From contig NZ_JACJUK010000001.1 in assembly GCF_014235875.1 (NCBI RefSeq), forward strand, positions 310,001-374,000: a DNA stretch of 64,000 bases, written 5' to 3'. A program made the translations under genes and the position numbers. Source of the DNA: Croceivirga lutea. GTDB taxonomy: Bacteria; Bacteroidota; Bacteroidia; Flavobacteriales; Flavobacteriaceae. The notes beneath the pieces were generated by a model that worked only from the letters and a program-made list of their open reading frames with translations, had not been told where the DNA came from and searched no databases. Positions 1-64,000 of this stretch are shown one piece after another (the stretch's first letter is position 1; each line of letters starts with the position of its first letter).

Positions 1-269
1 GCATTTTTTTCTAAAGCCGCTAACTGATTTGCAGATAATGGGTCTTTAACGGGTAAATGTTGATTAATTGTAGGCGTATTATGGTCTGCGGTAGCAAAAG
101 TTCTATTAGGATTAAGCACCTCAATACCTCTATTTTTAATTCCTAAAAACGCAACCGGACTGGTAACTTCATGCACCAAGTGGCGGTCAATGAAAAGCAC
201 ATCTGGTCCATTTTGTATACTTTTTACTACGTGAGAATCCCAAACCTTATCAAATAACGTTTTGCCCAT
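1..269 (-). CDS. leuC: 3-isopropylmalate dehydratase large subunit, N-terminal part (runs off the window)
   Basis: LeuC with LeuD isomerises 2-isopropylmalate to 3-isopropylmalate in leucine synthesis, using a [4Fe-4S] aconitase-type cluster. Only the first 89 codons are present. They begin MGKTLFDKVWDSHVV and contain the family landmarks IDRHLVHEVTSP and FATADHNTPT, which are conserved at the start of LeuC proteins. The cluster cysteines lie in the missing C-terminal part. The ATG at 267-269 fits the usual LeuC start, and a TTG-N22-TATTTTTG promoter sits just upstream. The rest of a leu operon would lie to the left, outside the window. Identification is firm for the fragment seen. Confidence 0.93.
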   Translation of the reverse strand, partial: MGKTLFDKVWDSHVVKSIQNGPDVLFIDRHLVHEVTSPVAFLGIKNRGIEVLNPNRTFATADHNTPTINQHLPVKDPLSANQLAALEKN

Positions 270-295
270 ATTATTTTCTTGAAAATTTAAGTAAC

Positions 296-328
296 CAAAA
301 ATACGGATTGTTAGGTAGTTTAGTCCAA
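296..328 (-). promoter_or_regulatory. Bacteroidetes-type promoter of leuC
   Basis: On the minus strand TTG (326-328) is followed after 22 bases by TATTTTTG (296-303), matching the TTG-N17-23-TAnnTTTG promoter pattern known in Flavobacterium. It lies about 27 bases before the leuC ATG. Pattern match only. Confidence 0.5.
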
Positions 329-398
329 GTGAATTGGGTTCAAATTACGATGTTCAACAAAGTTTTTGTTTTGTGTTACATTTAAAATCAGGCAGTTA

Positions 399-458
399 TC
401 AACTAATATATCCCCATATTGCTTTATCCTTAACAAGACTGCTAAAGGTAGTTCTGAT
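399..458 (-). pseudogene. Displaced fragment of a recG 3' end (last 19 codons plus stop)
   Basis: Read on the minus strand this stretch encodes IRTTFSSLVKDKAIWGYIS followed by TGA. The intact recG at 1896-4031 ends IRNIFSNLIKDKAIWGYIS, so 15 of 19 residues agree. Upstream of this point the similarity stops, so it is a bare tail and not a gene. The DNA is identical over 31 bases (403-433 against 1900-1930). It then differs at scattered positions, several of them silent (for example AAG against TTA-side codon changes are mixed with N/T, I/T, N/S and I/V replacements). It therefore looks like the tail of a related recG allele and not a fresh duplication. Confidence 0.8.
403..433 (+). repeat. Direct repeat, left copy (recG-tail core, 31 bp)
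   Basis: Thirty-one bases identical to 1900-1930, in the same orientation. The two copies bracket about 1.5 kb containing only the lipoprotein gene. The arrangement resembles the attachment-site duplication left when an element integrates in the 3' end of a gene, but no integrase is present between the copies. Confidence 0.8.
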
Positions 459-664
459 TGTAACCATTATGAATAATGAAATAGAAACTATATAATTATT
501 TAATTCTATTTAAGTAAAGTAAGTATAGTTACTTTATAATTATATTTCGATTACAAGAATTTACTTGTTTTTTAAGAAATGCTCTTTTTCGACTTAAAGA
601 TTGAATTTTAGATGAAATTAATTGTAAAATATATCGTTGTGATTTTATTTTACAAATATTTTAA

Positions 665-1831
665 ATGATGAAAAAGTTTTTAGGGTTATTAATTTCTTGT
701 TTAATTTTATCATCCTGTTCGGATTCGTCAGGATTAAGTGATAATGAAGAAGATGGTGGAGTTGATGGGAATGAAAGAGGATTTGACCCATCAAATTTTG
801 GTTATAAAATTTCTACTTTTTCATCCTTTCAAGGTGAGTTTTTTCAAATAGATGTTAGCGATAAAGGAGAGGTTGGAGAAACTCAGTTCCTTAGCGAACA
901 GCTTGGAGCTATGGATGTTCTACCCAACTTGAATAGTATCGATTCAAGTCAAATTACTTTATTTTCTAATGTCACTCAGGCATTTTACCAAAAATCTCTT
1001 AAGACAAATGAAATAAAGAAATTTACAATTGAGGGAACTGGTCTTGCAGGCCCAGTGGAGGTTAAAACAAGCGAAAACTCTAAGTTTGCTGCAATTGTAA
1101 ACCATAATGAACCAGACCCTATTCGGCGATTGGCTTACAATTTAGGGGGAGAAGAGACTTTTATATTTGAGCTTTCCACTAATAGTTGTAGTTCCGCTGA
1201 ATTTTTTGGTAATTACCTAGTTGCCATTTGCGGTAATAACCCAATCTCAATCTACGAGTGTATTATTTACGATACTGAAAGAGATGCAATAGTTTTTAGC
1301 TACCAATCAGATGATTATATAAAGGTGACCATTTTTCAAGATAAACTTTATGTCTTCAATACTGATGATTATACTCATAAGGTATTTTCAATTGAAGATT
1401 TTCAAGAACTTGAATCTGGAGAATTTTCTAGACAATGGTTCTTTGATTTTGAATTTGGAAGGGATGTTATAAAAACTAAAACTTTTAACAATCAAATCTT
1501 AACCAATATTGATTATTCAATATTTGCAGGAGGTCGTTTTCCTGCAATTTTTGACATAGATGAAGATCGTTATGTAGCTGGAGACAATCGTGTTTTTAGC
1601 TCTCAAGATTTTCGAAATGCTTATTCAGAGCTAATTCCTGATATTAGCAATTTTGAAGGATATGACGTCGATATGGAAAAGAAGGTTGTAGTCCTAGGTT
1701 ATTCATTACAAGTTCAAATCTCATCAGAAAATTACCCCAAAGGAGGAGTTTTATTAGTAGATTTTGAAGGTAATATTCTTAATCAAATTCAACTAGAACG
1801 AGCACCTAAATACATTGTTATTCGTGAATAA
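665..1831 (+). CDS. Hypothetical lipoprotein, possibly beta-propeller-like
   Basis: A 388-residue protein with a lipoprotein signal peptide: Lys-rich start, hydrophobic stretch and the lipobox LSSC with the lipidated Cys at residue 18. A short acidic/Gly-rich linker (residues about 20-40) follows, so it is probably anchored in the outer membrane. The mature part is rich in beta-strand-like segments. Repeated patterns such as KLYVFNTDDYTHKVFSIED and the C-terminal GGVLLVDFEGNILNQI recall propeller blades, but I recognise no family. It is the only gene between the two copies of the recG 3' end, which suggests it arrived as an accessory insertion. Two adjacent ATG codons are possible starts; the first is used here. 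Confidence 0.6.
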   Translation: MMKKFLGLLISCLILSSCSDSSGLSDNEEDGGVDGNERGFDPSNFGYKISTFSSFQGEFFQIDVSDKGEVGETQFLSEQLGAMDVLPNLNSIDSSQITLFSNVTQAFYQKSLKTNEIKKFTIEGTGLAGPVEVKTSENSKFAAIVNHNEPDPIRRLAYNLGGEETFIFELSTNSCSSAEFFGNYLVAICGNNPISIYECIIYDTERDAIVFSYQSDDYIKVTIFQDKLYVFNTDDYTHKVFSIEDFQELESGEFSRQWFFDFEFGRDVIKTKTFNNQILTNIDYSIFAGGRFPAIFDIDEDRYVAGDNRVFSSQDFRNAYSELIPDISNFEGYDVDMEKKVVVLGYSLQVQISSENYPKGGVLLVDFEGNILNQIQLERAPKYIVIRE

Positions 1832-1895
1832 TACTAGATTTAATTAAAAAGCTTATTCTCTTTTGTTTACTTCTCTAGTAAGTTAGAAAATAGCT

Positions 1896-4031
1896 TTAGC
1901 TAATATATCCCCATATTGCTTTATCCTTAATAAGATTACTAAAGATGTTTCGGATAGACTTGTTTTCTTCTTTTTCTAATCGGGGGTCGTTTTTAAACAA
2001 TTGAATGGCATGGTATCTCGCCAGCTTCAAAATTGGATTGTCTTTTACAATATCAGCAATTTTAAGATTGAGTAAACCACTTTGTTGTGTTCCCATTAAA
2101 TCTCCTGGCCCTCTAAGTTTTAAATCAACTTCAGCAATTTCAAAACCATCGTTTGTCCTGCACATGGTTTCCAAGCGGGTTTTAGCATCATCAGATAATT
2201 TATGACTTGTCATTAGAATACAAAAACTCTGTTCAGCTCCACGACCTACACGACCCCGTAATTGGTGCAATTGAGATAACCCAAAACGTTCGGCACTTTC
2301 TATAATCATTACTGATGCGTTAGGAACATTTACCCCAACCTCGATTACGGTTGTGGCTACCATAATTTGCGTTTCACCTTTAACAAAACGCTCCATTTCA
2401 TAATCTTTGTCTTGAGCTTTCATTTGACCGTGAACAATAGATATTTGATAATTGGGTTGCGGAAATTCACGCGCTATACTTTCATAACCATCCATTAAAT
2501 CTTTATAGTCTAAAGCTTCACTTTCTTTGATTAAAGGGTAAACAACATATACCTGTCTTCCTTTCTTAATTTCATCTTTTATAAATCCAAATACTTTTAG
2601 TCGGTTGGCATCATACCTGTGAACTGTTTTTATAGGTTTTCTTCCTGGTGGCAGCTCATCAATCACAGAAATGTCTAAATCTCCATATAAACTCATGGCT
2701 AGTGTTCTTGGTATTGGTGTGGCGGTCATAACTAAAATATGAGGTGGTAGGGAAACCCCTCCAATTTCAGCGGAAGATTGAGCACCTTTGTGCCATAGTT
2801 TTGAACGTTGGGCCACGCCAAATCTATGTTGTTCATCTACGATGGCTAAACCCAAATTTTTAAATTGAACTTTATCTTCTAAAACGGCGTGGGTGCCCAC
2901 AAGAATATTTAGATTACCATTTTCTAATTGGTTGTGTAGAAAGGTTCGTTCAGCGCGTTTAGTTGAGCCTGTAAGTAGCGCAATTTTGATATCCATTTGC
3001 AACAACAAGTCTTTTAAACCATTATAATGTTGTTGCGCAAGAATCTCGGTTGGTGCCATTAAACAGGCTTGAAAACCATTATCAATAGCAAGAAGCATAC
3101 ACATTAAGGCTACTATGGTTTTACCTGAACCTACATCACCCTGTAAAAGCCGATTCATTTGGGCGCTACTGCCCATGTCATTTCTAATTTCTTTAATTAC
3201 TCGTTTTTGAGCGTTAGTTAAATTAAACGGTAAATGATTATTAAAAAAATCATTAAAATGGGTTCCAACCTCAGTAAACCGGTGTCCTTTAATTTTTTTC
3301 TTTCTAGCAACTTTTTTAGAAAGTAATTGCATTTGAATGAAAAAAAGTTCTTCAAACTTTAAGCGAAATTGTGCTTTTGCTAATAACTCTTGACTTTTAG
3401 GAAAATGAATGTTTAAAAGCGCATCAGCTTTGGAAATTAGTTTGAGTTCGTTTAATATACTTTTAGATAAAGTTTCTGCAAAATTGGCTTTAGTTTCTAA
3501 AAACAACTGTTGAATCATTTTGCTTAAAACCTTATTAGTAATACCCTTATTACTCAACTTTTCTGTAGAAGGATAAATGGGTTGCATACTAACTTTTAGC
3601 CCAGCTTTATGAGCTTTTAATAGCTCCATTTCTGGATGTGGCATAGAAAAGGTACTTCCATAGCGGTTAACCCTTCCATAAACCACATAAGGTTCATTTA
3701 TTTTTAGGTTTTCTCTAATCCATTTGTGGCCCCTGAACCAAACCAATTCCATTTGTCCGGTTTCATCCACATAGGTAGCCACTAAACGTTTTCCTCTTTT
3801 TTGTTCAACTGTTTTTAGATTTACAATTTTGCCAACCACCTGAACATCAGCACCGCTATTGTGTAATTGATTAATCTTGTAGTATTGGGTCTTGTCTAAA
3901 TACCTATTGGGGTACAGTTGTAAAAGGTCCGCAAAGGTTTCTAGTCCTAATTCAGATTTCAGAATTTCAGCTCTGTTAGGACCCACACCTTTTAGGTAGG
4001 CTAGGGGAGTTTGCATGACCGCACTTTGCAT
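1896..4031 (-). CDS. recG: ATP-dependent DNA helicase RecG
   Basis: RecG remodels stalled replication forks and branch-migrates recombination intermediates. The 711-residue protein has the expected order. A helix-hairpin-helix start (YLKGVGPNRAEIL, residues 12-24) and an OB-fold wedge domain (about 60-135) come first. The helicase core then has Walker A GDVGSGKT (298-305), the family-specific DEQHRFG box (399-405), MTATPIPRTLAMSLYGDLD, and the C-terminal TTVIEVGVNVPNA and QLRGRVGRG motifs. The length is normal. It is divergent from the M1 peptidase gene with 46 bases between them. Its last codons are duplicated downstream at 399-458, so its present 3' end may have come in with the inserted segment. 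Confidence 0.97.
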   Translation of the reverse strand: MQSAVMQTPLAYLKGVGPNRAEILKSELGLETFADLLQLYPNRYLDKTQYYKINQLHNSGADVQVVGKIVNLKTVEQKRGKRLVATYVDETGQMELVWFRGHKWIRENLKINEPYVVYGRVNRYGSTFSMPHPEMELLKAHKAGLKVSMQPIYPSTEKLSNKGITNKVLSKMIQQLFLETKANFAETLSKSILNELKLISKADALLNIHFPKSQELLAKAQFRLKFEELFFIQMQLLSKKVARKKKIKGHRFTEVGTHFNDFFNNHLPFNLTNAQKRVIKEIRNDMGSSAQMNRLLQGDVGSGKTIVALMCMLLAIDNGFQACLMAPTEILAQQHYNGLKDLLLQMDIKIALLTGSTKRAERTFLHNQLENGNLNILVGTHAVLEDKVQFKNLGLAIVDEQHRFGVAQRSKLWHKGAQSSAEIGGVSLPPHILVMTATPIPRTLAMSLYGDLDISVIDELPPGRKPIKTVHRYDANRLKVFGFIKDEIKKGRQVYVVYPLIKESEALDYKDLMDGYESIAREFPQPNYQISIVHGQMKAQDKDYEMERFVKGETQIMVATTVIEVGVNVPNASVMIIESAERFGLSQLHQLRGRVGRGAEQSFCILMTSHKLSDDAKTRLETMCRTNDGFEIAEVDLKLRGPGDLMGTQQSGLLNLKIADIVKDNPILKLARYHAIQLFKNDPRLEKEENKSIRNIFSNLIKDKAIWGYIS
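1900..1930 (+). repeat. Direct repeat, right copy (recG-tail core, 31 bp)
   Basis: This copy is the real 3' end of the intact recG gene. It is identical to 403-433. Beyond it the two sequences diverge within the recG reading frame, so the repeat boundary lies inside the last codons of recG. Confidence 0.8.
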
Positions 4032-4077
4032 CTAACGAAAATAACTAAATTGGCTTGACTTTTGCGACTATACAACT

Positions 4078-6153
4078 ATGCGTTTTTTAGTGCTTCTTTT
4101 TTTTATCTGGATTTCAATGGTTTCGGCACAATCTCAAGCTGACGTTGATTTTAAAACAATTGATGCCGAAATTTTGGTTTCACCAGAGTCAGGTGAGTTA
4201 AGTGTGCAAGCAACATATGAGTTTGAATTAACTGCAAAAGTGGATTCTATTTTCTTAGATGCGGTGAATTTGAATGTACTTTTCACCTCATTGAACCAAA
4301 AAGAAATAGCTATTTCTAATTCGGGTGAAAAAATTTGGTTTACAGCACCAACAGCTTTAGGTAAACACCAACTATTTATACGCTATATAACTCGACCAAA
4401 ACAGACGGTTTATTTTACAGCGTACAAAAAAGAAGATAGGTTAGATTATCAGGTGTGGACACAAGGTCAAGGAAAATATACCAGTCATTGGCTACCTTCT
4501 CTTAATGACATGAATGATAAAATTGAATTTGATTTACATTTTTTGACAGATGAAAAATATGAAGTTATTTCTAACGGCCAACTAACGCATAAATTCTCAA
4601 AAGATAGCCTAACCGATTGGAAATTTGATATGACAGAACCTATGAGTAGCTATTTGGCAGCTTTCGTAATTGGTAATTTTAAGAAACATACTTTAACGTC
4701 AAATTCAGGTGTTTCAATAGCATTGTATTATGAGCCCAAAGACAGCTTAAAAGTGGAACCTACCTACAGGTATACCAAACAAATCTTTGATTTTTTGGAG
4801 GATGAGATAGGAGTTGACTATCCATGGCAGAATTATAAGCAGGTACCAGTTCAAGACTTTTTATACGCAGGTATGGAAAACACGAGCTGTACCATATTTT
4901 CAAATCAATTTATGGTAGATTCTACCGCTTTTATTGATAAAAACTATGTAAATGTAAATGCTCACGAATTAGCGCATCAATGGTTTGGTAATTTAGTAAC
5001 CGAAGTAAATGGAGAACATCATTGGTTACACGAAGGTTTTGCTACCTACTATGCCTATTTAGCTGAAAAGCAACTTTTTGGTGATGACCATTTTTACTGG
5101 AAACTTTACGATACTGCTAAAACACTACATACGCTATCAGAAAATGGAGAAGGAGAGGCATTAACAGACCCAAAGGCTGGGAGTATAACCTTTTATGAAA
5201 AAGGTGCATGGGCTTTGGTGATATTGCGAGAAAAAGTGGGCGATACCGCTTTTAAAGTAGGTGTAGAAAACTATCTTAAGAACCATGCATTTAAAAATGT
5301 TACTATTAATGATTTTATTACCGAAATTGAAAAAGCATCTTCAACAGATTTAAGTGATTTTAAAAGAAATTGGTTAGCTAATGATGTGTTTTTGTGGGAG
5401 GATGCAACGCATTATTTACAAGAAAAATGTAGTTCTTTAAAAAACTACTTTGTAACCGAAGCAAGCTTAAATAGAGGGAAAAATCATTTTGAAGAATTTA
5501 AAAATAAGTGGAAAACAATTCATTCTGATGAACTAAAAATTGCACTTTTAGAACGTTATACCAATTCTTTTGAAAACCCTTACTTTTTTGAGCAATTAGC
5601 TGAAGAGTCTGTTAAAGTAAGACAAGCCTTTGCTATTTATGTTAGTAAGGTTGGAGATGATACTAAGCCAATACTAGAAAGTATGTTATCAGATGATAGT
5701 TATGTTACCCAAGAAGCCGTATTATTTAAGCTTTGGGAAGCTTTTCCCACAGAAAGAAATAAATATCTAGAACAAACTAAAAATATTGAAGGCTTACCAA
5801 ACAAGAATTTAAAGCAATTGTGGTTAACTTTAGCTTTAATCACACCAGAATATAAACCAGAACTTAAGCGTTCTTTTTATGAAGAATTGAACTCTCTAAC
5901 ATCCACTTATTATAACTTTGAAATTCGACAATTAGCTTTTCAATATTTGTTTCAAATAAATGCTTTGTCAGATAAAAGTTTAGAACATTTGTTTCAAGCG
6001 AGTAGTCATCATGTTTGGCAGTTCAAAAAATCATCAAGAAATTTAATCCGACAAATTGTTACCACTGAAGAAGGGCGTGATAGAATAGCACAGCTAAAAT
6101 CTCGTTTAAAAAAAGAGGAACAATTACAATTAGAATCAATTTTGTCTAAATGA
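4078..6153 (+). CDS. Secreted M1 family zinc aminopeptidase
   Basis: This is a gluzincin aminopeptidase removing N-terminal residues from peptides, probably in the periplasm. A signal peptide (about residues 1-17, ending VSAQ) is followed by the beta-rich N-terminal domain. The catalytic domain carries the AGMENTS exopeptidase loop, the zinc motif HELAH (296-300) and the third ligand E319 in HEGFATYY. This gives the canonical HEXXH-X18-E spacing. The C-terminal half is helical and HEAT-like, as in other M1 enzymes. The stop codon overlaps the start of the patatin gene (ATGA), so the two are likely translated from one message. The preferred substrate cannot be read from the sequence. Confidence 0.93.
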   Translation: MRFLVLLFFIWISMVSAQSQADVDFKTIDAEILVSPESGELSVQATYEFELTAKVDSIFLDAVNLNVLFTSLNQKEIAISNSGEKIWFTAPTALGKHQLFIRYITRPKQTVYFTAYKKEDRLDYQVWTQGQGKYTSHWLPSLNDMNDKIEFDLHFLTDEKYEVISNGQLTHKFSKDSLTDWKFDMTEPMSSYLAAFVIGNFKKHTLTSNSGVSIALYYEPKDSLKVEPTYRYTKQIFDFLEDEIGVDYPWQNYKQVPVQDFLYAGMENTSCTIFSNQFMVDSTAFIDKNYVNVNAHELAHQWFGNLVTEVNGEHHWLHEGFATYYAYLAEKQLFGDDHFYWKLYDTAKTLHTLSENGEGEALTDPKAGSITFYEKGAWALVILREKVGDTAFKVGVENYLKNHAFKNVTINDFITEIEKASSTDLSDFKRNWLANDVFLWEDATHYLQEKCSSLKNYFVTEASLNRGKNHFEEFKNKWKTIHSDELKIALLERYTNSFENPYFFEQLAEESVKVRQAFAIYVSKVGDDTKPILESMLSDDSYVTQEAVLFKLWEAFPTERNKYLEQTKNIEGLPNKNLKQLWLTLALITPEYKPELKRSFYEELNSLTSTYYNFEIRQLAFQYLFQINALSDKSLEHLFQASSHHVWQFKKSSRNLIRQIVTTEEGRDRIAQLKSRLKKEEQLQLESILSK

Positions 6154-7064
6154 AGGCTTTAGTAATATCAGGCGGCGGTAGTAAAGGAGCATTTGCAGGT
6201 GGTGTAGCCCAATATTTAATTGAAGGACTTGATCGCGAATATGACATTTTCGTAGGTACATCTACAGGTAGTCTGCTAATATCACACCTAGCATTAGGTA
6301 AAATAGATAAAATTAGAACTATCTATTCTAATGTAAATCAAAAGAGCATTTTTAGTAATTGTCCGTTTAAAATTAAGCGGCGTCATGGGGCAGATATTAT
6401 TACCATGAATCATAGAAACATCATAAAAAACTTCATCAAAGGAAGTAAAACCTTTGGCGAAAGTGAAAATCTCAGAAAACTCATTCGCAACAGTATTACC
6501 ATAGAAGAATTTAACGAACTAAAAGAAGGAATCAAAGATATTGTAGTAACGGTGAGTAACCTATCGTTAAATCAAGTAGAATATAAATCGATAAATGATT
6601 TTACTTATGATGAATTCTTAGATTGGATTTGGATTTCGGCCAACTACACCCCATTTATGAGTCTGGTCAGAAAAAATGGTTGTGAATATGCTGATGGAGG
6701 ATTAGGAAGTTTAGTTCCTATTGAAGAAGCAATTCATAGAGGAGCCACAGAAGTTGATGTTGTGGTATTACATACCGAAGTTAGTTATTACAATAAAATG
6801 CCTTCTCGTAATCCGTTTGAGTTATTGACCAGCATGTTCACATTTGTTTTAGACCGTATTGAGAATCAGAACATTCGTATAGGTAAATTGGTTGCTAATC
6901 AAAAAGATGCCATAATTAATCTATACTACACACCAGCTATTTTAACAACGAACTCACTTATTTTCGACAAAGAAAAAATGACCCGTTGGTGGAAACGTGG
7001 CTACTTGTATGCTAAAAATAAAAACGCAGAAAGTATGCCTATACAACCAGAAATTCAAGAATAG
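6150..7064 (+). CDS. Patatin-like phospholipase
   Basis: This is a patatin-fold acyl hydrolase with a Ser-Asp dyad. The oxyanion-hole glycine run SGGGSKGAFAGG spans residues 7-18, the nucleophile is S38 in GTSTG, and the dyad aspartate is D182 in YADGGLGS. There is no signal peptide, so the protein is probably cytoplasmic or peripheral at the inner membrane. At 304 residues it is a compact stand-alone patatin without fused domains. It overlaps the upstream M1 aminopeptidase gene by four bases, indicating translational coupling. Whether it acts on phospholipid, lysophospholipid or another ester is unknown. No toxin or partner effector gene flanks it, so a defence role is not supported. Confidence 0.9.
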   Translation: MKALVISGGGSKGAFAGGVAQYLIEGLDREYDIFVGTSTGSLLISHLALGKIDKIRTIYSNVNQKSIFSNCPFKIKRRHGADIITMNHRNIIKNFIKGSKTFGESENLRKLIRNSITIEEFNELKEGIKDIVVTVSNLSLNQVEYKSINDFTYDEFLDWIWISANYTPFMSLVRKNGCEYADGGLGSLVPIEEAIHRGATEVDVVVLHTEVSYYNKMPSRNPFELLTSMFTFVLDRIENQNIRIGKLVANQKDAIINLYYTPAILTTNSLIFDKEKMTRWWKRGYLYAKNKNAESMPIQPEIQE

Positions 7065-7088
7065 CACCGTAACAAATACTCACACTTA

Positions 7089-7610
7089 TTAGTCCCAAAG
7101 CGTTTTCACTTCTTTTTTAATAAAAGCTAGTGCAGCAGAAGAAGGCGAAGACTTTTCCATTGCTTGGTTTAATATATCCTCTCGCAGTTTATCGGCATTA
7201 TCAGATTCGCTCATTCCGGCAGAACGTATAATACGTATGGTAGCATTTTTTGCCGTTTTTATAATATTCCAGCATTCTTCACTAATGTAAATCTGTTGAG
7301 ATAAATTGTGTTCAAATTCTGTTTCAATCTGATTAATTAATAGATTTTCATAATCAGACTTATGATTTGTTTTTGGTGCAACTCTTACTACTAAATTATT
7401 AACTGTAATACGCTCTAAGAATAGTGTCATTCTTTCATAAGCTTGCAAACGTACAGGGAGTGTATCTTTTTGAGCATCTTTATGCAATAAATATCGTCTA
7501 CGACCTTCTTCATTATTAGTATGCAATCTAAAAAAGTAAAAAGCCACTGCACCAGTAATCAAGGCAGGTAATAAATAGGCAAACATCTGAAAAATTTGGT
7601 CTCCGCTCAT
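7089..7610 (-). CDS. Conserved membrane-anchored protein of unknown function
   Basis: A 173-residue protein with one N-terminal membrane segment (about residues 8-28, MFAYLLPALITGAVAFYFF). A basic stretch (EEGRRRYLLHKDAQK) follows, and then a mainly helical soluble domain rich in charged residues (LPVRLQAYERMTLFLERI). The positive-inside rule puts the soluble domain in the cytoplasm. I recognise the general type from flavobacterial genomes but know no function. It is the last gene of a minus-strand run that begins with the DsrE-like gene. It is separated from the gene before it by 60 bases, longer than the other gaps in the run. Confidence 0.65.
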   Translation of the reverse strand: MSGDQIFQMFAYLLPALITGAVAFYFFRLHTNNEEGRRRYLLHKDAQKDTLPVRLQAYERMTLFLERITVNNLVVRVAPKTNHKSDYENLLINQIETEFEHNLSQQIYISEECWNIIKTAKNATIRIIRSAGMSESDNADKLREDILNQAMEKSSPSSAALAFIKKEVKTLWD

Positions 7611-7670
7611 GGTTGTTTAGTTTTGAATTACCATTCTACAACGCATATGGATTGCAAAAAGTATGAAGCA

Positions 7671-8435
7671 TTAATTGTTCTTGAACTTATCTTTTACTTC
7701 GCTATAAAAAGAATCGAATTGTGGCTCCAATTTAAATCGAAAACCGTCTTTAAAACCACCATCTCTTGGTGCCGTTTTAATTCGTGTAATGGCTACGCCT
7801 GCCTTATTCAATTCAAATCCTAAAATAGCAGCTTGAGCACCAGTTAAATCAAATTCGCCGGTATTACTTAAACCTTCAACCACAATATCATAATTAGGAT
7901 AAGCAGCGAAAAAAGCGGCAAGTTGAGATATTGTACTTTGCCCCGAGCTATTTAATTGTTTAGCTGTATAATCTGCAAAAAACGCATCAACGGGGTAAGC
8001 GATAGCAATGGAACGTTCACCAATTGTAAGTTGTGGTACATCACCTAAAACACCTTTAGCTTTACCAACTACTTGTACGGCGAGCGAATCATTTTTGGTA
8101 AAAGTGTCTGTAATTTCACTAACCTGAGCTTCACGTTTATCTAGATTCTCTAAGGCCTTTTGAGCATTATTTGTGTTTCTTTTAGAAACTTCAGCAAAGT
8201 TGTTTAGATTCTCTAATAAAGCTGCATTAGCACCCTGTAAATCTTTTAATTGTCGTTCTAAAGATTCTGCTTTGGTTTTACTAGAAGCTTCATTACGTTC
8301 AGCAACTTTTACCAATGCTTTGGTTGAATCTAGCTCTTTTTTTAGTTCAGCTACTTGAGCGATTAGCTCTGACTTTTTTTGAGCAGATACTGTAGTTACA
8401 AGTACTAGAAAAAATAGGGGTAGTATTCTTTTCAT
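7671..8435 (-). CDS. Coiled-coil periplasmic protein with a degenerate OmpA-like C-terminal domain
   Basis: A signal peptide (about 1-18, ending VSAQ) is followed by a long coiled coil (about 20-110) and a C-terminal domain (about 150-254). That domain aligns by eye with the OmpA-type peptidoglycan-binding domain encoded at 17550-18422. Shared features include VEG plus a hydroxyl position, a helix rich in Ala/Leu, and the closing FDSFYSEVKD against LDQFYSMIED. The HTDN box has become LSNTGEF and the NRRTRIVV arginine segment is missing. The residues that grip diaminopimelate are therefore not evident. The gene lies two bases after the glutamate-synthase-like gene in an operon. Confidence 0.7.
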   Translation of the reverse strand: MKRILPLFFLVLVTTVSAQKKSELIAQVAELKKELDSTKALVKVAERNEASSKTKAESLERQLKDLQGANAALLENLNNFAEVSKRNTNNAQKALENLDKREAQVSEITDTFTKNDSLAVQVVGKAKGVLGDVPQLTIGERSIAIAYPVDAFFADYTAKQLNSSGQSTISQLAAFFAAYPNYDIVVEGLSNTGEFDLTGAQAAILGFELNKAGVAITRIKTAPRDGGFKDGFRFKLEPQFDSFYSEVKDKFKNN

Positions 8436-8437
8436 AT

Positions 8438-10000
8438 TTAGTTTTTGTTAGGTAATGTTCCTAAATGTTCACAATTTTTAAGCGATTGCATACCGTTAAA
8501 TGGTACGCTATCTTTTTGATAGCGGTATACTCTGCGTAAATCACTGCTAAGATAGTCATCATCAACATTTACTTGTACATCTTCCATATTAAATTGACAG
8601 GGATGTTCATAACCTGCTGCATGAGTAATTTCTAAAAATTCTTTTCTGAAAGTCTTAAAATACTGAGCAAGCCGGTCTGACTTTAAGGGAACATCAATAC
8701 CTGCTTGAAGCCATTTACTTTGGGTTGCCACACCAGCCGGACAGCGATTAGTATGGCATACCTGTGCTTGAATACAACCAATACTCATCATGGCTTCTCT
8801 AGCCACGTTTATGCAGTCAACACCCATCGCAAATGCCATTGCTGCTTTGGCAGGAAAACCTAATTTTCCACTACCAATAAAAACAATACGTTCTGTTAAA
8901 CCTCTTTCTTGAAAAAGTCTATAAATAGCAGTAAAACCATAAGAAAAAGGTAATGAAACATGGTCTGCAAAGCTAGGTGGAGCAGCCCCAGTACCACCTT
9001 CACCGCCATCAACTGTAATAAAATCTGGCCCTTTTCCTGTTTTTTTCATTAAATCAGCAAGTTCTTCCCATTGATTAAGTTTACCAATAGCACCTTTTAT
9101 ACCTACAGGTAAGCCTGTTTCCTCGGCAATATTCTCAATTAAATTTAAGAGTTCTTCTATGGTAGAAAATGCTTTATGTGTGGAAGGTGACAACACGTCT
9201 TTACCTACTTCTACACCGCGTATTTTTGCAATTTCAGGAGTAATTTTTGCGCCAGGTAAAACCCCACCTTTTCCAGGTTTTGCGCCTTGGCTAAGTTTAA
9301 TTTCTATGGCTCTAACTTGGGGATTTTCTTCAACCAATTTTTTCATTTTTTCTATGGAAAAATTGCCATCCTTAGAACGCACCCCAAAATAACCCGTTCC
9401 AAAATGAAAAATTACATCACCTCCTTTTTTATGGTAAGGAGATAGTCCGCCTTCACCGGTGTTGTGATAGGCTCCACTTTTTAATACACCATTGTTCATA
9501 GCTTCAACCGCAGCCGCTGAAAGCGAACCAAAACTCATCGCAGAAATATTGATAATGGAGGCAGGTCTAAAAGGTCTCTTACGCTTATGATAAGCCCCAA
9601 TAACTTTTGCACATGGCAAAAAATAAGGGTCTTCAGTGTTTGGGTGATTTGTTGGAATTTGGTATGCCAACATTGCATTTTTTACAAATAAATGTTGGTG
9701 CGCATAAATATCGCGGTCTGTACCAAAACCTTCGTAATTATTTTCATTCTTGGCCGAGGCATAAATCCAGCCCCGTTCAATACGGTTAAAAGGTAATTCT
9801 TCTCTATTATTAGCCACAAAATATTGGCGCATTTCAGGACCAATACTTTCTAACCAATACCGTAAATGACCAACTATAGGATAATTATGTTTAATAGTAT
9901 GCTTTTTTTGAATAAAAATATCCCAAATAGCCACTACTAATAATCCAATAAGCAAGTAAGCCCACCAGGGCAGTAGGCTTACAATTTCAGAAATGTTCAT
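8438..10000 (-). CDS. FMN-binding glutamate synthase family protein
   Basis: This corresponds to the FMN/synthase domain of GltB without the amidotransferase half. The 520-residue protein has an N-terminal membrane segment (about 11-30), then the (beta/alpha)8 FMN domain. Landmarks are HNTGEGGLSPYH (179-190), the IEIKLSQGAKPGKGG loop (232-246), and DGGEGGTGAAPPSFADHVSLP (331-351). The [3Fe-4S] cysteine pattern C-X5-C-X4-C is present at C409, C415 and C420. Stand-alone membrane-anchored forms are widespread in bacteria, and their in vivo substrate is not settled. I would not call this a functional glutamate synthase. It sits in a tight operon five bases downstream of the M20 hydrolase gene. 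Confidence 0.88.
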   Translation of the reverse strand: MNISEIVSLLPWWAYLLIGLLVVAIWDIFIQKKHTIKHNYPIVGHLRYWLESIGPEMRQYFVANNREELPFNRIERGWIYASAKNENNYEGFGTDRDIYAHQHLFVKNAMLAYQIPTNHPNTEDPYFLPCAKVIGAYHKRKRPFRPASIINISAMSFGSLSAAAVEAMNNGVLKSGAYHNTGEGGLSPYHKKGGDVIFHFGTGYFGVRSKDGNFSIEKMKKLVEENPQVRAIEIKLSQGAKPGKGGVLPGAKITPEIAKIRGVEVGKDVLSPSTHKAFSTIEELLNLIENIAEETGLPVGIKGAIGKLNQWEELADLMKKTGKGPDFITVDGGEGGTGAAPPSFADHVSLPFSYGFTAIYRLFQERGLTERIVFIGSGKLGFPAKAAMAFAMGVDCINVAREAMMSIGCIQAQVCHTNRCPAGVATQSKWLQAGIDVPLKSDRLAQYFKTFRKEFLEITHAAGYEHPCQFNMEDVQVNVDDDYLSSDLRRVYRYQKDSVPFNGMQSLKNCEHLGTLPNKN

Positions 10001-10005
10001 TGAAA

Positions 10006-11292
10006 TTATTTTCCCGCATTTAAATAATCAAGTGTTAATTCAGTCATCGCTTTTACACCCAATTGCATACCAGCATCATCAATTAAAAAGTCAGGTGTAT
10101 GATGAGGATAAGACTCCGTTGTACCAGGGGTCATTCCACCCAAGAAAAAGAAGAATCCTGGAACTTCTCTCTGAAAATAAGAGAAATCTTCTGCACCAGT
10201 TACTGCTTTTTGTATAACCACATTTTCAGTACCTGCAACACGATTTAAGGTTGGTAACATTTGCGAAACTAATTCGGGGTTATTAAAGGTTATGTCTGTA
10301 GCATCTTTAATAGTACAAGTTGCCTCACCACCATAAGCTTTAGCAATATCTGCAACCATTTCTTTCATTCGTTTATTAATATGGTCTTTCATATCATAAT
10401 CTAAAGTTCTAATGGTACCAATCATTTCTGCTGATTCTGGAATAATGTTAAATCGTACTCCACTTTTTATTTTACCAACTGTAATTACGGCAGCTTCATT
10501 AGTTAAATTAGATTCTCTACTAATAATTGTTTGTAGCCCATCAATAATTTTTGCGCTAATCAAAATAGGGTCAACACCCGACCATGGTTGAGAACCATGA
10601 CTCTGTTTTCCCTTCACTTTAATAGTGAAGCTTTGTGCTGCTGCCATTGTACCTCCGCTTTTATAACGAATCATACCAACAGGAGTTTGAGAATTAATAT
10701 GTAGTCCAAAAATGGCATCCACATCCGGATTCTTTAAAACCCCTTCTTTAACCATTAATAGAGCACCACCTTCTTCACCTGGCGGTGGACCTTCTTCTGC
10801 AGGTTGAAAAATAAACTTTACGGTACCGTTAATTTTATCTTTGTTCTTGGCTAGCACCTCTGCAACTCCCATTAAAATAGCTGTGTGGGTATCGTGACCA
10901 CAAGCGTGCATTACACCAATTTTTTCACCCAAAAATTCTGAGGTAACCTCTGATTTAAAAGGTAAATTGTTACGTTCTGTTACGGGTAAAGCATCAATAT
11001 CTGCTCTTAGGGCTACAACCTTACCAGGGTTATTACCTTTTAAGACACCAACAACACCCGTATGTGCAACTTCTGTTTGAACATCAATTCCTAAACTTTT
11101 TAGGTGCTTGGCAATCTTCTCAGCTGTTTTAAATTCTCGATTGCTTAATTCTGGATTTTGATGAATATCATGTCGCCAGTCGATTACTTTTTGCTCAATA
11201 GCTTTATAGTCTTTTTCCAAATTAGGTCCCTGAGCAAAAACGATAACGCTAAGAACACAAAACAAAAGTGTCAAATATTTTTTCATAATCAT
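10006..11292 (-). CDS. Secreted M20 family amidohydrolase / carboxypeptidase
   Basis: This is a metal-dependent amidohydrolase of the IAA-amino-acid hydrolase / hippurate hydrolase group, which cleaves N-acyl amino acids. A signal peptide (about 1-20, ending VFAQ) places it in the periplasm. The metal site is seen in MHACGHDTH (128-136, with C131 and H133), the EEG acid-base segment and the late GAEDFSYF motif. The dimerisation domain lies between (QSFTIKVKGKQSHGSQPWSGVDPI). The length of 428 is normal for the group. It lies between the DsrE-like gene (three bases away) and the FMN enzyme gene (five bases away). The natural substrate is unknown. Confidence 0.92.
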   Translation of the reverse strand: MIMKKYLTLLFCVLSVIVFAQGPNLEKDYKAIEQKVIDWRHDIHQNPELSNREFKTAEKIAKHLKSLGIDVQTEVAHTGVVGVLKGNNPGKVVALRADIDALPVTERNNLPFKSEVTSEFLGEKIGVMHACGHDTHTAILMGVAEVLAKNKDKINGTVKFIFQPAEEGPPPGEEGGALLMVKEGVLKNPDVDAIFGLHINSQTPVGMIRYKSGGTMAAAQSFTIKVKGKQSHGSQPWSGVDPILISAKIIDGLQTIISRESNLTNEAAVITVGKIKSGVRFNIIPESAEMIGTIRTLDYDMKDHINKRMKEMVADIAKAYGGEATCTIKDATDITFNNPELVSQMLPTLNRVAGTENVVIQKAVTGAEDFSYFQREVPGFFFFLGGMTPGTTESYPHHTPDFLIDDAGMQLGVKAMTELTLDYLNAGK

Positions 11293-11295
11293 AAA

Positions 11296-11832
11296 TTAAA
11301 ATTTAATTAGGCTGTAGCCCTGGTTTTGTAACTGAATTAAGGCTGTCATAGCTGAAAGACCAAGTTGTACACCAGGCTGAATATCTTCCATAGGAAAGTT
11401 TCTAGATAGTGATGATTGTCCACAAAAAATAAATTCAACACCTACATTCAACAGGTCTTGAATCATTTCAATATTTGGATTATCGACACCATATCTGGCT
11501 TTGTAGGCATCATTAGTACATAAATCTTTAGAAGCTTTGTTATGCACTACTAAGGTAACTTTCATATTTTCAATGGGGACTCCACTTTGGGCGTGCATAT
11601 TTAAAAACCTTGCAGCAGTTTCGATAGATGCATTACGCTGAGTAAGGTCTTCTGGTGAATTCATAATGTCAAAAACCACTTTATACTCAGTGTCTAAAGG
11701 AGTTTTAAAATCTGGATTTTCAATGGTCCAAACTTTACCATAATTTTCTAAAATTGGCCCCGCACTTTTTTCTTGAGCATAAATAAATAGACAAGAAATT
11801 AGCGCAACGAGCAGTGATACGTTACTTTTCAT
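11296..11832 (-). CDS. Exported DsrE-like protein
   Basis: A 178-residue protein with a signal peptide (about 1-19, ending IYAQ) and a DsrE/F-like fold. Supporting segments are YKVVFDIMNSPEDLTQRNASIETAARFLNMHAQSG, the central VTLVVHNKAS strand and the end LNVGVEFIFCGQSS. Cytoplasmic DsrE proteins relay sulfur. Exported versions such as this keep the fold and two cysteines (in DLCTNDAY and FIFCGQSS), but their role is unknown. It is the first gene of the five-gene minus-strand operon, so the promoter should lie in 11833-11950. Confidence 0.82.
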   Translation of the reverse strand: MKSNVSLLVALISCLFIYAQEKSAGPILENYGKVWTIENPDFKTPLDTEYKVVFDIMNSPEDLTQRNASIETAARFLNMHAQSGVPIENMKVTLVVHNKASKDLCTNDAYKARYGVDNPNIEMIQDLLNVGVEFIFCGQSSLSRNFPMEDIQPGVQLGLSAMTALIQLQNQGYSLIKF

Positions 11833-11950
11833 GCCGGTAAATATATTAAAAAGGAAGTATTCTTATTTAACTGTTTAAAACTATTGTTAGGTTCATTTTA
11901 GTAAAAAGGGAGTTTTAGCTAATTTCACAGTTTGAGATGAGGAAAAAATT

Positions 11951-14275
11951 ATGTCGTATTTAGAGGAGTTAAATGAAGCACAACTAAAACCCGTGCTCCA
12001 TAAAGATGGAGCGTTAATGGTTATTGCAGGTGCAGGTTCTGGTAAAACAAGAGTTTTAACGTATAGAATTGCACATTTAATGGAGCAGGGTGTTGACTCT
12101 TTTAATATTCTTGCATTAACCTTTACCAACAAAGCAGCACGTGAAATGAAAAAACGTATTGCTACCATAGTTGGTAGTTCAGAAGCTAAAAATTTATGGA
12201 TGGGAACCTTCCATTCCATATTTGCTCGATTATTACGTTATGATGGTGATAAATTAGGTTTCCCAAGCAATTTCACTATTTATGATACCCAAGATTCTCA
12301 GCGACTTATAGCGAGCATTATAAAAGAAATGGGGTTAGACAAAGATGTTTATAAATACAAACAAATTCAAAACCGAATTTCTTCTTACAAAAATAGTTTG
12401 ATAACAGTCAAAGCTTATTTTCAAAATCCAGAATTGATGGAAGCCGATGCCATGGCTAAACGCCCAAGAATGGGTGAAATCTATCAGAATTATGTAGATA
12501 GATGTTTTAAAGCTGGAGCAATGGATTTTGACGATTTATTACTGCGAACCAACGAGCTTTTAAATAGGTTTCCAGAAGTATTAAAAAAGTATCAAGAACG
12601 TTTTAAATACATTTTGGTTGATGAGTACCAAGACACCAATCATAGTCAATACCTAATTGTACGTGCCTTAGCAGACCGCTTTCAAAATATCTGTGTGGTT
12701 GGTGATGATGCGCAAAGTATATACTCATTTAGAGGTGCAAATATTAGTAATATTTTAAATTTTCAACGAGATTATGAAGATGTTGCAGTTTATCGTTTAG
12801 AACAGAATTATAGGTCTACCAAAAACATTGTAGAAGCGGCAAATTCAATCATTGCAAATAATAAAGACCAATTAGAAAAAGAAGTATGGACTTCTAATGA
12901 CTATGGCGGAAAAATTATTATAAATCGCAGTGTAACAGATGCAGAGGAAGGAAGGTATGTAGCCAGTTCTATTTTTGAAAACAAAATGCAACAACAACTG
13001 CAGAATGGAGAATTTGCTGTGTTATACAGAACAAATTCCCAATCTAGGGCTATAGAAGATGCTCTTCGAAAAAAAGATATTCCCTACCGTATTTATGGTG
13101 GCTTATCTTTTTATCAGCGTAAAGAAATTAAAGATGTATTAGCGTATTTACGTCTAATTATAAACCCTAAGGACGAAGAAGCGCTTAAACGGGTAATAAA
13201 TTTTCCCGCCAGAGGAATTGGTGGAACAACCTTAGATAAATTAACCGTTGCGGCAAACCATTACAAGCGTTCAATTTTTGAGGTAATGGAGAATCTAGAT
13301 AAGATTAGTCTGGCCATAAATACGGGAACAAAAAATAAGTTAACCAACTTTGTAAATATGATTAAGAGTTTTCAGATAATGAATGAAAACTCAGACGCAT
13401 TTACTTTGGCCGAACATGTCTCAAAGAAGACCGGATTGCTGTTAGAATTTAAAAAAGATGGAACTCCAGAGGGCATTGCCAGAATGGAAAATATTGAAGA
13501 GCTCTTAAATGGTATCAAAGACTTTGTAGAAGGGCAACGAGAGGTTGCAGATGCTAAAGGAGATTTAACTGAATTTCTTGAAGATGTTGCTTTAGCTACA
13601 GACATGGATAAAGATGTTGAAGATGATGATAGGGTAGCTTTAATGACGATACATTTAGCAAAAGGATTAGAATTCCCTTACGTTTATATTGTTGGTATGG
13701 AAGAAGACTTATTTCCATCTGCAATGAGTATGAACACAAGAAAAGAGCTAGAAGAAGAACGCAGATTGTTTTACGTTGCGCTTACCAGAGCAGAAAAACA
13801 GGCCTATTTAACCTACACTCAAAATAGATACCGTTGGGGTAAATTAATTGATGCAGAACCTAGCAGATTTTTAGAGGAAATAGATGATAAATTTGTTGAT
13901 AATCAAACGCCTATAAATGATGGTTATCGCTATAAATCTATGCTTAATGATAATATTTGGGGAGAAGTTGACAAAAGTAAATTACGACAAGTAAAACCCA
14001 CAAATGGTACACCCCCGAAAGGCAATCAACCTAACCAAAATCAATTACGAAAGCTCAGAAAAATAAAACCTAATTTATCTGAACCAACAAACAACACGGT
14101 TACTGTCGACCCAAATTTAGTAGTAGGGGTTAGGGTCAATCATTCACGATTTGGCCAAGGAAAAGTTTTAAAGTTAGAAGGTATAGGTAGTGATAAAAAA
14201 GTTGAAATACAATTTGATTCTGGTGATGTAAAAAAACTACTTCTTCGTTTTGCTAAATTGGAAATACTGGATTAA
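11951..14275 (+). CDS. uvrD: UvrD/PcrA superfamily 1A DNA helicase
   Basis: This is a 3'-5' helicase used in nucleotide-excision repair, mismatch repair and RNA polymerase backtracking. The 774-residue protein shows the Q motif LNEAQLKPV, Walker A GAGSGKT (27-33), TFTNKAAREMKKRI, the Walker B VDEYQDTN, GDDAQSIYSFRGA, QNYRST and the late motifs TIHLAKGLEFPYV and EERRLFYVALTRA. A linker rich in Pro/Asn/Gln leads to a C-terminal Tudor-like domain (GVRVNHSRFGQGKVLKL to the end), the PcrA-type element that contacts RNA polymerase. The length is normal. It is divergent from the DsrE-like operon. No operator like the one at 37268-37334 stands out upstream. Confidence 0.96.
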   Translation: MSYLEELNEAQLKPVLHKDGALMVIAGAGSGKTRVLTYRIAHLMEQGVDSFNILALTFTNKAAREMKKRIATIVGSSEAKNLWMGTFHSIFARLLRYDGDKLGFPSNFTIYDTQDSQRLIASIIKEMGLDKDVYKYKQIQNRISSYKNSLITVKAYFQNPELMEADAMAKRPRMGEIYQNYVDRCFKAGAMDFDDLLLRTNELLNRFPEVLKKYQERFKYILVDEYQDTNHSQYLIVRALADRFQNICVVGDDAQSIYSFRGANISNILNFQRDYEDVAVYRLEQNYRSTKNIVEAANSIIANNKDQLEKEVWTSNDYGGKIIINRSVTDAEEGRYVASSIFENKMQQQLQNGEFAVLYRTNSQSRAIEDALRKKDIPYRIYGGLSFYQRKEIKDVLAYLRLIINPKDEEALKRVINFPARGIGGTTLDKLTVAANHYKRSIFEVMENLDKISLAINTGTKNKLTNFVNMIKSFQIMNENSDAFTLAEHVSKKTGLLLEFKKDGTPEGIARMENIEELLNGIKDFVEGQREVADAKGDLTEFLEDVALATDMDKDVEDDDRVALMTIHLAKGLEFPYVYIVGMEEDLFPSAMSMNTRKELEEERRLFYVALTRAEKQAYLTYTQNRYRWGKLIDAEPSRFLEEIDDKFVDNQTPINDGYRYKSMLNDNIWGEVDKSKLRQVKPTNGTPPKGNQPNQNQLRKLRKIKPNLSEPTNNTVTVDPNLVVGVRVNHSRFGQGKVLKLEGIGSDKKVEIQFDSGDVKKLLLRFAKLEILD

Positions 14276-14326
14276 ACGGTTGAAATAAAACCAATTACTT
14301 ATTCGTTTGAAAGAAAAACCAAACTA

Positions 14327-14929
14327 ATGATTATTTACGGTACGCGTTCAACTCACCTAGATTCAAAACCTTTACCAACAGCTGTTTGTCCGCATTGCAC
14401 TACTAAAGGTCAACTAACAGCTAGTGTATTTAGTAGACATGTTCATGTTTTTTGGATTCCACTGTTTCCTGCAGGTAGAACCGGAGTTTTTGAATGTCAA
14501 CATTGCCATAAGGGATTTAAGAAAAAAGAACTAGGAGAAGATGGCAAAAGAGAATACAAGAATTTTAATGGAAATGTAAGAACACCTATTTGGAAGTATT
14601 CTGGTTTAGCAATTATAGCCCTTTTAATAGCTTTTGGTATTTACAGTAGTTCGCAAAATAACGCTAAGGTTGCAGAAATGGTTACAAAACCAGCTATGTA
14701 CGATATCTATACATTTAAAACAGCGACTAATTATTATTCTACATTTAAAGTTGCCAATGTTTTTAAAGATAGTATGTATGTAAATTACAATGATTATGAA
14801 GTAGAGCGACAATCAGGTATATATAAGATTGATAAAAAAGAAAATTATTCAGATTTAATTTATGTATTAACCACCGCAGAAATTGCAGATATGTATAAGA
14901 ACGGAAGAATTAAGAACATAAAAAGATAG
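14327..14929 (+). CDS. Zinc-ribbon membrane protein
   Basis: A 200-residue protein with an N-terminal zinc ribbon. The ligands are the paired cysteines CPHC (about 21-24) and CQHC (about 57-60), separated by a beta-rich segment (FWIPLFPAGRTGVFE). One membrane segment (about 90-107, YSGLAIIALLIAFGIYSS) is followed by a C-terminal domain of roughly 90 residues with no motif I recognise. The ribbon probably lies in the cytoplasm. This small family is common in Bacteroidetes and its function is not known. It follows uvrD by 51 bases and is convergent with the histidine kinase gene, three bases away. Confidence 0.72.
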   Translation: MIIYGTRSTHLDSKPLPTAVCPHCTTKGQLTASVFSRHVHVFWIPLFPAGRTGVFECQHCHKGFKKKELGEDGKREYKNFNGNVRTPIWKYSGLAIIALLIAFGIYSSSQNNAKVAEMVTKPAMYDIYTFKTATNYYSTFKVANVFKDSMYVNYNDYEVERQSGIYKIDKKENYSDLIYVLTTAEIADMYKNGRIKNIKR

Positions 14930-14931
14930 TT

Positions 14932-16773
14932 TTAACTACTCAAAGAAAATAAGACAGTGTCTTTTGAAAGAGTTTTTGGTATGGTAAAAATAAATTCACT
15001 TCCCTTTCCTTTTTCTGAGTTTATTTTAATATTCCCATTATTACGAGTGATAAAATCTAAACAAATAGAAAATCCTAAACCGGTACCTTTTTCATTGTTC
15101 GTTCCATTTGTAGTAAATGAATCCTCTTCTGTATTCAGCAGTTTTTCTATTTGGTCAGGGGTCATTCCAACCCCAGTATCTTTAACTACAATTTCAAGGT
15201 TATGCTGTTTTTCTGCTATAGAAAACAAGATATGGTCTCCTTTTGAGGTAAACTTTAAAGCATTTGATAGTAAGTTTCTAATTACAAAATCAATCATGTT
15301 CTTATCAGCATAGACCTTTGGGTTTAGTGATTGATCATAAGTAATTGAAACGCCTTTTCTCAACGCATTCTCTTGAAACAATTCAATATTATGAGTTATT
15401 AAATTCGAAATATAGAAAGACCTTTTTGAAATCTCATGGTCATTCATTTGAGATTTTGCCCAATTTAAAAGGTTATCTAATAATAATTGAAGGTTTTGAG
15501 AAGAGTCTATTAGATATTTAGTAAATACAGATTTTTCTTGTTCACTTATGCTTTCGTCTTGATTTAGAATTTGTGCTAACGAAAGTACATTTCCTGTATG
15601 TCCTCTTAAATCATGTGAGATAATTGAAAAAAATTTGTCTTTCAATTTTGAAGCATCCTTTAATTCTTTTTCCGATTCTAAAAGCCTGTAATTTAATGAG
15701 TTGAGCTCGTAATTTTTTTTATTCAACACATTTATCTGAGAACGAATTTTATTAATTACCTGATTATAAGATCTAGTTAATTGCTTAATTTCTTTAATAT
15801 TGGTTTTGGAGCTTAACTGTTTTTTACCCCTAAATCCTCGTCTTGAAAATTCGGTCATATCTTCAATCATATCATTGATTGGCTTAGCAATAAATGAGGA
15901 GAATAGTATTGCAAAAAGTATCCCAAAAACAAGTGTTAAAATGGATAGTAACGTTAAATAAGTAGTAATGTTACTTATCAGCATATTGTAATCTTCACTA
16001 ATTATATCATATAGCTTAGTAGCTTCTGTATCTAAGTTTTGGTTTATAGTATTGATTTCAGAAATTAATCCACTTTCTTGATTCCCAATTTTGGTTTCGA
16101 GAGAAACAATATTTTTGAATAATGTATGATAGGCATCAAGTTTCGCTAAAACTGGAGAATTATTTTCTAAATCTTCTTGTAGTCTTTTTTTAAGAGTATC
16201 AATTTCTACTTTTAATAGGTTTACATAAATAGTATCATTGCGCAAGAAATAATCTTTTTCACGCCTTCTAATTGAAAGAATTTCCGCAATAGAGATGTTT
16301 CCCGAATTCTCTTCAATTTCATGTATAATAGATCGCATTTCACCTTCTGTACCATAATCCCTATAGCCCCTAGTTAATTGATTTTGTACGGTTTCTTTGA
16401 ATTTTAACTCAAAATTTAAAAGATGAGTTTTTAGTTTATTAACTCGTTTTTCTATCACATTGTTACTTTCAAAAACGTGCCCATTTAATTGAAAAAGAAT
16501 TTCTTTGCCCGATGTAGTATTGGTATAAAATTCATTTATACCAAAAGTGGTACTATCTTTATAAAACTTTACATTCCTAAAATCTTGGTCCAATACATTA
16601 GAAAATGAAGTATACGCTTTTAAACGATTTACATTAAAAATAACTACCTTTTCTCTAAGGTCTTTTGCATGATTTACTTTTTCTAAAGAATGAATAGAAA
16701 AATAAATTAAAGGTCCAGCTAAGATTGATAATAGTAAAAATGCTATTAGTATTCTACCTCTAATGGTAAACAT
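14932..16773 (-). CDS. Membrane sensor histidine kinase (orphan)
   Basis: A 613-residue kinase. TM1 spans about 9-27. A long, mostly helical periplasmic sensor (30-265) follows, then TM2 (about 271-293) and a HAMP-like linker (FIAKPINDMIEDMTEFSRRG). A coiled coil leads to the HisKA domain with the phospho-acceptor H387 in SHDLRG. The ATPase domain has the N box NLLSNALKF, the G1 box DTGVGMTPDQ and the G2 box GTGLGFSICLDF. No response-regulator gene lies beside it or elsewhere in the window, so the partner is unknown. The periplasmic part looks like an all-helical chemoreceptor-type sensor, but I cannot name its ligand. Confidence 0.9.
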   Translation of the reverse strand: MFTIRGRILIAFLLLSILAGPLIYFSIHSLEKVNHAKDLREKVVIFNVNRLKAYTSFSNVLDQDFRNVKFYKDSTTFGINEFYTNTTSGKEILFQLNGHVFESNNVIEKRVNKLKTHLLNFELKFKETVQNQLTRGYRDYGTEGEMRSIIHEIEENSGNISIAEILSIRRREKDYFLRNDTIYVNLLKVEIDTLKKRLQEDLENNSPVLAKLDAYHTLFKNIVSLETKIGNQESGLISEINTINQNLDTEATKLYDIISEDYNMLISNITTYLTLLSILTLVFGILFAILFSSFIAKPINDMIEDMTEFSRRGFRGKKQLSSKTNIKEIKQLTRSYNQVINKIRSQINVLNKKNYELNSLNYRLLESEKELKDASKLKDKFFSIISHDLRGHTGNVLSLAQILNQDESISEQEKSVFTKYLIDSSQNLQLLLDNLLNWAKSQMNDHEISKRSFYISNLITHNIELFQENALRKGVSITYDQSLNPKVYADKNMIDFVIRNLLSNALKFTSKGDHILFSIAEKQHNLEIVVKDTGVGMTPDQIEKLLNTEEDSFTTNGTNNEKGTGLGFSICLDFITRNNGNIKINSEKGKGSEFIFTIPKTLSKDTVLFSLSS

Positions 16774-16858
16774 GGTTAGGTGTATTTGGGGGTGTTTAGT
16801 GGTTAAAACGATTAAAATTCTTACAAATTATATAGGAAATGAATTATTCGGTATAAAG

Positions 16859-17485
16859 ATGTCAAAAGCAAAATTTATAAAGTTATATGAAGAAAACCCC
16901 AATGCAAAACAGATTGCAGCAGTGGTTAGCATCTTAAGAAATGATGGAATTATCATCTATCCGACAGATACAGTTTATGGTTTAGGTTGTGATATAACTA
17001 ACCAAAAAGCTATGAATAGATTGGCACAGTTAAAAAACGTTAAACTAGAAAAAGTGAAATGGTCTTTTATTTGTGCAGATTTATCTAATCTTTCAGATTA
17101 TGTAAGACAAATAGACACGGCAACATTTAAAATTCTTAGAAAGAATTTACCCGGACCGTATACCTTTATTCTCCCAGGTAATAATAATCTTCCTAAATCT
17201 TTTAAAAAGAAAAAGACAGTGGGAATAAGGGTTCCAGATAACAATATTATTACAACAATTGTTGAAGCTTTAGGTAACCCAATAGTCTCCACTTCTATTT
17301 ATGATGAAGATGAAGTTATTGAATATACTACTGACCCAGAATTAATTTATGAAAAATGGGCAGATAAAGTAGATTGTGTTATTGACGGAGGTTATGGTGA
17401 TAATGTGGCTTCCACAGTGGTAGACTTGTCAGAAGGGGAGGTAACTATTATCAGAGAAGGTAAAGGTTCAATTGATTATTTATAA
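16859..17485 (+). CDS. Sua5/YciO/YrdC-domain protein, YciO type
   Basis: A 208-residue protein of the YrdC fold with the ligand-pocket segment GIIIYPTDTVYGLGCDI. The family includes TsaC/Sua5, which makes L-threonylcarbamoyl-AMP for the t6A37 tRNA modification. Several segments match E. coli YciO more closely than TsaC: WSFICADLSNLSDYV, LRKNLPGPYTFILPG, KKTVGIRVPDN, NPIVSTSIY and VDCVIDGGYG. I therefore call it YciO-like and leave the reaction open. The reading frame is open upstream to 16763. The ATG at 16859 is preferred because the family's conserved part begins shortly after it, and the upstream residues look non-coding. Confidence 0.85.
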   Translation: MSKAKFIKLYEENPNAKQIAAVVSILRNDGIIIYPTDTVYGLGCDITNQKAMNRLAQLKNVKLEKVKWSFICADLSNLSDYVRQIDTATFKILRKNLPGPYTFILPGNNNLPKSFKKKKTVGIRVPDNNIITTIVEALGNPIVSTSIYDEDEVIEYTTDPELIYEKWADKVDCVIDGGYGDNVASTVVDLSEGEVTIIREGKGSIDYL

Positions 17486-17498
17486 AAGTATCTAATAA

Positions 17499-17526
17499 AA
17501 AAGGGAAAGCTAGTGCTTTCCCTTTT
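17499..17526. terminator. Bidirectional hairpin terminator
   Basis: A perfect 12-bp stem (17499-17510 and 17515-17526) with loop TAGT. A-rich on the left and T-rich on the right, it can end both the YciO-type gene and the convergent OmpA gene. Confidence 0.85.
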
Positions 17527-17549
17527 CATATATATCTTGTTAAAGTAGA

Positions 17550-18422
17550 TTATTTTCCAGAACCACCAATAGCAGGGTCTTTCATACCATCTTCAATCAT
17601 GCTATAGAATTGGTCTAACTTAGGTAATACAACAATTCTTGTTCTTCTGTTACGTGCTCTATTAGCAGCAGTATCATTACTTACCAAAGGTACATAATAG
17701 CTACGTCCAGCAGCAGTCATTCTAACTGGGTCTACACCAAAATCGTTTTGTAAAATACGCACAATAGAAGTGGCACGTTTTACACTTAAGTCCCAGTTGT
17801 CTTGCAAAGCACCGGTTTTAATAGGCACATTGTCTGTATGACCTTCAACCATAAATTCAAAATCAGGTTTGTTGTTAACTACTTTTGCAACTTTACCTAA
17901 TACTGCTTTTGCCTCAGAAGTAACTTGGTAGCTTCCACTTCTAAACAATAATTTGTCTGAAATAGAAACAAACACAACACCTTTTTCAACACTAACTTCA
18001 ATATCCTCATCTTCTAGATTTCCAAGTACTCCTTTTAAGCTTTGTACTAAAGATAAGTTTACAGAATCTCTTCTAGTTACTGCATCTTGTAGTTTTCTAA
18101 TTGTTAAATCTTTTTCTTGAAGACTTTCTAAAGATTTTTCAAGATTTTCTGCACCTTGAGCAGTCAAGGTGGTCATATCACCAATCTGCTTAATTAAACC
18201 TTGATTTGTTGATTTTAAAAATTGATTTTCAGATTCTAAAGAAGCTAATTTTGAGGTAGCGGTTGCCTTTTCCTCCAAACAGTCGTTAAGTTTAACTGTT
18301 GCAGAGTTTAAAAGGTCTTCTGTTTCTTTATTTTTTGCTTCTAGTTCAGCGTATTTTTTTTGCGATACACAAGAAGTCGCCAAAACAGCCATACCAAGTA
18401 TACCTATAAAAATTTTCTTCAT
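17550..18422 (-). CDS. OmpA-family lipoprotein
   Basis: This is a peptidoglycan-associated outer-membrane lipoprotein of 290 residues. The lipobox is ATSC (lipidated Cys at residue 18) and the mature protein begins VSQKKYAEL. A coiled coil covers about 22-130, with NDCLEEKATATSKLASLESE and similar heptads. The OmpA_C domain (about 150-275) has all hallmarks: an LLFRSG strand, MVEGHTDNVPI, the LSVKRATSIVRIL helix, the AAGRSYYVPL loop and NRARNRRTRIVV, with the conserved Asp and Arg that bind meso-diaminopimelate. It lies alone and is convergent with the YciO-type gene. A related but degenerate protein is encoded at 7671-8435. Confidence 0.93.
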   Translation of the reverse strand: MKKIFIGILGMAVLATSCVSQKKYAELEAKNKETEDLLNSATVKLNDCLEEKATATSKLASLESENQFLKSTNQGLIKQIGDMTTLTAQGAENLEKSLESLQEKDLTIRKLQDAVTRRDSVNLSLVQSLKGVLGNLEDEDIEVSVEKGVVFVSISDKLLFRSGSYQVTSEAKAVLGKVAKVVNNKPDFEFMVEGHTDNVPIKTGALQDNWDLSVKRATSIVRILQNDFGVDPVRMTAAGRSYYVPLVSNDTAANRARNRRTRIVVLPKLDQFYSMIEDGMKDPAIGGSGK

Positions 18423-18518
18423 AACTCGTTGTAAATTAAAGTATTAATTGTTTGTAGATTATTTTAAAATATCCATTCAAAATTATGTAAATTCAAAACT
18501 GTTGGTAGTTACCTATCG

Positions 18519-19520
18519 TTAATCTTTTACTAAATTGTTAAAATATTGCACTTTACTTACGAAGTGTAACCACACAATGGATGTTACAAGATAATATTTT
18601 AATAGAAAATTAGCCTTTTCTCTTCTTTTGTACATTTTTCTGAAGTTCTTATAAAAGCTAAAATGTGCTTTTAAAATGGCAAACATATGTTTTGGTTTCC
18701 ATTGTAGAAGAAACCGTAAAGCAGCAATACCATCTAAGATTAGTCTTGAAAATATTATTGGGAAAGCCTTACTAGCGGGTAAATTTTTAGTGATGGAAAA
18801 CAATGAATTTCGAAAATTCAGAAATGTTTTCTTGGGATTCATATTGGATAGGGTAGAACCGCCAAGGTGATAAACACTTGCATGACCGTTATACATTACA
18901 TGATACCCTTTGTTTTGCGCACGCCAACATAAATCTATTTCTTCTTGATGCGCAAAATAATCTTCATCAAAACCTTGAAGTTTATGAAAAACCTCAGCTC
19001 TTATAAACATACAAGCCCCTGTAGCCCAAAATATTTCTTGAACATCATTGTATTGTCCATGGTCTTTTTCTAATTTTTGAAATATTCTACCTCTACAAAA
19101 AGGAAAACCTAATTTATCAATGAAACCACCAGCCGCACCTGCATATTCAAAATAGTCTTTTCGCTTATGGTCTAAGATTTTGGGTTGAATAATAGCAACG
19201 TCTGAACGTAAGGTAAATAATTCAAGAATTGGGCTTGTCCAGTTCTTGGTTACTTCAACATCTGAATTTAATAAACAATAAATGTCAGCATCTATTTGCT
19301 TTAAACCTAAATTATAACCTCCTGTAAAACCGTAATTCTTATCTAATTTTACTATTTGAACAGAAGGAAAATTAGTTTGTAAAATTTCCAAAGAATTATC
19401 AGTTGAAGCATTGTCAATAACCCAAATGGTTGCACCTTCAGAATACTTAAGTACTGAGGGTAAAAATTGTTGAAGCAAAGAAGCTCCGTTCCAATTTAGT
19501 ATTACAACTGCTAATTTCAA
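18519..19520 (-). CDS. Family 2 glycosyltransferase
   Basis: A GT-A fold glycosyltransferase of 333 residues. It begins with the nucleotide-binding segment MKLAVVILNWNGASLLQQFLPSV and VIDNASTDNSLEILQ. The diphosphate/metal segment is LLNSDVEV (about 93-100), and the acceptor-side motif FDEDYFAHQEEIDLCWRAQNKGY resembles rhamnosyltransferase-like GT2 enzymes. The C-terminal part (about 240-330) is basic and hydrophobic, and probably associates with the membrane. It is likely to build a surface polysaccharide or glycolipid; donor and acceptor are unknown. It follows the HsdR-N-like gene by 12 bases but no other glycan genes are near. Confidence 0.9.
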   Translation of the reverse strand: MKLAVVILNWNGASLLQQFLPSVLKYSEGATIWVIDNASTDNSLEILQTNFPSVQIVKLDKNYGFTGGYNLGLKQIDADIYCLLNSDVEVTKNWTSPILELFTLRSDVAIIQPKILDHKRKDYFEYAGAAGGFIDKLGFPFCRGRIFQKLEKDHGQYNDVQEIFWATGACMFIRAEVFHKLQGFDEDYFAHQEEIDLCWRAQNKGYHVMYNGHASVYHLGGSTLSNMNPKKTFLNFRNSLFSITKNLPASKAFPIIFSRLILDGIAALRFLLQWKPKHMFAILKAHFSFYKNFRKMYKRREKANFLLKYYLVTSIVWLHFVSKVQYFNNLVKD

Positions 19521-19532
19521 AACGAGGGCAAA

Positions 19533-19985
19533 TTAACGGCTAAAATCAGGAATATCAGCTAAGAAAGTATATTTTTCCTTGTTGTAATCCATAATTGCAT
19601 AATAATGATTTATACCATTGGTGACCATTAAATAGTCAGCTTTTATTTCTAAATTATACCGTGCAATTTGATCAAAAACGTGTTGTGTAATGGGTTGATC
19701 AAAAGCCTTACATTCTACTAAAACATGTATGGAACCATCTGAATTATAGACGACAACATCCATTCTTTTATTTAAATTTTTAAGCTTAAATTGTTTTTCT
19801 ACATTAATTAAGGATAAAGGAAATTTCTTCACATCTTTAAGAAAATGAACTACATGTTGCCTCACCCATTCTTCTGGCTGTAGAACTACGAATTTTCTTC
19901 TTACGATATCAAAAATTTGGAGTCCCTTTTCGCTATTTTTGATTCTTAGATTGTATTCTGGAAAATTCAATTTAACCATATGCAA
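19533..19985 (-). CDS. Small HsdR-N domain protein (PD-(D/E)XK nuclease-like)
   Basis: A 150-residue stand-alone copy of the type I restriction enzyme R-subunit N-terminal domain. The catalytic pattern of PD-(D/E)XK nucleases is intact: D76 in NKRMDVVVY, then E91 and K93 in VLVECKA. An upstream acidic residue lies in LQPEEWVRQHVVHFL. No helicase, HsdM or HsdS gene is present, so it is not a restriction system. Such proteins are common in Bacteroidetes next to holA and their function is unknown; a housekeeping role in DNA repair is conceivable. The start could also be the Met at residue 3. It is divergent from holA with only 20 bases between the start codons. Confidence 0.85.
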   Translation of the reverse strand: MHMVKLNFPEYNLRIKNSEKGLQIFDIVRRKFVVLQPEEWVRQHVVHFLKDVKKFPLSLINVEKQFKLKNLNKRMDVVVYNSDGSIHVLVECKAFDQPITQHVFDQIARYNLEIKADYLMVTNGINHYYAIMDYNKEKYTFLADIPDFSR

Positions 19986-20005
19986 ATTTGAGGAAACTTT
20001 ACTAA

Positions 20006-21010
20006 ATGGAAGAGGCTAAAAATATTCTTAGAGATATTAAAAAGAAAGCATTAAAACCTATGTATTTTTTAATGGGAGAAGAAGCTTATTTTATTGATGC
20101 TATCACTGACTATATAGCTAATAATGTACTTACTGAAGCTGAGAGAGGTTTTAATCAAATGGTTATTTATGGTAAAGACACTTCAATAGACGATATTGTT
20201 GCTAATGCTAAACGTTATCCAATGATGGCAGAACACCAAGTTGTTATCATTAAAGAAGCTCAACATTTATCTAGAACAATTGAACAATTAGCGTCTTATG
20301 CAGAAAACCCGCAACCTACAACTATATTAGTTGTATGTTATAAGTTTAAGAAAATAGACAAGCGCAAAAGCTTGTACAAAGCAATTTTAAAATCAGATGG
20401 AGTAGTATTTGAAAGTAAAAAGTTATACGAAAATCAAGTTATAGATTGGGTAACCAAGTTTGCAAAAGGTAAGGGGTTTACTATTGATCCAAAAGCATCT
20501 GTAATGTTGGTTGAATTTTTAGGAACAGATCTTGGGAAAATCAGTAATGAAATTGACAAACTTTTTCTTTCACAAAAAGAGACTAAATATATTACTCCTG
20601 AGTCAGTTGAGGAAAATATTGGTATTAGTAAGGACTACAACAATTTTGAATTAAAAAAGGCTATCGGAGAAAGAGATATTACCAAGGTAGGCAGAATTAT
20701 TGCTTATTTTTCTCAAAACCCAAAGGATAATCCTTTTGTAGTAACCATAGGTACTTTACAATCGTTCTTTACACAACTATTGCAATACCATGGACTAAAA
20801 GATAAATCGCAACGTAATGTGGCCTCTGTGCTCAGGGTTAATCCTTACTTTGTAAAAGAATACGAAATAGCCGCACGTAATTATCCAATGAAAGTAGTTA
20901 GTAAGATAATTGCGCAATTACGTGAACTCGATTTAAAAAGCAAGGGCGTTGGTGCCCAAAACATGCATCAAAAAGAGTTACTTAAAGAGTTGTTATTTAA
21001 AACGGTTTAG
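20006..21010 (+). CDS. holA: DNA polymerase III subunit delta
   Basis: Delta is the clamp-loader subunit that opens the beta sliding clamp. The 334-residue protein has the characteristic N-terminal stretch KPMYFLMGEEAYFIDAITDYI, in which the family's P-loop is degenerate and non-catalytic. The central VLVVCYKFKKIDKRKSLYKAI segment and the LGTDLGKISNEIDKL region follow, and the C-terminal collar helices contain GERDITKVGRIIAYF and RVNPYFVKEYEIAARNYP. The length is normal. The start is 20 bases from the divergent HsdR-N-like gene. The stop overlaps the convergent DoxX gene by four bases. Confidence 0.94.
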   Translation: MEEAKNILRDIKKKALKPMYFLMGEEAYFIDAITDYIANNVLTEAERGFNQMVIYGKDTSIDDIVANAKRYPMMAEHQVVIIKEAQHLSRTIEQLASYAENPQPTTILVVCYKFKKIDKRKSLYKAILKSDGVVFESKKLYENQVIDWVTKFAKGKGFTIDPKASVMLVEFLGTDLGKISNEIDKLFLSQKETKYITPESVEENIGISKDYNNFELKKAIGERDITKVGRIIAYFSQNPKDNPFVVTIGTLQSFFTQLLQYHGLKDKSQRNVASVLRVNPYFVKEYEIAARNYPMKVVSKIIAQLRELDLKSKGVGAQNMHQKELLKELLFKTV

Positions 21011-21384
21011 CGTTTATCTAAGCTGTATTTACCTGGACCTAGCAATAAGATACATACAAAGAAAGCTAAGTACAATAACGCTTTTTCTTTAACACCTATT
21101 GGGTCTGCACCATGAACAATTACTGCAGCTACTAGCATAGTAATTATTACGGGAATAGTTGCAAATCTGGTTTTTAAACCAATGATTATTAGAATAGGAC
21201 AAATAACTTCACCAATAACGGCTAAAAATAAAGATGGAGCAGCTCCTATGCCAATAGGATTGCCGAATTCAAAATTTCCAGATATTAGCTTCTGAAATTT
21301 AGGATAACCGTGGGTTAACATTAAAAGCGAAGGAACAATTCTGAGAACAGCTAGTCCTACATGAGTTAATGAATTATTTTTCAT
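21007..21384 (-). CDS. DoxX family inner-membrane protein
   Basis: A 125-residue protein with about four membrane segments: VGLAVLRIVPSLLMLTHGYPKF, FLAVIGEVICPILIIIGL, ATIPVIITMLVAAVIVHG and ALLYLAFFVCILLLGPGKYSLD. The LTHGYPKFQKL and GE.icPilIiiGLkTR segments are typical of the DoxX/SURF4-like family. Members are linked to redox stress or to quinone and thiosulfate metabolism in some organisms, but function cannot be assigned here. It overlaps holA tail-to-tail by four bases. Upstream is a near-consensus promoter, TTG-N20-TATTTTTA. Confidence 0.88.
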   Translation of the reverse strand: MKNNSLTHVGLAVLRIVPSLLMLTHGYPKFQKLISGNFEFGNPIGIGAAPSLFLAVIGEVICPILIIIGLKTRFATIPVIITMLVAAVIVHGADPIGVKEKALLYLAFFVCILLLGPGKYSLDKR

Positions 21385-21566
21385 TTTAGGGGAAAATTGT
21401 TAGTTAGTTGCATTAAAAATAGGCATTAATTTGAGTCATGTCAAAAAGAATTGCAAAAGGAACAATTTCAAATCCAACAATAGGTGATAAAATCCTTTAA
21501 ACGTTGAAAATCAATACACAACAATTCACTATATTGAACTGTAATAAATCAATCAAAAATTTAATT

Positions 21567-24350
21567 ATGAAACCACATTATGTTTTTAAAACGCTCATGG
21601 CGTTCTTTGTAATGGCATCTATTTATGCTCAAGATTTTGAATTTAAAGCAGATGACATTGAAATTCCTTTCAAAAAATATGTGCTAAAAAACGGTTTAAC
21701 ACTTTTGGTACATGAAGACCACAAAGCTCCCATTGCCGCCGTTAATGTTTGGTACCATGTTGGCTCTAAGAATGAGAAACCAGGTAAAAGTGGGTTTGCC
21801 CATTTATTTGAACATCTAATGTTTAACGGCAGCGAAAATTACAACAAAGACTATTTTGAAGCACTGGAGCGTATTGGTGGTACAGATTTAAATGGTACAA
21901 CAAATACAGATAGAACCAATTACTTTCAAAATGTTCCAATAGCTGCTTTGGACCAAGTGTTGTTTTTAGAATCTGACCGTATGGGTCACCTGTTGGGGGC
22001 TATTGACCAAGCTAAATTAGATGAACAGCGTGGTGTTGTTCAAAATGAAAAAAGACAGGGCGAAAATCAGCCTTATGGTATGCAATGGGATTATATGACC
22101 AAAGCCATGTATCCAAAAGGGCATCCGTATTCATGGACAGTAATTGGAGAAATGGAAGATTTAAATGCCGCTTCATTAGAAGATGTACAAGAATGGTTTA
22201 AAGGCTATTATGGGGCTGCCAATGCTGTTGTTGCTGTAGCTGGAGATGTTAATCCTGAGGAAGTGTATCAAAAAGTAGTTAATTATTTTGGTGACATACC
22301 GTCTGGGCCAACTGTAGAACGACAAGAGGTGAATATCCCAATTAAGGAATATGATTCTTATCAGGTATATCAAGATAGAGTCCCAGAAACAAGGGTTTTA
22401 TTTGCATGGAATTCTCCTCCTTTTGGTTTTAAAGAAGATTTACATTTTGATTTAATTGCTTCTATTCTAACTAATGGAAAAAACTCTAGGCTTTATAAAA
22501 AGTTTATCTATGATGACCAATCTGCCAGTTCTGTAGTTGCTTTTCAAGCCTCGAGTGAAATTGCTAGTAATTTTGTGACTTGGTTAAATGTTAAACCAGG
22601 TAAAGATGCTGAACAACTCCAAAAAGAATTAGAAAAAGAAATTGCTCTATTTGTGAAAGAAGGTCCAACAGAGGCCGAATTAAAAAGAGTAAAAGCTGAC
22701 TATTTTGCGAGCTTTATTAAAGGATTAGAGCGTATTGGAGGCTTTGGTGGTGTTTCAGATATACTAGCTTCAAACGAAACCTATCATGAAGATGCAAATT
22801 ATTATAAAACTAAGCTACAGTACGTTCAAGATGCCACAATAGAAGACTTACGAAAAACCGCAGAAAAATGGTTGACTAAAGGCAAGCATATTTTAGTTTG
22901 TGAACCCTTTCCGGAATATGGGGTAGATGAAACTACAGTAGACCGAAGCAAATTACCAGCTTTAGGACCTCAAAAACAATCCAGTTTTCCAGATTTACAG
23001 CGTGAAAAATTATCTAACGGTTTAAATGTGGTATTAGCCAAACGTGAAGGAGTTCCTACAGTTGTAATTAATTTAGTTACTGATGCAGGTTACAAAACAG
23101 ATTACCTATCTAGTGCAGGTACGGCAGAGTTAGCCATGAATTTAATGGATGAAGGCACAAAAGACAAGTCTGCGTTACAAATTAGCGAAGAGCTACAATT
23201 ATTAGGAGCCACGTTAAACACTTTTTCGAATGAAGACCAGTCTAATGTGTATATGACTACTTTAAAACAGAGCTTAGATGCCAGTTTAAATTTATTCTCA
23301 GAAGTTGTACTACAACCCGTTTTTCCTGAGCAAGAATTTGAACGACTTAAAAGTGAACAGCTTAATACGATTAATCAAGAAAAGTCACAACCCATCTCAA
23401 TGGCTTTACGAGTTATGAATAAATACTTGTATGGAGAAAATCACCCTTACAGTAATCCGTATACAGGTTCAGGGTATACAGAAACTGTTGAAAAGCTTCA
23501 AAGAGATGATATGGTTGCCTTTTATGATACTTGGATCAAACCTAACAACTCCACAATTATTGTAACTGGAGATGTGGAAATGAAAGACCTCAAATCTCAA
23601 CTCGAGAAAAGTTTGGGTAAGTGGAAAAAAGGTAATGTGCCAACAATACCATTTTCTGAACCTAAGGCCACAAGTAAAAACACGTTATACCTCATGAATA
23701 GGCCAGAATCTCAACAATCTGTAATTCTTGCAGGAAACCTTACAGAAAAGTATGGAGATGTTTCAGAAGTTGCGTTAGAACAAATGGTAAGCATTTTAGG
23801 TGGTGACTTCACCTCTAGAATTAACATGAATTTACGAGAAGATAAGCATTGGTCTTATGGTGCAGGCGGTTTTGTCTTGGGTTCAAAAGAGGCGAGACCC
23901 TTTATTTTATATGCACCAGTACAGACTGACAAAACAGCGGAATCTGTAACTGAATTACGTAAAGAGATAAATCAGTTTGTTGGAGCAAAACCAGCAACAC
24001 AAGAAGAATTAGACAAGGTAAAGACCAATCAAGTGTTAAAATTACCAGGACAATGGGAAACCAATAGCAGTGTGAACAGTTCTATACGAAACATGGTTCG
24101 CTATGGTTTACCAGATGATTATTACCAAACGTTTGATAAGAATGTTAGAAATCTTTCTTTGCAAGACATTAAAAAGGTAAGCTCAGAAGTAGTTAAACCT
24201 GAAGAAGTAAATTGGTTTATGGTAGGTGATAGAGCTAAAATAATATCAAAACTAGATGAATTAGGATTCGATAATATTATTGAAATAGATGCTGACGGAA
24301 ATCCTAAAGTACAAACAATGATGAATGATAAACCAGAAATTAAAAATTAA
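21567..24350 (+). CDS. Secreted M16 family zinc peptidase (two-domain)
   Basis: This is a pitrilysin/insulinase-family metalloprotease of about 927 residues. A signal peptide (about 1-21, ending IYAQ) exports it. The first M16 domain has the inverted zinc motif HLFEH (79-83) and the following VQNEKRQGENQPYG segment with the distal Glu. The second M16 domain (about 485-900) keeps the fold (VTDAGYKTDYLSSAGTAELAMNLMDEG) but not HXXEH, so it is the usual inactive partner half. The frame is open to a TTG at 21504. I chose the ATG at 21567 because it begins directly with a signal peptide. A strong hairpin terminator follows. Confidence 0.93.
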   Translation: MKPHYVFKTLMAFFVMASIYAQDFEFKADDIEIPFKKYVLKNGLTLLVHEDHKAPIAAVNVWYHVGSKNEKPGKSGFAHLFEHLMFNGSENYNKDYFEALERIGGTDLNGTTNTDRTNYFQNVPIAALDQVLFLESDRMGHLLGAIDQAKLDEQRGVVQNEKRQGENQPYGMQWDYMTKAMYPKGHPYSWTVIGEMEDLNAASLEDVQEWFKGYYGAANAVVAVAGDVNPEEVYQKVVNYFGDIPSGPTVERQEVNIPIKEYDSYQVYQDRVPETRVLFAWNSPPFGFKEDLHFDLIASILTNGKNSRLYKKFIYDDQSASSVVAFQASSEIASNFVTWLNVKPGKDAEQLQKELEKEIALFVKEGPTEAELKRVKADYFASFIKGLERIGGFGGVSDILASNETYHEDANYYKTKLQYVQDATIEDLRKTAEKWLTKGKHILVCEPFPEYGVDETTVDRSKLPALGPQKQSSFPDLQREKLSNGLNVVLAKREGVPTVVINLVTDAGYKTDYLSSAGTAELAMNLMDEGTKDKSALQISEELQLLGATLNTFSNEDQSNVYMTTLKQSLDASLNLFSEVVLQPVFPEQEFERLKSEQLNTINQEKSQPISMALRVMNKYLYGENHPYSNPYTGSGYTETVEKLQRDDMVAFYDTWIKPNNSTIIVTGDVEMKDLKSQLEKSLGKWKKGNVPTIPFSEPKATSKNTLYLMNRPESQQSVILAGNLTEKYGDVSEVALEQMVSILGGDFTSRINMNLREDKHWSYGAGGFVLGSKEARPFILYAPVQTDKTAESVTELRKEINQFVGAKPATQEELDKVKTNQVLKLPGQWETNSSVNSSIRNMVRYGLPDDYYQTFDKNVRNLSLQDIKKVSSEVVKPEEVNWFMVGDRAKIISKLDELGFDNIIEIDADGNPKVQTMMNDKPEIKN

Positions 24351-24355
24351 GAATT

Positions 24356-24386
24356 AAAAAAGCCCCAAGAAATTGGGGCTTTTTTA
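24356..24386. terminator. Bidirectional hairpin terminator
   Basis: Stem AGCCCCAA / TTGGGGCT (24361-24368 and 24373-24380), loop GAAA, flanked by A's on the left and T's on the right. It can serve both the M16 gene and the convergent E1 dehydrogenase gene. Confidence 0.9.
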
Positions 24387-24388
24387 AT

Positions 24389-26800
24389 TTATCGTATTAG
24401 CGGATATTTATTTGGATTAGCCTCATGCATTATTTCACATACCTTTTCAAACATATCTTCGGCATTAGGTTTAGAAAAATAATCACCGTCTGTGGCATAA
24501 GCTGGTCTATGTGCTTTAGCAGTTAAAGTTTGAGGAGCACTGTCTAAATACTTATAAGCTCCTTGTTTTTCAACAATTTCTTGCATTAAATATGCAGAAC
24601 CACCACCAGGCACATCTTCATCAATAATAAGTAGCCTGTTGGTTTTCTTTACACTTTTAAGTACATCATGGTTAATATCGAAAGGAAGTAAAGATTGAGC
24701 ATCAATAACTTCTGCATCAATAGCAACCTCTAATAATTCCTTAGCTACTTGCTCCACAATTCTTAACGTAGAACCATAAGAAACTAAAGTGATGTCTTTA
24801 CCTTCCTTTAAGGTCTCAACTTTACCTATTGGAACGCAAAATTCACCAAGATTTGTTGGCTTTGGCTCTTTTAAACGGTAGCCATTTAAACTTTCAATTA
24901 CTAAAGCAGGTTCATCACTTTTAAGCAATGTATTGTAGAAGCCAGCAGCTTGAGTCATATTACGTGGTGTTAATACATAAATACCACGTAGTAAATTAAC
25001 TAAACCACCCATTGGTGAACCCGAATGCCAAATACCTTCTAGTCTGTGACCTCTTGTTCTAATAATTAAAGGTGCTTTTTGTTTACCTACCGTTCTGTAA
25101 CGTAATGTTGCTAAGTCATCACTTAACGTTTGCAGCGCATATAAGATATAGTCTAAATATTGAATTTCTGCTATAGGGCGAAGACCTCTCATAGCCATTC
25201 CAATACCTTGGCCTATGATAGAGGTTTCCCGTATACCTGTATCAGCAATACGTAATTCTCCGTATTTTTTTTGTAAGCCTTCTAAGCCTTGGTTCACATC
25301 ACCAATTCTACCGGTATCCTCACCAAAAACTAATGTATTTGGATATTTTTTAAAGATTTTATCAAAATTATCTCTTACGATAATTCTAGCATCAACTATT
25401 TCTGGACTATCATTATATTTTGGGGCAATTGCAGGAACATTTATTGCTGATGTTGGTAAATCTGAATATAAATTAGAGCTATAATTAGGCTGTTCTTTTT
25501 TAAGAAAGGTATTTACCCATTGCTCTAAATTGTTTTTTTCATTAGTGTTTTCTTTGGCAAAATACCTAAGAGATTTTCTAGCAATAGAAATCACATCTTT
25601 TTTAATTGGCTCAGTCTTGGCTTCTAATTCAGTTATTAGTTTTTCAACAAAAACTTTGTTTGCTGATTTTGAAGCTGCTGCCTTTAGCAAGCCAAGTAAT
25701 TCTTCTTTTTGTTTTATAATGGGGCCTAAAAACTCTGCCCAGGCTTTTCTTTTAGCCTGTCTAACTATGGTTTTTGCATCTTTTTCTAAGTCTTTGAGTT
25801 CTTCAGAGGTTGCAATTTGATTTTCAATAATCCATTCTTTGAATTTTTTATTGCAATCAACATCCTTCTCCCATTGTAAACGTTCAGCAGATTTGTAACG
25901 CTCTTGGGACCCTGAGGTGGAATGGCCCTGAGGTTGTGTTAATTCTGTAACATGTATTAATACTGGTACGTGCTGTTCTCTAGCAATATCGGATGCATTT
26001 TCATAGGCATGAATTAACGCTGTATAATCCCAGCCTTTAACAACTATTATTTCATAACCATCTTCAGTTTCAGTTCTTTTGAATCCTTTTAAAACCTCTG
26101 AAATATTAGATTTAGTAGTATGATATTTTGCAGGGACAGATATACCGTACTCATCATCCCAAATACTTAAAACCATTGGAACTTGTAATACTCCGGCAGC
26201 ATTAAAAGTTTCAAAAAAGTGGCCTTCACTCGTACTTGCGTTACCTATGGTACCCCAAGCAACTTCATTACCGTTATTAGAGAAGTTGGTTTGGTCTATA
26301 CCTTCTACATTTCTATAAATTTTAGAAGCCTGTGCTAAGCCTAATAATCTTGGCATTTGACCCGCGGTGCAAGAAATATCCGCGCTACTGTTTTTCTGTG
26401 CGGTTAAATCAACCCAAGTACCATCTTCATTTAAACTGTGAGTTAGAAAATGGCCACCCATTTGTCTACCTGCACTCATTGGTTCTAAATTAATATCTGT
26501 AGTGGCATATAACCCATGGAAAAAGTTTTCTGGTGTTAGTTCTCCAAGGGCCATCATAAATGTTTGGTCTCTATAATATCCACTTCTAAAGTCACCATTT
26601 TGAATAGCCTTAGCCATCGCAATTTGTGGTAATTCTTTTCCGTCTCCAAATATTCCAAACTTAGCTTTACCTGTGAGTACTTCTCTACGACCTAATAAAC
26701 TACATTCTCTACTAACAACTGCAACCTTATAATCATTTAAGATTTGCGTTTTAAACTCATCAAAAGATAGATTTTTGCTAGTCTGAGAATCTGTTTGCAT
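24389..26800 (-). CDS. 2-oxoacid dehydrogenase E1, fused alpha and beta subunits
   Basis: A thiamine-diphosphate E1 of a branched-chain or related 2-oxoacid dehydrogenase complex, carrying alpha and beta in one 803-residue chain. The alpha part (about 1-400) has YYRDQTFMMALG, SAGRQMGGHFLTHS and a TPP segment GTIGNASTSEGHFFETFNAAGV...WDDEYG, where the usual GDG...NN is altered to GNA...DD. The beta part (about 480-803) has VFGEDTGRIGDVNQGLEGL, DTGIRETSIIGQGIGMAMRGLRPIAEIQYLDY, HSGSPMGG and the C-terminal DAQSLLPFD and DEDVPGGGSAYLMQEI. E2 and E3 are not nearby. The ATG at 26800 is chosen over 26842; a TATTTTTG -7 box lies at 26820-26827, between the two candidates. Confidence 0.92.
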   Translation of the reverse strand: MQTDSQTSKNLSFDEFKTQILNDYKVAVVSRECSLLGRREVLTGKAKFGIFGDGKELPQIAMAKAIQNGDFRSGYYRDQTFMMALGELTPENFFHGLYATTDINLEPMSAGRQMGGHFLTHSLNEDGTWVDLTAQKNSSADISCTAGQMPRLLGLAQASKIYRNVEGIDQTNFSNNGNEVAWGTIGNASTSEGHFFETFNAAGVLQVPMVLSIWDDEYGISVPAKYHTTKSNISEVLKGFKRTETEDGYEIIVVKGWDYTALIHAYENASDIAREQHVPVLIHVTELTQPQGHSTSGSQERYKSAERLQWEKDVDCNKKFKEWIIENQIATSEELKDLEKDAKTIVRQAKRKAWAEFLGPIIKQKEELLGLLKAAASKSANKVFVEKLITELEAKTEPIKKDVISIARKSLRYFAKENTNEKNNLEQWVNTFLKKEQPNYSSNLYSDLPTSAINVPAIAPKYNDSPEIVDARIIVRDNFDKIFKKYPNTLVFGEDTGRIGDVNQGLEGLQKKYGELRIADTGIRETSIIGQGIGMAMRGLRPIAEIQYLDYILYALQTLSDDLATLRYRTVGKQKAPLIIRTRGHRLEGIWHSGSPMGGLVNLLRGIYVLTPRNMTQAAGFYNTLLKSDEPALVIESLNGYRLKEPKPTNLGEFCVPIGKVETLKEGKDITLVSYGSTLRIVEQVAKELLEVAIDAEVIDAQSLLPFDINHDVLKSVKKTNRLLIIDEDVPGGGSAYLMQEIVEKQGAYKYLDSAPQTLTAKAHRPAYATDGDYFSKPNAEDMFEKVCEIMHEANPNKYPLIR

Positions 26801-26955
26801 AGCAGTTTTTATTTTGCTGCAAAAATATAGAAAACTTGACAAATTTATATTCCGTATTACTAATATTTTTTACGAATACCTCAAAAAATAATGAAATAAA
26901 TGACAAATGTGTAATTTTGACTATTTTCAGTAGTTAAATATTACGAATATTTTAA

Positions 26956-29817
26956 CTAAAACCATTTACGAGTGAATAGACCTACTAAAGTTCTTGGTGA
27001 TACTGTCACAATAAAACGAATTGTTTTTTCGTAATCTGGCTGTGCAATTTCCCAACCTTTGTTAGAGTATACGGGTAGATACAATTCAAAATAGTCTGTA
27101 ACTAGATTCAATCGTATACCAGAATCATACACAAAACGCGCTGATTCGCCTCTGTCCCCAATAAAGCCAACATCGCCATATAATTCTATCCAACGCCATA
27201 CGTTTATACTAGCATTGGTAGTAGCAATCCAATCACTACCAAATTGGTCATCAAAAAGTGATTTAAATCCGCCCTCAGCAATGATTATTTGTTGACTCGT
27301 AAGACCCGAAGTTTCTGAACGTCCTAAATATCCAAGGTCAAACATATAATCTGTGGGTCTATCTAAGGCAAAGCTGAAGAAATCAGAATTGGTTTTATTT
27401 CTCAAGAATTTGCCCGCATAAAACCGTAGATTAAGTTGCCGATTGCTTATGAAGAGTTTACGATATTCTAACTCCATTGATAGCTTGGTAAATTCACTAG
27501 AATGTTGAAGGTCTAAAACTGAGGCTTTGTAATCAATAATATTGTTATCTCTATTAATATAGCGCAGATTTAAAACACTATAGTCTGGATTGTTTTCTAA
27601 GTCTAAATCAATTTCTTGATTATTAAGAACATTTTCACCAATGCTTCTTAAAACATTTCTATATCTAAATTGTAAAAATTGTCTTTTGTTTGAACGTAAA
27701 TCGTCTGGTCGCCATCCCAAACTAAAACCAGGTGTTATCGTAGTAAATCTAGAATTTTCTTCAAAGTGAGAGGTGCCACCACTTAAAAAAACATTAGTAA
27801 CATAATGGCCGCTTTTACCGTGATATTTACGATAACGTAGACTAGCGCCCCCTACGATAGTTTTTTCATTAAATGAATAGGTTGGAGAAATGTCATAGGT
27901 AAATGCTCTTTCAACAAATGTTTTGTTGTATAAACGCATTCCAGGGGTAATGCCATCGTAGATATTAAAGTTGGCTATTGGAACATAGAAAATCTGATTG
28001 TAGTACGGGTCCTCGGCATCTTTAAAAAAGCGGAATTGAAGTTTCTTATTACTAGAAAAGAAGCCATTTAACGTTTTCCAATTGTCTCTTTGATTGTATT
28101 CTGGAATAATTTTATCATAATTCAATACTAATCTATCTTCTCCATTTCTAGGAATAGTGAACGTTTTAGTAGAATCTACATCTGAAAACCAGTATTTAGA
28201 AACCACAGAGTCTTTTTGCAATCCAAATAAAGAAATAGGAAAGTTGGTTTTTCTTTTGTTTTTAAGTACAAAGGTGATAGAATCTTCGGTTTTTTCAACC
28301 TTTTTAATCTTATAATCAATTTTGTCTCTTGTATTTACATACTCATCAAAAAACCAATCAATATTTTTAGAAGCATAGCTGTCTAAAACCATTTTAAAGT
28401 CTTGAACACCTACATGTGGTTTTAGTTTATAGCGCTCATAAAAGTCATAAATAATATTCTCTACTTTTTCAAATCCTATATAATCACCCAAATATTCTAA
28501 ACCTAAACCGGCTTTATATCTGTTAGCTATTTTTTGATTAAAAACAATCAAGGAATCATTAGAAGTATTCAACGCTTGGTCAATATTACTTCGGGCGGAG
28601 AACATTTGAAGCCAATAATATTGTTCGTTAAAGTCTTTTTTTGCTAATTGAAAACCACGAATACCCCAAATTTTTGAGAGTTTACCCATAAGTTTTTCAT
28701 CAGGATAAAAATCTTCAACATACTTTATCATTAAATGGTAAGCTATAGCATCATTAACCCAACGTTCTTTTCTTGGGTCTAAATACACACTTTCTGGCAA
28801 TAACGTATTTAGGGTAGTCTTTAGAAATGCTAATTCAAACTGAAATTGCTCATCATATGGTCGTACAAATGACGGAAGTTGATTTAAACCGTATAATGGA
28901 TTTTTACTATATGCTAAATCACTTACCAACAAATTGTCGTGCGGAAAATTGCCCAAATTTTCGCTTAAAAATTTTGAAACCTTTTCAATAGAAATTCCTT
29001 GTGAAATTCTATCAAATCTCGAAATATTTAGATTGGTGGTTACCGTTAGATAGTTGGTAGAATGGGTAACAAATTGTTTGGCTTTGGTTAATACAACGTC
29101 ACAATTCTTTCGATTCTCGGCTTGTAAAATCACCTGTTTACCTCTTGGAAACTCACTTACCGATGATGTTTTAAAGTTAGAGGCAACATGGTATTGACTC
29201 GGAAAAATGAAACTTATTATGGTATTGGTTGGTTCAGTATATAAATCTTCTAAACCCTTATTGGAATACAATTTCCAACCTTTGTTATAAACAGCAGGAG
29301 ATAGATACCAGTCTTTTAAAAAATAGTTGCCATTATCATCATAACCATATTTGGTAAACTTATCGTCAGGTATTCGTAAGGTATAGGTCATGAACAGCTG
29401 AATAGAATCCTTGGGATCCAAGCTTTCATTTAAAGTAACTTTTACAATATCTTGATTTTTAGTCCTTTGCCAATCTAGACCACTATAATTTGCTCGTACT
29501 ATACTTGTTATTTTGGTATATCCACGCTCGTCTGGTTTGGCTAGGTGCAAACTTCTATTAAAATCTTCGCCAAATCTTTTAGCTAGGGGAGTGGTATTGC
29601 TGGAATAGGCATTGTTCCAATCATTAAAATACAATTCTTGTAAGCTTTCACCTGAAGTATTTACATACGTAAAATTCTGCTGAACTAAAATTGATTTATT
29701 GGAATGGTCTAAAGTTGCGGTAAGTTCATTAATATGCTGAGCTTTTGAAGAAAAGTTAACAGCTAGAACAACAACAACCAGCAACCAAGATTTGGATAAT
29801 ATTTTAACGTTGTGCAT
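26956..29817 (-). CDS. Degenerate M1-peptidase-like domain fused to an outer-membrane beta-barrel
   Basis: A 953-residue exported protein (signal peptide about 1-26, ending SSKAQ). Residues about 30-540 follow the M1 aminopeptidase plan: a beta-rich N-terminal domain, then a helical domain. The zinc motif is gone. The place of HEXXH is taken by FQFELAFLKTTL, and the HEGFA position reads ERWVNDAIAYHLMIKYVEDFYPDEKLMG. The last 350 residues are a run of amphipathic strands with alternating aromatics (FLQFRYRNVLRSIGENV, LRFYAGKFL) ending in a terminal aromatic (RKWF), typical of an outer-membrane barrel. It is probably a non-enzymatic surface or assembly protein. Its ATG overlaps the LOG-family stop by one base. 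Confidence 0.8.
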   Translation of the reverse strand: MHNVKILSKSWLLVVVVLAVNFSSKAQHINELTATLDHSNKSILVQQNFTYVNTSGESLQELYFNDWNNAYSSNTTPLAKRFGEDFNRSLHLAKPDERGYTKITSIVRANYSGLDWQRTKNQDIVKVTLNESLDPKDSIQLFMTYTLRIPDDKFTKYGYDDNGNYFLKDWYLSPAVYNKGWKLYSNKGLEDLYTEPTNTIISFIFPSQYHVASNFKTSSVSEFPRGKQVILQAENRKNCDVVLTKAKQFVTHSTNYLTVTTNLNISRFDRISQGISIEKVSKFLSENLGNFPHDNLLVSDLAYSKNPLYGLNQLPSFVRPYDEQFQFELAFLKTTLNTLLPESVYLDPRKERWVNDAIAYHLMIKYVEDFYPDEKLMGKLSKIWGIRGFQLAKKDFNEQYYWLQMFSARSNIDQALNTSNDSLIVFNQKIANRYKAGLGLEYLGDYIGFEKVENIIYDFYERYKLKPHVGVQDFKMVLDSYASKNIDWFFDEYVNTRDKIDYKIKKVEKTEDSITFVLKNKRKTNFPISLFGLQKDSVVSKYWFSDVDSTKTFTIPRNGEDRLVLNYDKIIPEYNQRDNWKTLNGFFSSNKKLQFRFFKDAEDPYYNQIFYVPIANFNIYDGITPGMRLYNKTFVERAFTYDISPTYSFNEKTIVGGASLRYRKYHGKSGHYVTNVFLSGGTSHFEENSRFTTITPGFSLGWRPDDLRSNKRQFLQFRYRNVLRSIGENVLNNQEIDLDLENNPDYSVLNLRYINRDNNIIDYKASVLDLQHSSEFTKLSMELEYRKLFISNRQLNLRFYAGKFLRNKTNSDFFSFALDRPTDYMFDLGYLGRSETSGLTSQQIIIAEGGFKSLFDDQFGSDWIATTNASINVWRWIELYGDVGFIGDRGESARFVYDSGIRLNLVTDYFELYLPVYSNKGWEIAQPDYEKTIRFIVTVSPRTLVGLFTRKWF

Positions 29818-30503
29818 TAGAAGTTTGGGCTTAATGTGCGGCCATTATAGAAAGCATCAATAATTTCAACCACTTCATCTTCCGTTTCTACCAAATGAAT
29901 CAAATCTAAATCTTGAGGGCTAATATTACCAGCTTCTAGCATGGTGTTTTTAATCCAATCTAATAATCCACCCCAAAATTCTTTACCAACTAAAATAATA
30001 GGGAAGGTGTGTATTTTATTGGTTTGAATTAAAGTCATAGCTTCAAACAACTCATCTAATGTTCCAAAACCACCCGGCATTACTACAAAACCTTGAGAAT
30101 ACTTTACAAACATTACTTTTCTAACAAAAAAGTAGTCAAAATCAAGGCTTTTATCAGAATCAATAAACGGATTATCATGTTGTTCAAACGGTAAGTCAAT
30201 ATTTAAACCAACAGAAGTACCACCCGCTTCATGAGCACCTTTGTTACCAGCTTCCATAATTCCCGGTCCACCACCGGTAATAACACCGTAACCCGCTTCA
30301 GCAATGCGTTTGGCTACATTTACTGCTAAATCGTAGTATTTTTCTCCTGGTTTTGTTCTTGCACTACCAAATATAGAAACGCAAGGACCTATTAAACTCA
30401 TACGTTCAAAACCACTAACAAATTCACCCATTATTTTAAAAATGGCCCATGAATCGTTAGTTTTTATCTCGTTCCAACCTTTATGGTGTTGATTATATCC
30501 CAT
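29817..30503 (-). CDS. LOG family / TIGR00730 Rossmann-fold protein
   Basis: A 228-residue nucleotide-binding protein of the 'lonely guy' family, whose active members release the base from nucleoside 5'-monophosphates (cytokinin-activating phosphoribohydrolases). The signature PGGFGTLDELFEA is intact, as are GSARTKPGEKYYDLA, the GVITGGGPGIMEAGNKGAHEAGG loop and LNIDLPFEQ. No signal peptide. In bacteria the physiological substrate is often unclear; purine nucleotide turnover is the safest inference. It lies four bases after uvrA. It is coupled to the next gene through a TAATG overlap. Confidence 0.9.
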   Translation of the reverse strand: MGYNQHHKGWNEIKTNDSWAIFKIMGEFVSGFERMSLIGPCVSIFGSARTKPGEKYYDLAVNVAKRIAEAGYGVITGGGPGIMEAGNKGAHEAGGTSVGLNIDLPFEQHDNPFIDSDKSLDFDYFFVRKVMFVKYSQGFVVMPGGFGTLDELFEAMTLIQTNKIHTFPIILVGKEFWGGLLDWIKNTMLEAGNISPQDLDLIHLVETEDEVVEIIDAFYNGRTLSPNF

Positions 30504-30507
30504 TATT

Positions 30508-33369
30508 TTAAATTACTTTTTTTATTGATTTTTTAGCAAGTTCCAATTCTTTTTCTAGAAATGTTGCCGTATAACTCTTTTTGTTTTTGATGATTTGTTC
30601 AGGTGTACCCTTGGCAACAACCATACCGCCGCCTCGACCACCTTCGTAACCAATATCAATAATGTAGTCAACCATTTTAACAACATCTAAATTATGTTCT
30701 ATAATTAAAACGGTATTTCCTTTGTCTACTAATTTATTAAGTACTTCCATAAGTACTCTAATATCCTCAAAATGTAACCCAGTTGTAGGTTCATCTAAGA
30801 TATAAAAGGTATTTCCTGTATCTCTTTTAGAAAGTTCTGTAGCTAGTTTTACCCGTTGCGCTTCACCACCAGAAAGCGTAGTAGATTGCTGGCCTAAAGA
30901 TATATAACCCAGCCCAACGTCTTTAATAGTCTTTAGTTTACGATAAATCTTAGGTATGTTTTCAAAGAAATCAACCGCTTCATTAATCGTCATTTCTAAA
31001 ACATCAGCAATAGATTTACCGCGATATCTAATTTCTAAGGTTTCTCTGTTAAAACGTTTACCATTACAAGTTTCACATTCTACATAAACGTCAGGTAAAA
31101 AATTCATTTCAATAACCTTGAGACCGCCACCTTGGCAAGTTTCACATCTACCACCAGCAACATTGAAACTAAATCTACCTGGTTTATATCCACGTATAGT
31201 AGCTTCAGTAGTTTTAGCAAATAGCGACCTAATTTCACTAAAAACCCCTGTATAAGTAGCAGGATTAGAACGCGGTGTTCTGCCAATAGGTGATTGATTA
31301 ATGTCTATTACCTTATCAATATGCTCTAAGCCTTTAATTTTTTTGTAAGGCATAGGTTTTTTAACCCCATTAAAATAATGAGCGTTCATAATAGGGTAGA
31401 GGGTTTCATTTATTAAAGTAGATTTTCCACTGCCCGAAACCCCAGTAACACCAATCATTTTACCTAATGGAAAATCAACGGTAACATTTTTAAGATTATG
31501 CCCAGTACAACCAGAAAGTGTAATTTTTTTACCGCTTCCTTTTCGTCTTTTCCCTGGAATTTCAATTTGTTTTGCCCCAGAAATGTAGTCAGCGGTTAGC
31601 GTGTTATGAGAACTGAGCTCTGAAGGTGGACCTTCAGAAATTATTTGCCCACCGTGTTTACCTGCTTTAGGACCAATATCAATAACATGGTCTGCAGCTT
31701 CAATCATATCACGGTCATGTTCAACTACAATTACAGAATTACCAATATCTCTTAACGACTCTAAACTTTTTATTAATCGTTCGTTATCTCGTTGATGTAA
31801 ACCAATACTAGGTTCATCTAAAATATAAAGTACACCTACCAATTGCGAGCCAATTTGAGTAGCTAAACGTATGCGTTGTGCCTCACCGCCAGATAATGTT
31901 TTGGATCCACGGTTTAATGATAAATAATCTAAACCAACATCCAATAAGAATCCAACTCTTGCCTTAATTTCTTTAATTATCTCTTCGGCAATTATCTTTT
32001 GATTACCAGATAACTCTGCATCTAACTGATTAAAAAACGTAGAAAGCTCTACAATATCCATCTGTGCTAACTCGGCTATATTTTTTTCATTGATTTTGAA
32101 ATAGAGAGATTCTTTTCGCAGACGCGAGCCTTTACATACAGGGCAAGTATTTTTATCCATATACTCTTTAGCCCATCGTTTTATTGATGTAGAATTGGCT
32201 TCATCAAATTGTGTTTTTATAAAGTTTGAAATACCCTCATAATCAATTTTATAATCCCTTTTTACACCAAGTGTCTTAGAATTGACAGAAAAACTTTCTT
32301 TACCACCGTTTAAAATGATATTCATAGCTTCACTAGATAGCTCTTCAATTGGTGTTTCTAAGGTGAAATTGTAACGTTGCCCAATAGTTTCTAACTGTTT
32401 AAAGGCCCAAGAACGCTTAAAATCTCCTAAAGGGGCAACACCACCATTTTTGATGGAAAGTTTTTTATTAGGGAAGATTTTTTTCTCGTTAACCTCAAAT
32501 ACATGACCTAAACCGTTACATTCTGTGCACATGCCTTTTGGTGAATTAAAGGAAAACGTATTGGGTTCTGGTGTAGGATAAGAGATACCCGAAGTTGGGC
32601 ACATTAAATCTCTACTAAAATACCGAGGTTCATTTACTCCTTCTTCTAGAATCATTAACACATTATTGCCACTATACATGGCTGTATTAATAGATTCCAT
32701 TAAACGTTTATCAAAATCATCACCCTGACCTACTTTTAAACGGTCAATTACAATTTCAATATCATGTGTTTTATAACGGTCAACCTTCATGCCTTTTACA
32801 AGGTCTACAATTACCCCGTCAACTCTTACCTTAACAAAGCCTTGTTTGCCAATTTGCTCAAATAGTTCTCTGTAATGGCCTTTTCTAGATTTTATTACAG
32901 GAGCTAAAACATTGATTTTTTTGTCTTTATAACTTTCAATTATCAGATTTTTAATCTGTTCATCGCTATAGCTAACCATTTTTTCTCTAGTAACATAACT
33001 ATATGCGTCACCTGCTCTTGCGAATAATAACCGTAAAAAATCATAAATCTCAGTGATTGTTCCAACGGTAGATCTAGGAGATTTAGAAGTTGTTTTTTGT
33101 TCAATAGCAATAACCGGTGAAAGGCCGTCAATTTTATCAACATCTGGGCGTTCTAAGCCACCAAGAAACTGTCTGGCATAAGCTGAAAACGTTTCAATAT
33201 AGCGTCTTTGCCCTTCAGCATAGATAGTATCAAAAGCCAAAGAGGACTTTCCGCTGCCAGAAAGGCCTGTAATAACAACCAATTTTTCACGTGGTATGGT
33301 GACATCGATATTCTTGAGATTATGCACCCGGGCACCCCGTACTTCGATGTTTTCCTCGTAGTTAATCAT
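30508..33369 (-). CDS. uvrA: Excinuclease ABC subunit A
   Basis: UvrA recognises damaged DNA in nucleotide-excision repair. About 953 residues carry two ABC ATPase modules: Walker A GLSGSGKS (35-42) and GVSGSGKS, signatures [19 protein letters not shown] and [18 protein letters not shown], and Walker [11 protein letters not shown] and [10 protein letters not shown]. The zinc segment CETCQGGG...CETCNGKRF is complete. In the first zinc module the usual CPxCG reads CPTSG ([12 protein letters not shown]), so one cysteine ligand is absent. The Met at 33369 is preferred to 33390 because the family's conserved [14 protein letters not shown] follows it. First gene of the operon with the LOG-family and M1-barrel genes. 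Confidence 0.96.
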
Positions 33370-33385
33370 GAATTCATAGCAAAAC

Positions 33386-33405
33386 TTCAAAAATACGTTT
33401 TTGAA
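33386..33405 (-). promoter_or_regulatory. Palindrome containing the -7 box of uvrA
   Basis: Arms TTCAAAAA and TTTTTGAA (8 bp, perfect) around TACG. On the minus strand the palindrome includes TATTTTTG (33388-33395), which matches the Bacteroidetes -7 element, 19 bases before the uvrA ATG. No good TTG partner lies 17-23 bases further upstream. It may be a promoter with an overlapping operator. Confidence 0.4.
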
Positions 33406-33478
33406 TGTTAAAAATGAAGCAGCTAAAGGTTGTCTTTTTATAAAGGATTTCTAGTATTTTTAAATCAAAGGTTTATTT

Positions 33479-34357
33479 ATGAAACAGCTAGTAGTATTTC
33501 TATTTTTAGGTATTTCGCTTTTAGGATTTAGTCAAAAAAGACAAGTTATAGTAGATGCTGATACAGGTAACGAAGTTGATGATTTGTATGCTTTAGCACG
33601 AATTCTTATTGAACCTTCTGTGGAAGTTACCGCGTTAAACGCTGCTCATTGGCAAACAAGTCATTGGACGATAGAAAACTCAATGGAAAATAGTCACCGG
33701 TTAAATCAACAATTGTTGGGTGAATTGGGTTTAGCTATTAAAACATATAGAGGAGCACCTGCTAGAATGTATGATTGGGGAGACCGTGCTCAGCATACGG
33801 CTGCTGCGTATGAGATAATACGCCAAGCAAAATCTAAAGAAAGACTAGATATTTTAGTGTTGGGAGCCTTAACCAATGTAGCCTCAGCCGTTTTTATAGC
33901 TCCTGAAATTGCATCTAAACTTAATGTGTACTGGTTGGGTACAACAGTAGATTTTGATAAAAAGATTGTAAAAAGAAATGATTTTAATCCGTTAATGGAC
34001 TCGTATGCTTTAGATTATATTTTGGAATCTAAGGTTGACATACACATTATGCCTGTAAGTGTAGCTTCAGCAATGCAAATAAGCTTTGAAGAGGTAGAGG
34101 AAAAAATTGGGAACCATTTTTTGGGTAAGCACTTACAAAAAAGATGGGTTGACCATATAGATAGTGGCAGAAGAAGTCGTGTTTTATGGGACCTTGCATT
34201 AATAGCGGCATATATAAATCCTGATTTTTCAGAAACAACCACTTTCACCACTTCAAGGGATAGTGGTAATAGGCCAATTGAATTTTATCATAAAATTGAT
34301 GCAAAAGCTATTTATAAAGATTTTTATAAAACTATTCTGGCATTCGAAAAAAAATAA
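33479..34357 (+). CDS. Exported nucleoside hydrolase-like protein
   Basis: A 292-residue protein of the inosine-uridine nucleoside hydrolase fold with a signal peptide (about 1-18, ending GFSQ). The calcium/ribose site is seen as VDADTGNEVDDLYAL (the family's DxDxGxDD), and LVLGALTNVASAV forms the second pocket wall. A late Asp lies in VLWDLALIAAYI. It would split the N-glycosidic bond of nucleosides in the periplasm, either for salvage or for related ribosides. The gene stands alone, divergent from uvrA. Similar secreted forms in Bacteroidetes are poorly characterised, so substrate is open. Confidence 0.85.
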   Translation: MKQLVVFLFLGISLLGFSQKRQVIVDADTGNEVDDLYALARILIEPSVEVTALNAAHWQTSHWTIENSMENSHRLNQQLLGELGLAIKTYRGAPARMYDWGDRAQHTAAAYEIIRQAKSKERLDILVLGALTNVASAVFIAPEIASKLNVYWLGTTVDFDKKIVKRNDFNPLMDSYALDYILESKVDIHIMPVSVASAMQISFEEVEEKIGNHFLGKHLQKRWVDHIDSGRRSRVLWDLALIAAYINPDFSETTTFTTSRDSGNRPIEFYHKIDAKAIYKDFYKTILAFEKK

Positions 34358-34497
34358 AAAATCGAATATTCTAATAGGTTCTAAAACAGCTTTTTAAGAA
34401 AAACTCCAAACTAAAACTTCAATTTTGAGGAAAAAAAGCTCATAACAATTGCTTAGTTTTAGCGTTAGCTGTTAACGTAAAATCAAACAAATAAAAC

Positions 34498-35022
34498 ATG
34501 AAATTATTAGGTATAGGCTCCCGTATTAATCATTCAGAATATGGCAAAGGTGTGGTTACCAACGTATCTTCTCAACATTATTGGGTAACCTTTATTGATA
34601 ATGGTTTGGAAACCATTGCGTTAGATGCAGAATTTGAAGTAATAGAAACTTCTGAAGATGATTTAGATACCGTTAGTTTGTTTGATGTAGAATCTTCCTT
34701 AGTAGACATTCTTAAAAAATGGGGAGATACCCATGAAAAAGTGGCTATTGCAGATAAATGGAAAGGAGGAAAAATGATTTTAGAACCTGGTGATAATCTG
34801 GCCAGTAAAGAAATACCTATTGCTACCTTTTTTCATAAAATTGTAATGGTTAGAGACCGTATACGAGTAATGGAACAAAAAATTAATAGCAGCAAAAATC
34901 TTGATGACCAAGAGAAAGTTGATTTACAACAATACATCACTCGTATTTATGGTTCCTTAACCAGTTTTAATGTATTGTTCAAAAACAAGAGTGACCAATT
35001 TGTTGGTGAGCGCAGTAAATAA
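34498..35022 (+). CDS. Small protein with an N-terminal Tudor/SH3-like domain
   Basis: A 174-residue cytoplasmic protein of unknown function. Residues 4-50 (GIGSRINHSEYGKGVVTNV, then WVTFIDNGLETIALD) match the pattern of the C-terminal Tudor-like domain of the UvrD in this window (GVRVNHSRFGQGKVLKL, then VEIQFDSGDVKKLLL). The remainder (about 65-174) is helical and charged, with VMVRDRIRVMEQKINSSKNLDDQEKVDLQQYITRIYGSL. In PcrA/UvrD the Tudor-like module touches RNA polymerase, and CarD-type proteins use a related module. A nucleic-acid or transcription role is therefore possible but unproven. It stands alone between the nucleoside hydrolase gene and the DUF4130 operon, convergent with the latter. 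Confidence 0.65.
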   Translation: MKLLGIGSRINHSEYGKGVVTNVSSQHYWVTFIDNGLETIALDAEFEVIETSEDDLDTVSLFDVESSLVDILKKWGDTHEKVAIADKWKGGKMILEPGDNLASKEIPIATFFHKIVMVRDRIRVMEQKINSSKNLDDQEKVDLQQYITRIYGSLTSFNVLFKNKSDQFVGERSK

Positions 35023-35052
35023 GCACTAGAATAAAGTAACCAATTTACACAT

Positions 35053-35826
35053 TTACACAGCTTCTTTCTTTTCAGACAAATACTTCCAATAGCGTTTTGG
35101 TACGTGTTGCGTATGTAATTTTCGGTTTATTCTAGATTTAATATTGGTGCTTTTAAAATAGTTGTTCCATAATTCTTGATATGCATACTCACCACTAGTA
35201 AATACATTAGACTGTTGTGTTCTGTTATAATGAAGTTCTTTTATGTCTAAAGAGACAATTTCGACACCATCAAGATTATAAAATATACCATAATTGCGTT
35301 TAGCATCATATATCAACCATTGTTGGTCAGCATATCTATTTTTAAAATGTTTAGATATCAAGGGTAAAACATCAAAATCAGGTTCAATATTTGCAAAATA
35401 TATCTGGTCTTTAGTTAATTGAAAACGAACAAAAGCTTCCACTCTATGTTTTTCTCTACCTACTTTTTTTGCTAATTGATGGATATAGAGAATTGTTTCG
35501 TCAGAAAAATCTACCTGCGTACCCCTTTTGGCCATTAGTTTTTTAATGTAGGTGTAAAGCATCATTTCAACACCCTCATTTTCACTTAAATAAGCAAAAT
35601 AAATAGTTGATATAGCATTAAAACTTTTATTCCGAATACCAGTCCAAACCCGTTTGGCTTGTTCAATATTGGTAAAGACTGTAGTGGATTCAGAAAATAA
35701 TTCATTTTGTACTTGTTTATTCTTTTGAATAGCTACAAGTTTCAATTTTTCATCAAAAGCTTGAAATACACAAGTAAGAAAGCCGTTAAAACTTCCATCA
35801 TAAATTAGTGTTGTTTGGTTCATCAT
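35053..35826 (-). CDS. DUF4130 / TIGR03915-type putative DNA metabolism protein
   Basis: A 257-residue protein with the family's opening TLIYDGSFNGFLTCVFQAFDEK. Other landmarks are the central GREKHRVEAFVRFQLTKDQIYFANIEPDFDVLPLISKHFKNRYADQQWLIYDAKRNYG block and the C-terminal RKLHTQHVPKRYWKYLSEK. In other bacteria this domain occurs fused to a uracil-DNA-glycosylase-like (UdgX) region and is paired with the radical-SAM protein encoded just upstream here. No UDG domain is present in this copy. The biochemical activity is unknown; a role in DNA repair is inferred from the pairing. Its ATG overlaps the stop of the small ORF at 35823-35987 (ATGA). Confidence 0.85.
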   Translation of the reverse strand: MMNQTTLIYDGSFNGFLTCVFQAFDEKLKLVAIQKNKQVQNELFSESTTVFTNIEQAKRVWTGIRNKSFNAISTIYFAYLSENEGVEMMLYTYIKKLMAKRGTQVDFSDETILYIHQLAKKVGREKHRVEAFVRFQLTKDQIYFANIEPDFDVLPLISKHFKNRYADQQWLIYDAKRNYGIFYNLDGVEIVSLDIKELHYNRTQQSNVFTSGEYAYQELWNNYFKSTNIKSRINRKLHTQHVPKRYWKYLSEKKEAV

Positions 35827-35987
35827 AATTGAATTTTTTGATTAAATGATTCTAAGTTACCTACAGATTTAGGTCTAGATTGCAAACTTTTTTTGAGGTT
35901 ACTTTTAAAAGCTATAAGGGTATAGCCAAGGGCTAAAAAAGTCTTTCGTTTTTCTTCAATAAAATTGGTTTTGTTCATCGTTTTCAT
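35823..35987 (-). CDS. 54-residue ORF inside the radical-SAM/DUF4130 operon
   Basis: An open frame of 54 codons fills the gap between the two operon genes. It starts at ATG 35985-35987, five bases after the radical-SAM stop (35992), and its TGA overlaps the ATG of the DUF4130-type gene. It opens MKTMNKTNFIEEKRKTFLAL and ends NLESFNQKIQL. It is basic, with a central segment AFKSNLKKSLQSRPK and no signal peptide. The exact fit between neighbours and the ATGA coupling argue for real translation. No family is recognised. It could be a small partner protein or only a translational coupler. Confidence 0.5.
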   Translation of the reverse strand: MKTMNKTNFIEEKRKTFLALGYTLIAFKSNLKKSLQSRPKSVGNLESFNQKIQL

Positions 35988-35991
35988 TGGG

Positions 35992-37254
35992 CTAATTGAA
36001 TAATGATAATTGATTACTAATTTGATTTCTAAACTTACTGGCCGAATTTTGTAAGATTAAGCCTTTGATTTTACTAGGTTCACGGTCTTTTCTTTCCCAT
36101 TCTCTAGAATCACAAACCATGAAATATTTAGCTCTATTTAAGGCTACTCCAATTTTTTTAAGATGTTCCCAGTTTAATTTTCTAAATTTTCTAGCATGAA
36201 TTATTTTGTGAACAGATTTCATACCTAAACCAGGTATTCTAGCAAGTAACCTCTTATCAGCATTATTAATATCAACAGGAAACAAATGCATATTTCGTAA
36301 TGCCCAAGACAACTTTGGGTCAATATCCATATCTAGATTAGGGTAATCATCGTTTAAAATTTCATTTACGGCAAAACCATAAAAACGCAACAACCAATCT
36401 GTTTGATAAAGTCTATTTTCTCTTAACATAGGTACTTGAGAGCCAATAGCCGGTAAACGATTGTCTTCTAAAACAGGTACATAACCTGAATAATACACCC
36501 TTTTCATACTATATTTTTTATAGTAATAGGTGGCAGAATACATTACGTCTTTATCTGATTCACCTGTGGCGCCAACAATCATTTGAGTACTTTGCCCAGC
36601 TGGGGCATATTTTGGCGTGTTTTTAATGATTTTACGTTCATTGTTGTATCTAATTATTTCATTTTTGACCTTATTCATAGGTTGAATAAAATCTTTATGG
36701 TCTTTTTCAGGAGCTAAAAGTTTGAGGCCAGATACGGTGGGAATTTCTATGTTAATCGATAAACGGTCAGCATACAATCCGGCCTCATACATTAGCTCAT
36801 CACTACAACCGGGTATAGATTTTAAATGAATATATCCGTTAAAATTTTCCTCTTCGCGCAATTTTTTGGCCACCCGTATTAAGCGTTCCATGGTATGGTC
36901 GGGGTCTTTAAAAATACCAGAGCTAAGAAAGAGGCCTTCGATATAATTTCTTCGGTAAAAATTGATGGTTAAGTCAACCACTTCTTGCACTTTAAAGGCT
37001 GCTCTTTTAATATCATTAGTTCTGCGAGAAACACAATAGGCACAATCAAAAATACAGTGATTAGTTAAAAGAATTTTAAGGAGAGAAACACATCTACCAT
37101 CTTCTGTATAGCTATGACATATACCCATGCCAGTGCTGTTGCCTAAACCTTTATTCGTATTGGTTCTAGAACTTCCACTACTGGCACAAGAAACATCGTA
37201 TTTAGCGGCATCTGCTAAGATGTTTAATTTCTCTTTAATTCGTTCAAAATTCAC
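35992..37254 (-). CDS. Radical SAM protein, putative DNA modification/repair (TIGR03916 type)
   Basis: A 420-residue radical SAM enzyme. The [4Fe-4S] motif is C67-X3-C71-X2-C74 (CIFDCAYC). Conserved N-terminal cysteines C23, C46 and C55 (SCASSGSSR, GICHSYTEDGRC) may hold another metal site. A helix-hairpin-helix near the C-terminus (about 340-372, LLARIPGLGMKSVHKIIHARK) is a DNA-binding element. The family is known for pairing with the DUF4130-type protein, here two genes downstream. The substrate is unknown; DNA repair or modification is the standing hypothesis. It is transcribed away from the S24 repressor gene across a region full of palindromic operators, which suggests damage-inducible control. 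Confidence 0.9.
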   Translation of the reverse strand: MNFERIKEKLNILADAAKYDVSCASSGSSRTNTNKGLGNSTGMGICHSYTEDGRCVSLLKILLTNHCIFDCAYCVSRRTNDIKRAAFKVQEVVDLTINFYRRNYIEGLFLSSGIFKDPDHTMERLIRVAKKLREEENFNGYIHLKSIPGCSDELMYEAGLYADRLSINIEIPTVSGLKLLAPEKDHKDFIQPMNKVKNEIIRYNNERKIIKNTPKYAPAGQSTQMIVGATGESDKDVMYSATYYYKKYSMKRVYYSGYVPVLEDNRLPAIGSQVPMLRENRLYQTDWLLRFYGFAVNEILNDDYPNLDMDIDPKLSWALRNMHLFPVDINNADKRLLARIPGLGMKSVHKIIHARKFRKLNWEHLKKIGVALNRAKYFMVCDSREWERKDREPSKIKGLILQNSASKFRNQISNQLSLFN

Positions 37255-37278
37255 GTTACTTGGTTTTAATCCAAAAAT

Positions 37279-37293
37279 ATGGATTAATTCCTA
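37279..37293. promoter_or_regulatory. Operator-like site 1 (weak)
   Basis: GGA-TTAAT-TCC, the same half-sites and spacing as sites 2 and 3 but with diverged flanks. It overlaps a second palindrome (AATCCA, six bases, TGGATT; 37268-37285). Closest of the three sites to the radical-SAM start codon at 37254. Confidence 0.45.
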
Positions 37294-37296
37294 ATA

Positions 37297-37311
37297 TTGG
37301 AAATATTCCAA
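37297..37311. promoter_or_regulatory. Operator-like site 2 (perfect palindrome)
   Basis: TTGGAA-ATA-TTCCAA, a perfect inverted repeat with a 3-bp spacer, centred 18 bp from site 1. Lies in the shared promoter region of the radical-SAM operon and the S24 repressor gene, so it is the best candidate binding site for that repressor. Confidence 0.65.
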
Positions 37312-37319
37312 ATATATTT

Positions 37320-37334
37320 TTGGATATATTCCAA
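37320..37334. promoter_or_regulatory. Operator-like site 3
   Basis: TTGGAT-ATA-TTCCAA, one base off a perfect repeat of site 2, with centres 23 bp apart. A further single half-site TTGGAA lies at 37356-37361. Repetition of the same 15-bp design within 60 bp is unlikely by chance. Confidence 0.65.
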
Positions 37335-37474
37335 ATAAGGTATATTTGAGTAGTATTGGAACTAATAGACTTGTAAGATTCTTAAAAGGTTATGGTGGTT
37401 CAAATTACGTTAGCTCGCAAATAACTTGTTTAAGATAAGCGGGTTAAGAAGAATGACAATAAGAAAAGAGACCT

Positions 37475-38230
37475 ATGGAAAATGAATTAACGCTTAAAAG
37501 ATTTGTTGAAATTCGTAGAGATTTGGAATTAACGCAGGCTGATTTTGCTGAAAAAATAGGAGTATCTTCTACCACAGCAGATATAGAAAGAGGACGGACT
37601 AAACTCTCTGGTAAGGTGGTTGCAGAGCTTCTAAGACAGTTTAAAATAAATCCGTTGTGGTTGTTTGGAGAAAGCGAAGAAAAATATTTAGATACCAATA
37701 AAACAAGTGTAATACCAAAGGTAGTAACAGTTGATAGTCAAGATAATGACAATATGGTTTTAGTTAATGCAAAGGCGGCGGCAGGTTATCCACAAAATAT
37801 AGCAGATACAAGTTGGTACCAACAGTTACCAGCTTTTGATTTACCAATTCCTGAATTTAGAAATGCAACTTACAGAGGTTTTCAGGTAGAAGGCGATAGT
37901 ATGCTTCCTAATCTATATCCTGGAGACTGGGTAATGGCAAGGGCAATTGAACATATAGATTATGTGAGTCCAAACAAAATGTATGTAGTGGTGCTACAAG
38001 ATTCAGTGATGGTAAAAAAAATTGAAAAAAGACCTAATTCAAACAATATCACTTTAATATCTACAAACGAAAGTTATCCTGCTTACGACATTAAACCATT
38101 TCAAATTCAAGAAATTTGGGAGGTTAGTAGTAAGCTAACTTTTGATTTAAACCCAACAAGTAACCATGGATTATTAAAGCAGTTACAAGAGTCTATGGAA
38201 GAGCTTAAAAAGCAATTACAAAAACCATAA
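37475..38230 (+). CDS. XRE-family repressor with S24 (LexA-like) autoproteolysis domain
   Basis: A 251-residue regulator. The N-terminal helix-turn-helix (about 6-60) includes LELTQADFAEKIGVSSTTADIERG. The C-terminal S24 peptidase domain has all parts for self-cleavage: the Ala103-Gly104 bond in AKAAAGYPQ, nucleophile S142 in VEGDSMLPNLYPGD, and general base K181 in DSVMVKKIEK. It therefore resembles phage CI or HdiR-type repressors, which are cut when RecA is activated by DNA damage. A short coiled coil ends the protein (LLKQLQESMEELKKQLQK). It is divergent from the radical-SAM/DUF4130 operon with shared palindromic operators, so it probably represses both that operon and itself. No phage genes are near. 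Confidence 0.88.
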   Translation: MENELTLKRFVEIRRDLELTQADFAEKIGVSSTTADIERGRTKLSGKVVAELLRQFKINPLWLFGESEEKYLDTNKTSVIPKVVTVDSQDNDNMVLVNAKAAAGYPQNIADTSWYQQLPAFDLPIPEFRNATYRGFQVEGDSMLPNLYPGDWVMARAIEHIDYVSPNKMYVVVLQDSVMVKKIEKRPNSNNITLISTNESYPAYDIKPFQIQEIWEVSSKLTFDLNPTSNHGLLKQLQESMEELKKQLQKP

Positions 38231-38231
38231 A

Positions 38232-39143
38232 TTACGAGCTCCTTTTGGTTTGTTCGTCATATGTACTTTCAAAAATACGGTCAGCATTGCCTGCTTCAAA
38301 ACCATCACGTCTTTTTTCTCGGTCTAAACCTTGAGTATTTTCTTTTTCATAGGCTTTTAGCGGTAAACGTTCAGCAAATTCAACATAACTACCTGATATT
38401 TTTTTGGTCTTACCATTTGCAAAATTCGCGGTAATCATTTTTGCAACAGAACTACTTTGTTTTAGTAAACCGTCTTTACTGGTTTTTATCTTACCACCAG
38501 ATGTATTTAGAACGATACCAATGTTTTCTAAAAACCTATTAAATTCTTCTAACTTATTGTACGGGCTTGGCAAATTATGTACGCTAATGGTATAATGATT
38601 AAGATAATACCGGTTGTAAATTACCCATGAAGCATATTCACTTTCAGCAGCCAACAAATCATAATCCTCTATGGTCGGAATCTCCCAAAGCGGTTGATAA
38701 AAGAAATTACCAACTTGCTCTGTATTATTTAAATCAAGGGAATCAGCAGGGTCTTTAGTAATTGTTTTGGTATATTTTGTTATGATATTTTGAGCTTGTT
38801 GCGATAAATCATTAACGCGCAATTCACTTATAAAAATTCTCGGGTACAACTCCTTAGGTGGCGCATACCAATAGGCATCTAGTTTTTTTGCTTCAAAATA
38901 AAAATGGTCTCGTTTTTGGTAGCCGTGGTGTAAAAAAATCTTTTCAATTGATTTGAGTCCAAGATTAGGAACACCAAGTGTTCTAAAAGCTATATGGTCA
39001 TTTTCAATATCTTCAGGTTTAGCAATCATACCAGCTTTAACCATCTCAGCATTTATAAAATCTACATCTTCAACGTTTTTCCTGTATGGCTCAAACAACG
39101 CTTTTAAAATGTTTTCTATGGGAATGTTGGTATTGAAATGCAT
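38232..39143 (-). CDS. DUF1338 protein, HglS-like 2-oxoadipate dioxygenase/decarboxylase
   Basis: A 303-residue non-haem iron enzyme of the HglS family. Characterised members turn 2-oxoadipate into D-2-hydroxyglutarate. The expected metal ligands can be picked out as H50 (NDHIAFRTLG), H183 (YLNHYTISVH) and E255 (GSYVEFAER), with the substrate-binding Arg R54. Length and order fit the family. No other lysine-catabolism genes adjoin it, but a candidate D-2-hydroxyacid dehydrogenase is encoded at 50790-53699. It is convergent with the S24 repressor gene, ending one base away. It has its own TTTG-N23-TACTTTTG promoter. Confidence 0.88.
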   Translation of the reverse strand: MHFNTNIPIENILKALFEPYRKNVEDVDFINAEMVKAGMIAKPEDIENDHIAFRTLGVPNLGLKSIEKIFLHHGYQKRDHFYFEAKKLDAYWYAPPKELYPRIFISELRVNDLSQQAQNIITKYTKTITKDPADSLDLNNTEQVGNFFYQPLWEIPTIEDYDLLAAESEYASWVIYNRYYLNHYTISVHNLPSPYNKLEEFNRFLENIGIVLNTSGGKIKTSKDGLLKQSSSVAKMITANFANGKTKKISGSYVEFAERLPLKAYEKENTQGLDREKRRDGFEAGNADRIFESTYDEQTKRSS

Positions 39144-39160
39144 AATTGTTTTATTTAAAA

Positions 39161-39195
39161 CAAAAGTATAATGTTATTGTTGTATTTAAAACAAA
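39161..39195 (-). promoter_or_regulatory. Bacteroidetes-type promoter of the DUF1338 gene
   Basis: On the minus strand TTTG (39192-39195) precedes TACTTTTG (39161-39168) by 23 bases, within the TTG-N17-23-TAnnTTTG pattern. The ATG at 39143 lies 17 bases downstream of the -7 box. Confidence 0.5.
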
Positions 39196-39268
39196 AATTA
39201 GGTCAATATATTTTATCCGTTATAGTACATCACTTTGGTTTATCTTTCGGTAGAATTCATTTTGTAGT

Positions 39269-40339
39269 ATGAAAAAGTTGTATACACTTCTATTTTTGTT
39301 TTCGTTCTCAGTTATAGTTGCACAACAGCAGCCAGATACATTAGTAGTAGCCTATTCTCCAGCGGCACCTTTTGTTATTAAAGAAGATGAATTTTTAGAG
39401 GGTATAAATGTTTGGTTGTGGCAGCAGGTAGCCAAAGATTTAGAGTGGGAATATCAACTCAAAGAAATGCCTTTTGCTGAACTATTAGCTGCGGTAAAAA
39501 CCGGAAAAGTTGATGTGTGCATAAATCCGCTAACCATAACAAGTGATAGGGTAAAAGAAATGGGATTCTCTCGTTCTTTTTTTGCTTCTCATTCCACTGT
39601 AGCGGTACCTAAGAAAACGTCATGGGATAAGGTATTAGGTTTATTAAATGCAATCTTTACCAAAAGCTTTTTAAGTGGTTTTCTAATACTTTTTTTAATT
39701 ATACTTTTTTTTGGTTTGCTCATATGGTTATTTGAACGAAAAAAGAATCCAGACGAGTTTAGAGAAAATAATAAAGGAATTTGGGACGGTTTATGGTGGT
39801 CAGCAGTTACCTTGACTACCGTTGGTTACGGAGACAAAGCCCCAAAGACCAAGTTTGGCAAATTAGTTGCGTTAGGTTTAATGCTGATTGGATTGTTATT
39901 TATTTCTGGTTTAACGGCGAGTATTGCTTCAAGCTTGACGGTAAATCGGTTGTCTGATAACATTAAAAATTTTAACGAATTTAAAGAACGTAAAGTAGGG
40001 ACAATACAAGGTTCTAGTTCTTTTGATTTTTTAAGGGTTCATTTTTTTAAAGATATTTCTCAATATACAAACGTTGTAAGTGGACTAAAAGCTTTAGAAA
40101 AACAAGAAATCGATGCATTTATTTACGATGAACCAATTTTAAAATACCGTCTTCAGAAAGATTCTAATCCGCAAAATCTGGAAATTTTACCCATGAAATT
40201 TGATGTGCAGTTTTATGGTTTTGGAGTTAAACCAGGTAATTTAGAATTGCAACAAGCAATATCACAACAGATTTTAGAAATTATTGAAACTACAGAGTGG
40301 GAGGTCGTACTTAGCGAATATGGTTTAAGCGAGTTATAA
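39269..40339 (+). CDS. GluR0-like ligand-gated potassium channel
   Basis: A 356-residue prokaryotic ionotropic-glutamate-receptor relative. A signal peptide (about 1-19) is followed by ligand lobe S1 (22-118, with the carboxylate-binding Arg as R94 in LTITSDRVKEMGFS). TM1 covers about 134-155. The pore helix leads to a full K+ selectivity filter TTVGYGD (183-189), and TM2 (about 197-222) carries SGLTASIASSLT, the counterpart of the receptor SYTANLAAF gate. Lobe S2 (240-350) has D287 in IYDEP at the amino-group position. The layout periplasmic binding lobe, two TMs, lobe matches GluR0 of Synechocystis. The ligand is probably an amino acid. A near-consensus promoter lies six bases from the ATG. 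Confidence 0.92.
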   Translation: MKKLYTLLFLFSFSVIVAQQQPDTLVVAYSPAAPFVIKEDEFLEGINVWLWQQVAKDLEWEYQLKEMPFAELLAAVKTGKVDVCINPLTITSDRVKEMGFSRSFFASHSTVAVPKKTSWDKVLGLLNAIFTKSFLSGFLILFLIILFFGLLIWLFERKKNPDEFRENNKGIWDGLWWSAVTLTTVGYGDKAPKTKFGKLVALGLMLIGLLFISGLTASIASSLTVNRLSDNIKNFNEFKERKVGTIQGSSSFDFLRVHFFKDISQYTNVVSGLKALEKQEIDAFIYDEPILKYRLQKDSNPQNLEILPMKFDVQFYGFGVKPGNLELQQAISQQILEIIETTEWEVVLSEYGLSEL

Positions 40340-40428
40340 CTCTATATTGAAGAAATCCTTATTGCCTTTACATATGTTCAGAAAAGAAGCTACGTATTTT
40401 GAGTCATAGCAATAGTTAATCTAAACTA

Positions 40429-40941
40429 TTATCGAATTCGGTGTCCTGTTGTAGTAAATGAAAGACCTTGCTGCCCTTTTGTTGATATCATTACGGCTTC
40501 AAACAAAGGTTCAGGAGCGGTTTTCTTAATTGCCCAATCAAATATGAAATTTGCCCCAGTTCCACCAGATTCATCCTCTTCATCAATAATAATGTTTACG
40601 GTTTCCAGAGGATTTAATTTGATAGGCTTATTCAGGTAATTCTTTATTGCATTACCAGAAGTGTCATAATAATCCGCTCTAGAAATTATGAGCTGATTAC
40701 GTTCAGATAAATTTCGCAAACTAATAGTAGCAGTTAAATTATGTCTGGTATGTTCAGAATAACTATAAATATCAGAATAAACAGAAAGATAAGAAGTACC
40801 TAAAGTTAACGTGGTGTCTTTAGGATTCAGGGTAGTCTCTTTTGTAGAAAAATCAGGTTTGCTCGGCAACTCTGTCTCTTGTAATCGATGACAAGAACTG
40901 CTGAATAAAAGAAGCAAACAAATTGAAATCAAATTTTTCAT
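40429..40941 (-). CDS. DUF3124 lipoprotein
   Basis: A 170-residue lipoprotein (lipobox SSSC, Cys at residue 17). The DUF3124 domain is clear from SVYSDIYSYSEHTRHNLTATISLRNLS, IISRADYYDTSGN, PIKLNPLETVNIIIDEEDESGGTGANFIFDW and the end MISTKGQQGLSFTTTGHRI. The family is found in bacteria and has no known function; a beta-sandwich fold is likely. It lies 12 bases downstream of the 232-residue membrane-anchored protein gene, so the two are probably co-transcribed at the end of the acpH-ggt run. Confidence 0.82.
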   Translation of the reverse strand: MKNLISICLLLLFSSSCHRLQETELPSKPDFSTKETTLNPKDTTLTLGTSYLSVYSDIYSYSEHTRHNLTATISLRNLSERNQLIISRADYYDTSGNAIKNYLNKPIKLNPLETVNIIIDEEDESGGTGANFIFDWAIKKTAPEPLFEAVMISTKGQQGLSFTTTGHRIR

Positions 40942-40953
40942 TATCGAATAATT

Positions 40954-41652
40954 TTAGTTTGAACCTCTTACATTACCCATACTTAGTGTTATAGGTCCTA
41001 ATTTATGTGATTTTGGTAAATAAGCGCCGCTTTCGGTTACCAGCCAATCTTCCCAAGTAGCTTCAACCCCTCCAATTGGGATAATTTTAACCCACATTTT
41101 AAAATTATTTGGAAAGCCATCGTCATTTAATTCCCAAAGATAACTATCACCAGGAGTGGAACCGCCACTCTTATAGGTAATTAACAATGCTTTATCACCA
41201 TTGGGTTTGGTAACCAATCGTCTTTCAACATCTTTATCAAAAACTTTATAAGGAGCTACCAGCCAAAAAGAATCATTATTAAAATAATCTACTGCTTTTT
41301 GGATAGTTTTCTCAGTACCTGCGGATATTAATTTTTCCTTTTCAAAAACTTTACTTTTTGTAGGGTCATTTAGATTTAAGTGCACCACAATATCATCCCA
41401 CATTACCACACATTTACCCATTGCTTTATCCCATTTATACGAGTGAGCACCATTAGCAAAAGACCATTCTAAATATCGAGTGTTTTTATAGGCGTCTTCG
41501 TTTAACGCGGATAACATCTTTTGGGCAAGTGTATCAGCCTCTTTACCCATTTTACCAGTTGGTAAAGGTTCGTTAGTTACCCAGGCAAAAATGAATAAGC
41601 CAACTAAAACTAAAACGAAAAGTATACCTAAACTTTTTAATACTTTTTTCAT
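40954..41652 (-). CDS. Hypothetical protein with an N-terminal membrane anchor
   Basis: A 232-residue protein with one N-terminal hydrophobic segment (about 7-25, LGILFVLVLVGLFIFAWV) and no Cys lipobox. The soluble part is presumably periplasmic. It has an aromatic-rich beta pattern (LEWSFANGAHSYKWDKAMGKCVVMWDDIVVHLNL, TYKSGGSTPGDSYLWELNDDGFPNNFKMWV, TWEDWLVTESGAYLPKSH) that recalls the LolA/LolB-type half-barrel of lipid-handling proteins. That is only an impression. I do not recognise the family with confidence. It precedes the DUF3124 gene by 12 bases and follows ggt by 118 bases. Confidence 0.65.
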   Translation of the reverse strand: MKKVLKSLGILFVLVLVGLFIFAWVTNEPLPTGKMGKEADTLAQKMLSALNEDAYKNTRYLEWSFANGAHSYKWDKAMGKCVVMWDDIVVHLNLNDPTKSKVFEKEKLISAGTEKTIQKAVDYFNNDSFWLVAPYKVFDKDVERRLVTKPNGDKALLITYKSGGSTPGDSYLWELNDDGFPNNFKMWVKIIPIGGVEATWEDWLVTESGAYLPKSHKLGPITLSMGNVRGSN

Positions 41653-41770
41653 GATTTTATGGCCTTTTTGGTTGTTAGGTTTCTTGAGAACCGAATTGAT
41701 TTTTTTTGCAAATTCAAGGTGTACCTATAATATATGAAGTTAGCAAAGTATTTTTAATTTATAAAACAAA

Positions 41771-43456
41771 TTAATAGCCAACAGCGGTATCATCACCCCG
41801 TTTGTCAGCACCGCCTTCTAATTTACCATTAGGTAAAATTTTAATGGCATCTACTTTACCAATAATAGGAGTTCTACCTTCTAAAATGTTATACTCCTTG
41901 TTTTTTAATTGTGTTTTTAGTTCGTCTGAAAATCCTTCTTCTTCAAACATAATAACATCTGGTAACCATTGATGGTGAAATCTAGGTGCATTTACAGCCT
42001 CTTGCATACTTAAATTAAACTCGTAAACATTTAAAATGGTTTGTGCTACTGCGGTAATAATAGTTGAGCCACCAGGTGTACCAACAACCATATATAGTTT
42101 ACCATCTTTTTCAACAATGGTTGGGGTCATACTACTTAACATTCTTTTCTCTGGTTGTATGCTATTGGCCTCTGCACCAATTAAACCAAACATATTAGGT
42201 TCACCAGGTTTAGAACTAAAGTCATCCATTTCGTTATTTAAAAAGAAACCCAATTCAGGATGGTAGAGTTTGGAACCATAGCCGCCATTTAAGGTTGTTG
42301 TTGCAGAGATTGCATTACCCTTATCGTCAACAATAGAGTAGTGGGTAGTTTCCATACTTTCCACAATGGTAACTTCACCATGACTAACCGCCTCTGAAGA
42401 TGTTGCCTTGTCGAAAGAAAAATCACTCATCCTGTTTTGAATATAGCTATCACTCAATAACTCATCTAAAGGAATATCAACAAAATCAGGGTCCCCTAAA
42501 AAATAATTACGGTCAGCATATGCTCTGCGAGCAGCTTCAGTAAACAATTGAATAGTTTTCAAAGAATTGTGGCCAAAATCACGAACCTCATAGGGTTCCA
42601 TCATTTTAAAAATTTGATTCATAGTAACCCCTCCACTACTAGGAGGACTCATACTAATGATTTTTAGGTCTTTATAGGTAAACTGAACAGGTTCTCTCCA
42701 CTTAGCTTCATATTTTGCTAGATCTTCTTCTGTAATAAAACCTCCTTTTTCTTGAATAAAAGATGCCAGTTTGCGAGCAACTTCACCTTTGTAAAATCCA
42801 TCTTTTCCATCTCTTGCAATAATTTGTAAGGTTTTAGCCAACGCAGGATATTTTATGGTATCTCCAGCAGTAAAATTTTGTGCAAACTTGGTGCTATCAC
42901 CATTAACTGCAACAAACTGTTCTTTATAACTTGTAATACGCTTAGCTTGTTTTTCAGTGACAACCACTCCTTTCTCAGCCAGTTTAATTACCATAGTTAG
43001 TATTTCATTCATAGGAAGGCTACCAAATTTTTCATGAACGGCAAACACACCAGCTACGGTACCTGGTACACCAATGGCCGTAGCACCCACCGTACTCATT
43101 TTAGGAATTACGTTACCCAAAGAGTCTAAGTAAATATCTTCATGCGCAGCTAAAGGAGCTTTTTCTCTATAATCTAGTGCACCTACCTCACCATTAGATT
43201 TACGATACACCATAAAACCTCCTCCACCTAAATTTCCAGCAAAAGGATACGCCACTGTTAATGCTAGTTCTGTACCTACCATGGCATCAAAGGCATTACC
43301 GCCCTTTTCCATAATGGCAACACCAATTGCAGCAGCTTCTTTACGAGCAGCTACAACCATAGCTTTTTCTGTTACAAGCCCTGTTGTTTTTATGGGCTCT
43401 GTTCTGCAATTGTAAAAGGAAACAAATAGTAGTAGTAGCAGTATTAATTTTCGCAT
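41771..43456 (-). CDS. ggt: Gamma-glutamyltransferase
   Basis: GGT hydrolyses or transfers the gamma-glutamyl group of glutathione and related compounds and matures by self-cleavage. The 561-residue precursor is exported. The signal ends near FYNC, so a lipoprotein is possible although the lipobox is poor. The nucleophile is T370 in METTHYSIVDD, where cleavage separates the large and small subunits. Other landmarks are NAFDAMVGTELALTVAYPFAGNLGGGGFMV, APLAAHEDIYLD, STVGATAIGVPGTVAG, LNNEMDDFSSKPG, the SMTPTIV strand and GTPGGSTIITAV. Start and acpH stop overlap by 13 bases, so it is translated with acpH. Confidence 0.95.
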   Translation of the reverse strand: MRKLILLLLLFVSFYNCRTEPIKTTGLVTEKAMVVAARKEAAAIGVAIMEKGGNAFDAMVGTELALTVAYPFAGNLGGGGFMVYRKSNGEVGALDYREKAPLAAHEDIYLDSLGNVIPKMSTVGATAIGVPGTVAGVFAVHEKFGSLPMNEILTMVIKLAEKGVVVTEKQAKRITSYKEQFVAVNGDSTKFAQNFTAGDTIKYPALAKTLQIIARDGKDGFYKGEVARKLASFIQEKGGFITEEDLAKYEAKWREPVQFTYKDLKIISMSPPSSGGVTMNQIFKMMEPYEVRDFGHNSLKTIQLFTEAARRAYADRNYFLGDPDFVDIPLDELLSDSYIQNRMSDFSFDKATSSEAVSHGEVTIVESMETTHYSIVDDKGNAISATTTLNGGYGSKLYHPELGFFLNNEMDDFSSKPGEPNMFGLIGAEANSIQPEKRMLSSMTPTIVEKDGKLYMVVGTPGGSTIITAVAQTILNVYEFNLSMQEAVNAPRFHHQWLPDVIMFEEEGFSDELKTQLKNKEYNILEGRTPIIGKVDAIKILPNGKLEGGADKRGDDTAVGY

Positions 43457-44037
43457 AGTTCGTTGAATTTTAATCTTGAAAAGGTAATTAATTCTTTAAA
43501 AAAGGCTGTGAACTCTTTTTCAAAATCTTCGTAATATTCTTCTAGGTCAATGATGGCAAAATTCATTTTAGAGCGGTTATTTGTTCTTCTGTTCATGCCA
43601 TTGAGCACTTTAGAAATACCTTCTAAATTTGAATAATTATACAACCAGTTATCAGTAATCATGTATGGCATCATACGTTTGGTGCTAAGAGGTAACAAAT
43701 CGTAGTTTTCTTCTAGTAAGGTGTAGAAATTCTCCACAAATTCAGTTAACGGAACAATACTGTAGGTATTCCAATTTTTAGCTAAAAAATGGTCATAATA
43801 AATATCTACAATTACTCTGCTGTAATGGCTATAATTTTTATGAAGGCGCTTACTACTTTGTTTAGTTATTGGATGCGCATCTGTAAAAGTGTCTATATTT
43901 CTATGCAATAAAATCCCTTTTTGAACCTTAATAGGTAGGTGCTTGAATTTATTGCCTCGAATATGGTCAGCAAAAAAGTTGCCCAACGTAATTTCTGGGT
44001 CGTTAAACGATAAATAAATGTGTGCAAGAAAATTCAC
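43444..44037 (-). CDS. acpH: ACP phosphodiesterase (AcpH/DUF479 family)
   Basis: This enzyme removes the 4'-phosphopantetheine arm from acyl carrier protein. The 197-residue protein begins MNFLAHIYLSFNDPEITLGNFFADHIRG and has GILLHRNIDTFTDAHPITKQSSKRL and VDIYYDHFLAKNW, the HD-like conserved blocks of the family with His/Asp metal ligands. The length is normal. It is divergent from glmM, whose -7 box lies in the 70-base gap. It overlaps ggt by 13 bases. There is no known functional link between the two, so the coupling is probably an operon accident. Confidence 0.88.
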   Translation of the reverse strand: MNFLAHIYLSFNDPEITLGNFFADHIRGNKFKHLPIKVQKGILLHRNIDTFTDAHPITKQSSKRLHKNYSHYSRVIVDIYYDHFLAKNWNTYSIVPLTEFVENFYTLLEENYDLLPLSTKRMMPYMITDNWLYNYSNLEGISKVLNGMNRRTNNRSKMNFAIIDLEEYYEDFEKEFTAFFKELITFSRLKFNELCEN

Positions 44038-44081
44038 AGCGAAATTTACAAATTCGAAACACGGTGTTTAACACATCAAAT

Positions 44082-44089
44082 TATATTTG
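44082..44089 (+). promoter_or_regulatory. -7 element of glmM
   Basis: TATATTTG, a full match to TAnnTTTG, 18 bases before the ATG at 44108. It overlaps the alternative TTG start at 44087, which argues against that start. No clear TTG at the -33 position. Confidence 0.4.
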
Positions 44090-44107
44090 CAAAAACTTTT
44101 TCAACAG

Positions 44108-45496
44108 ATGACATTAATTAAATCAATTTCAGGAATACGAGGAACTATCGGCGGTAATACTGGTGAAAACTTAACTCCTATAGATGCAGTTAAGTTTGCG
44201 GCCTCTTATGGTACGTGGTTAAAAAACTATTCCAACAAAGAAAAATTAACCGTTGTTATTGGCAGAGATGCCAGACTTTCTGGTGAAATGATTCAAAACT
44301 TGGTGGTTTCTACTTTAGTAGGATTAGGGATTGATGTAATTGATTTAGACTTATCAACAACCCCTACGGTAGAAATTGCGGTTCCTTTAGAAAAAGCTGA
44401 TGGTGGAATAATCTTAACCGCGAGTCATAATCCTAAACAATGGAACGCACTTAAATTACTAAATGAAAAAGGGGAGTTTCTAAATGCTGAAGAAGGGGCT
44501 AAAATACTTGCCCTTGCAGAAAAAGAGGATTTTGACTTTGCCGAAGTTGATGATTTAGGACAAGTAGTTAAAAATGACTCTTATATAGATATTCATATAG
44601 ATGAAGTGTTAAATTTAGCATTAGTTAATGCAGAAAAGATTAAACCTAAAAAGTTTAAAGTGGTTGTTGATGGGGTTAATTCAACTGGTGGCATTGCAAT
44701 ACCAAAACTTTTAGAGGAGCTAGGTGTAGAGGTCGTAAAACTATATTGTGAGCCTACGGGTCATTTTCCGCATAATCCAGAACCGTTAAAAGAGCACTTA
44801 GGAGACATCTGTAAAAAAGTGGTTGAAGAAAAAGCAGATTTTGGTATTGTGGTAGACCCTGATGTAGACCGCTTAGCTTTTATTAGTAATGATGGTGAAA
44901 TGTTTGGTGAAGAATACACCTTGGTTGCCTGTGCAGATTATGTTTTGAGCAAAACAAAAGGGAATACAGTTTCTAATTTGTCGTCATCAAGAGCACTAAG
45001 AGATATTACTGAAAAACATGGGGGCACTTATGAAGCTGCGGCTGTTGGTGAGGTAAACGTGGTTACTAAAATGAAAGCTATTAATGCTATTATTGGTGGT
45101 GAAGGTAACGGAGGTATTATCTATCCTGAAAGTCATTATGGTAGAGACTCACTCGTTGGTACGGCGTTGTTTTTAATGCTATTAGCTGAAAGAGGAGTAA
45201 CGGTAGCAGAATTAAGAGAAAGTTACCCAAGTTACTTTATGAGTAAAAAGAAAATACAACTAACACCAGAGCTAGATGTAGATGCGTTATTAGTGGCGAT
45301 GCACGATAAATATAAGAACGAAGACGTTTCTACAATTGATGGGGTTAAAATAGATTTCCCTGAAAACTGGGTTCATCTGAGAAAGTCGAATACAGAACCG
45401 ATTATAAGAATCTATACCGAAGCAAAAAGTCAAAAAGAGGCAGACCAACTTGCTGACCAGATAATTGCTGAAATAAAAGAAATCGCAGGTTTGTAA
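44108..45496 (+). CDS. glmM: Phosphoglucosamine mutase
   Basis: GlmM interconverts glucosamine-6-phosphate and glucosamine-1-phosphate on the way to UDP-GlcNAc for peptidoglycan and lipid A. The 462-residue alpha-D-phosphohexomutase has the phosphoserine loop TASHNP (S106), the Mg2+ loop DPDVDRL, the sugar loop EGNGGIIYP and the phosphate-binding SNTEPIIRIYTEA. It begins MTLIKSISGIRGTIGG. The start at 44108 is preferred to an in-frame TTG at 44087 because family members begin here and the promoter -7 box covers the earlier codon. Phosphomannomutase activity cannot be excluded from sequence alone. Confidence 0.9.
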   Translation: MTLIKSISGIRGTIGGNTGENLTPIDAVKFAASYGTWLKNYSNKEKLTVVIGRDARLSGEMIQNLVVSTLVGLGIDVIDLDLSTTPTVEIAVPLEKADGGIILTASHNPKQWNALKLLNEKGEFLNAEEGAKILALAEKEDFDFAEVDDLGQVVKNDSYIDIHIDEVLNLALVNAEKIKPKKFKVVVDGVNSTGGIAIPKLLEELGVEVVKLYCEPTGHFPHNPEPLKEHLGDICKKVVEEKADFGIVVDPDVDRLAFISNDGEMFGEEYTLVACADYVLSKTKGNTVSNLSSSRALRDITEKHGGTYEAAAVGEVNVVTKMKAINAIIGGEGNGGIIYPESHYGRDSLVGTALFLMLLAERGVTVAELRESYPSYFMSKKKIQLTPELDVDALLVAMHDKYKNEDVSTIDGVKIDFPENWVHLRKSNTEPIIRIYTEAKSQKEADQLADQIIAEIKEIAGL

Positions 45497-45518
45497 AAAC
45501 CTAGTAAGTCAATAAAAT

Positions 45519-45553
45519 AAAAAACCCGATAGTCTTAAACTACCGGGTTTTTT
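45519..45553. terminator. Bidirectional hairpin terminator
   Basis: Stem AAAACCCG-TAGT / ACTA-CGGGTTTT with one A-C mismatch and loop CTTAA, A-tract left and T-tract right. Placed between glmM and the convergent acyltransferase gene; it serves both. Confidence 0.88.
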
Positions 45554-45555
45554 AT

Positions 45556-46449
45556 TTACGTTTTGTATTTATCTGGAACTTTATTTCTGTGTTTCCATCT
45601 CTTATGTGTCCAGAAATAATATTCTGGAGCTTCTTTAATTAGATTTTCAGATTCTTTTAGATAGCTTTCTGTAATCTCATAATCGGGCATCGATTTTGGT
45701 TCTTGGGTAATCACTTTGAAGGTAGTTTGGTAATACCCTCTTTTTAGTTTACGTACTTGAAGAAAAATTGGTATTAAATCATACGTTTTAGTAAGTTCTT
45801 CACCACCAACATGAACTGGTACAGTAACACCCATATATTTAGCCCAATGTCTAGCTCTGCTAAGTTGAGGACTTTGGTCACCAGCAATTCCTAAAATTAG
45901 TTGTTCTTTATTAGCAATAGCCGTTGCTAGATTTTTTCTAGTTTCAACCGTACGCCATAAAGTGGTGCCAAATCGGCTACGTATACTTTTGACAAGCTTA
46001 TCAAAATAAGGGTTTTCAATTTTAAGATAAACAGCATACCCATTAGAAGTAACCTGAGTATTCAGAGACATAATCCATTCCCAACTTGCATAATGAGGTG
46101 TTAAAAGCAAAATGTTTTTCTTTTGTTTCTCCAGTTCATGTATTACTTCAAGATTGGTAAAAGAAAATCTTTTTTCAATTTCTTTTACACTAATACCCAT
46201 AGTTTTCGCCATTTCCAAAAACATATCACATAAATGACGGTAAAACTTTTTTTCTATCAGAAGTAATTCGTTTTCAGTTTTTTCTGGAAAAACAAGCCTT
46301 AAATTTGAGCGTACCACCTTTTTTCGATAGCCAATTATTCGATATAGCAATATATATACACCATCAGAAAGAGTGTAAAGTAGCCAAAATGGTAGTCTTG
46401 AAATTAGCCAAAGAAATGGATAGGCTAAACAATATATTAGGAATGCCAT
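45556..46449 (-). CDS. Lipid A biosynthesis acyltransferase (LpxL/HtrB family)
   Basis: A 297-residue inner-membrane acyltransferase that adds a secondary acyl chain to lipid A. An N-terminal hydrophobic anchor (about 2-17) is followed by the R-S-N-L segment (VVRSNLRLVFPEK). The catalytic HX4E motif is H119-E124 (HYASWEW). LGIAGDQSPQ and the C-terminal YFWTHKRWKHR are typical of the family. The frame is open to 46491. The Met at 46449 is chosen because the anchor starts there and because a -7 box inside the palindrome at 46467-46484 would otherwise be coding. Divergent from the rhomboid gene. Confidence 0.9.
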   Translation of the reverse strand: MAFLIYCLAYPFLWLISRLPFWLLYTLSDGVYILLYRIIGYRKKVVRSNLRLVFPEKTENELLLIEKKFYRHLCDMFLEMAKTMGISVKEIEKRFSFTNLEVIHELEKQKKNILLLTPHYASWEWIMSLNTQVTSNGYAVYLKIENPYFDKLVKSIRSRFGTTLWRTVETRKNLATAIANKEQLILGIAGDQSPQLSRARHWAKYMGVTVPVHVGGEELTKTYDLIPIFLQVRKLKRGYYQTTFKVITQEPKSMPDYEITESYLKESENLIKEAPEYYFWTHKRWKHRNKVPDKYKT

Positions 46450-46466
46450 GCTAGAAAATAACGCTG

Positions 46467-46484
46467 CAAATATAGCTATATTTG
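46467..46484. promoter_or_regulatory. Symmetric divergent promoter: perfect 18-bp palindrome
   Basis: CAAATATAGCTATATTTG is its own reverse complement. It presents the -7 box TATATTTG on both strands, facing outward: 46477-46484 towards the rhomboid gene (ATG 46502) and 46467-46474 towards the acyltransferase gene (ATG 46449). Both start codons lie 17 bases beyond their box. The two promoters must overlap. Confidence 0.55.
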
Positions 46485-46501
46485 AATCCAAACATAGACT
46501 T

Positions 46502-47152
46502 ATGTATCAACTACAGTTGGCAACAATAGCAATAATTGCAGCAAACGTAATAGTGACCTTGAGAGGATTTAATGATAGCACGTTTTTTGAACGTTACAAG
46601 TTTAGTATAGGAGGAATAAATGCAGGTCAGAAAGAGCGAATAGTAACTTCTGGTTTTTTACACGTAGATTTTCAACATTTACTTTTTAACATGATAACCC
46701 TGTATTTTTTTGCAAATGTGGTTATCAATTGGTTTTCACCTACCAAGTTTTTAATAATCTACATGGCAAGTTTAGCTGCAGGTAGTTTGTTAGCCATGTT
46801 TTTTCATAGAAATGAACCATTTTATAGTGCTGTTGGTGCAAGCGGTGCAGTAACAGGCATCTTGTATTCTGCAATTTTATTACAACCAGATATGCGGTTA
46901 GGTTTCTTTTTTATACCCATACCCTTACCGGCTTATGTTTTAGGTATAGGTTATTTGTTGTATTCAATTTATGGTATGAAAAGTAGAGTAGGTAATATAG
47001 GGCACACTGCTCATTTTGGTGGGGCTATTGGTGGTTATCTACTCACATTAGCCTTTAAGCCTTCACTATTAGTTACAGAAACGCTAATGGTCTTTTTATT
47101 AGCAATTCCTATTGTTCTTCTGTTTATTTTAGAACGTGTAGGAAAAATATAA
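46502..47152 (+). CDS. Rhomboid family intramembrane serine protease
   Basis: A 216-residue six-helix rhomboid. The catalytic Ser is S114 in GASGAVTG and the His is H171 in GHTAHFGGAIGG. The HVDFQHLLFNMITLYFFAN segment forms the conserved second-helix His/Asn region. It cleaves transmembrane segments of other proteins at the inner membrane; the substrate is unknown. The frame is open to 46448, but the Met at 46502 starts directly at TM1 and lies 17 bases from a consensus -7 box, so it is preferred. It shares a palindromic promoter with the lipid A acyltransferase gene. Confidence 0.9.
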   Translation: MYQLQLATIAIIAANVIVTLRGFNDSTFFERYKFSIGGINAGQKERIVTSGFLHVDFQHLLFNMITLYFFANVVINWFSPTKFLIIYMASLAAGSLLAMFFHRNEPFYSAVGASGAVTGILYSAILLQPDMRLGFFFIPIPLPAYVLGIGYLLYSIYGMKSRVGNIGHTAHFGGAIGGYLLTLAFKPSLLVTETLMVFLLAIPIVLLFILERVGKI

Positions 47153-47289
47153 TTTGTAGGATAAATACCTCTTTTTGTGGGAGTATTTGTAAGATATAAT
47201 ACACTTTATCGAAAAGTTTATAAGTTTTATATGATTTAGATAATATGCGCGTTCTTTGGGGTACCCAAATTGACCAATTATCTTAACCT

Positions 47290-48924
47290 ATGCAGAAATC
47301 TTTACGTTATCTCGCAATTTTTTCTTTAGTAGTAGCTTCATGTTCAGATGAGACTACAATTTACGAAGACCCAAGTGAGTCTTTAATTCTAGAAGAAAAT
47401 CAAACCGTACTTACAAACAGTGTTAACTTCGATAATAGTGGTGTACTAGACATTTACCAAGATGAAGCTGCAAAATTAGCTTCAAAAAATTCTAGTGTAG
47501 ATGCCGATAGTTATCCTTTGGCTTTAGTTGCCAATATTGAAGCACCTTCATACAGTTCGGCAGAAGAACTCGCAGCTACTCATGTTGCTATGGATGGCAA
47601 TTATTTGTATGTGTCTTACAATACAGCAGGCGAAACTTACGCAGGCGGTGTAGATGTAATAGACATTTCAGACATTGTACAACCAAGATTAACCTCTCGT
47701 TTATATTACACTAACGCAGATATTAATTCAATTGCTTACGAAAACGGACATGTGTATGTAGTTGGTGGTGTTGATTCAGAACAATCAGTTACTGCTACTG
47801 CAAACTCTTTTATTGGAAAAATACCCGTTTCTAATGGTAGTTTAAGCATTTCTGGAGGTATTTCTTATGGTTTTCAAGATGGTTTGGTAGCAAACGATTT
47901 AGTTGTTAATGCTAACGGATTATTTGTATCTAGTGGTGTTAATGGTTATGTTACACAATACGATAAAAATACGCTAGAAGTAGTAAAAGAAGTAGCCTAC
48001 GATGACTTACGTTCAATTATACAAATTGATAACAATTTTGCGGTTTTAGATGCTTCTTATGGTGTACGTTTTTTAGATGAAACCTTAAGTGAAACTGGAA
48101 GTTTTACTGTAGCTAACGGAGATTTTAGAGAAGCAGACAAGCGCACCATTTCTTATTATGGTGACAAAATATCGGTAGCTGAAGGTAGCAATGGTGCAGG
48201 TATTTACAATGCAGAAACCGGTGCTTTTGAAAGACATTTACCTATTGTTTTAAATCCAGATGATGCCACACAAGATGAAGTGGTAACCAATGCTGTATCT
48301 TTTAACGATGATGTGTTTTTAATGGCAAATGGTGGTGCTGGTCTGGCATTATCAGAAAATGAAGGCGATTTAAATTTAGTAGGCGTAATAGAATTACGAG
48401 GTTCTATCAACTATGTTATATCTAAAGACGATTACATTATTGCTGCATCTGGCAAATCTGGTATTCAGATTATAAAAATGAATAGACCCTCTCAAAGTCT
48501 TGAGGAAGCTTGTAGTTCTGCACAACGTTATAGTGGTTCTAGTTATTTAGCTGTAGAATCTTACCAAACTCTAGGATACAGTGGTAGCAAAAACTTTAGA
48601 GAATTAAATGTTGCTGGTGAACTGTTATTATGTGGTTCTTGGAGTGTAAGAGATGAGTTTTTAGTTGAAGAAGATGGAACTTTAGAAATTAAAGGTTCTA
48701 TTTATATGGGTAGAAATAACAGAAGAAGAAACATTCAAGTAGCAGCAGGAGCAACATTAAGAGTTGAAGGTGTTATGGTAATTTATGGTGATTTAATACT
48801 TGAAGAAAACGCTTCACTTGAATTTTTAGGTGATGAAAATAATGTTTATGTTTTAGGCGATGTTGTCATTGCAAATAGTGCATCTGTTGAAGGTAATTTT
48901 AATGACAGAATGAATAAATTCTAA
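47290..48924 (+). CDS. Surface lipoprotein with beta-propeller and C-terminal beta-solenoid
   Basis: A 544-residue lipoprotein (lipobox VASC, Cys at residue 18, then SDETT). Residues about 75-400 are LVIVD-like propeller repeats, each with strand patterns such as HVAMDGNYLYVSYN...GGVDVIDISDIVQPRL, SIAYENGHVYVVGG and FNDDVFLMANGGAGLALSE...LVGVIEL. Residues about 440-544 change to short parallel strands (LNVAGELLLCGSWSVRDEFLVEEDGTLEIKGSIYMG, LRVEGVMVIYGDLILEENASLEF), which suggests a beta-helix resembling polymer-forming bactofilin-like folds. Probably on the outer membrane. The function is unknown. A strong terminator follows. Confidence 0.72.
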   Translation: MQKSLRYLAIFSLVVASCSDETTIYEDPSESLILEENQTVLTNSVNFDNSGVLDIYQDEAAKLASKNSSVDADSYPLALVANIEAPSYSSAEELAATHVAMDGNYLYVSYNTAGETYAGGVDVIDISDIVQPRLTSRLYYTNADINSIAYENGHVYVVGGVDSEQSVTATANSFIGKIPVSNGSLSISGGISYGFQDGLVANDLVVNANGLFVSSGVNGYVTQYDKNTLEVVKEVAYDDLRSIIQIDNNFAVLDASYGVRFLDETLSETGSFTVANGDFREADKRTISYYGDKISVAEGSNGAGIYNAETGAFERHLPIVLNPDDATQDEVVTNAVSFNDDVFLMANGGAGLALSENEGDLNLVGVIELRGSINYVISKDDYIIAASGKSGIQIIKMNRPSQSLEEACSSAQRYSGSSYLAVESYQTLGYSGSKNFRELNVAGELLLCGSWSVRDEFLVEEDGTLEIKGSIYMGRNNRRRNIQVAAGATLRVEGVMVIYGDLILEENASLEFLGDENNVYVLGDVVIANSASVEGNFNDRMNKF

Positions 48925-48947
48925 TTGCTCTAAGCAATCATATACAT

Positions 48948-48978
48948 AAAAAAACCTGGCATTTAGCCAGGTTTTTTT
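48948..48978. terminator. Bidirectional hairpin terminator
   Basis: Perfect stem of 13 bp (48948-48960 and 48966-48978, core CCTGGC/GCCAGG), loop ATTTA, with A-tract and T-tract on the two sides. Lies between the propeller lipoprotein and the convergent TlpA gene. Confidence 0.92.
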
Positions 48979-48995
48979 ATTCTAAAAGGTACTTT

Positions 48996-50105
48996 TTAAT
49001 TCAGTAACTCCGCAACTTTATCTTCAAGGGCTTTTCCTCTTAAATCTTTAGCAATTATTATTCCGTTTTCATCCAATAAAAAAGCAGCAGGAATAGCATT
49101 TATATTGTAAAGTCTTGTAATTGGGTCTTGAAAATATTGCACGTTAGAAACGTGGTTCCATTGTAAATTGTCTTCTTCAATAGCTTGTAACCATAAATCT
49201 CTATTACGGTCTAAAGAAACCCCAAGTACATTAAGGCCCTTGTCTTTATATTTTTCATAAACCGCTACAATGTTTGGGTTTTCAGCTCTACATGGTCTAC
49301 ACCAGCCTGCCCAAAAATCAACTAAAGTTACTTTGCCTTTAACATCATTTAAAGCTAACAATTCGCCATTTGGTTGGGGCCCAGAAAATTCTGGTGCTTT
49401 TTCGCCAATGGCAGTCTTTTTTAGGTTATCAAGCATTTTTTTTAAGCGTTTAACCGGTGCAGTTGTTTGCAGTTCTTCTGACAATCCATTAGTCATTTCT
49501 TCTATTTCTTTTACCGGTAACGCTTTTTGAGCGGCAATACGTTCTAAGATTAAGGCAGACACCAGAGAATTAGGATTTTGAGTTATAAAGTCTTTCTCAA
49601 AATTCTTAGATTTTTCTTGTAGTTCCACATATTCTTCCCGTAAAGATTGTATCATGGCTTGGTCACCTTCCATTTGCGCTTGTTGCAAATCTTTATTAAA
49701 GCTTTTACCAATATCTGCAAACTTTCTTTGTTCTTCTAGATAGGTCATGAACATATCGTTTTGTGGTGTACCTCCTAGTTTAGAGAATGCTAAACTATCT
49801 TTTTGAGCTTTAAAACTTACACTGCCATTTTCTAAAATAATAGGAGAATTTCCGCGTATTCCTTGAAAAAACAAGTAATATAACTTTGGTGCATCTTGGT
49901 TACCTGTAAATTGAAAAGTATTTTGTGAGATTAATGTGGTGTCTACTTCAATCATATTACGTGTAGAATCTACCGTTTTAAGAAAAACCAACGTACTATC
50001 TGGAATATCACCAATAAGTTCTCCATTAATTTCGAATCCACTTTTTTCACTGCTACAAGCTACAATAGTTATAACCGCAAAAAATAATAGTAAAACTTTT
50101 TTCAT
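48996..50105 (-). CDS. TlpA-family thiol-disulfide lipoprotein (DUF4369 plus thioredoxin domain)
   Basis: A 369-residue lipoprotein (lipobox IVAC, Cys at residue 17). The N-terminal DUF4369 beta domain (about 24-115) and a helical linker (120-225) are followed by a thioredoxin-fold domain. Its redox site is W268-C269-R270-P271-C272 in DFWAGWCRPCRAENP, and the cis-Pro loop is NAIPAAFLLDENG. It probably keeps periplasmic cysteines reduced, as in cytochrome c maturation, or handles a dedicated partner. This architecture is typical of Bacteroidetes. It is a single gene convergent with the propeller lipoprotein gene across a terminator. Confidence 0.92.
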   Translation of the reverse strand: MKKVLLLFFAVITIVACSSEKSGFEINGELIGDIPDSTLVFLKTVDSTRNMIEVDTTLISQNTFQFTGNQDAPKLYYLFFQGIRGNSPIILENGSVSFKAQKDSLAFSKLGGTPQNDMFMTYLEEQRKFADIGKSFNKDLQQAQMEGDQAMIQSLREEYVELQEKSKNFEKDFITQNPNSLVSALILERIAAQKALPVKEIEEMTNGLSEELQTTAPVKRLKKMLDNLKKTAIGEKAPEFSGPQPNGELLALNDVKGKVTLVDFWAGWCRPCRAENPNIVAVYEKYKDKGLNVLGVSLDRNRDLWLQAIEEDNLQWNHVSNVQYFQDPITRLYNINAIPAAFLLDENGIIIAKDLRGKALEDKVAELLN

Positions 50106-50147
50106 TCTATTTTATCCTTTGTTCAAAGGTAGCCATATTAAAGGCAT

Positions 50148-50171
50148 AAAAAAAAGGGCGCTATGGCCCTT
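50148..50171 (-). terminator. Hairpin terminator of the small barrel gene
   Basis: On the minus strand AAGGGC-CATAGC-GCCCTT is followed by a run of eight T's. It lies 21 bases after the stop of the gene at 50192-50701. Confidence 0.85.
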
Positions 50172-50191
50172 CTAATATTTTGTGGTATTAT

Positions 50192-50701
50192 TTAAAATTG
50201 GTAGCGTATACCCAAAGCAAAATCAAATAAAAAGTCATTATCAAACCCATCAAATCCAACAAGTCCAATTTCTGGTCGAATATCAATAGATAATAAGAGA
50301 GGAATGTCAAAGTCATATTCAACACCTAAATTACCGGCTGCAAAAACAAATGCGCCGTCATTTTCATCTCTAAGACCACCATTACCGTTTGGTACGGGTT
50401 CAAAATCAGCACTACCAACACCACCGCCAACACCATAATACCAATTAAAATTTCCGTCTAAATTATGTACCCATTGGTAAACGCCCGCTAACTTAAAAGC
50501 ATCAAATTCTCTACTATCTCTCCAGCCTAAATTAAACTCGGCTCTGTTATATCTACCAATAGATTTTTGATACGATATTTCTGCTCCAAAACCATCACTG
50601 TCTCCTAATCGAAGTCCGAGCGTATTATCTGCTAAATTTTGGCTAAAACCAAAAGATGCAAAACCAATGGCGAACAATACTACTAAAGTTAATTTTTTCA
50701 T
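50192..50701 (-). CDS. Small outer-membrane beta-barrel protein
   Basis: A 169-residue protein with a signal peptide (about 1-20, ending GFSQ) and a barrel of about eight strands: alternating hydrophobic and aromatic residues (AEFNLGWRDSREFDAFKLAGVYQWV, FNWYYGVGGGVGSADF, FLFDFALGIRYQF) and a C-terminal Phe, the usual signal for barrel assembly. It resembles OmpW- or OmpX-size proteins, but no specific family can be named. It is a single gene with its own terminator. The function is unknown; a structural or stress-related porin-like role is possible. Confidence 0.78.
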   Translation of the reverse strand: MKKLTLVVLFAIGFASFGFSQNLADNTLGLRLGDSDGFGAEISYQKSIGRYNRAEFNLGWRDSREFDAFKLAGVYQWVHNLDGNFNWYYGVGGGVGSADFEPVPNGNGGLRDENDGAFVFAAGNLGVEYDFDIPLLLSIDIRPEIGLVGFDGFDNDFLFDFALGIRYQF

Positions 50702-50789
50702 AAGTGATTCAATTAAATTGTGAAATTTCTAATGCCTTAAAAACATTACTGCAATAAAACTTATTTTCGTTGACAAAAATTGTTCCATT

Positions 50790-53699
50790 TTGAATAAATC
50801 TTTGCTCAAACAACTTTCTGACCAATTAGCAGGAGAATTAGAATATGATAATTTATACCGAACGCTATATGCTACAGATGCTTCGGTATACCGTAAATTA
50901 CCTATTGCCGTAGCATTTCCAAAAAACAATAATGATTTAAAGGTTTTATTATCCTTTGCAACTAAACACCAAATAGGACTTGTACCTAGAACTGCGGGAA
51001 CTTCTCTTGCCGGCCAATGTGTGGGAGACGGTATTATAGTTGATACTTCACGTCATTTTAATAAAATTATTTCTGTAGATGAAGCAAAGAAACAGGTTAG
51101 GGTGGAACCAGGCGTGGTAAGAGATGAGCTAAATGAGTTTTTAAAACCTTACGGACTTTTTTTTGGTCCAAATACATCAACTTCTAACCGTTGTATGATT
51201 GGCGGTATGGTTGGCAACAATTCTTCTGGAACTACATCAATACAATACGGCGTTACCAGAGATAAAGTTTTAGAAATGCAAGTGGTATTATCTGATGGTA
51301 GTGAAGTTTCATTTTCAGATTTAACTAAAACCCAGTTTAAAGAGAAGCTACAATTAGAAGGATTGGAAGGAAAAATTTACAGAACAATTTCCGAAGAATT
51401 ATCAGATAAAAATGTTCAAGAAGAAATTCTTAAAGAATTCCCTAAACCTAGTATTCACCGCAGATGTACAGGTTATGCAGTTGATGATTTATTGTATAAT
51501 GAGCACTTTTTAGGTACCCAAGCACCATTTAATTTTAGTAAACTTCTATGTGGTAGTGAAGGTACTCTGGCCTTTACCACTGCCGTAACATTGCAATTAG
51601 ATGAAATACCACCGGGAAAATCTGCAATGGTTTGTACCCATTACAAAAGATTAGAAGATTGTCTATCTGATGTTACACCAGTAATGCAACACCAGTTGCA
51701 TTTATGTGAAATGATGGATAAAGTCATTTTAGATTGCACCAAAAATAATAGGCAACAGTTGGCGAATCGTTTTTTTGTGGAGGCAGACCCAGCAGCTATT
51801 TTAATGTTAGAAGTAAAAGCAGATACAGCAGACGCTTTAGAACAACAAGTTCAAGCATTGCTTAAAACCATTGAAAAATCTGGTTTAAGCTATGCTAGTC
51901 CAGTTTTGTATGGTTCTGATATTAATAAGGCCATAGAATTGCGTAAGGCTGGTTTAGGGCTTTTAGGCAATATGGTGGGTGATCGTAAGGCTGTTGCGTG
52001 TATTGAAGATACTGCAGTTGATGTGGTAGATTTAAAAGATTTTATTCTTGAATTTTCAGAAATCATGAAATCGTATGGGCAAGACGCGGTGTATTATGCG
52101 CATGCCGGAGCAGGAGAACTACATCTTAGACCCATTTTGAATTTAAAAAAGTCAACAGATGTTGCACTATTTCGAAAAATAACCACAGAGGTAGCTGTAT
52201 TAACCAAAAAATACAATGGAAGTTTTAGTGGTGAGCATGGTGATGGAATAGTACGGGCAGAGTTTATTCCTTTAATGATTGGGGAAAGGAATTATCAATT
52301 ATTAAAACGAATAAAATCAGCTTTTGACCCCAATTCAATTTTAAATCCTGGTAAGATTGTAGATTCTTATCCAATGGATAAATCACTACGGTATGAGGTA
52401 GATAGGGTAGAACCACAACTAAATACCTTATTAGATTTTTCTGATAATGAGGGAATTTTAAAATCTGCAGAAAAGTGTAACGGTAGTGGTGATTGCCGCA
52501 AGTCTCATAACATGAAAGGGGGTATGTGTCCTAGTTATCATGTTACCAAAAATGAAAAAGATACCACCAGAGGTAGAGCAAATGTTTTACGTGAGTTTAT
52601 CACTAATTCTGACCAGCCTAATAAATTCAATCATTCAGAAATAAAAGAAGCATTTGATTTGTGTTTGAGCTGTAAAGCATGCGCAAAAGAATGCCCTAGT
52701 AATGTAGATATTGCTACGTTGAAAACTGAGTTTTTGTACCAGTATCAAGAAGCTAACGGTTATTCTCAACGAAGTAAATTATTTGCTAAAAACACTAAAT
52801 ATAATGCGTTAGGCAGTTATTTTGCGCCGCTTACAAATACTGTTTTTAAGTCAAAACTATTAAGTGGAATTCTTAAGAAGACGAGTGGAGTTGCCACCCA
52901 ACGCAACTTGCCTCTAGTTTATAAATTTAACTTTAAAAAATATCTAAATTCAAAAAGCATAACACAGCAAAATAAAAAGACTGTTGTTCTTTACTTAGAT
53001 GAGTTTACCAAATATCTTGATATTGAAGTTGGTAAAGATGCCATTGATTTGTTGGTTGGATTGGGTTATAAAGTAGAATTGTTTTATGCCGAAAGTGGAA
53101 GAACCTATCTATCAAAAGGGTTCTTAAAAGAAGCTAAAGAATTAGCGAATAAAAATGTTACCGCTCTTTGGAAGTATACTAGTAAAGACATTCCTATAGT
53201 AGGCTTAGAACCCTCAGCAATTTTATCTTTTAGAGATGAATATAAAAGATTAGTGAATGATGCTGAAAAAGCCAAAAAACTTAATGATAATGCCTTTATC
53301 ATAGAAGAATTCTTAGCTGCTGAAATCAAAGAAGGTACTATTACTGCGGCGCAATTTACTAAAGACCAAAAGCAGGTTAAAATTCATGCGCATTGTCACC
53401 AAAAAGCCTTGTCGAATCAAAAATTTACTTTTGATGTTTTAAACCTTCCAGAAAATTATGAAGTAACCATAATACCCTCTGGTTGCTGCGGAATGGCTGG
53501 TTCTTTTGGGTACGAAGAAGAACATTACAATTTAAGTATGCAGGTAGGAGAGTTAAAACTATTTCCGGCAGTTAGAAAAGCAGCATTAGATACCATAATT
53601 GCTGCTAATGGAACTAGTTGTAGGCATCAAATTTTTGATGGTACTGGTAAAACTGCCTTACACCCCGTCAGTATCATGAGAAAGGCCCTCCTTTTCTGA
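50790..53699 (+). CDS. FAD-linked D-2-hydroxyacid dehydrogenase fused to an Fe-S/CCG reductase (YdiJ/GlcD-GlcF type)
   Basis: A 969-residue membrane-associated or cytoplasmic dehydrogenase. The vanillyl-alcohol-oxidase-type FAD domain (about 15-260) has PRTAGTSLAGQCVGDGIIVDTS and NTSTSNRCMIGGMVGNNSSG. The substrate cap ends with FSGEHGDGIVRAEFIP. Two [4Fe-4S] clusters are at CNGSGDCRK...GGMCPSY and CLSCKACAKECPSNVD. The C-terminal CCG domain has CHQKALS and GCCGMAGSFGYE. E. coli YdiJ of this plan acts on D-2-hydroxyglutarate; D-lactate is the alternative. The start is a TTG, with no usable ATG upstream in frame. The 3' end overlaps the phosphoesterase gene by 42 bases. Confidence 0.9.
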   Translation: MNKSLLKQLSDQLAGELEYDNLYRTLYATDASVYRKLPIAVAFPKNNNDLKVLLSFATKHQIGLVPRTAGTSLAGQCVGDGIIVDTSRHFNKIISVDEAKKQVRVEPGVVRDELNEFLKPYGLFFGPNTSTSNRCMIGGMVGNNSSGTTSIQYGVTRDKVLEMQVVLSDGSEVSFSDLTKTQFKEKLQLEGLEGKIYRTISEELSDKNVQEEILKEFPKPSIHRRCTGYAVDDLLYNEHFLGTQAPFNFSKLLCGSEGTLAFTTAVTLQLDEIPPGKSAMVCTHYKRLEDCLSDVTPVMQHQLHLCEMMDKVILDCTKNNRQQLANRFFVEADPAAILMLEVKADTADALEQQVQALLKTIEKSGLSYASPVLYGSDINKAIELRKAGLGLLGNMVGDRKAVACIEDTAVDVVDLKDFILEFSEIMKSYGQDAVYYAHAGAGELHLRPILNLKKSTDVALFRKITTEVAVLTKKYNGSFSGEHGDGIVRAEFIPLMIGERNYQLLKRIKSAFDPNSILNPGKIVDSYPMDKSLRYEVDRVEPQLNTLLDFSDNEGILKSAEKCNGSGDCRKSHNMKGGMCPSYHVTKNEKDTTRGRANVLREFITNSDQPNKFNHSEIKEAFDLCLSCKACAKECPSNVDIATLKTEFLYQYQEANGYSQRSKLFAKNTKYNALGSYFAPLTNTVFKSKLLSGILKKTSGVATQRNLPLVYKFNFKKYLNSKSITQQNKKTVVLYLDEFTKYLDIEVGKDAIDLLVGLGYKVELFYAESGRTYLSKGFLKEAKELANKNVTALWKYTSKDIPIVGLEPSAILSFRDEYKRLVNDAEKAKKLNDNAFIIEEFLAAEIKEGTITAAQFTKDQKQVKIHAHCHQKALSNQKFTFDVLNLPENYEVTIIPSGCCGMAGSFGYEEEHYNLSMQVGELKLFPAVRKAALDTIIAANGTSCRHQIFDGTGKTALHPVSIMRKALLF

Positions 53700-54593
53700 T
53701 GATTTTTTTTCAATCTCTGGCGCTTCAGAAATTTCAAGATTAGATGAAATACCTACTGCTGTTATAGAAGCAATTAAATCATTAATATTCATTTCTTTTA
53801 AATCTTCATCCACAAAAAACGGAGATAGTTTATCATGATTATAATGGTAAACCCTCCAACGTTTAAAAGAGTATTCTAAGGCAGTAAGGTTTTCAACCCA
53901 GTCCCCAGAATTAAGATATGTAGTCTTACCTTGCTTGGTTTCAATAACTTCTTTTTTGGGTTGGTGAATATGACCGCAAATAACGTAGTCATAATCATTT
54001 TCAATGGCCAATTCTGCAGCGGTTTTTTCAAAATCATTAATATACTTCACTGCACCCTTTACACTATTTTTAATTCGCTTAGATAACGAGTATTTTTCTC
54101 TTCCCATTTTAACCAAGCACCAATTAACAAAGCTGTTGATTAAAATTAGAAGGTCGTAGCCATATCCTCCAAGTTTAGCTAACCATTTTGCATTTTGTAT
54201 AGAAACATCAAAAACATCACCGTGAAAAATCCATGCTTTCTTTCCGTCCAGATTAAGCACCAATTTATTATCAATTTTAAAGTTGCCCATTGCTGTTGGA
54301 GCAAACTTTCGTAGCATTTCGTCATGGTTTCCAGTAATATAATAGACTTCAGTTCCTTTAGAAGCCATACCAATTACCTTTTTTAGAACCTTTAAATGTG
54401 AGGGTGGAAAAAAGCGCTTACTAAATTGCCAAATATCAATAATATCGCCATTTAGCACTAGCTTTTTTGGTTGTATACTATTTAAGTAAGCAATCAATTC
54501 GTCTGCGTGGCAGCCGTAAGTTCCTAAATGAACGTCAGAAATTACAGCAAGCTCAATCTTTCTTTTCTTCAATACAAAATAGTTTACATGCAA
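53658..54593 (-). CDS. Calcineurin-like phosphoesterase, LpxH-like (UDP-2,3-diacylglucosamine diphosphatase)
   Basis: A 311-residue metallophosphoesterase with all five motifs: SDVHLG (about 19-24), NGDIIDIW, TGNHDE, the FHGDVFD loop and GHIHQPK. The sequence YDLLILINSFVNWCLVKMGREKYSLSKRIKNSVKGAVKYINDFEK in the cap and the tail WVENLTALEY match UDP-2,3-diacylglucosamine hydrolases, which make lipid X in lipid A synthesis. The last 40 residues are acidic and variable. Its 3' end overlaps the convergent FAD/FeS gene by 42 bases. Divergent from aroC. Confidence 0.86.
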   Translation of the reverse strand: MHVNYFVLKKRKIELAVISDVHLGTYGCHADELIAYLNSIQPKKLVLNGDIIDIWQFSKRFFPPSHLKVLKKVIGMASKGTEVYYITGNHDEMLRKFAPTAMGNFKIDNKLVLNLDGKKAWIFHGDVFDVSIQNAKWLAKLGGYGYDLLILINSFVNWCLVKMGREKYSLSKRIKNSVKGAVKYINDFEKTAAELAIENDYDYVICGHIHQPKKEVIETKQGKTTYLNSGDWVENLTALEYSFKRWRVYHYNHDKLSPFFVDEDLKEMNINDLIASITAVGISSNLEISEAPEIEKKSSEKEGLSHDTDGV

Positions 54594-54732
54594 AGTAAAT
54601 GCACTGCAATGAACTGAAAATCAAATTGCTGTAAAGTGTTTATAACATTATGGTTAAGCAATTGCAAACAAATTTTTACAATGTTTACAAATCTTTAATT
54701 GCAATCTCATTTTTAGATAGCCAATTAAAAGT

Positions 54733-54740
54733 TAATTTTG
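54733..54740 (+). promoter_or_regulatory. -7 element of aroC
   Basis: TAATTTTG matches TAnnTTTG, 17 bases before the aroC ATG. No TTG in the right place upstream; short-motif evidence only. Confidence 0.35.
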
Positions 54741-54757
54741 AAGCTTAGACTTAGTAT

Positions 54758-55822
54758 ATGGCAGGCAATAGTTTAGGAAATTTATTTAGGTTAACAACAT
54801 TTGGAGAATCTCATGGTAAAGCAATTGGTGGAGTACTAGATGGCTGCCCAGCAGGAATAACATTGGATTTGGAAGCAATTCAAACCGATTTAAACCGGAG
54901 AAAACCAGGTCAGTCGGCTATTGTTACCCAGCGTAAAGAGCCGGATAGTGTTGAGTTTTACTCTGGCCTTTTCGAAGGAAAAACAACGGGTACACCAATT
55001 GGTTTTGCAATTCATAATACCAATCAAAAATCAAAAGATTATTCTCATATTAAAGATTCTTACAGACCTTCTCATGCCGATTATGTGTACGATAAAAAAT
55101 ACGGTTTTAGAGATTATAGGGGAGGAGGCCGTAGTTCTGCCAGAGAAACAGCAAGCCGAGTAGTTGCTGGGGCAATTGCAAAACAGTTTTTGAGTGATAT
55201 AAAGATTAACGCATTCGTAAGTCAGGTCGGAAACCTAAAATTAGACAAGTCGTATAAAGAACTAGATTTTTCACAGATTGAAGCAAATGCGGTGCGTTGT
55301 CCTGATGCTGAAATGGCGCTTAAAATGGAAGACTATATAAAATCCATTAAAAAACAAGGAGATACCATTGGTGGTGTCATCACAGGAGTTGCTCAAAATG
55401 TACCTATTGGTTTAGGAGAACCCGTTTTTGATAAGTTACATGCAGAAATTGGTAAAGCAATGTTATCAATCAATGCGGTTAAAGGGTTTGAGTACGGTAG
55501 TGGTTTTGAAGGAGTAACAATGTTAGGTAGTCAACATAACGATTCTTTTAATGCTGATGGTACTACAAAAACAAATAAAAGCGGTGGTGTACAAGGAGGC
55601 ATAAGCAACGGAATGGATATTTACTTTAACGTTGCATTTAAACCAGTAGCAACGGTAATTCAAGGCTATGAAACTATTGATAAAGATGGTAATGTTGTGC
55701 AAACTAAAGGTAAGGGTAGACATGACCCTTGTGTAGTGCCTAGAGCTGTACCAATTGTAGAAGCCATGCTAGCATTGGTTTTGGCAGATTATCTCTTGCT
55801 TTCCAAAACCAATAAAATCTAA
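54758..55822 (+). CDS. aroC: Chorismate synthase
   Basis: AroC makes chorismate from 5-enolpyruvylshikimate-3-phosphate with reduced FMN, the last shared step of aromatic amino acid synthesis. The 354-residue protein has the signatures [20 protein letters not shown] (15-34), [30 protein letters not shown] and the late [14 protein letters not shown]...[27 protein letters not shown]. The length is normal. It stands alone, with no other aro gene in the window. It is divergent from the LpxH-like gene and followed by a symporter gene 54 bases later. Confidence 0.97.
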
Positions 55823-55876
55823 AGAAATTCGGTTTTTCTATTCAAAATAGTATCTTACTAAACTAAACAATCAACT

Positions 55877-57202
55877 ATGCGTAAACTAGAACTGCACTGG
55901 CAAATACTAATTGGTATGGTGCTAGGTATCGTTTTTGGATTTGTAATGACCTACTTTTCTTGGGGAAAAGATTTTGTTACCAATTGGGTGAGTCCTTTCG
56001 GTACAATATTCATTAAACTCCTTAAACTAATTGCAGTTCCGTTAATCTTAGCTTCTCTTATCAAAGGAATTTCTGATTTAAAAGATATATCTAAGTTTAA
56101 AAACATTGGTCTTAAAACAATAGGCATTTATGTAGGTACTACAACAGTGGCTATTATTTTAGGGTTGGTTTTGGTGAATGTAATTCAACCAGGCAATGGA
56201 ATTTCTGAAGAAACAATTACCAAGCTAACAGATACCTATGCTAATGATAGTAGCGTAACCGCAAAATTAGAGGAAGCCACTAGACAAAAAGAGCGTGGTC
56301 CTTTACAGTTTTTAGAAGATATGGTGCCTGATAATGCAGTTAGTGCATTTGGTAATAATCAATTAATGCTACAAGTTATATTTTTTACCATTTTTATGGG
56401 TATTTCTATGCTCTTAATTGGTGAAGAAAAAGCAAGGCCATTAAAAGGTTTTTTTGATTCTTTGAATGATGTTGTACTAAAAATGGTTGATTTAATAATG
56501 CTGGTAGCTCCATACGCAGTTTTTGCCTTGTTAGCAAATGTTGTAGTATCTTCTAGCGATCCAGAAATACTCTTAGCGCTATTAAAATATGCCGGGGTAG
56601 TAGTCTTAGGACTAGCCTTAATGATTGTTTTTTACTGCATCTTAATTTCAGTCTTTGCAAAGAAAAATCCATTTTGGTTTTTAAAACAATTGAGTCCAGC
56701 GCAATTACTAGCTTTTTCAACCAGTTCTAGTGCCGCAACCTTACCAGTAACCATGGAAAGGGTTGAAGAACATATTGGAGTTGACCAAGAAGTGTCCAGT
56801 TTTGTGTTACCTGTAGGGGCAACCATTAATATGGATGGTACCAGTTTATACCAAGGCATTGCAGCTGTATTTATAGCGCAAGCTTTAAGTTTTGATTTAC
56901 CCTTAGCCGCACAGCTTACCATAGTTTTAACGGCGCTCTTAGCCTCTATAGGTACTGCTGCCGTACCTGGGGCCGGTATGGTAATGTTAGTAATTGTTTT
57001 AGAATCGGTTGGCTTTCCGGCAGATAAATATGCTGTTGGTCTTGCCCTAATTTTTGCTGTTGATAGACCTTTAGATATGTTGCGAACAGTAATTAACATA
57101 ACAGGTGATGCAACGGTTTCTACCATTGTAGCAAAGTCTGTAGGTAAATTAGGAGACCCCCAAGTTAAAAATTGGGATGACCATTATGATGAAGTTAAAT
57201 AG
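55877..57202 (+). CDS. Dicarboxylate/amino acid:cation symporter (DAACS family)
   Basis: A 441-residue inner-membrane transporter of the GltP/GltPh type, taking up glutamate, aspartate or C4-dicarboxylates with Na+ or H+. Eight TM segments and two re-entrant hairpins are expected. The HP1 serine-rich tip SAATLP appears in LLAFSTSSSAATLPVTMERVEEH, and the NMDGT motif in VGATINMDGTSLYQGIAAVFIAQ. The HP2 loop is ASIGTAAVPGAGMVML. The substrate Arg/Asp region reads AVDRPLDMLRTVINITGDATVSTIV, where D-x3-R-x2-N-x3-D favours acidic substrates. The stop abuts the convergent DCC gene. Confidence 0.93.
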   Translation: MRKLELHWQILIGMVLGIVFGFVMTYFSWGKDFVTNWVSPFGTIFIKLLKLIAVPLILASLIKGISDLKDISKFKNIGLKTIGIYVGTTTVAIILGLVLVNVIQPGNGISEETITKLTDTYANDSSVTAKLEEATRQKERGPLQFLEDMVPDNAVSAFGNNQLMLQVIFFTIFMGISMLLIGEEKARPLKGFFDSLNDVVLKMVDLIMLVAPYAVFALLANVVVSSSDPEILLALLKYAGVVVLGLALMIVFYCILISVFAKKNPFWFLKQLSPAQLLAFSTSSSAATLPVTMERVEEHIGVDQEVSSFVLPVGATINMDGTSLYQGIAAVFIAQALSFDLPLAAQLTIVLTALLASIGTAAVPGAGMVMLVIVLESVGFPADKYAVGLALIFAVDRPLDMLRTVINITGDATVSTIVAKSVGKLGDPQVKNWDDHYDEVK

Positions 57203-57607
57203 TTAAAGAAATTTAGCCTGTAGCTCTGGTGTGGGAATCATGCACTGGTCTTTTTTGCCAAACCAACGATATCTATTTTTAGCGACGAAATCATAGATAA
57301 CATCTCTTAATGAAGTTGGCACCCATTGAAATATTTGAAGTGCAGCCCAAAGTCCGCCAAATGCTTTTGTAATTTCTAAAGCAGCTTCAGACTTAGCATA
57401 GTAAGCCACTCCCGGTTCTATGAGTATTATGGAATCTAATTTAGAAGTATCAATACCTCTGTCATGTATTAGTTTTTGACCAATTTCGCTTTGTAATGCC
57501 GCATATCTAAAAACATCATTTTTATCGTGTTTAATCACAAATTGGATAGCCCCGTTACAGAGATTACAAACCCCATCAAACAATATTATTTTCTTATCCG
57601 TTTCCAC
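57203..57607 (-). CDS. DCC family (DUF393) thiol-disulfide oxidoreductase-like protein
   Basis: A 134-residue protein with the family signature FDGVCNLCNGAIQFVIKHD, giving the DxxCxxC motif near the N-terminus, then VFRYAALQSEIGQ and SIILIEPGVAYYAKSEAALEI. Members are predicted thioredoxin-like oxidoreductases and have little experimental support. It has no signal peptide. It ends immediately after the symporter gene on the opposite strand and is preceded by a hairpin that separates it from the NAD(P)-binding gene. Confidence 0.9.
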   Translation of the reverse strand: METDKKIILFDGVCNLCNGAIQFVIKHDKNDVFRYAALQSEIGQKLIHDRGIDTSKLDSIILIEPGVAYYAKSEAALEITKAFGGLWAALQIFQWVPTSLRDVIYDFVAKNRYRWFGKKDQCMIPTPELQAKFL

Positions 57608-57618
57608 AATACAAAGAT

Positions 57619-57645
57619 AAGGCAGGTGATTTTTTCACCTGCCTT
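57619..57645. terminator. Hairpin between the DCC and NAD(P)-binding genes
   Basis: Perfect 11-bp stem AAGGCAGGTGA / TCACCTGCCTT (57619-57629, 57635-57645) with a five-T loop. On the minus strand it follows the NAD(P)-binding gene and precedes the DCC gene. The U-tract is weak, so it may be a terminator or a leader structure. Confidence 0.6.
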
Positions 57646-57672
57646 CTTAACAATGTTTTGGTATGTTGTTTT

Positions 57673-58299
57673 TTATACTTTCTCTAAAGCCTTACCAATT
57701 AAGGTTTCGCCTTCTAAAATTTCAAATGTTTGGTTGTGTGGGCTATCATCATGTAATGCTCTGACCAATGTCTGCGCAACGTCTGCTCGACTAATTTCCC
57801 CTCTTTTATTTAAGTGTTCTGCTATTTCTATTTTTCCTTTAGGCTCATTATTTGTTAAAGAACCTGGTCTTACGATAGCATAGGGTAAATTACTTTCTTT
57901 CAAATATTCATCAGCATTGTGTTTTGCTTTTAAATACTCTTGTAATTGTTCTGCTTGTTCAGGCTTATCAGCTCCCATTGAACTCAACATGACAAATTTT
58001 TTGATGTTAGCTTGTTTAGAAACATCGATTAGATTTTTTGCCCCTTCTTGATCAACCGCTACAACTTTTTTACCTCCAGAACCTGCGGCAAATATTACTT
58101 TATCAACTCCTTTTACTATGTGGTCAAGATTTTCTTCTAAATCGCCTAAGACTACATCTACATCATCATTTTTAAATTGTTGCATTTGAGATTCTTTACG
58201 AACCATGGCAACCGGATTAAAGTATTGCGATTTGTTTAAAAGATTTACAATTTGTTTGCCCGTAGTACCATTTGCACCAGCAACTAATATATTTTCCAT
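57673..58299 (-). CDS. NAD(P)-binding atypical SDR protein
   Basis: A 208-residue Rossmann-fold protein beginning MENILVAGANGTTGKQIVNLL, with the GXXGXXG dinucleotide-binding loop at residues 8-14. Later segments DKVIFAAGSGGKKVVAVDQEGAKNLIDVSKQANIKKFVMLSSMGAD, LPYAIVRPGSLTNNEP and ISRADVAQTLVRAL match small YwnB/BVR-B-like atypical short-chain dehydrogenases. The YxxxK catalytic pair is not in canonical form, as usual for this group. Redox sensing or an unknown reductase activity is possible. It is a single gene. Confidence 0.88.
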   Translation of the reverse strand: MENILVAGANGTTGKQIVNLLNKSQYFNPVAMVRKESQMQQFKNDDVDVVLGDLEENLDHIVKGVDKVIFAAGSGGKKVVAVDQEGAKNLIDVSKQANIKKFVMLSSMGADKPEQAEQLQEYLKAKHNADEYLKESNLPYAIVRPGSLTNNEPKGKIEIAEHLNKRGEISRADVAQTLVRALHDDSPHNQTFEILEGETLIGKALEKV

Positions 58300-58388
58300 T
58301 TTAGAATTTTGTTTTCTGCAATGTAAGAGAACCTATAATAGAAGCTTATGGGAGATGATTTAATTATTAACTCAAATACATCTACCTG

Positions 58389-60296
58389 TTATAAACTATT
58401 TAAAAATGATACCAAATCGGTCTCTTTGTCCAATCCTATTTTCTTTTTAAAACGATATTTGGACTTCAAAATACTATCTGGTAAAACATTTAATGTAGCT
58501 GCAATCTCTTTGGTTGTTAGATTCATTTTTAAAAACGTAGCAAGCCGCATTTCTTTTTCAGAAATATCAGGATATAGCGTTCTTAGCTTCTGGTCAAAAT
58601 CGTTATGAACTTCTGAGAAATAGGTTTTAAACACTTCCCAATCTTTATCAGAAGCATTTTCTTTTTTGAGGAGCATTACAATTCTTCGGAATTCCATTTT
58701 AAATTTTTCGGGCGAATTTTTAATGCTTTCTAGGTTTTGCATCAATTCCTGAATAAAGGTGTTTTTTTGAACCAAATGCAAGGTTTGACTTGCCAACTCC
58801 TTCTGTTTGTGGGCAATTTCTTGTTTATAGATTTCTTCTTGTTTTTCTCGGGCTATTTGGTTCTTCTTTATTCGCTGTCGAAATCCAAAGAAAAGTAATC
58901 CAGAAACCGCTAAAAAGGTAAACATCCCACCTGCATAAAGGCCTTTTTTAAGGTTATCTGCTCGTGATTTTTCACTTAAAGTTTTAATCTCTTCGTCTTG
59001 AATAGCAATTTCAGCTTCTTTTTTTTCGGTTTCAAAAAGAATTCTGTATTCTTCTATTTGCTGCGATTTTTTTAAACTATAAAGTGTGTCTTGTAATTGA
59101 TTAGATTTTTCTAGGTCTTTAACCGCTTTATCTAACTGCCCAATATTTTTAAAAGATTTAGCTCGTTCTAAATAGGCGTTATATGCATCTAATGTTGCAC
59201 CAATAGCATTAGAAATGGATATTGATTTGGTAAGATTTGTAATAGCCAATAAAGGTTTGTTGGTGTTATTATATAAAACACCCAAACTTAAAAATGCAGC
59301 GTTAATTTCAGTAGCATTATCCATCTCTCGATATATTTCGAGTGCATTATTGTACTGAACAAAGGCCTCATCAGAATTTTTAAGTTTAGTGTGAGCATCA
59401 CCTAAAATAATATGAGCAGAAGCACCAGTAAGTTTAAAATCATTGTCTTTAGACAATTGAATGCATTTGGTAAGAAAGGGCATAGCCTCCAATGGTTTTT
59501 CTTGTAAAACAAGATTTTCACCAATTAGCTTAAGCACATCACTTTCCCATAAAACATCTTTAAAATTTTGATAAACTTCTAAGGCACTTTTTAAATAGAT
59601 TAAACTTTGGTCTAAGTTTTCTAGTTTCATTTCAGTTTGCCCAAGAGCATTGTAAGCATCTGCAATATAAAGTTCATCTTTAGTCCTATTTTGATATAAT
59701 TCTAAAGCTTTTAATTGATTTTTTAAGGCTAAGTTAAGTTGGCCTTTTCTAACATTAATATCACCAAGCGCATGATAGGTTGACCCTATAAACTCAAAAT
59801 CTTTTTCTCTAGCTTCCTCTATAGAATCTTTATTTTGAAAAATTAAAATATTTTCATTCAGATACTTTTCCGCTTCTTCAAATTGATTTTTTTTATTGAA
59901 AAGCACAGCTAAGCCCATGTTTATGGTAAGTATTCCACCGTAATTAGGCTGTTTTTTTGCAATTTTTAAGGCTTCCTTTTTGTAATATAAGGCTGAGTCT
60001 AATTCATCAATATTAACATAGTAAAAGCTCAAGTTATTGTAACCCTTGGATAAACCAGTCAAGTAATCAAATTTCTTTGATAATGCTATCATTTCTTTAA
60101 TATACTTGAGTGATTCCTTTGGATTTGTAAAGGAGAGATTATGACTTATAGTTCCAGCTAAATTTGCTTTTGTGGTATCTGGTGGATGATTTTGATACAC
60201 CATTTTTAAGCTATCAAGATTTTTATATGCCTGTGCGTTTATAGTAAAAGTATAACTTGTGGTAGCTAATAAAAATAACAGTAAAATGAATCTCAT
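58389..60296 (-). CDS. TPR-transmembrane-HTH regulator, paralogue A
   Basis: A 635-residue one-chain regulator. A signal peptide (about 1-21) is followed by periplasmic tetratricopeptide repeats (about 30-430, such as ADAYNALGQTEMKLENLDQSLIYLKSALEVY). Then come a short coiled coil (EKKEAEIAIQDEEIKTLSEKSRAD), one TM (about 452-472), a cytoplasmic coiled coil, and a LuxR-like helix-turn-helix (about 586-621, FLKMNLTTKEIAATLNVLPDSILKSKYRFKKKIGL). It presumably senses something with the TPR part and controls transcription directly. Its start overlaps the stop of paralogue B by four bases. The last 184 residues are nearly identical in all three paralogues. Confidence 0.82.
   Translation of the reverse strand: MRFILLLFLLATTSYTFTINAQAYKNLDSLKMVYQNHPPDTTKANLAGTISHNLSFTNPKESLKYIKEMIALSKKFDYLTGLSKGYNNLSFYYVNIDELDSALYYKKEALKIAKKQPNYGGILTINMGLAVLFNKKNQFEEAEKYLNENILIFQNKDSIEEAREKDFEFIGSTYHALGDINVRKGQLNLALKNQLKALELYQNRTKDELYIADAYNALGQTEMKLENLDQSLIYLKSALEVYQNFKDVLWESDVLKLIGENLVLQEKPLEAMPFLTKCIQLSKDNDFKLTGASAHIILGDAHTKLKNSDEAFVQYNNALEIYREMDNATEINAAFLSLGVLYNNTNKPLLAITNLTKSISISNAIGATLDAYNAYLERAKSFKNIGQLDKAVKDLEKSNQLQDTLYSLKKSQQIEEYRILFETEKKEAEIAIQDEEIKTLSEKSRADNLKKGLYAGGMFTFLAVSGLLFFGFRQRIKKNQIAREKQEEIYKQEIAHKQKELASQTLHLVQKNTFIQELMQNLESIKNSPEKFKMEFRRIVMLLKKENASDKDWEVFKTYFSEVHNDFDQKLRTLYPDISEKEMRLATFLKMNLTTKEIAATLNVLPDSILKSKYRFKKKIGLDKETDLVSFLNSL
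58428..58973 (-). repeat. Conserved output-module repeat, copy A
   Basis: About 545 bp coding for TM, coiled coil and HTH of paralogue A. Nearly identical at DNA level to copies at about 60333-60878 and 62127-62672, including silent positions. Boundaries were judged by eye. Confidence 0.8.
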
Positions 60297-62062
60297 AAGT
60301 CGTTTAAAAATGAGGTTAAATCAATTTCTTTATCTAGTCCTATTTTCTTTTTTAATCGATATTTAGACTTCAAAATACTATCTGGTAAAACGTTTAGTGT
60401 AGCTGCAATCTCTTTGGTTGTCAAATTCATTCTTAAAAATGTAGCAAGCCGTAATTCTTTTTCAGAAATATCAGGATATAGTGTTCTTAGCTTCTGGTCA
60501 AAATCGTTATGAACTTCTGAGAAATAGGTTTTAAACACTTCCCAATCTTTATCAGAAGCATTTTCTTTTTTGAGGAGCATTACAATTCTTCGGAACTCCA
60601 TTTTAAATTTTTCGGGCGAATTTTTAATGCTTTCTAGGTTTTGCATTAATTCTTGAATAAAGGTGTTCTTTTGAACCAAATGCAAGGTTTGACTTGCCAA
60701 TTCCTTCTGTTTGTGGGCAATTTCTTTTTTATAGATTTCTTCTTGTTTTTCACGAGCTATTCTGTTCTTTTTCATTCGCTGTCGAAATCCAAAAAAAAGT
60801 AATCCAGAAACCGCTAAAAAGGTAAACATCCCACCTGCAAAAAGGCCTTTTTTAAGGTTATCTGCCCGCGATTTTTCATTGAGGGTATTTATTTCTTCTT
60901 GCTGTAGCGCAATTTCTGTTTCTTTCTTCTCGGTTTGATATTTTACCTCAATATCATTTATTCGTTCTTTAATTTGAATTCCTCTAATACTATCTTCTAA
61001 CTTGTTATACAGTTTGTTGTATTCAAATGCTTTTTTATAATCACTCATGGCGGAATAAACCTCAGCTAGCATCTTATTTCCTCGTATTAAACGAACTGTA
61101 TTGTTAGTTTCCTCAGCAATAGTAACAGACTTATTTATAAATGCTAATGCTTTTGTATAGTTTCTTTCGGCAAGGTAGGTTTCTCCAATATTACGTGTTA
61201 TTAATCCTACTAATTGTGGCTCACCATGTTTTTCTGAACTTTTTAATGCTGCTAGATAATACTTTTTGGCTTCTTTGTAGTTCTCTAAATTGTCATAAAC
61301 TACACCTACATTGTTGTAGAGTCTAGTTAAGTCTATGCTTGGTTTTTTTTTAGATAACTCAATTGATTTGTTGTAATAGGTTAAAGCGGTGCTGTAGTCT
61401 TTTATGTCATTGAAATTTGCAGCTAAGTTTCCCCATACTTTTAAAATGTATTGGTTCATATTATTTTCTAGACAAACATCCTCTGCCATTCGATAATATT
61501 GGGTAGAGGAGTCAAAGTTTTTAACTTCAGCCATTACATTACCCATATTTAGATAGCTACGTGCTAGGTCTTTTGGATTACCCTTAATCTCTAAAACCAT
61601 TTCAACTGCTTTTTGATGATAAGTAATTGCTTCTTCAAACCTACCTAGGTATTTTAGACCAACCCCAATTTGATTTAAAAGGTCAGGCACTTGCTGTGGT
61701 TTGTCAATAGCTGTAAACAATTCAATTGCCTTTTCGCAGTTAGAAATAGATGTTTTGAAGTCTGACTGATAATACGCATACAAGCCTTCACATTTGTTAT
61801 AGATAGCTTTAGAAAAAGATGTTTTAGTTACTTGTTGTAATTGCTGTATACTATCTAAAAATACCTTGGCTTTGTTTTGGTCTGTACTAATAGTTGTGGT
61901 AAATAATTGATTGTAGATTTCAACTTTTGAGTCAAGATTATCTGTTGAATTTAAGATGTTTTTTAAACTATCAATTTTAGAATCACTGACAGATTTTTGA
62001 CTATAAACAAATGCGTAATTGAATATGATAAAAAGTACTAGAATTGCTTTTTTACAGAACAT
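60293..62062 (-). CDS. TPR-transmembrane-HTH regulator, paralogue B
   Basis: A 589-residue paralogue with the same plan: signal peptide (about 1-21), TPR units (about 80-370, such as DLARSYLNMGNVMAEVKNFDSSTQYYRMAEDV and LTRLYNNVGVVYDNLENYKEAKKYYLAALKSS), a TM at about 406-426 and the HTH at about 540-575. It is shorter than A and C by roughly one TPR unit. In the last 184 residues it differs from A at only about ten positions (for example KYRLKKK for KYRFKKK). The sensor halves are only generally alike. It lies 24 bases after paralogue C and overlaps paralogue A by ATGA, so all three form one operon. Confidence 0.82.
   Translation of the reverse strand: MFCKKAILVLFIIFNYAFVYSQKSVSDSKIDSLKNILNSTDNLDSKVEIYNQLFTTTISTDQNKAKVFLDSIQQLQQVTKTSFSKAIYNKCEGLYAYYQSDFKTSISNCEKAIELFTAIDKPQQVPDLLNQIGVGLKYLGRFEEAITYHQKAVEMVLEIKGNPKDLARSYLNMGNVMAEVKNFDSSTQYYRMAEDVCLENNMNQYILKVWGNLAANFNDIKDYSTALTYYNKSIELSKKKPSIDLTRLYNNVGVVYDNLENYKEAKKYYLAALKSSEKHGEPQLVGLITRNIGETYLAERNYTKALAFINKSVTIAEETNNTVRLIRGNKMLAEVYSAMSDYKKAFEYNKLYNKLEDSIRGIQIKERINDIEVKYQTEKKETEIALQQEEINTLNEKSRADNLKKGLFAGGMFTFLAVSGLLFFGFRQRMKKNRIAREKQEEIYKKEIAHKQKELASQTLHLVQKNTFIQELMQNLESIKNSPEKFKMEFRRIVMLLKKENASDKDWEVFKTYFSEVHNDFDQKLRTLYPDISEKELRLATFLRMNLTTKEIAATLNVLPDSILKSKYRLKKKIGLDKEIDLTSFLNDL
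60333..60878 (-). repeat. Conserved output-module repeat, copy B
   Basis: Counterpart of copy A within paralogue B. Long stretches (for example about 60510-60590) match copies A and C with only isolated differences, which suggests recent conversion among the copies. Boundaries approximate. Confidence 0.8.
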
Positions 62063-62086
62063 GTGGTATTACAAGGTTTAGGTTTA

Positions 62087-63973
62087 TTAAACAGTTTTTA
62101 AAAAATCAACCAAATCAACATCCTTAGATAACCCAAGTTTCTTTTTAAACCTGTATTTAGATTTTAAAATACTATCAGGTAAAACGTTTAATGTAGCTGC
62201 AATCTCTTTGGTTGTCAAATTCATTCTTAGAAATGTAGCAAGCCGCATTTCTTTTTCAGAAATATCAGGATATAGTGTTCTTAGCTTTTGGTCAAAATCG
62301 TTATGAACTTCTGAGAAATAGGTTTTAAACACTTCCCAATCTTTATCAGAAGCATTTTCTTTTTTGAGGAGCATTACAATTCTTCGGAACTCCATTTTAA
62401 ATTTTTCGGGCGAATTTTTAATGCTTTCTAGGTTTTGCATTAATTCTTGAATAAAGGTGTTCTTTTGAACCAAATGCAAGGTTTGACTTGCCAATTCCTT
62501 CTGTTTGTGGGCAATTTCTTGTTTATAGATTTCTTCTTGTTTTTCTCGGGCAATTCTATTCTTTTTCATTCGTTGTCGAAATCCAAAGAAAAGTAATCCA
62601 GAAACTGCTAAAAAAGTGAACATTCCGCCTGCGTATAATCCTTTAGTAAGTTTATCAACCTTGGCTTTTTGATTAAGTGTTTTTATTTCCTCTTGTTGCA
62701 GTGCTATTTCTGCTTCTTTTTTCTCAGTATCATAAAGGGTTTGTAATTCATCTATTTGTTTTGCTTTTTCTATGGAAAAAATGCTATCATTAAGTTGTTG
62801 AGAATACTTCAAATCATTCAACGCAGCGGTTAAATTGCCTTTTTTGGTGTTTAATTCACTTCTATAAGCTAATGCTTGCTTTAATTCTTTTGTAATACCT
62901 AACGAATCTGTAATTTTTACAGATTCGTTTAACAGACTTTCGGCTTTAGTTAATTGATTGTCTAATACATAAGCATGACCTAAATTGTAAGCATAGATAG
63001 CTTTGTTAATACTGGATATGTCTGTAGTGTTTTCAAAAAGACATTTTTGTAAAAAGGGTATCGCTTTAGAAATAGCACCTTGTTCTTTGTATAAATTACC
63101 TAAATGCGAATATGAAGCGTTTATTACGGTTGGAAAATCGTGCGCTTGGGCTAATTGAAGTCCCTCAATAAAATTTTCTGCAGCTAAGTCATACTTTTTT
63201 TGTGCATGATAAACGTCCCCAATATCTTGTAGGGTAGTAGCTAAGTACAAATGGTCTTCAATATTCTCATATACTTCATTTGCTTGTTTAAATGCGGTAA
63301 TAGCCTTTTCGTAATCTCTACGTTCTACATGTAAATAACCAATATTTCGGTAGGTATCTGCCTTATGATATGTTTTTACCTCTAGGGTATCCATGGTTTG
63401 TAAAGCTTTATTAAAATATTCCATGGCTTTAGGGTAATTACCTAATTCTTTATAATTAAAACCAATAACATTCATTGCGGAACCATACCGTAAAAAATCG
63501 CCATAGCTTAATTGATAGGTGGCAGAAGAATCCATAAGTTCAATAGCTTTTTTGTAATTACCCTTATGTTCTTCGTAGATGGCTAAATTTTTAAGAATTG
63601 TAGCTAGATAGATATCATCATTATACTGTAGTGATAAGTTAAGCGCCTTACGATAGTAAGCTGCGCCTTTATCCATTTGGCCTAAAGTAGAATGGTAATG
63701 ACCGTAACCAAACACTGCTCTTAAAATGCCATGGTTATACTTTTCTTTCTCACTAAGCTTTTGCATGCTATCGAGATAAAATTTGGCTTTATCGGGCTCT
63801 GTGTAGATAAAAACCTCACTTAAATCGTCTAAAAGTGGCACTTTTTCTTCTACGGTTATTGCTTTGTTCAGCAACAGTAAAATACTATCCGACGCTTTTT
63901 GTGTTTTTGATTGAGGGAAAACTAAAAAACAGGTAAAAACAGTCAGTATTATGATAAGTTTTTTCGATAACAT
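62087..63973 (-). CDS. TPR-transmembrane-HTH regulator, paralogue C
   Basis: A 628-residue paralogue, first gene of the three-gene operon. A signal peptide (about 1-21) is followed by TPR units (about 70-400, such as GSAMNVIGFNYKELGNYPKAMEYFNKALQTM and ATTLQDIGDVYHAQKKYDLAAENFIEGLQLA). A TM spans about 445-465, then the coiled coil and the HTH (about 580-615). The extreme C-terminus is its own (KKLGLSKDVDLVDFLKTV). Only 27 bases of upstream sequence lie in the window, so its promoter is not visible. The target genes and the signal are unknown; they may lie beyond the right edge. Confidence 0.82.
   Translation of the reverse strand: MLSKKLIIILTVFTCFLVFPQSKTQKASDSILLLLNKAITVEEKVPLLDDLSEVFIYTEPDKAKFYLDSMQKLSEKEKYNHGILRAVFGYGHYHSTLGQMDKGAAYYRKALNLSLQYNDDIYLATILKNLAIYEEHKGNYKKAIELMDSSATYQLSYGDFLRYGSAMNVIGFNYKELGNYPKAMEYFNKALQTMDTLEVKTYHKADTYRNIGYLHVERRDYEKAITAFKQANEVYENIEDHLYLATTLQDIGDVYHAQKKYDLAAENFIEGLQLAQAHDFPTVINASYSHLGNLYKEQGAISKAIPFLQKCLFENTTDISSINKAIYAYNLGHAYVLDNQLTKAESLLNESVKITDSLGITKELKQALAYRSELNTKKGNLTAALNDLKYSQQLNDSIFSIEKAKQIDELQTLYDTEKKEAEIALQQEEIKTLNQKAKVDKLTKGLYAGGMFTFLAVSGLLFFGFRQRMKKNRIAREKQEEIYKQEIAHKQKELASQTLHLVQKNTFIQELMQNLESIKNSPEKFKMEFRRIVMLLKKENASDKDWEVFKTYFSEVHNDFDQKLRTLYPDISEKEMRLATFLRMNLTTKEIAATLNVLPDSILKSKYRFKKKLGLSKDVDLVDFLKTV
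62127..62672 (-). repeat. Conserved output-module repeat, copy C
   Basis: Counterpart of copies A and B within paralogue C. Similarity decays at both ends: after the HTH, and on the periplasmic side of the TM, where the linker reads QKAKVDKLTKGL instead of EKSRADNLKKGL. Boundaries approximate. Confidence 0.8.
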
Positions 63974-64000
63974 AACACACAGGTTACTAGTTTACTACAA

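Follow-up and report, generated by a model that had tools for sequence, protein, structure and literature searches.

When an S24 repressor gene faces a putative repair operon, does the repressor serve that operon alone or is it the general DNA-damage switch of the cell? We asked this of a locus in Croceivirga lutea, in a window of 64,000 nucleotides (the whole stretch of DNA that was analysed, to which all positions refer). The original prediction held that DNA damage induces the operon by way of a repressor that serves it alone and acts independently of a general LexA, and that the pair may carry out an undescribed radical-SAM DNA repair reaction.

Genes and protein families at the locus

The predicted arrangement, an S24 repressor facing a radical SAM/54-aa ORF/DUF4130 operon, was confirmed in its ORFs and its families:

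35053 to 35826, minus strand: DUF4130 protein, TIGR03915, with no UDG domain reported (NCBIfam, Pfam; structural model with pLDDT 87)
35823 to 35987, minus strand: 54-aa small protein, assigned as a genuine gene, with a family confined to the clade (congener relatives, dN/dS)
35992 to 37254, minus strand: radical SAM protein, TIGR03916, with C67xxxC71xxC74 and a C-terminal HhH (NCBIfam, Pfam, alignment)
37475 to 38230, plus strand: XRE-S24 repressor of the non-canonical LexA type, 251 aa, with HTH_3, Peptidase_S24, A103-G104, S142 and K181

The HHH_3, DUF4130, HTH_3 and Peptidase_S24 domains all exceed their own Pfam cut-offs. In the repressor, HTH_3 (PF01381) scores 31.1 bits against a cut-off of 23, and the S24 domain (PF00717) 48.2 bits against 23.3. 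The scissile Ala-Gly and the Ser-Lys dyad (A103-G104, S142 and K181) were found at the positions claimed for them, and they recur in 30 aligned loci (L031–L060). Canonical LexA joins a winged-helix DNA-binding domain to an S24 domain. No LexA-type winged helix was found in the window repressor, for which Pfam gave HTH_3, HTH_19 (below its cut-off) and Peptidase_S24 only. The two proteins would be alike in self-cleavage and SOS derepression, whereas they differ in the DNA-binding domain and in the binding motif.

The two larger operon products belong to the putative repair pair TIGR03916/TIGR03915. They are adjacent on one strand and far above the curated cut-offs, with 671.6 bits against 343.5 for the radical SAM protein and 261.8 bits against 112.25 for the DUF4130 protein (257 aa; also PF13566 with 175.8 bits against 27). 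The window adds to this pair a clade-only 54-aa gene between its members, and its DUF4130 protein is without a UDG domain. We take TIGR03916 to be COG4277, DUF4130 to be COG1573, and the PA0069 family, also radical SAM proteins, to be COG1533.

Operators and predicted promoters

The 220-bp intergenic stretch contains, as predicted, three GGA-N5-TCC palindromes centred at 37286, 37304 and 37327, and the outer TT/AA is intact in two of them. Together with neighbouring elements they are arranged as follows:

37260 to 37274, no strand: degenerate fourth palindrome TTGGTTTTAATCCAA, TTGGT-N5-TCCAA, with one mismatch
37272 to 37279, minus strand: predicted -7 box TATTTTTG of the radical SAM operon, a TAnnTTTG directly after O1
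37279 to 37293, no strand: operator O1, GGA-N5-TCC, core 37281-37291, adjoining the operon's predicted -7 box
37297 to 37311, no strand: operator O2, TTGGA-N5-TCCAA, core 37299-37309
37320 to 37334, no strand: operator O3, TTGGA-N5-TCCAA, core 37322-37332, within the predicted repressor promoter
37320 to 37348, plus strand: predicted repressor promoter TTG-N18-TATATTTG, following the Bacteroidota promoter consensus, its pattern conserved in relatives

The operator sites overlap both predicted promoters, the repressor's and the radical SAM operon's. A TTG-N18-22-TAnnTTTG pattern overlapping an operator was present at 17 of 20 loci, compared with 0.52 expected from shuffled sequence. On the operon strand, TAnnTTTG right after O1 was found in the window and in 10 of 10 congeners, a count made without a shuffle control.

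In 29 relatives' loci (the relatives that the search returned as loci, not all its matches), the 300 bp before the repressor contain 64 sites in all, against 0.85 expected by mononucleotide shuffling. Conservation of the palindromes follows identity: all 19 loci with a repressor at 42% identity or more carry sites, and none of the 10 at 33% or less does. Dinucleotide shuffling of 20 loci, the window's own locus included and the ten site-less loci excluded, gave 0.77 expected against 67 observed. These comparisons of sequence indicate that the palindromes upstream of the repressor are not a product of chance.

The motif had been proposed in the longer form TTGGA-N5-TCCAA. Its GGA-N5-TCC core is conserved at the relatives' loci, but the long form is not enriched genome-wide. 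As a genome-wide marker the strict long form failed, with 8 matches versus 7 for the reversed control, and with two mismatches allowed it stayed near background (48 versus 43 by shuffling in the window; 2559 versus 2487 in the genome). A count over the genome gave 17 strict sites of the motif and 9 of its reversed control. Of the 17, 11 fall within reading frames. These figures indicate that most isolated matches are background.

General or dedicated control

The motif was also found before other SOS genes. It precedes dinB in the genome itself and in 10 of 16 relatives (0.38 expected), and a PA0069-family radical SAM gene in the genome itself and in 11 of 13 relatives (0.31 expected). Both genes carry it in 10 of 10 congeners, where the sites are paired in most cases. 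This PA0069-family member lies elsewhere in the genome (L079). Radical SAM proteins of the PA0069 family, or SplB type, thus stand under the same motif, and the window protein differs from them as a TIGR03916 member with an HhH end. No site was found before recA in the genome itself or in any of 19 relatives. One genome with a GGA-type repressor (G011; 79% identity, three sites) showed none within 260 bp before its dinB (L262).

PMC8565304 describes a non-canonical LexA of Flavobacteriaceae as a general SOS regulator, with a predicted regulon that includes dinB, COG1533 and a COG1573-COG4277 operon. Motif binding, motif mutagenesis and mitomycin C induction were demonstrated there for a family member, and recA induction was not seen in S. 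agarivorans. Judged against that description, the window repressor shares with the GGA-N5-TCC group (S. agarivorans WP_075324850.1) the HTH_3 and S24 domains and the Ala-Gly and Ser-Lys residues. It also shares the sites, which lie before the repressor gene itself, before dinB and a further radical SAM gene, and before the radical SAM/DUF4130 operon. In architecture, residues and motif we see no essential difference from WP_075324850.1. Within this group, the window's lineage has recA without sites.

A repressor dedicated to this operon, apart from the general SOS repressor, would fit the neighbourhood. The divergent arrangement is conserved in part of the relatives: repressor and full pair are adjacent in 14 of the 19 fetched, and 11 of the 80 named radical SAM loci have a divergent repressor at a distance of up to 700 bp. 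However, in two other genera the repressor faces dinB (L128) or an SRAP/small gene/dinB set (L127), and there are genera where its neighbour is DUF4130 alone. No second repressor copy was found in the genome at E values up to 0.001, a search that a very divergent S24 repressor could escape. Together with the sites at dinB and the PA0069-family gene and the general role described in PMC8565304, this makes a private repressor very unlikely, and the claim of independence from a general LexA was not upheld. Still less probable, and in our view barely credible, is that the repressor was left behind by a prophage or mobile element and lies beside the operon by accident. Its HTH domain is of the phage-repressor type, and a phage origin in the deep past is proposed in PMC8565304. 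Against this, the repressor has the same neighbours in 10 of 10 congeners and likewise at named loci from Flagellimonas, Maribacter and Zobellia, its operators are common to chromosomal SOS genes, and inspection by eye of the ORFs in 28000-46000 (eight of them searched against Pfam) showed no phage gene. We conclude that the repressor is very probably the known general flavobacterial DNA-damage switch, standing beside one repair operon under its control. That general regulator has already been described; new here are the conserved small operon gene and the layout in which operators and predicted promoters overlap.

The sequence bears out one part of the prediction. An S24 repressor with intact self-cleavage residues appears to control the operon through conserved palindromes, which makes induction by DNA damage probable. 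From the anatomy, its conservation and the shared motif we infer how this general switch would work. Repressor dimers would sit on three operators overlapping two back-to-back promoters: in the repressor's own, O3 takes up the spacer that separates the -33 box from the -7 box, and in that of the radical SAM operon, O1 abuts the -7 box. Since the operators overlap both promoters, we propose that the repressor holds down its own gene and the operon, as well as dinB and the PA0069-family radical SAM gene elsewhere in the genome. After DNA damage, activated RecA would cause the repressor to cut itself at Ala103-Gly104 via Ser142/Lys181, and the repressor, operon, dinB and PA0069-family promoters would open together. 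The operon would then deliver three proteins that most probably act jointly on damaged DNA: the radical SAM enzyme with its DNA-binding HhH end, the small protein specific to the lineage, and the DUF4130 protein.

The operon products and their possible chemistry

The middle ORF has relatives in 8 of 10 congeners, with one match per genome, which rules out a repeat family. Of 36 pairs, 15 yielded a dN/dS, with values of 0.07-0.43 and many of these pairs near saturation; the other 21 were synonymous-saturated and gave no ratio. Congener locus L112 was left out, and L131 was aligned and excluded from the pairs. Beyond the genus there were two weak matches with internal stops (E 0.003 and 0.005), which we did not count as members. 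Conservation and dN/dS rule out a spurious ORF and indicate, at the level of sequence, a genuine gene, specific to the clade, that evolves fast and is under purifying selection.

In the radical SAM protein, the CxxxCxxC cysteines C67, C71 and C74 and three extra cysteines (C23, C46 and C55) are invariant in 65 sequences (64 of 80 loci plus the window). Its model has a pLDDT of 74, falling below 50 over much of the cysteine-rich start, and its structural matches are generic radical SAM folds; given this moderate confidence and these generic matches, the model is silent on the substrate. Sequence searches against solved structures returned HhH-containing proteins only.

For DUF4130, no credible solved-structure relative was found by sequence search (best E 0.055, S100 proteins), and the Pfam family M-HEAT_ATR scored 25.5 bits, below its cut-off of 27. 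The best Foldseek matches of its model in PDB and BFVD were mostly DHH proteins, with TM-scores of only about 0.3-0.43. This weak resemblance to the fold of DHH phosphoesterases (RecJ, NrnA, Cdc45) was not supported by profile comparison: hhalign gave a probability of about 0.1 against NrnA-type and RecJ profiles, a weak negative from shallow profiles, whereas these two scored 99.9 against each other. The comparison profiles came from 14 loci each of close relatives, one NrnA row being a 19-residue fragment. No DHH motif was seen among the conserved positions of the DUF4130 alignment (68 of 76 loci plus the window; L158 and L184 left out because their extended reading contains a stop, and L141, L144, L164, L167, L168 and L173 to shorten the list). 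We treat a DHH phosphoesterase as a lead only.

The label COG1573-COG4277 would make the pair a base excision system of the uracil-DNA-glycosylase type. The name is used in PMC8565304, and the NCBIfam name of the radical SAM family is rSAM_link_UDG, but neither NCBIfam nor Pfam gives a UDG family for the DUF4130 protein, and its model has no UDG in the 50 Foldseek PDB matches shown, so that we find this reading improbable. The literature searched yielded no biochemical study of the pair. Our own conjecture, which we also hold to be unlikely, is an SOS-induced three-part repair complex: a radical SAM protein with a second metal site (C23, C46, C55) and an HhH grip on DNA, a decayed Cdc45-like DHH/RecJ DUF4130 protein that binds rather than cuts DNA, and a small tuning protein, together performing a radical reaction on a damaged base instead of glycosylase-type excision. 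If true, such a complex would be of a kind so far undescribed.

Among the 80 named radical SAM loci, 10 carry three or four GGA sites, all with a divergent repressor, and 18 carry CTAA-N5-TTAG (0.92 expected), the other published Bacteroidetes SOS motif; 51 have neither. A repressor adjoining a repair operon can be a global SOS switch, which corrects the tempting private-switch reading, and the operator layout would explain autoregulation together with co-induction. At a fair share of the examined loci the radical SAM/DUF4130 pair adjoins the motif of its host's SOS repressor, GGA or CTAA, which strengthens the case that the pair is a DNA-damage enzyme with a testable reaction.

The divergent repressor and its predicted operators

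The four reading frames of the original prediction were confirmed in the window, and in the repressor the residues A103, G104, S142 and K181 are present where it had put them. The features of the locus are as follows.

35053-35826, minus strand: 257-aa protein of the operon, with a TIGR03915/DUF4130 match
35823-35987, minus strand: middle ORF, 54 aa
35992-37254, minus strand: radical SAM protein, with a GTG start and a full-length TIGR03916 match
37475-38230, plus strand: divergent repressor, 251 aa, with an HTH_3 domain and an S24 domain
38232-39143, minus strand: 2-oxoadipate dioxygenase/decarboxylase-like gene (HGLS, PF07063), convergent with the repressor gene and ending 1 base past it

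As predicted, the 220 bp separating the divergent genes contain three GGA-N5-TCC palindromes (O1, O2 and O3, the predicted operators), centred at 37286, 37304 and 37327; a fourth, weaker palindrome of this type lies at 37260-37274. We searched 60 genomes, including that of the window, for the repressor and found a match in 42, and sites were counted at 29 relatives' loci among these. Where repressor identity was at least 42%, 2-4 sites were present within 300 bp upstream in 19/19 loci, and where it was 33% or less this was so in 0/10, making a total of 64 sites versus 0.85 expected. Within the genus, operators are mostly spaced 18 and 22-23 bp apart, centre to centre.

The promoter type of Bacteroidota is TTG-N18-22-TAnnTTTG. 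This pattern was found upstream of the repressor in 17 of 20 loci (L031-L050, the window's own included and the ten site-less loci L051-L060 left out), compared with 0.52 expected from dinucleotide shuffling, and the predicted repressor promoter takes its TTG from the first half-site of the last operator. On the radical SAM strand, a TAnnTTTG box stands immediately past O1 in the window and in 10/10 congeners, a count made without a shuffle control. Both predicted promoters are thus overlapped by the operators.

Reach of the repressor

The repressor had been proposed to be dedicated to its operon and independent of a general LexA. The evidence does not support this proposal: the genome contains a single repressor match at E 0.001, and the same motif precedes dinB and a PA0069-family radical SAM gene. 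Searching this genome for the palindrome with A/T flanks gave 17 sites, and the reversed control gave 9. Six of the 17 precede genes (three at the repressor locus, one at dinB and two at the PA0069-family gene), and the remaining 11 fall within reading frames. A second, slightly weaker site lies 19 bp from the first at dinB. Among relatives, the 260 bp before dinB contain sites in 10/16 (congeners 10/10, others 0/6; 0.38 expected), and those before the PA0069-family gene do so in 11/13 (10/10 congeners and one further relative, G011; 0.31 expected). These sites are mostly paired, with a single one at L251, L270 and L273.

The gene facing the repressor also varies. It is dinB in one other genus and SRAP with a small gene and dinB in another; in two more genera DUF4130 faces it and the 8 kb examined contain no radical SAM gene, and in one genus a sodium/proton exchanger does. 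Two results count against a general role: dinB of G011 has no site within 260 bp upstream, despite a 79% identical repressor with three sites of its own, and recA has none in the window's genome nor in 19/19 relatives. Nevertheless, the repressor is very probably a general switch rather than one dedicated to the radical SAM/DUF4130 operon.

The window very probably holds the published non-canonical LexA system, with TIGR03916, DUF4130 and PA0069 taken to belong to COGs of the published GGA regulon (COG1533, COG1573 and COG4277). Bacteroidetes XRE-S24 repressors have been described as 'non-canonical LexA' and fall into two groups: GGA-N5-TCC is the motif of one, which occurs chiefly in Flavobacteriaceae, and CTAA-N5-TTAG is that of the other. 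Members of the predicted GGA regulon include dinB, COG1533 and a COG1573-COG4277 operon (PMC8565304). In the same study, both assayed proteins bind their own motifs, and mitomycin C induces the repressor genes and predicted targets, except recA of S. agarivorans (PMC8565304).

Radical SAM loci in named genomes

Contigs of named genomes were scanned with a radical SAM alignment, and of the 590 stretches confirmed, the best 80 supply the counts in this paragraph. DUF4130 lies downstream of the radical SAM gene in 76/80. Upstream, GGA sites were found in 11/80 (2.5 expected) and CTAA-N5-TTAG in 18/80 (0.92 expected), with neither motif in 51/80. In ten of the 11 GGA loci, 3-4 sites accompany a divergent repressor; the eleventh, L201, has a single site that is probably a chance match. 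A divergent repressor lies within 700 bp in 11/80, and in only one of these, L140, are GGA sites absent from the 300 bp next to the radical SAM gene.

The radical SAM family is patchy, with a match above cut-off in 95/296 genomes drawn from the phylum and in 2/14 control genomes. In three Psychrobacter loci the palindrome CGACAAC-N-GTTGTCG lies at most about 130 bp upstream of the gene (L180, L183 and, with one arm slightly altered, L195), and it may serve as operator for a different damage repressor. Two Acinetobacter loci (L176, L178) have a CGTCA-N5-TGACG palindrome in common upstream of the gene.

The operon proteins

On sequence grounds, the middle 54-aa ORF is a real gene. A relative occupies the same position in 8/10 congeners, with one match per genome, and in the other two the radical SAM and DUF4130 genes nearly adjoin. 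Related ORFs stand there in two Flagellimonas loci, and weaker relatives in Maribacter and a Cellulophaga MAG. Its dN/dS was 0.07-0.43 (15/36 pairs computable, many near saturation), with 0.16 and 0.17 in the two closest pairs. No Pfam or NCBIfam family matched it or two of its relatives above cut-off.

Within a single genus, the distance separating the flanking genes varies between about 26 and 742 bp, and four congeners (L111, L113, L114, L118) have an extra 87-aa ORF besides the small gene. A second lineage, Hymenobacter (L182, L187, L188, L193) and Pontibacter (L179), also has a small gene after the radical SAM gene, a different ORF with a cysteine-containing stretch (KVARLSCxCRLSELMPLVRQ-like); in L182, L188 and L193 it is followed, before DUF4130, by a gene that by eye is alpha/beta-hydrolase-like. 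Insertions at the same place are presumably a HigB/HigA-like toxin-antitoxin pair in L170 (Chryseobacterium sp. Leaf394) and a ParD-like antitoxin in L173.

In the radical SAM protein, C67, C71 and C74 are invariant across 65 sequences, as are C23, C46 and C55, which suggests a possible second metal site at the latter three. For DUF4130 a good structure model was obtained (pLDDT 87). DHH phosphoesterases and RecJ make up most of its top Foldseek matches, but at a TM of only about 0.3-0.43. We did not place DUF4130 among DHH proteins, given this low TM and because profile comparison with them detected no similarity while the positive control scored 99.9.

A search of open-access journal papers by titles and abstract openings found no biochemical study of the radical SAM/DUF4130 pair; in PMC3765255, DUF4130 is described as a predicted mutagenesis-related enzyme. 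The repair role proposed for the pair stays putative. The case for the regulatory reading, which draws on sequence and a published family, is strong, and the locus, with a few added details, is a further example of an SOS system already described.
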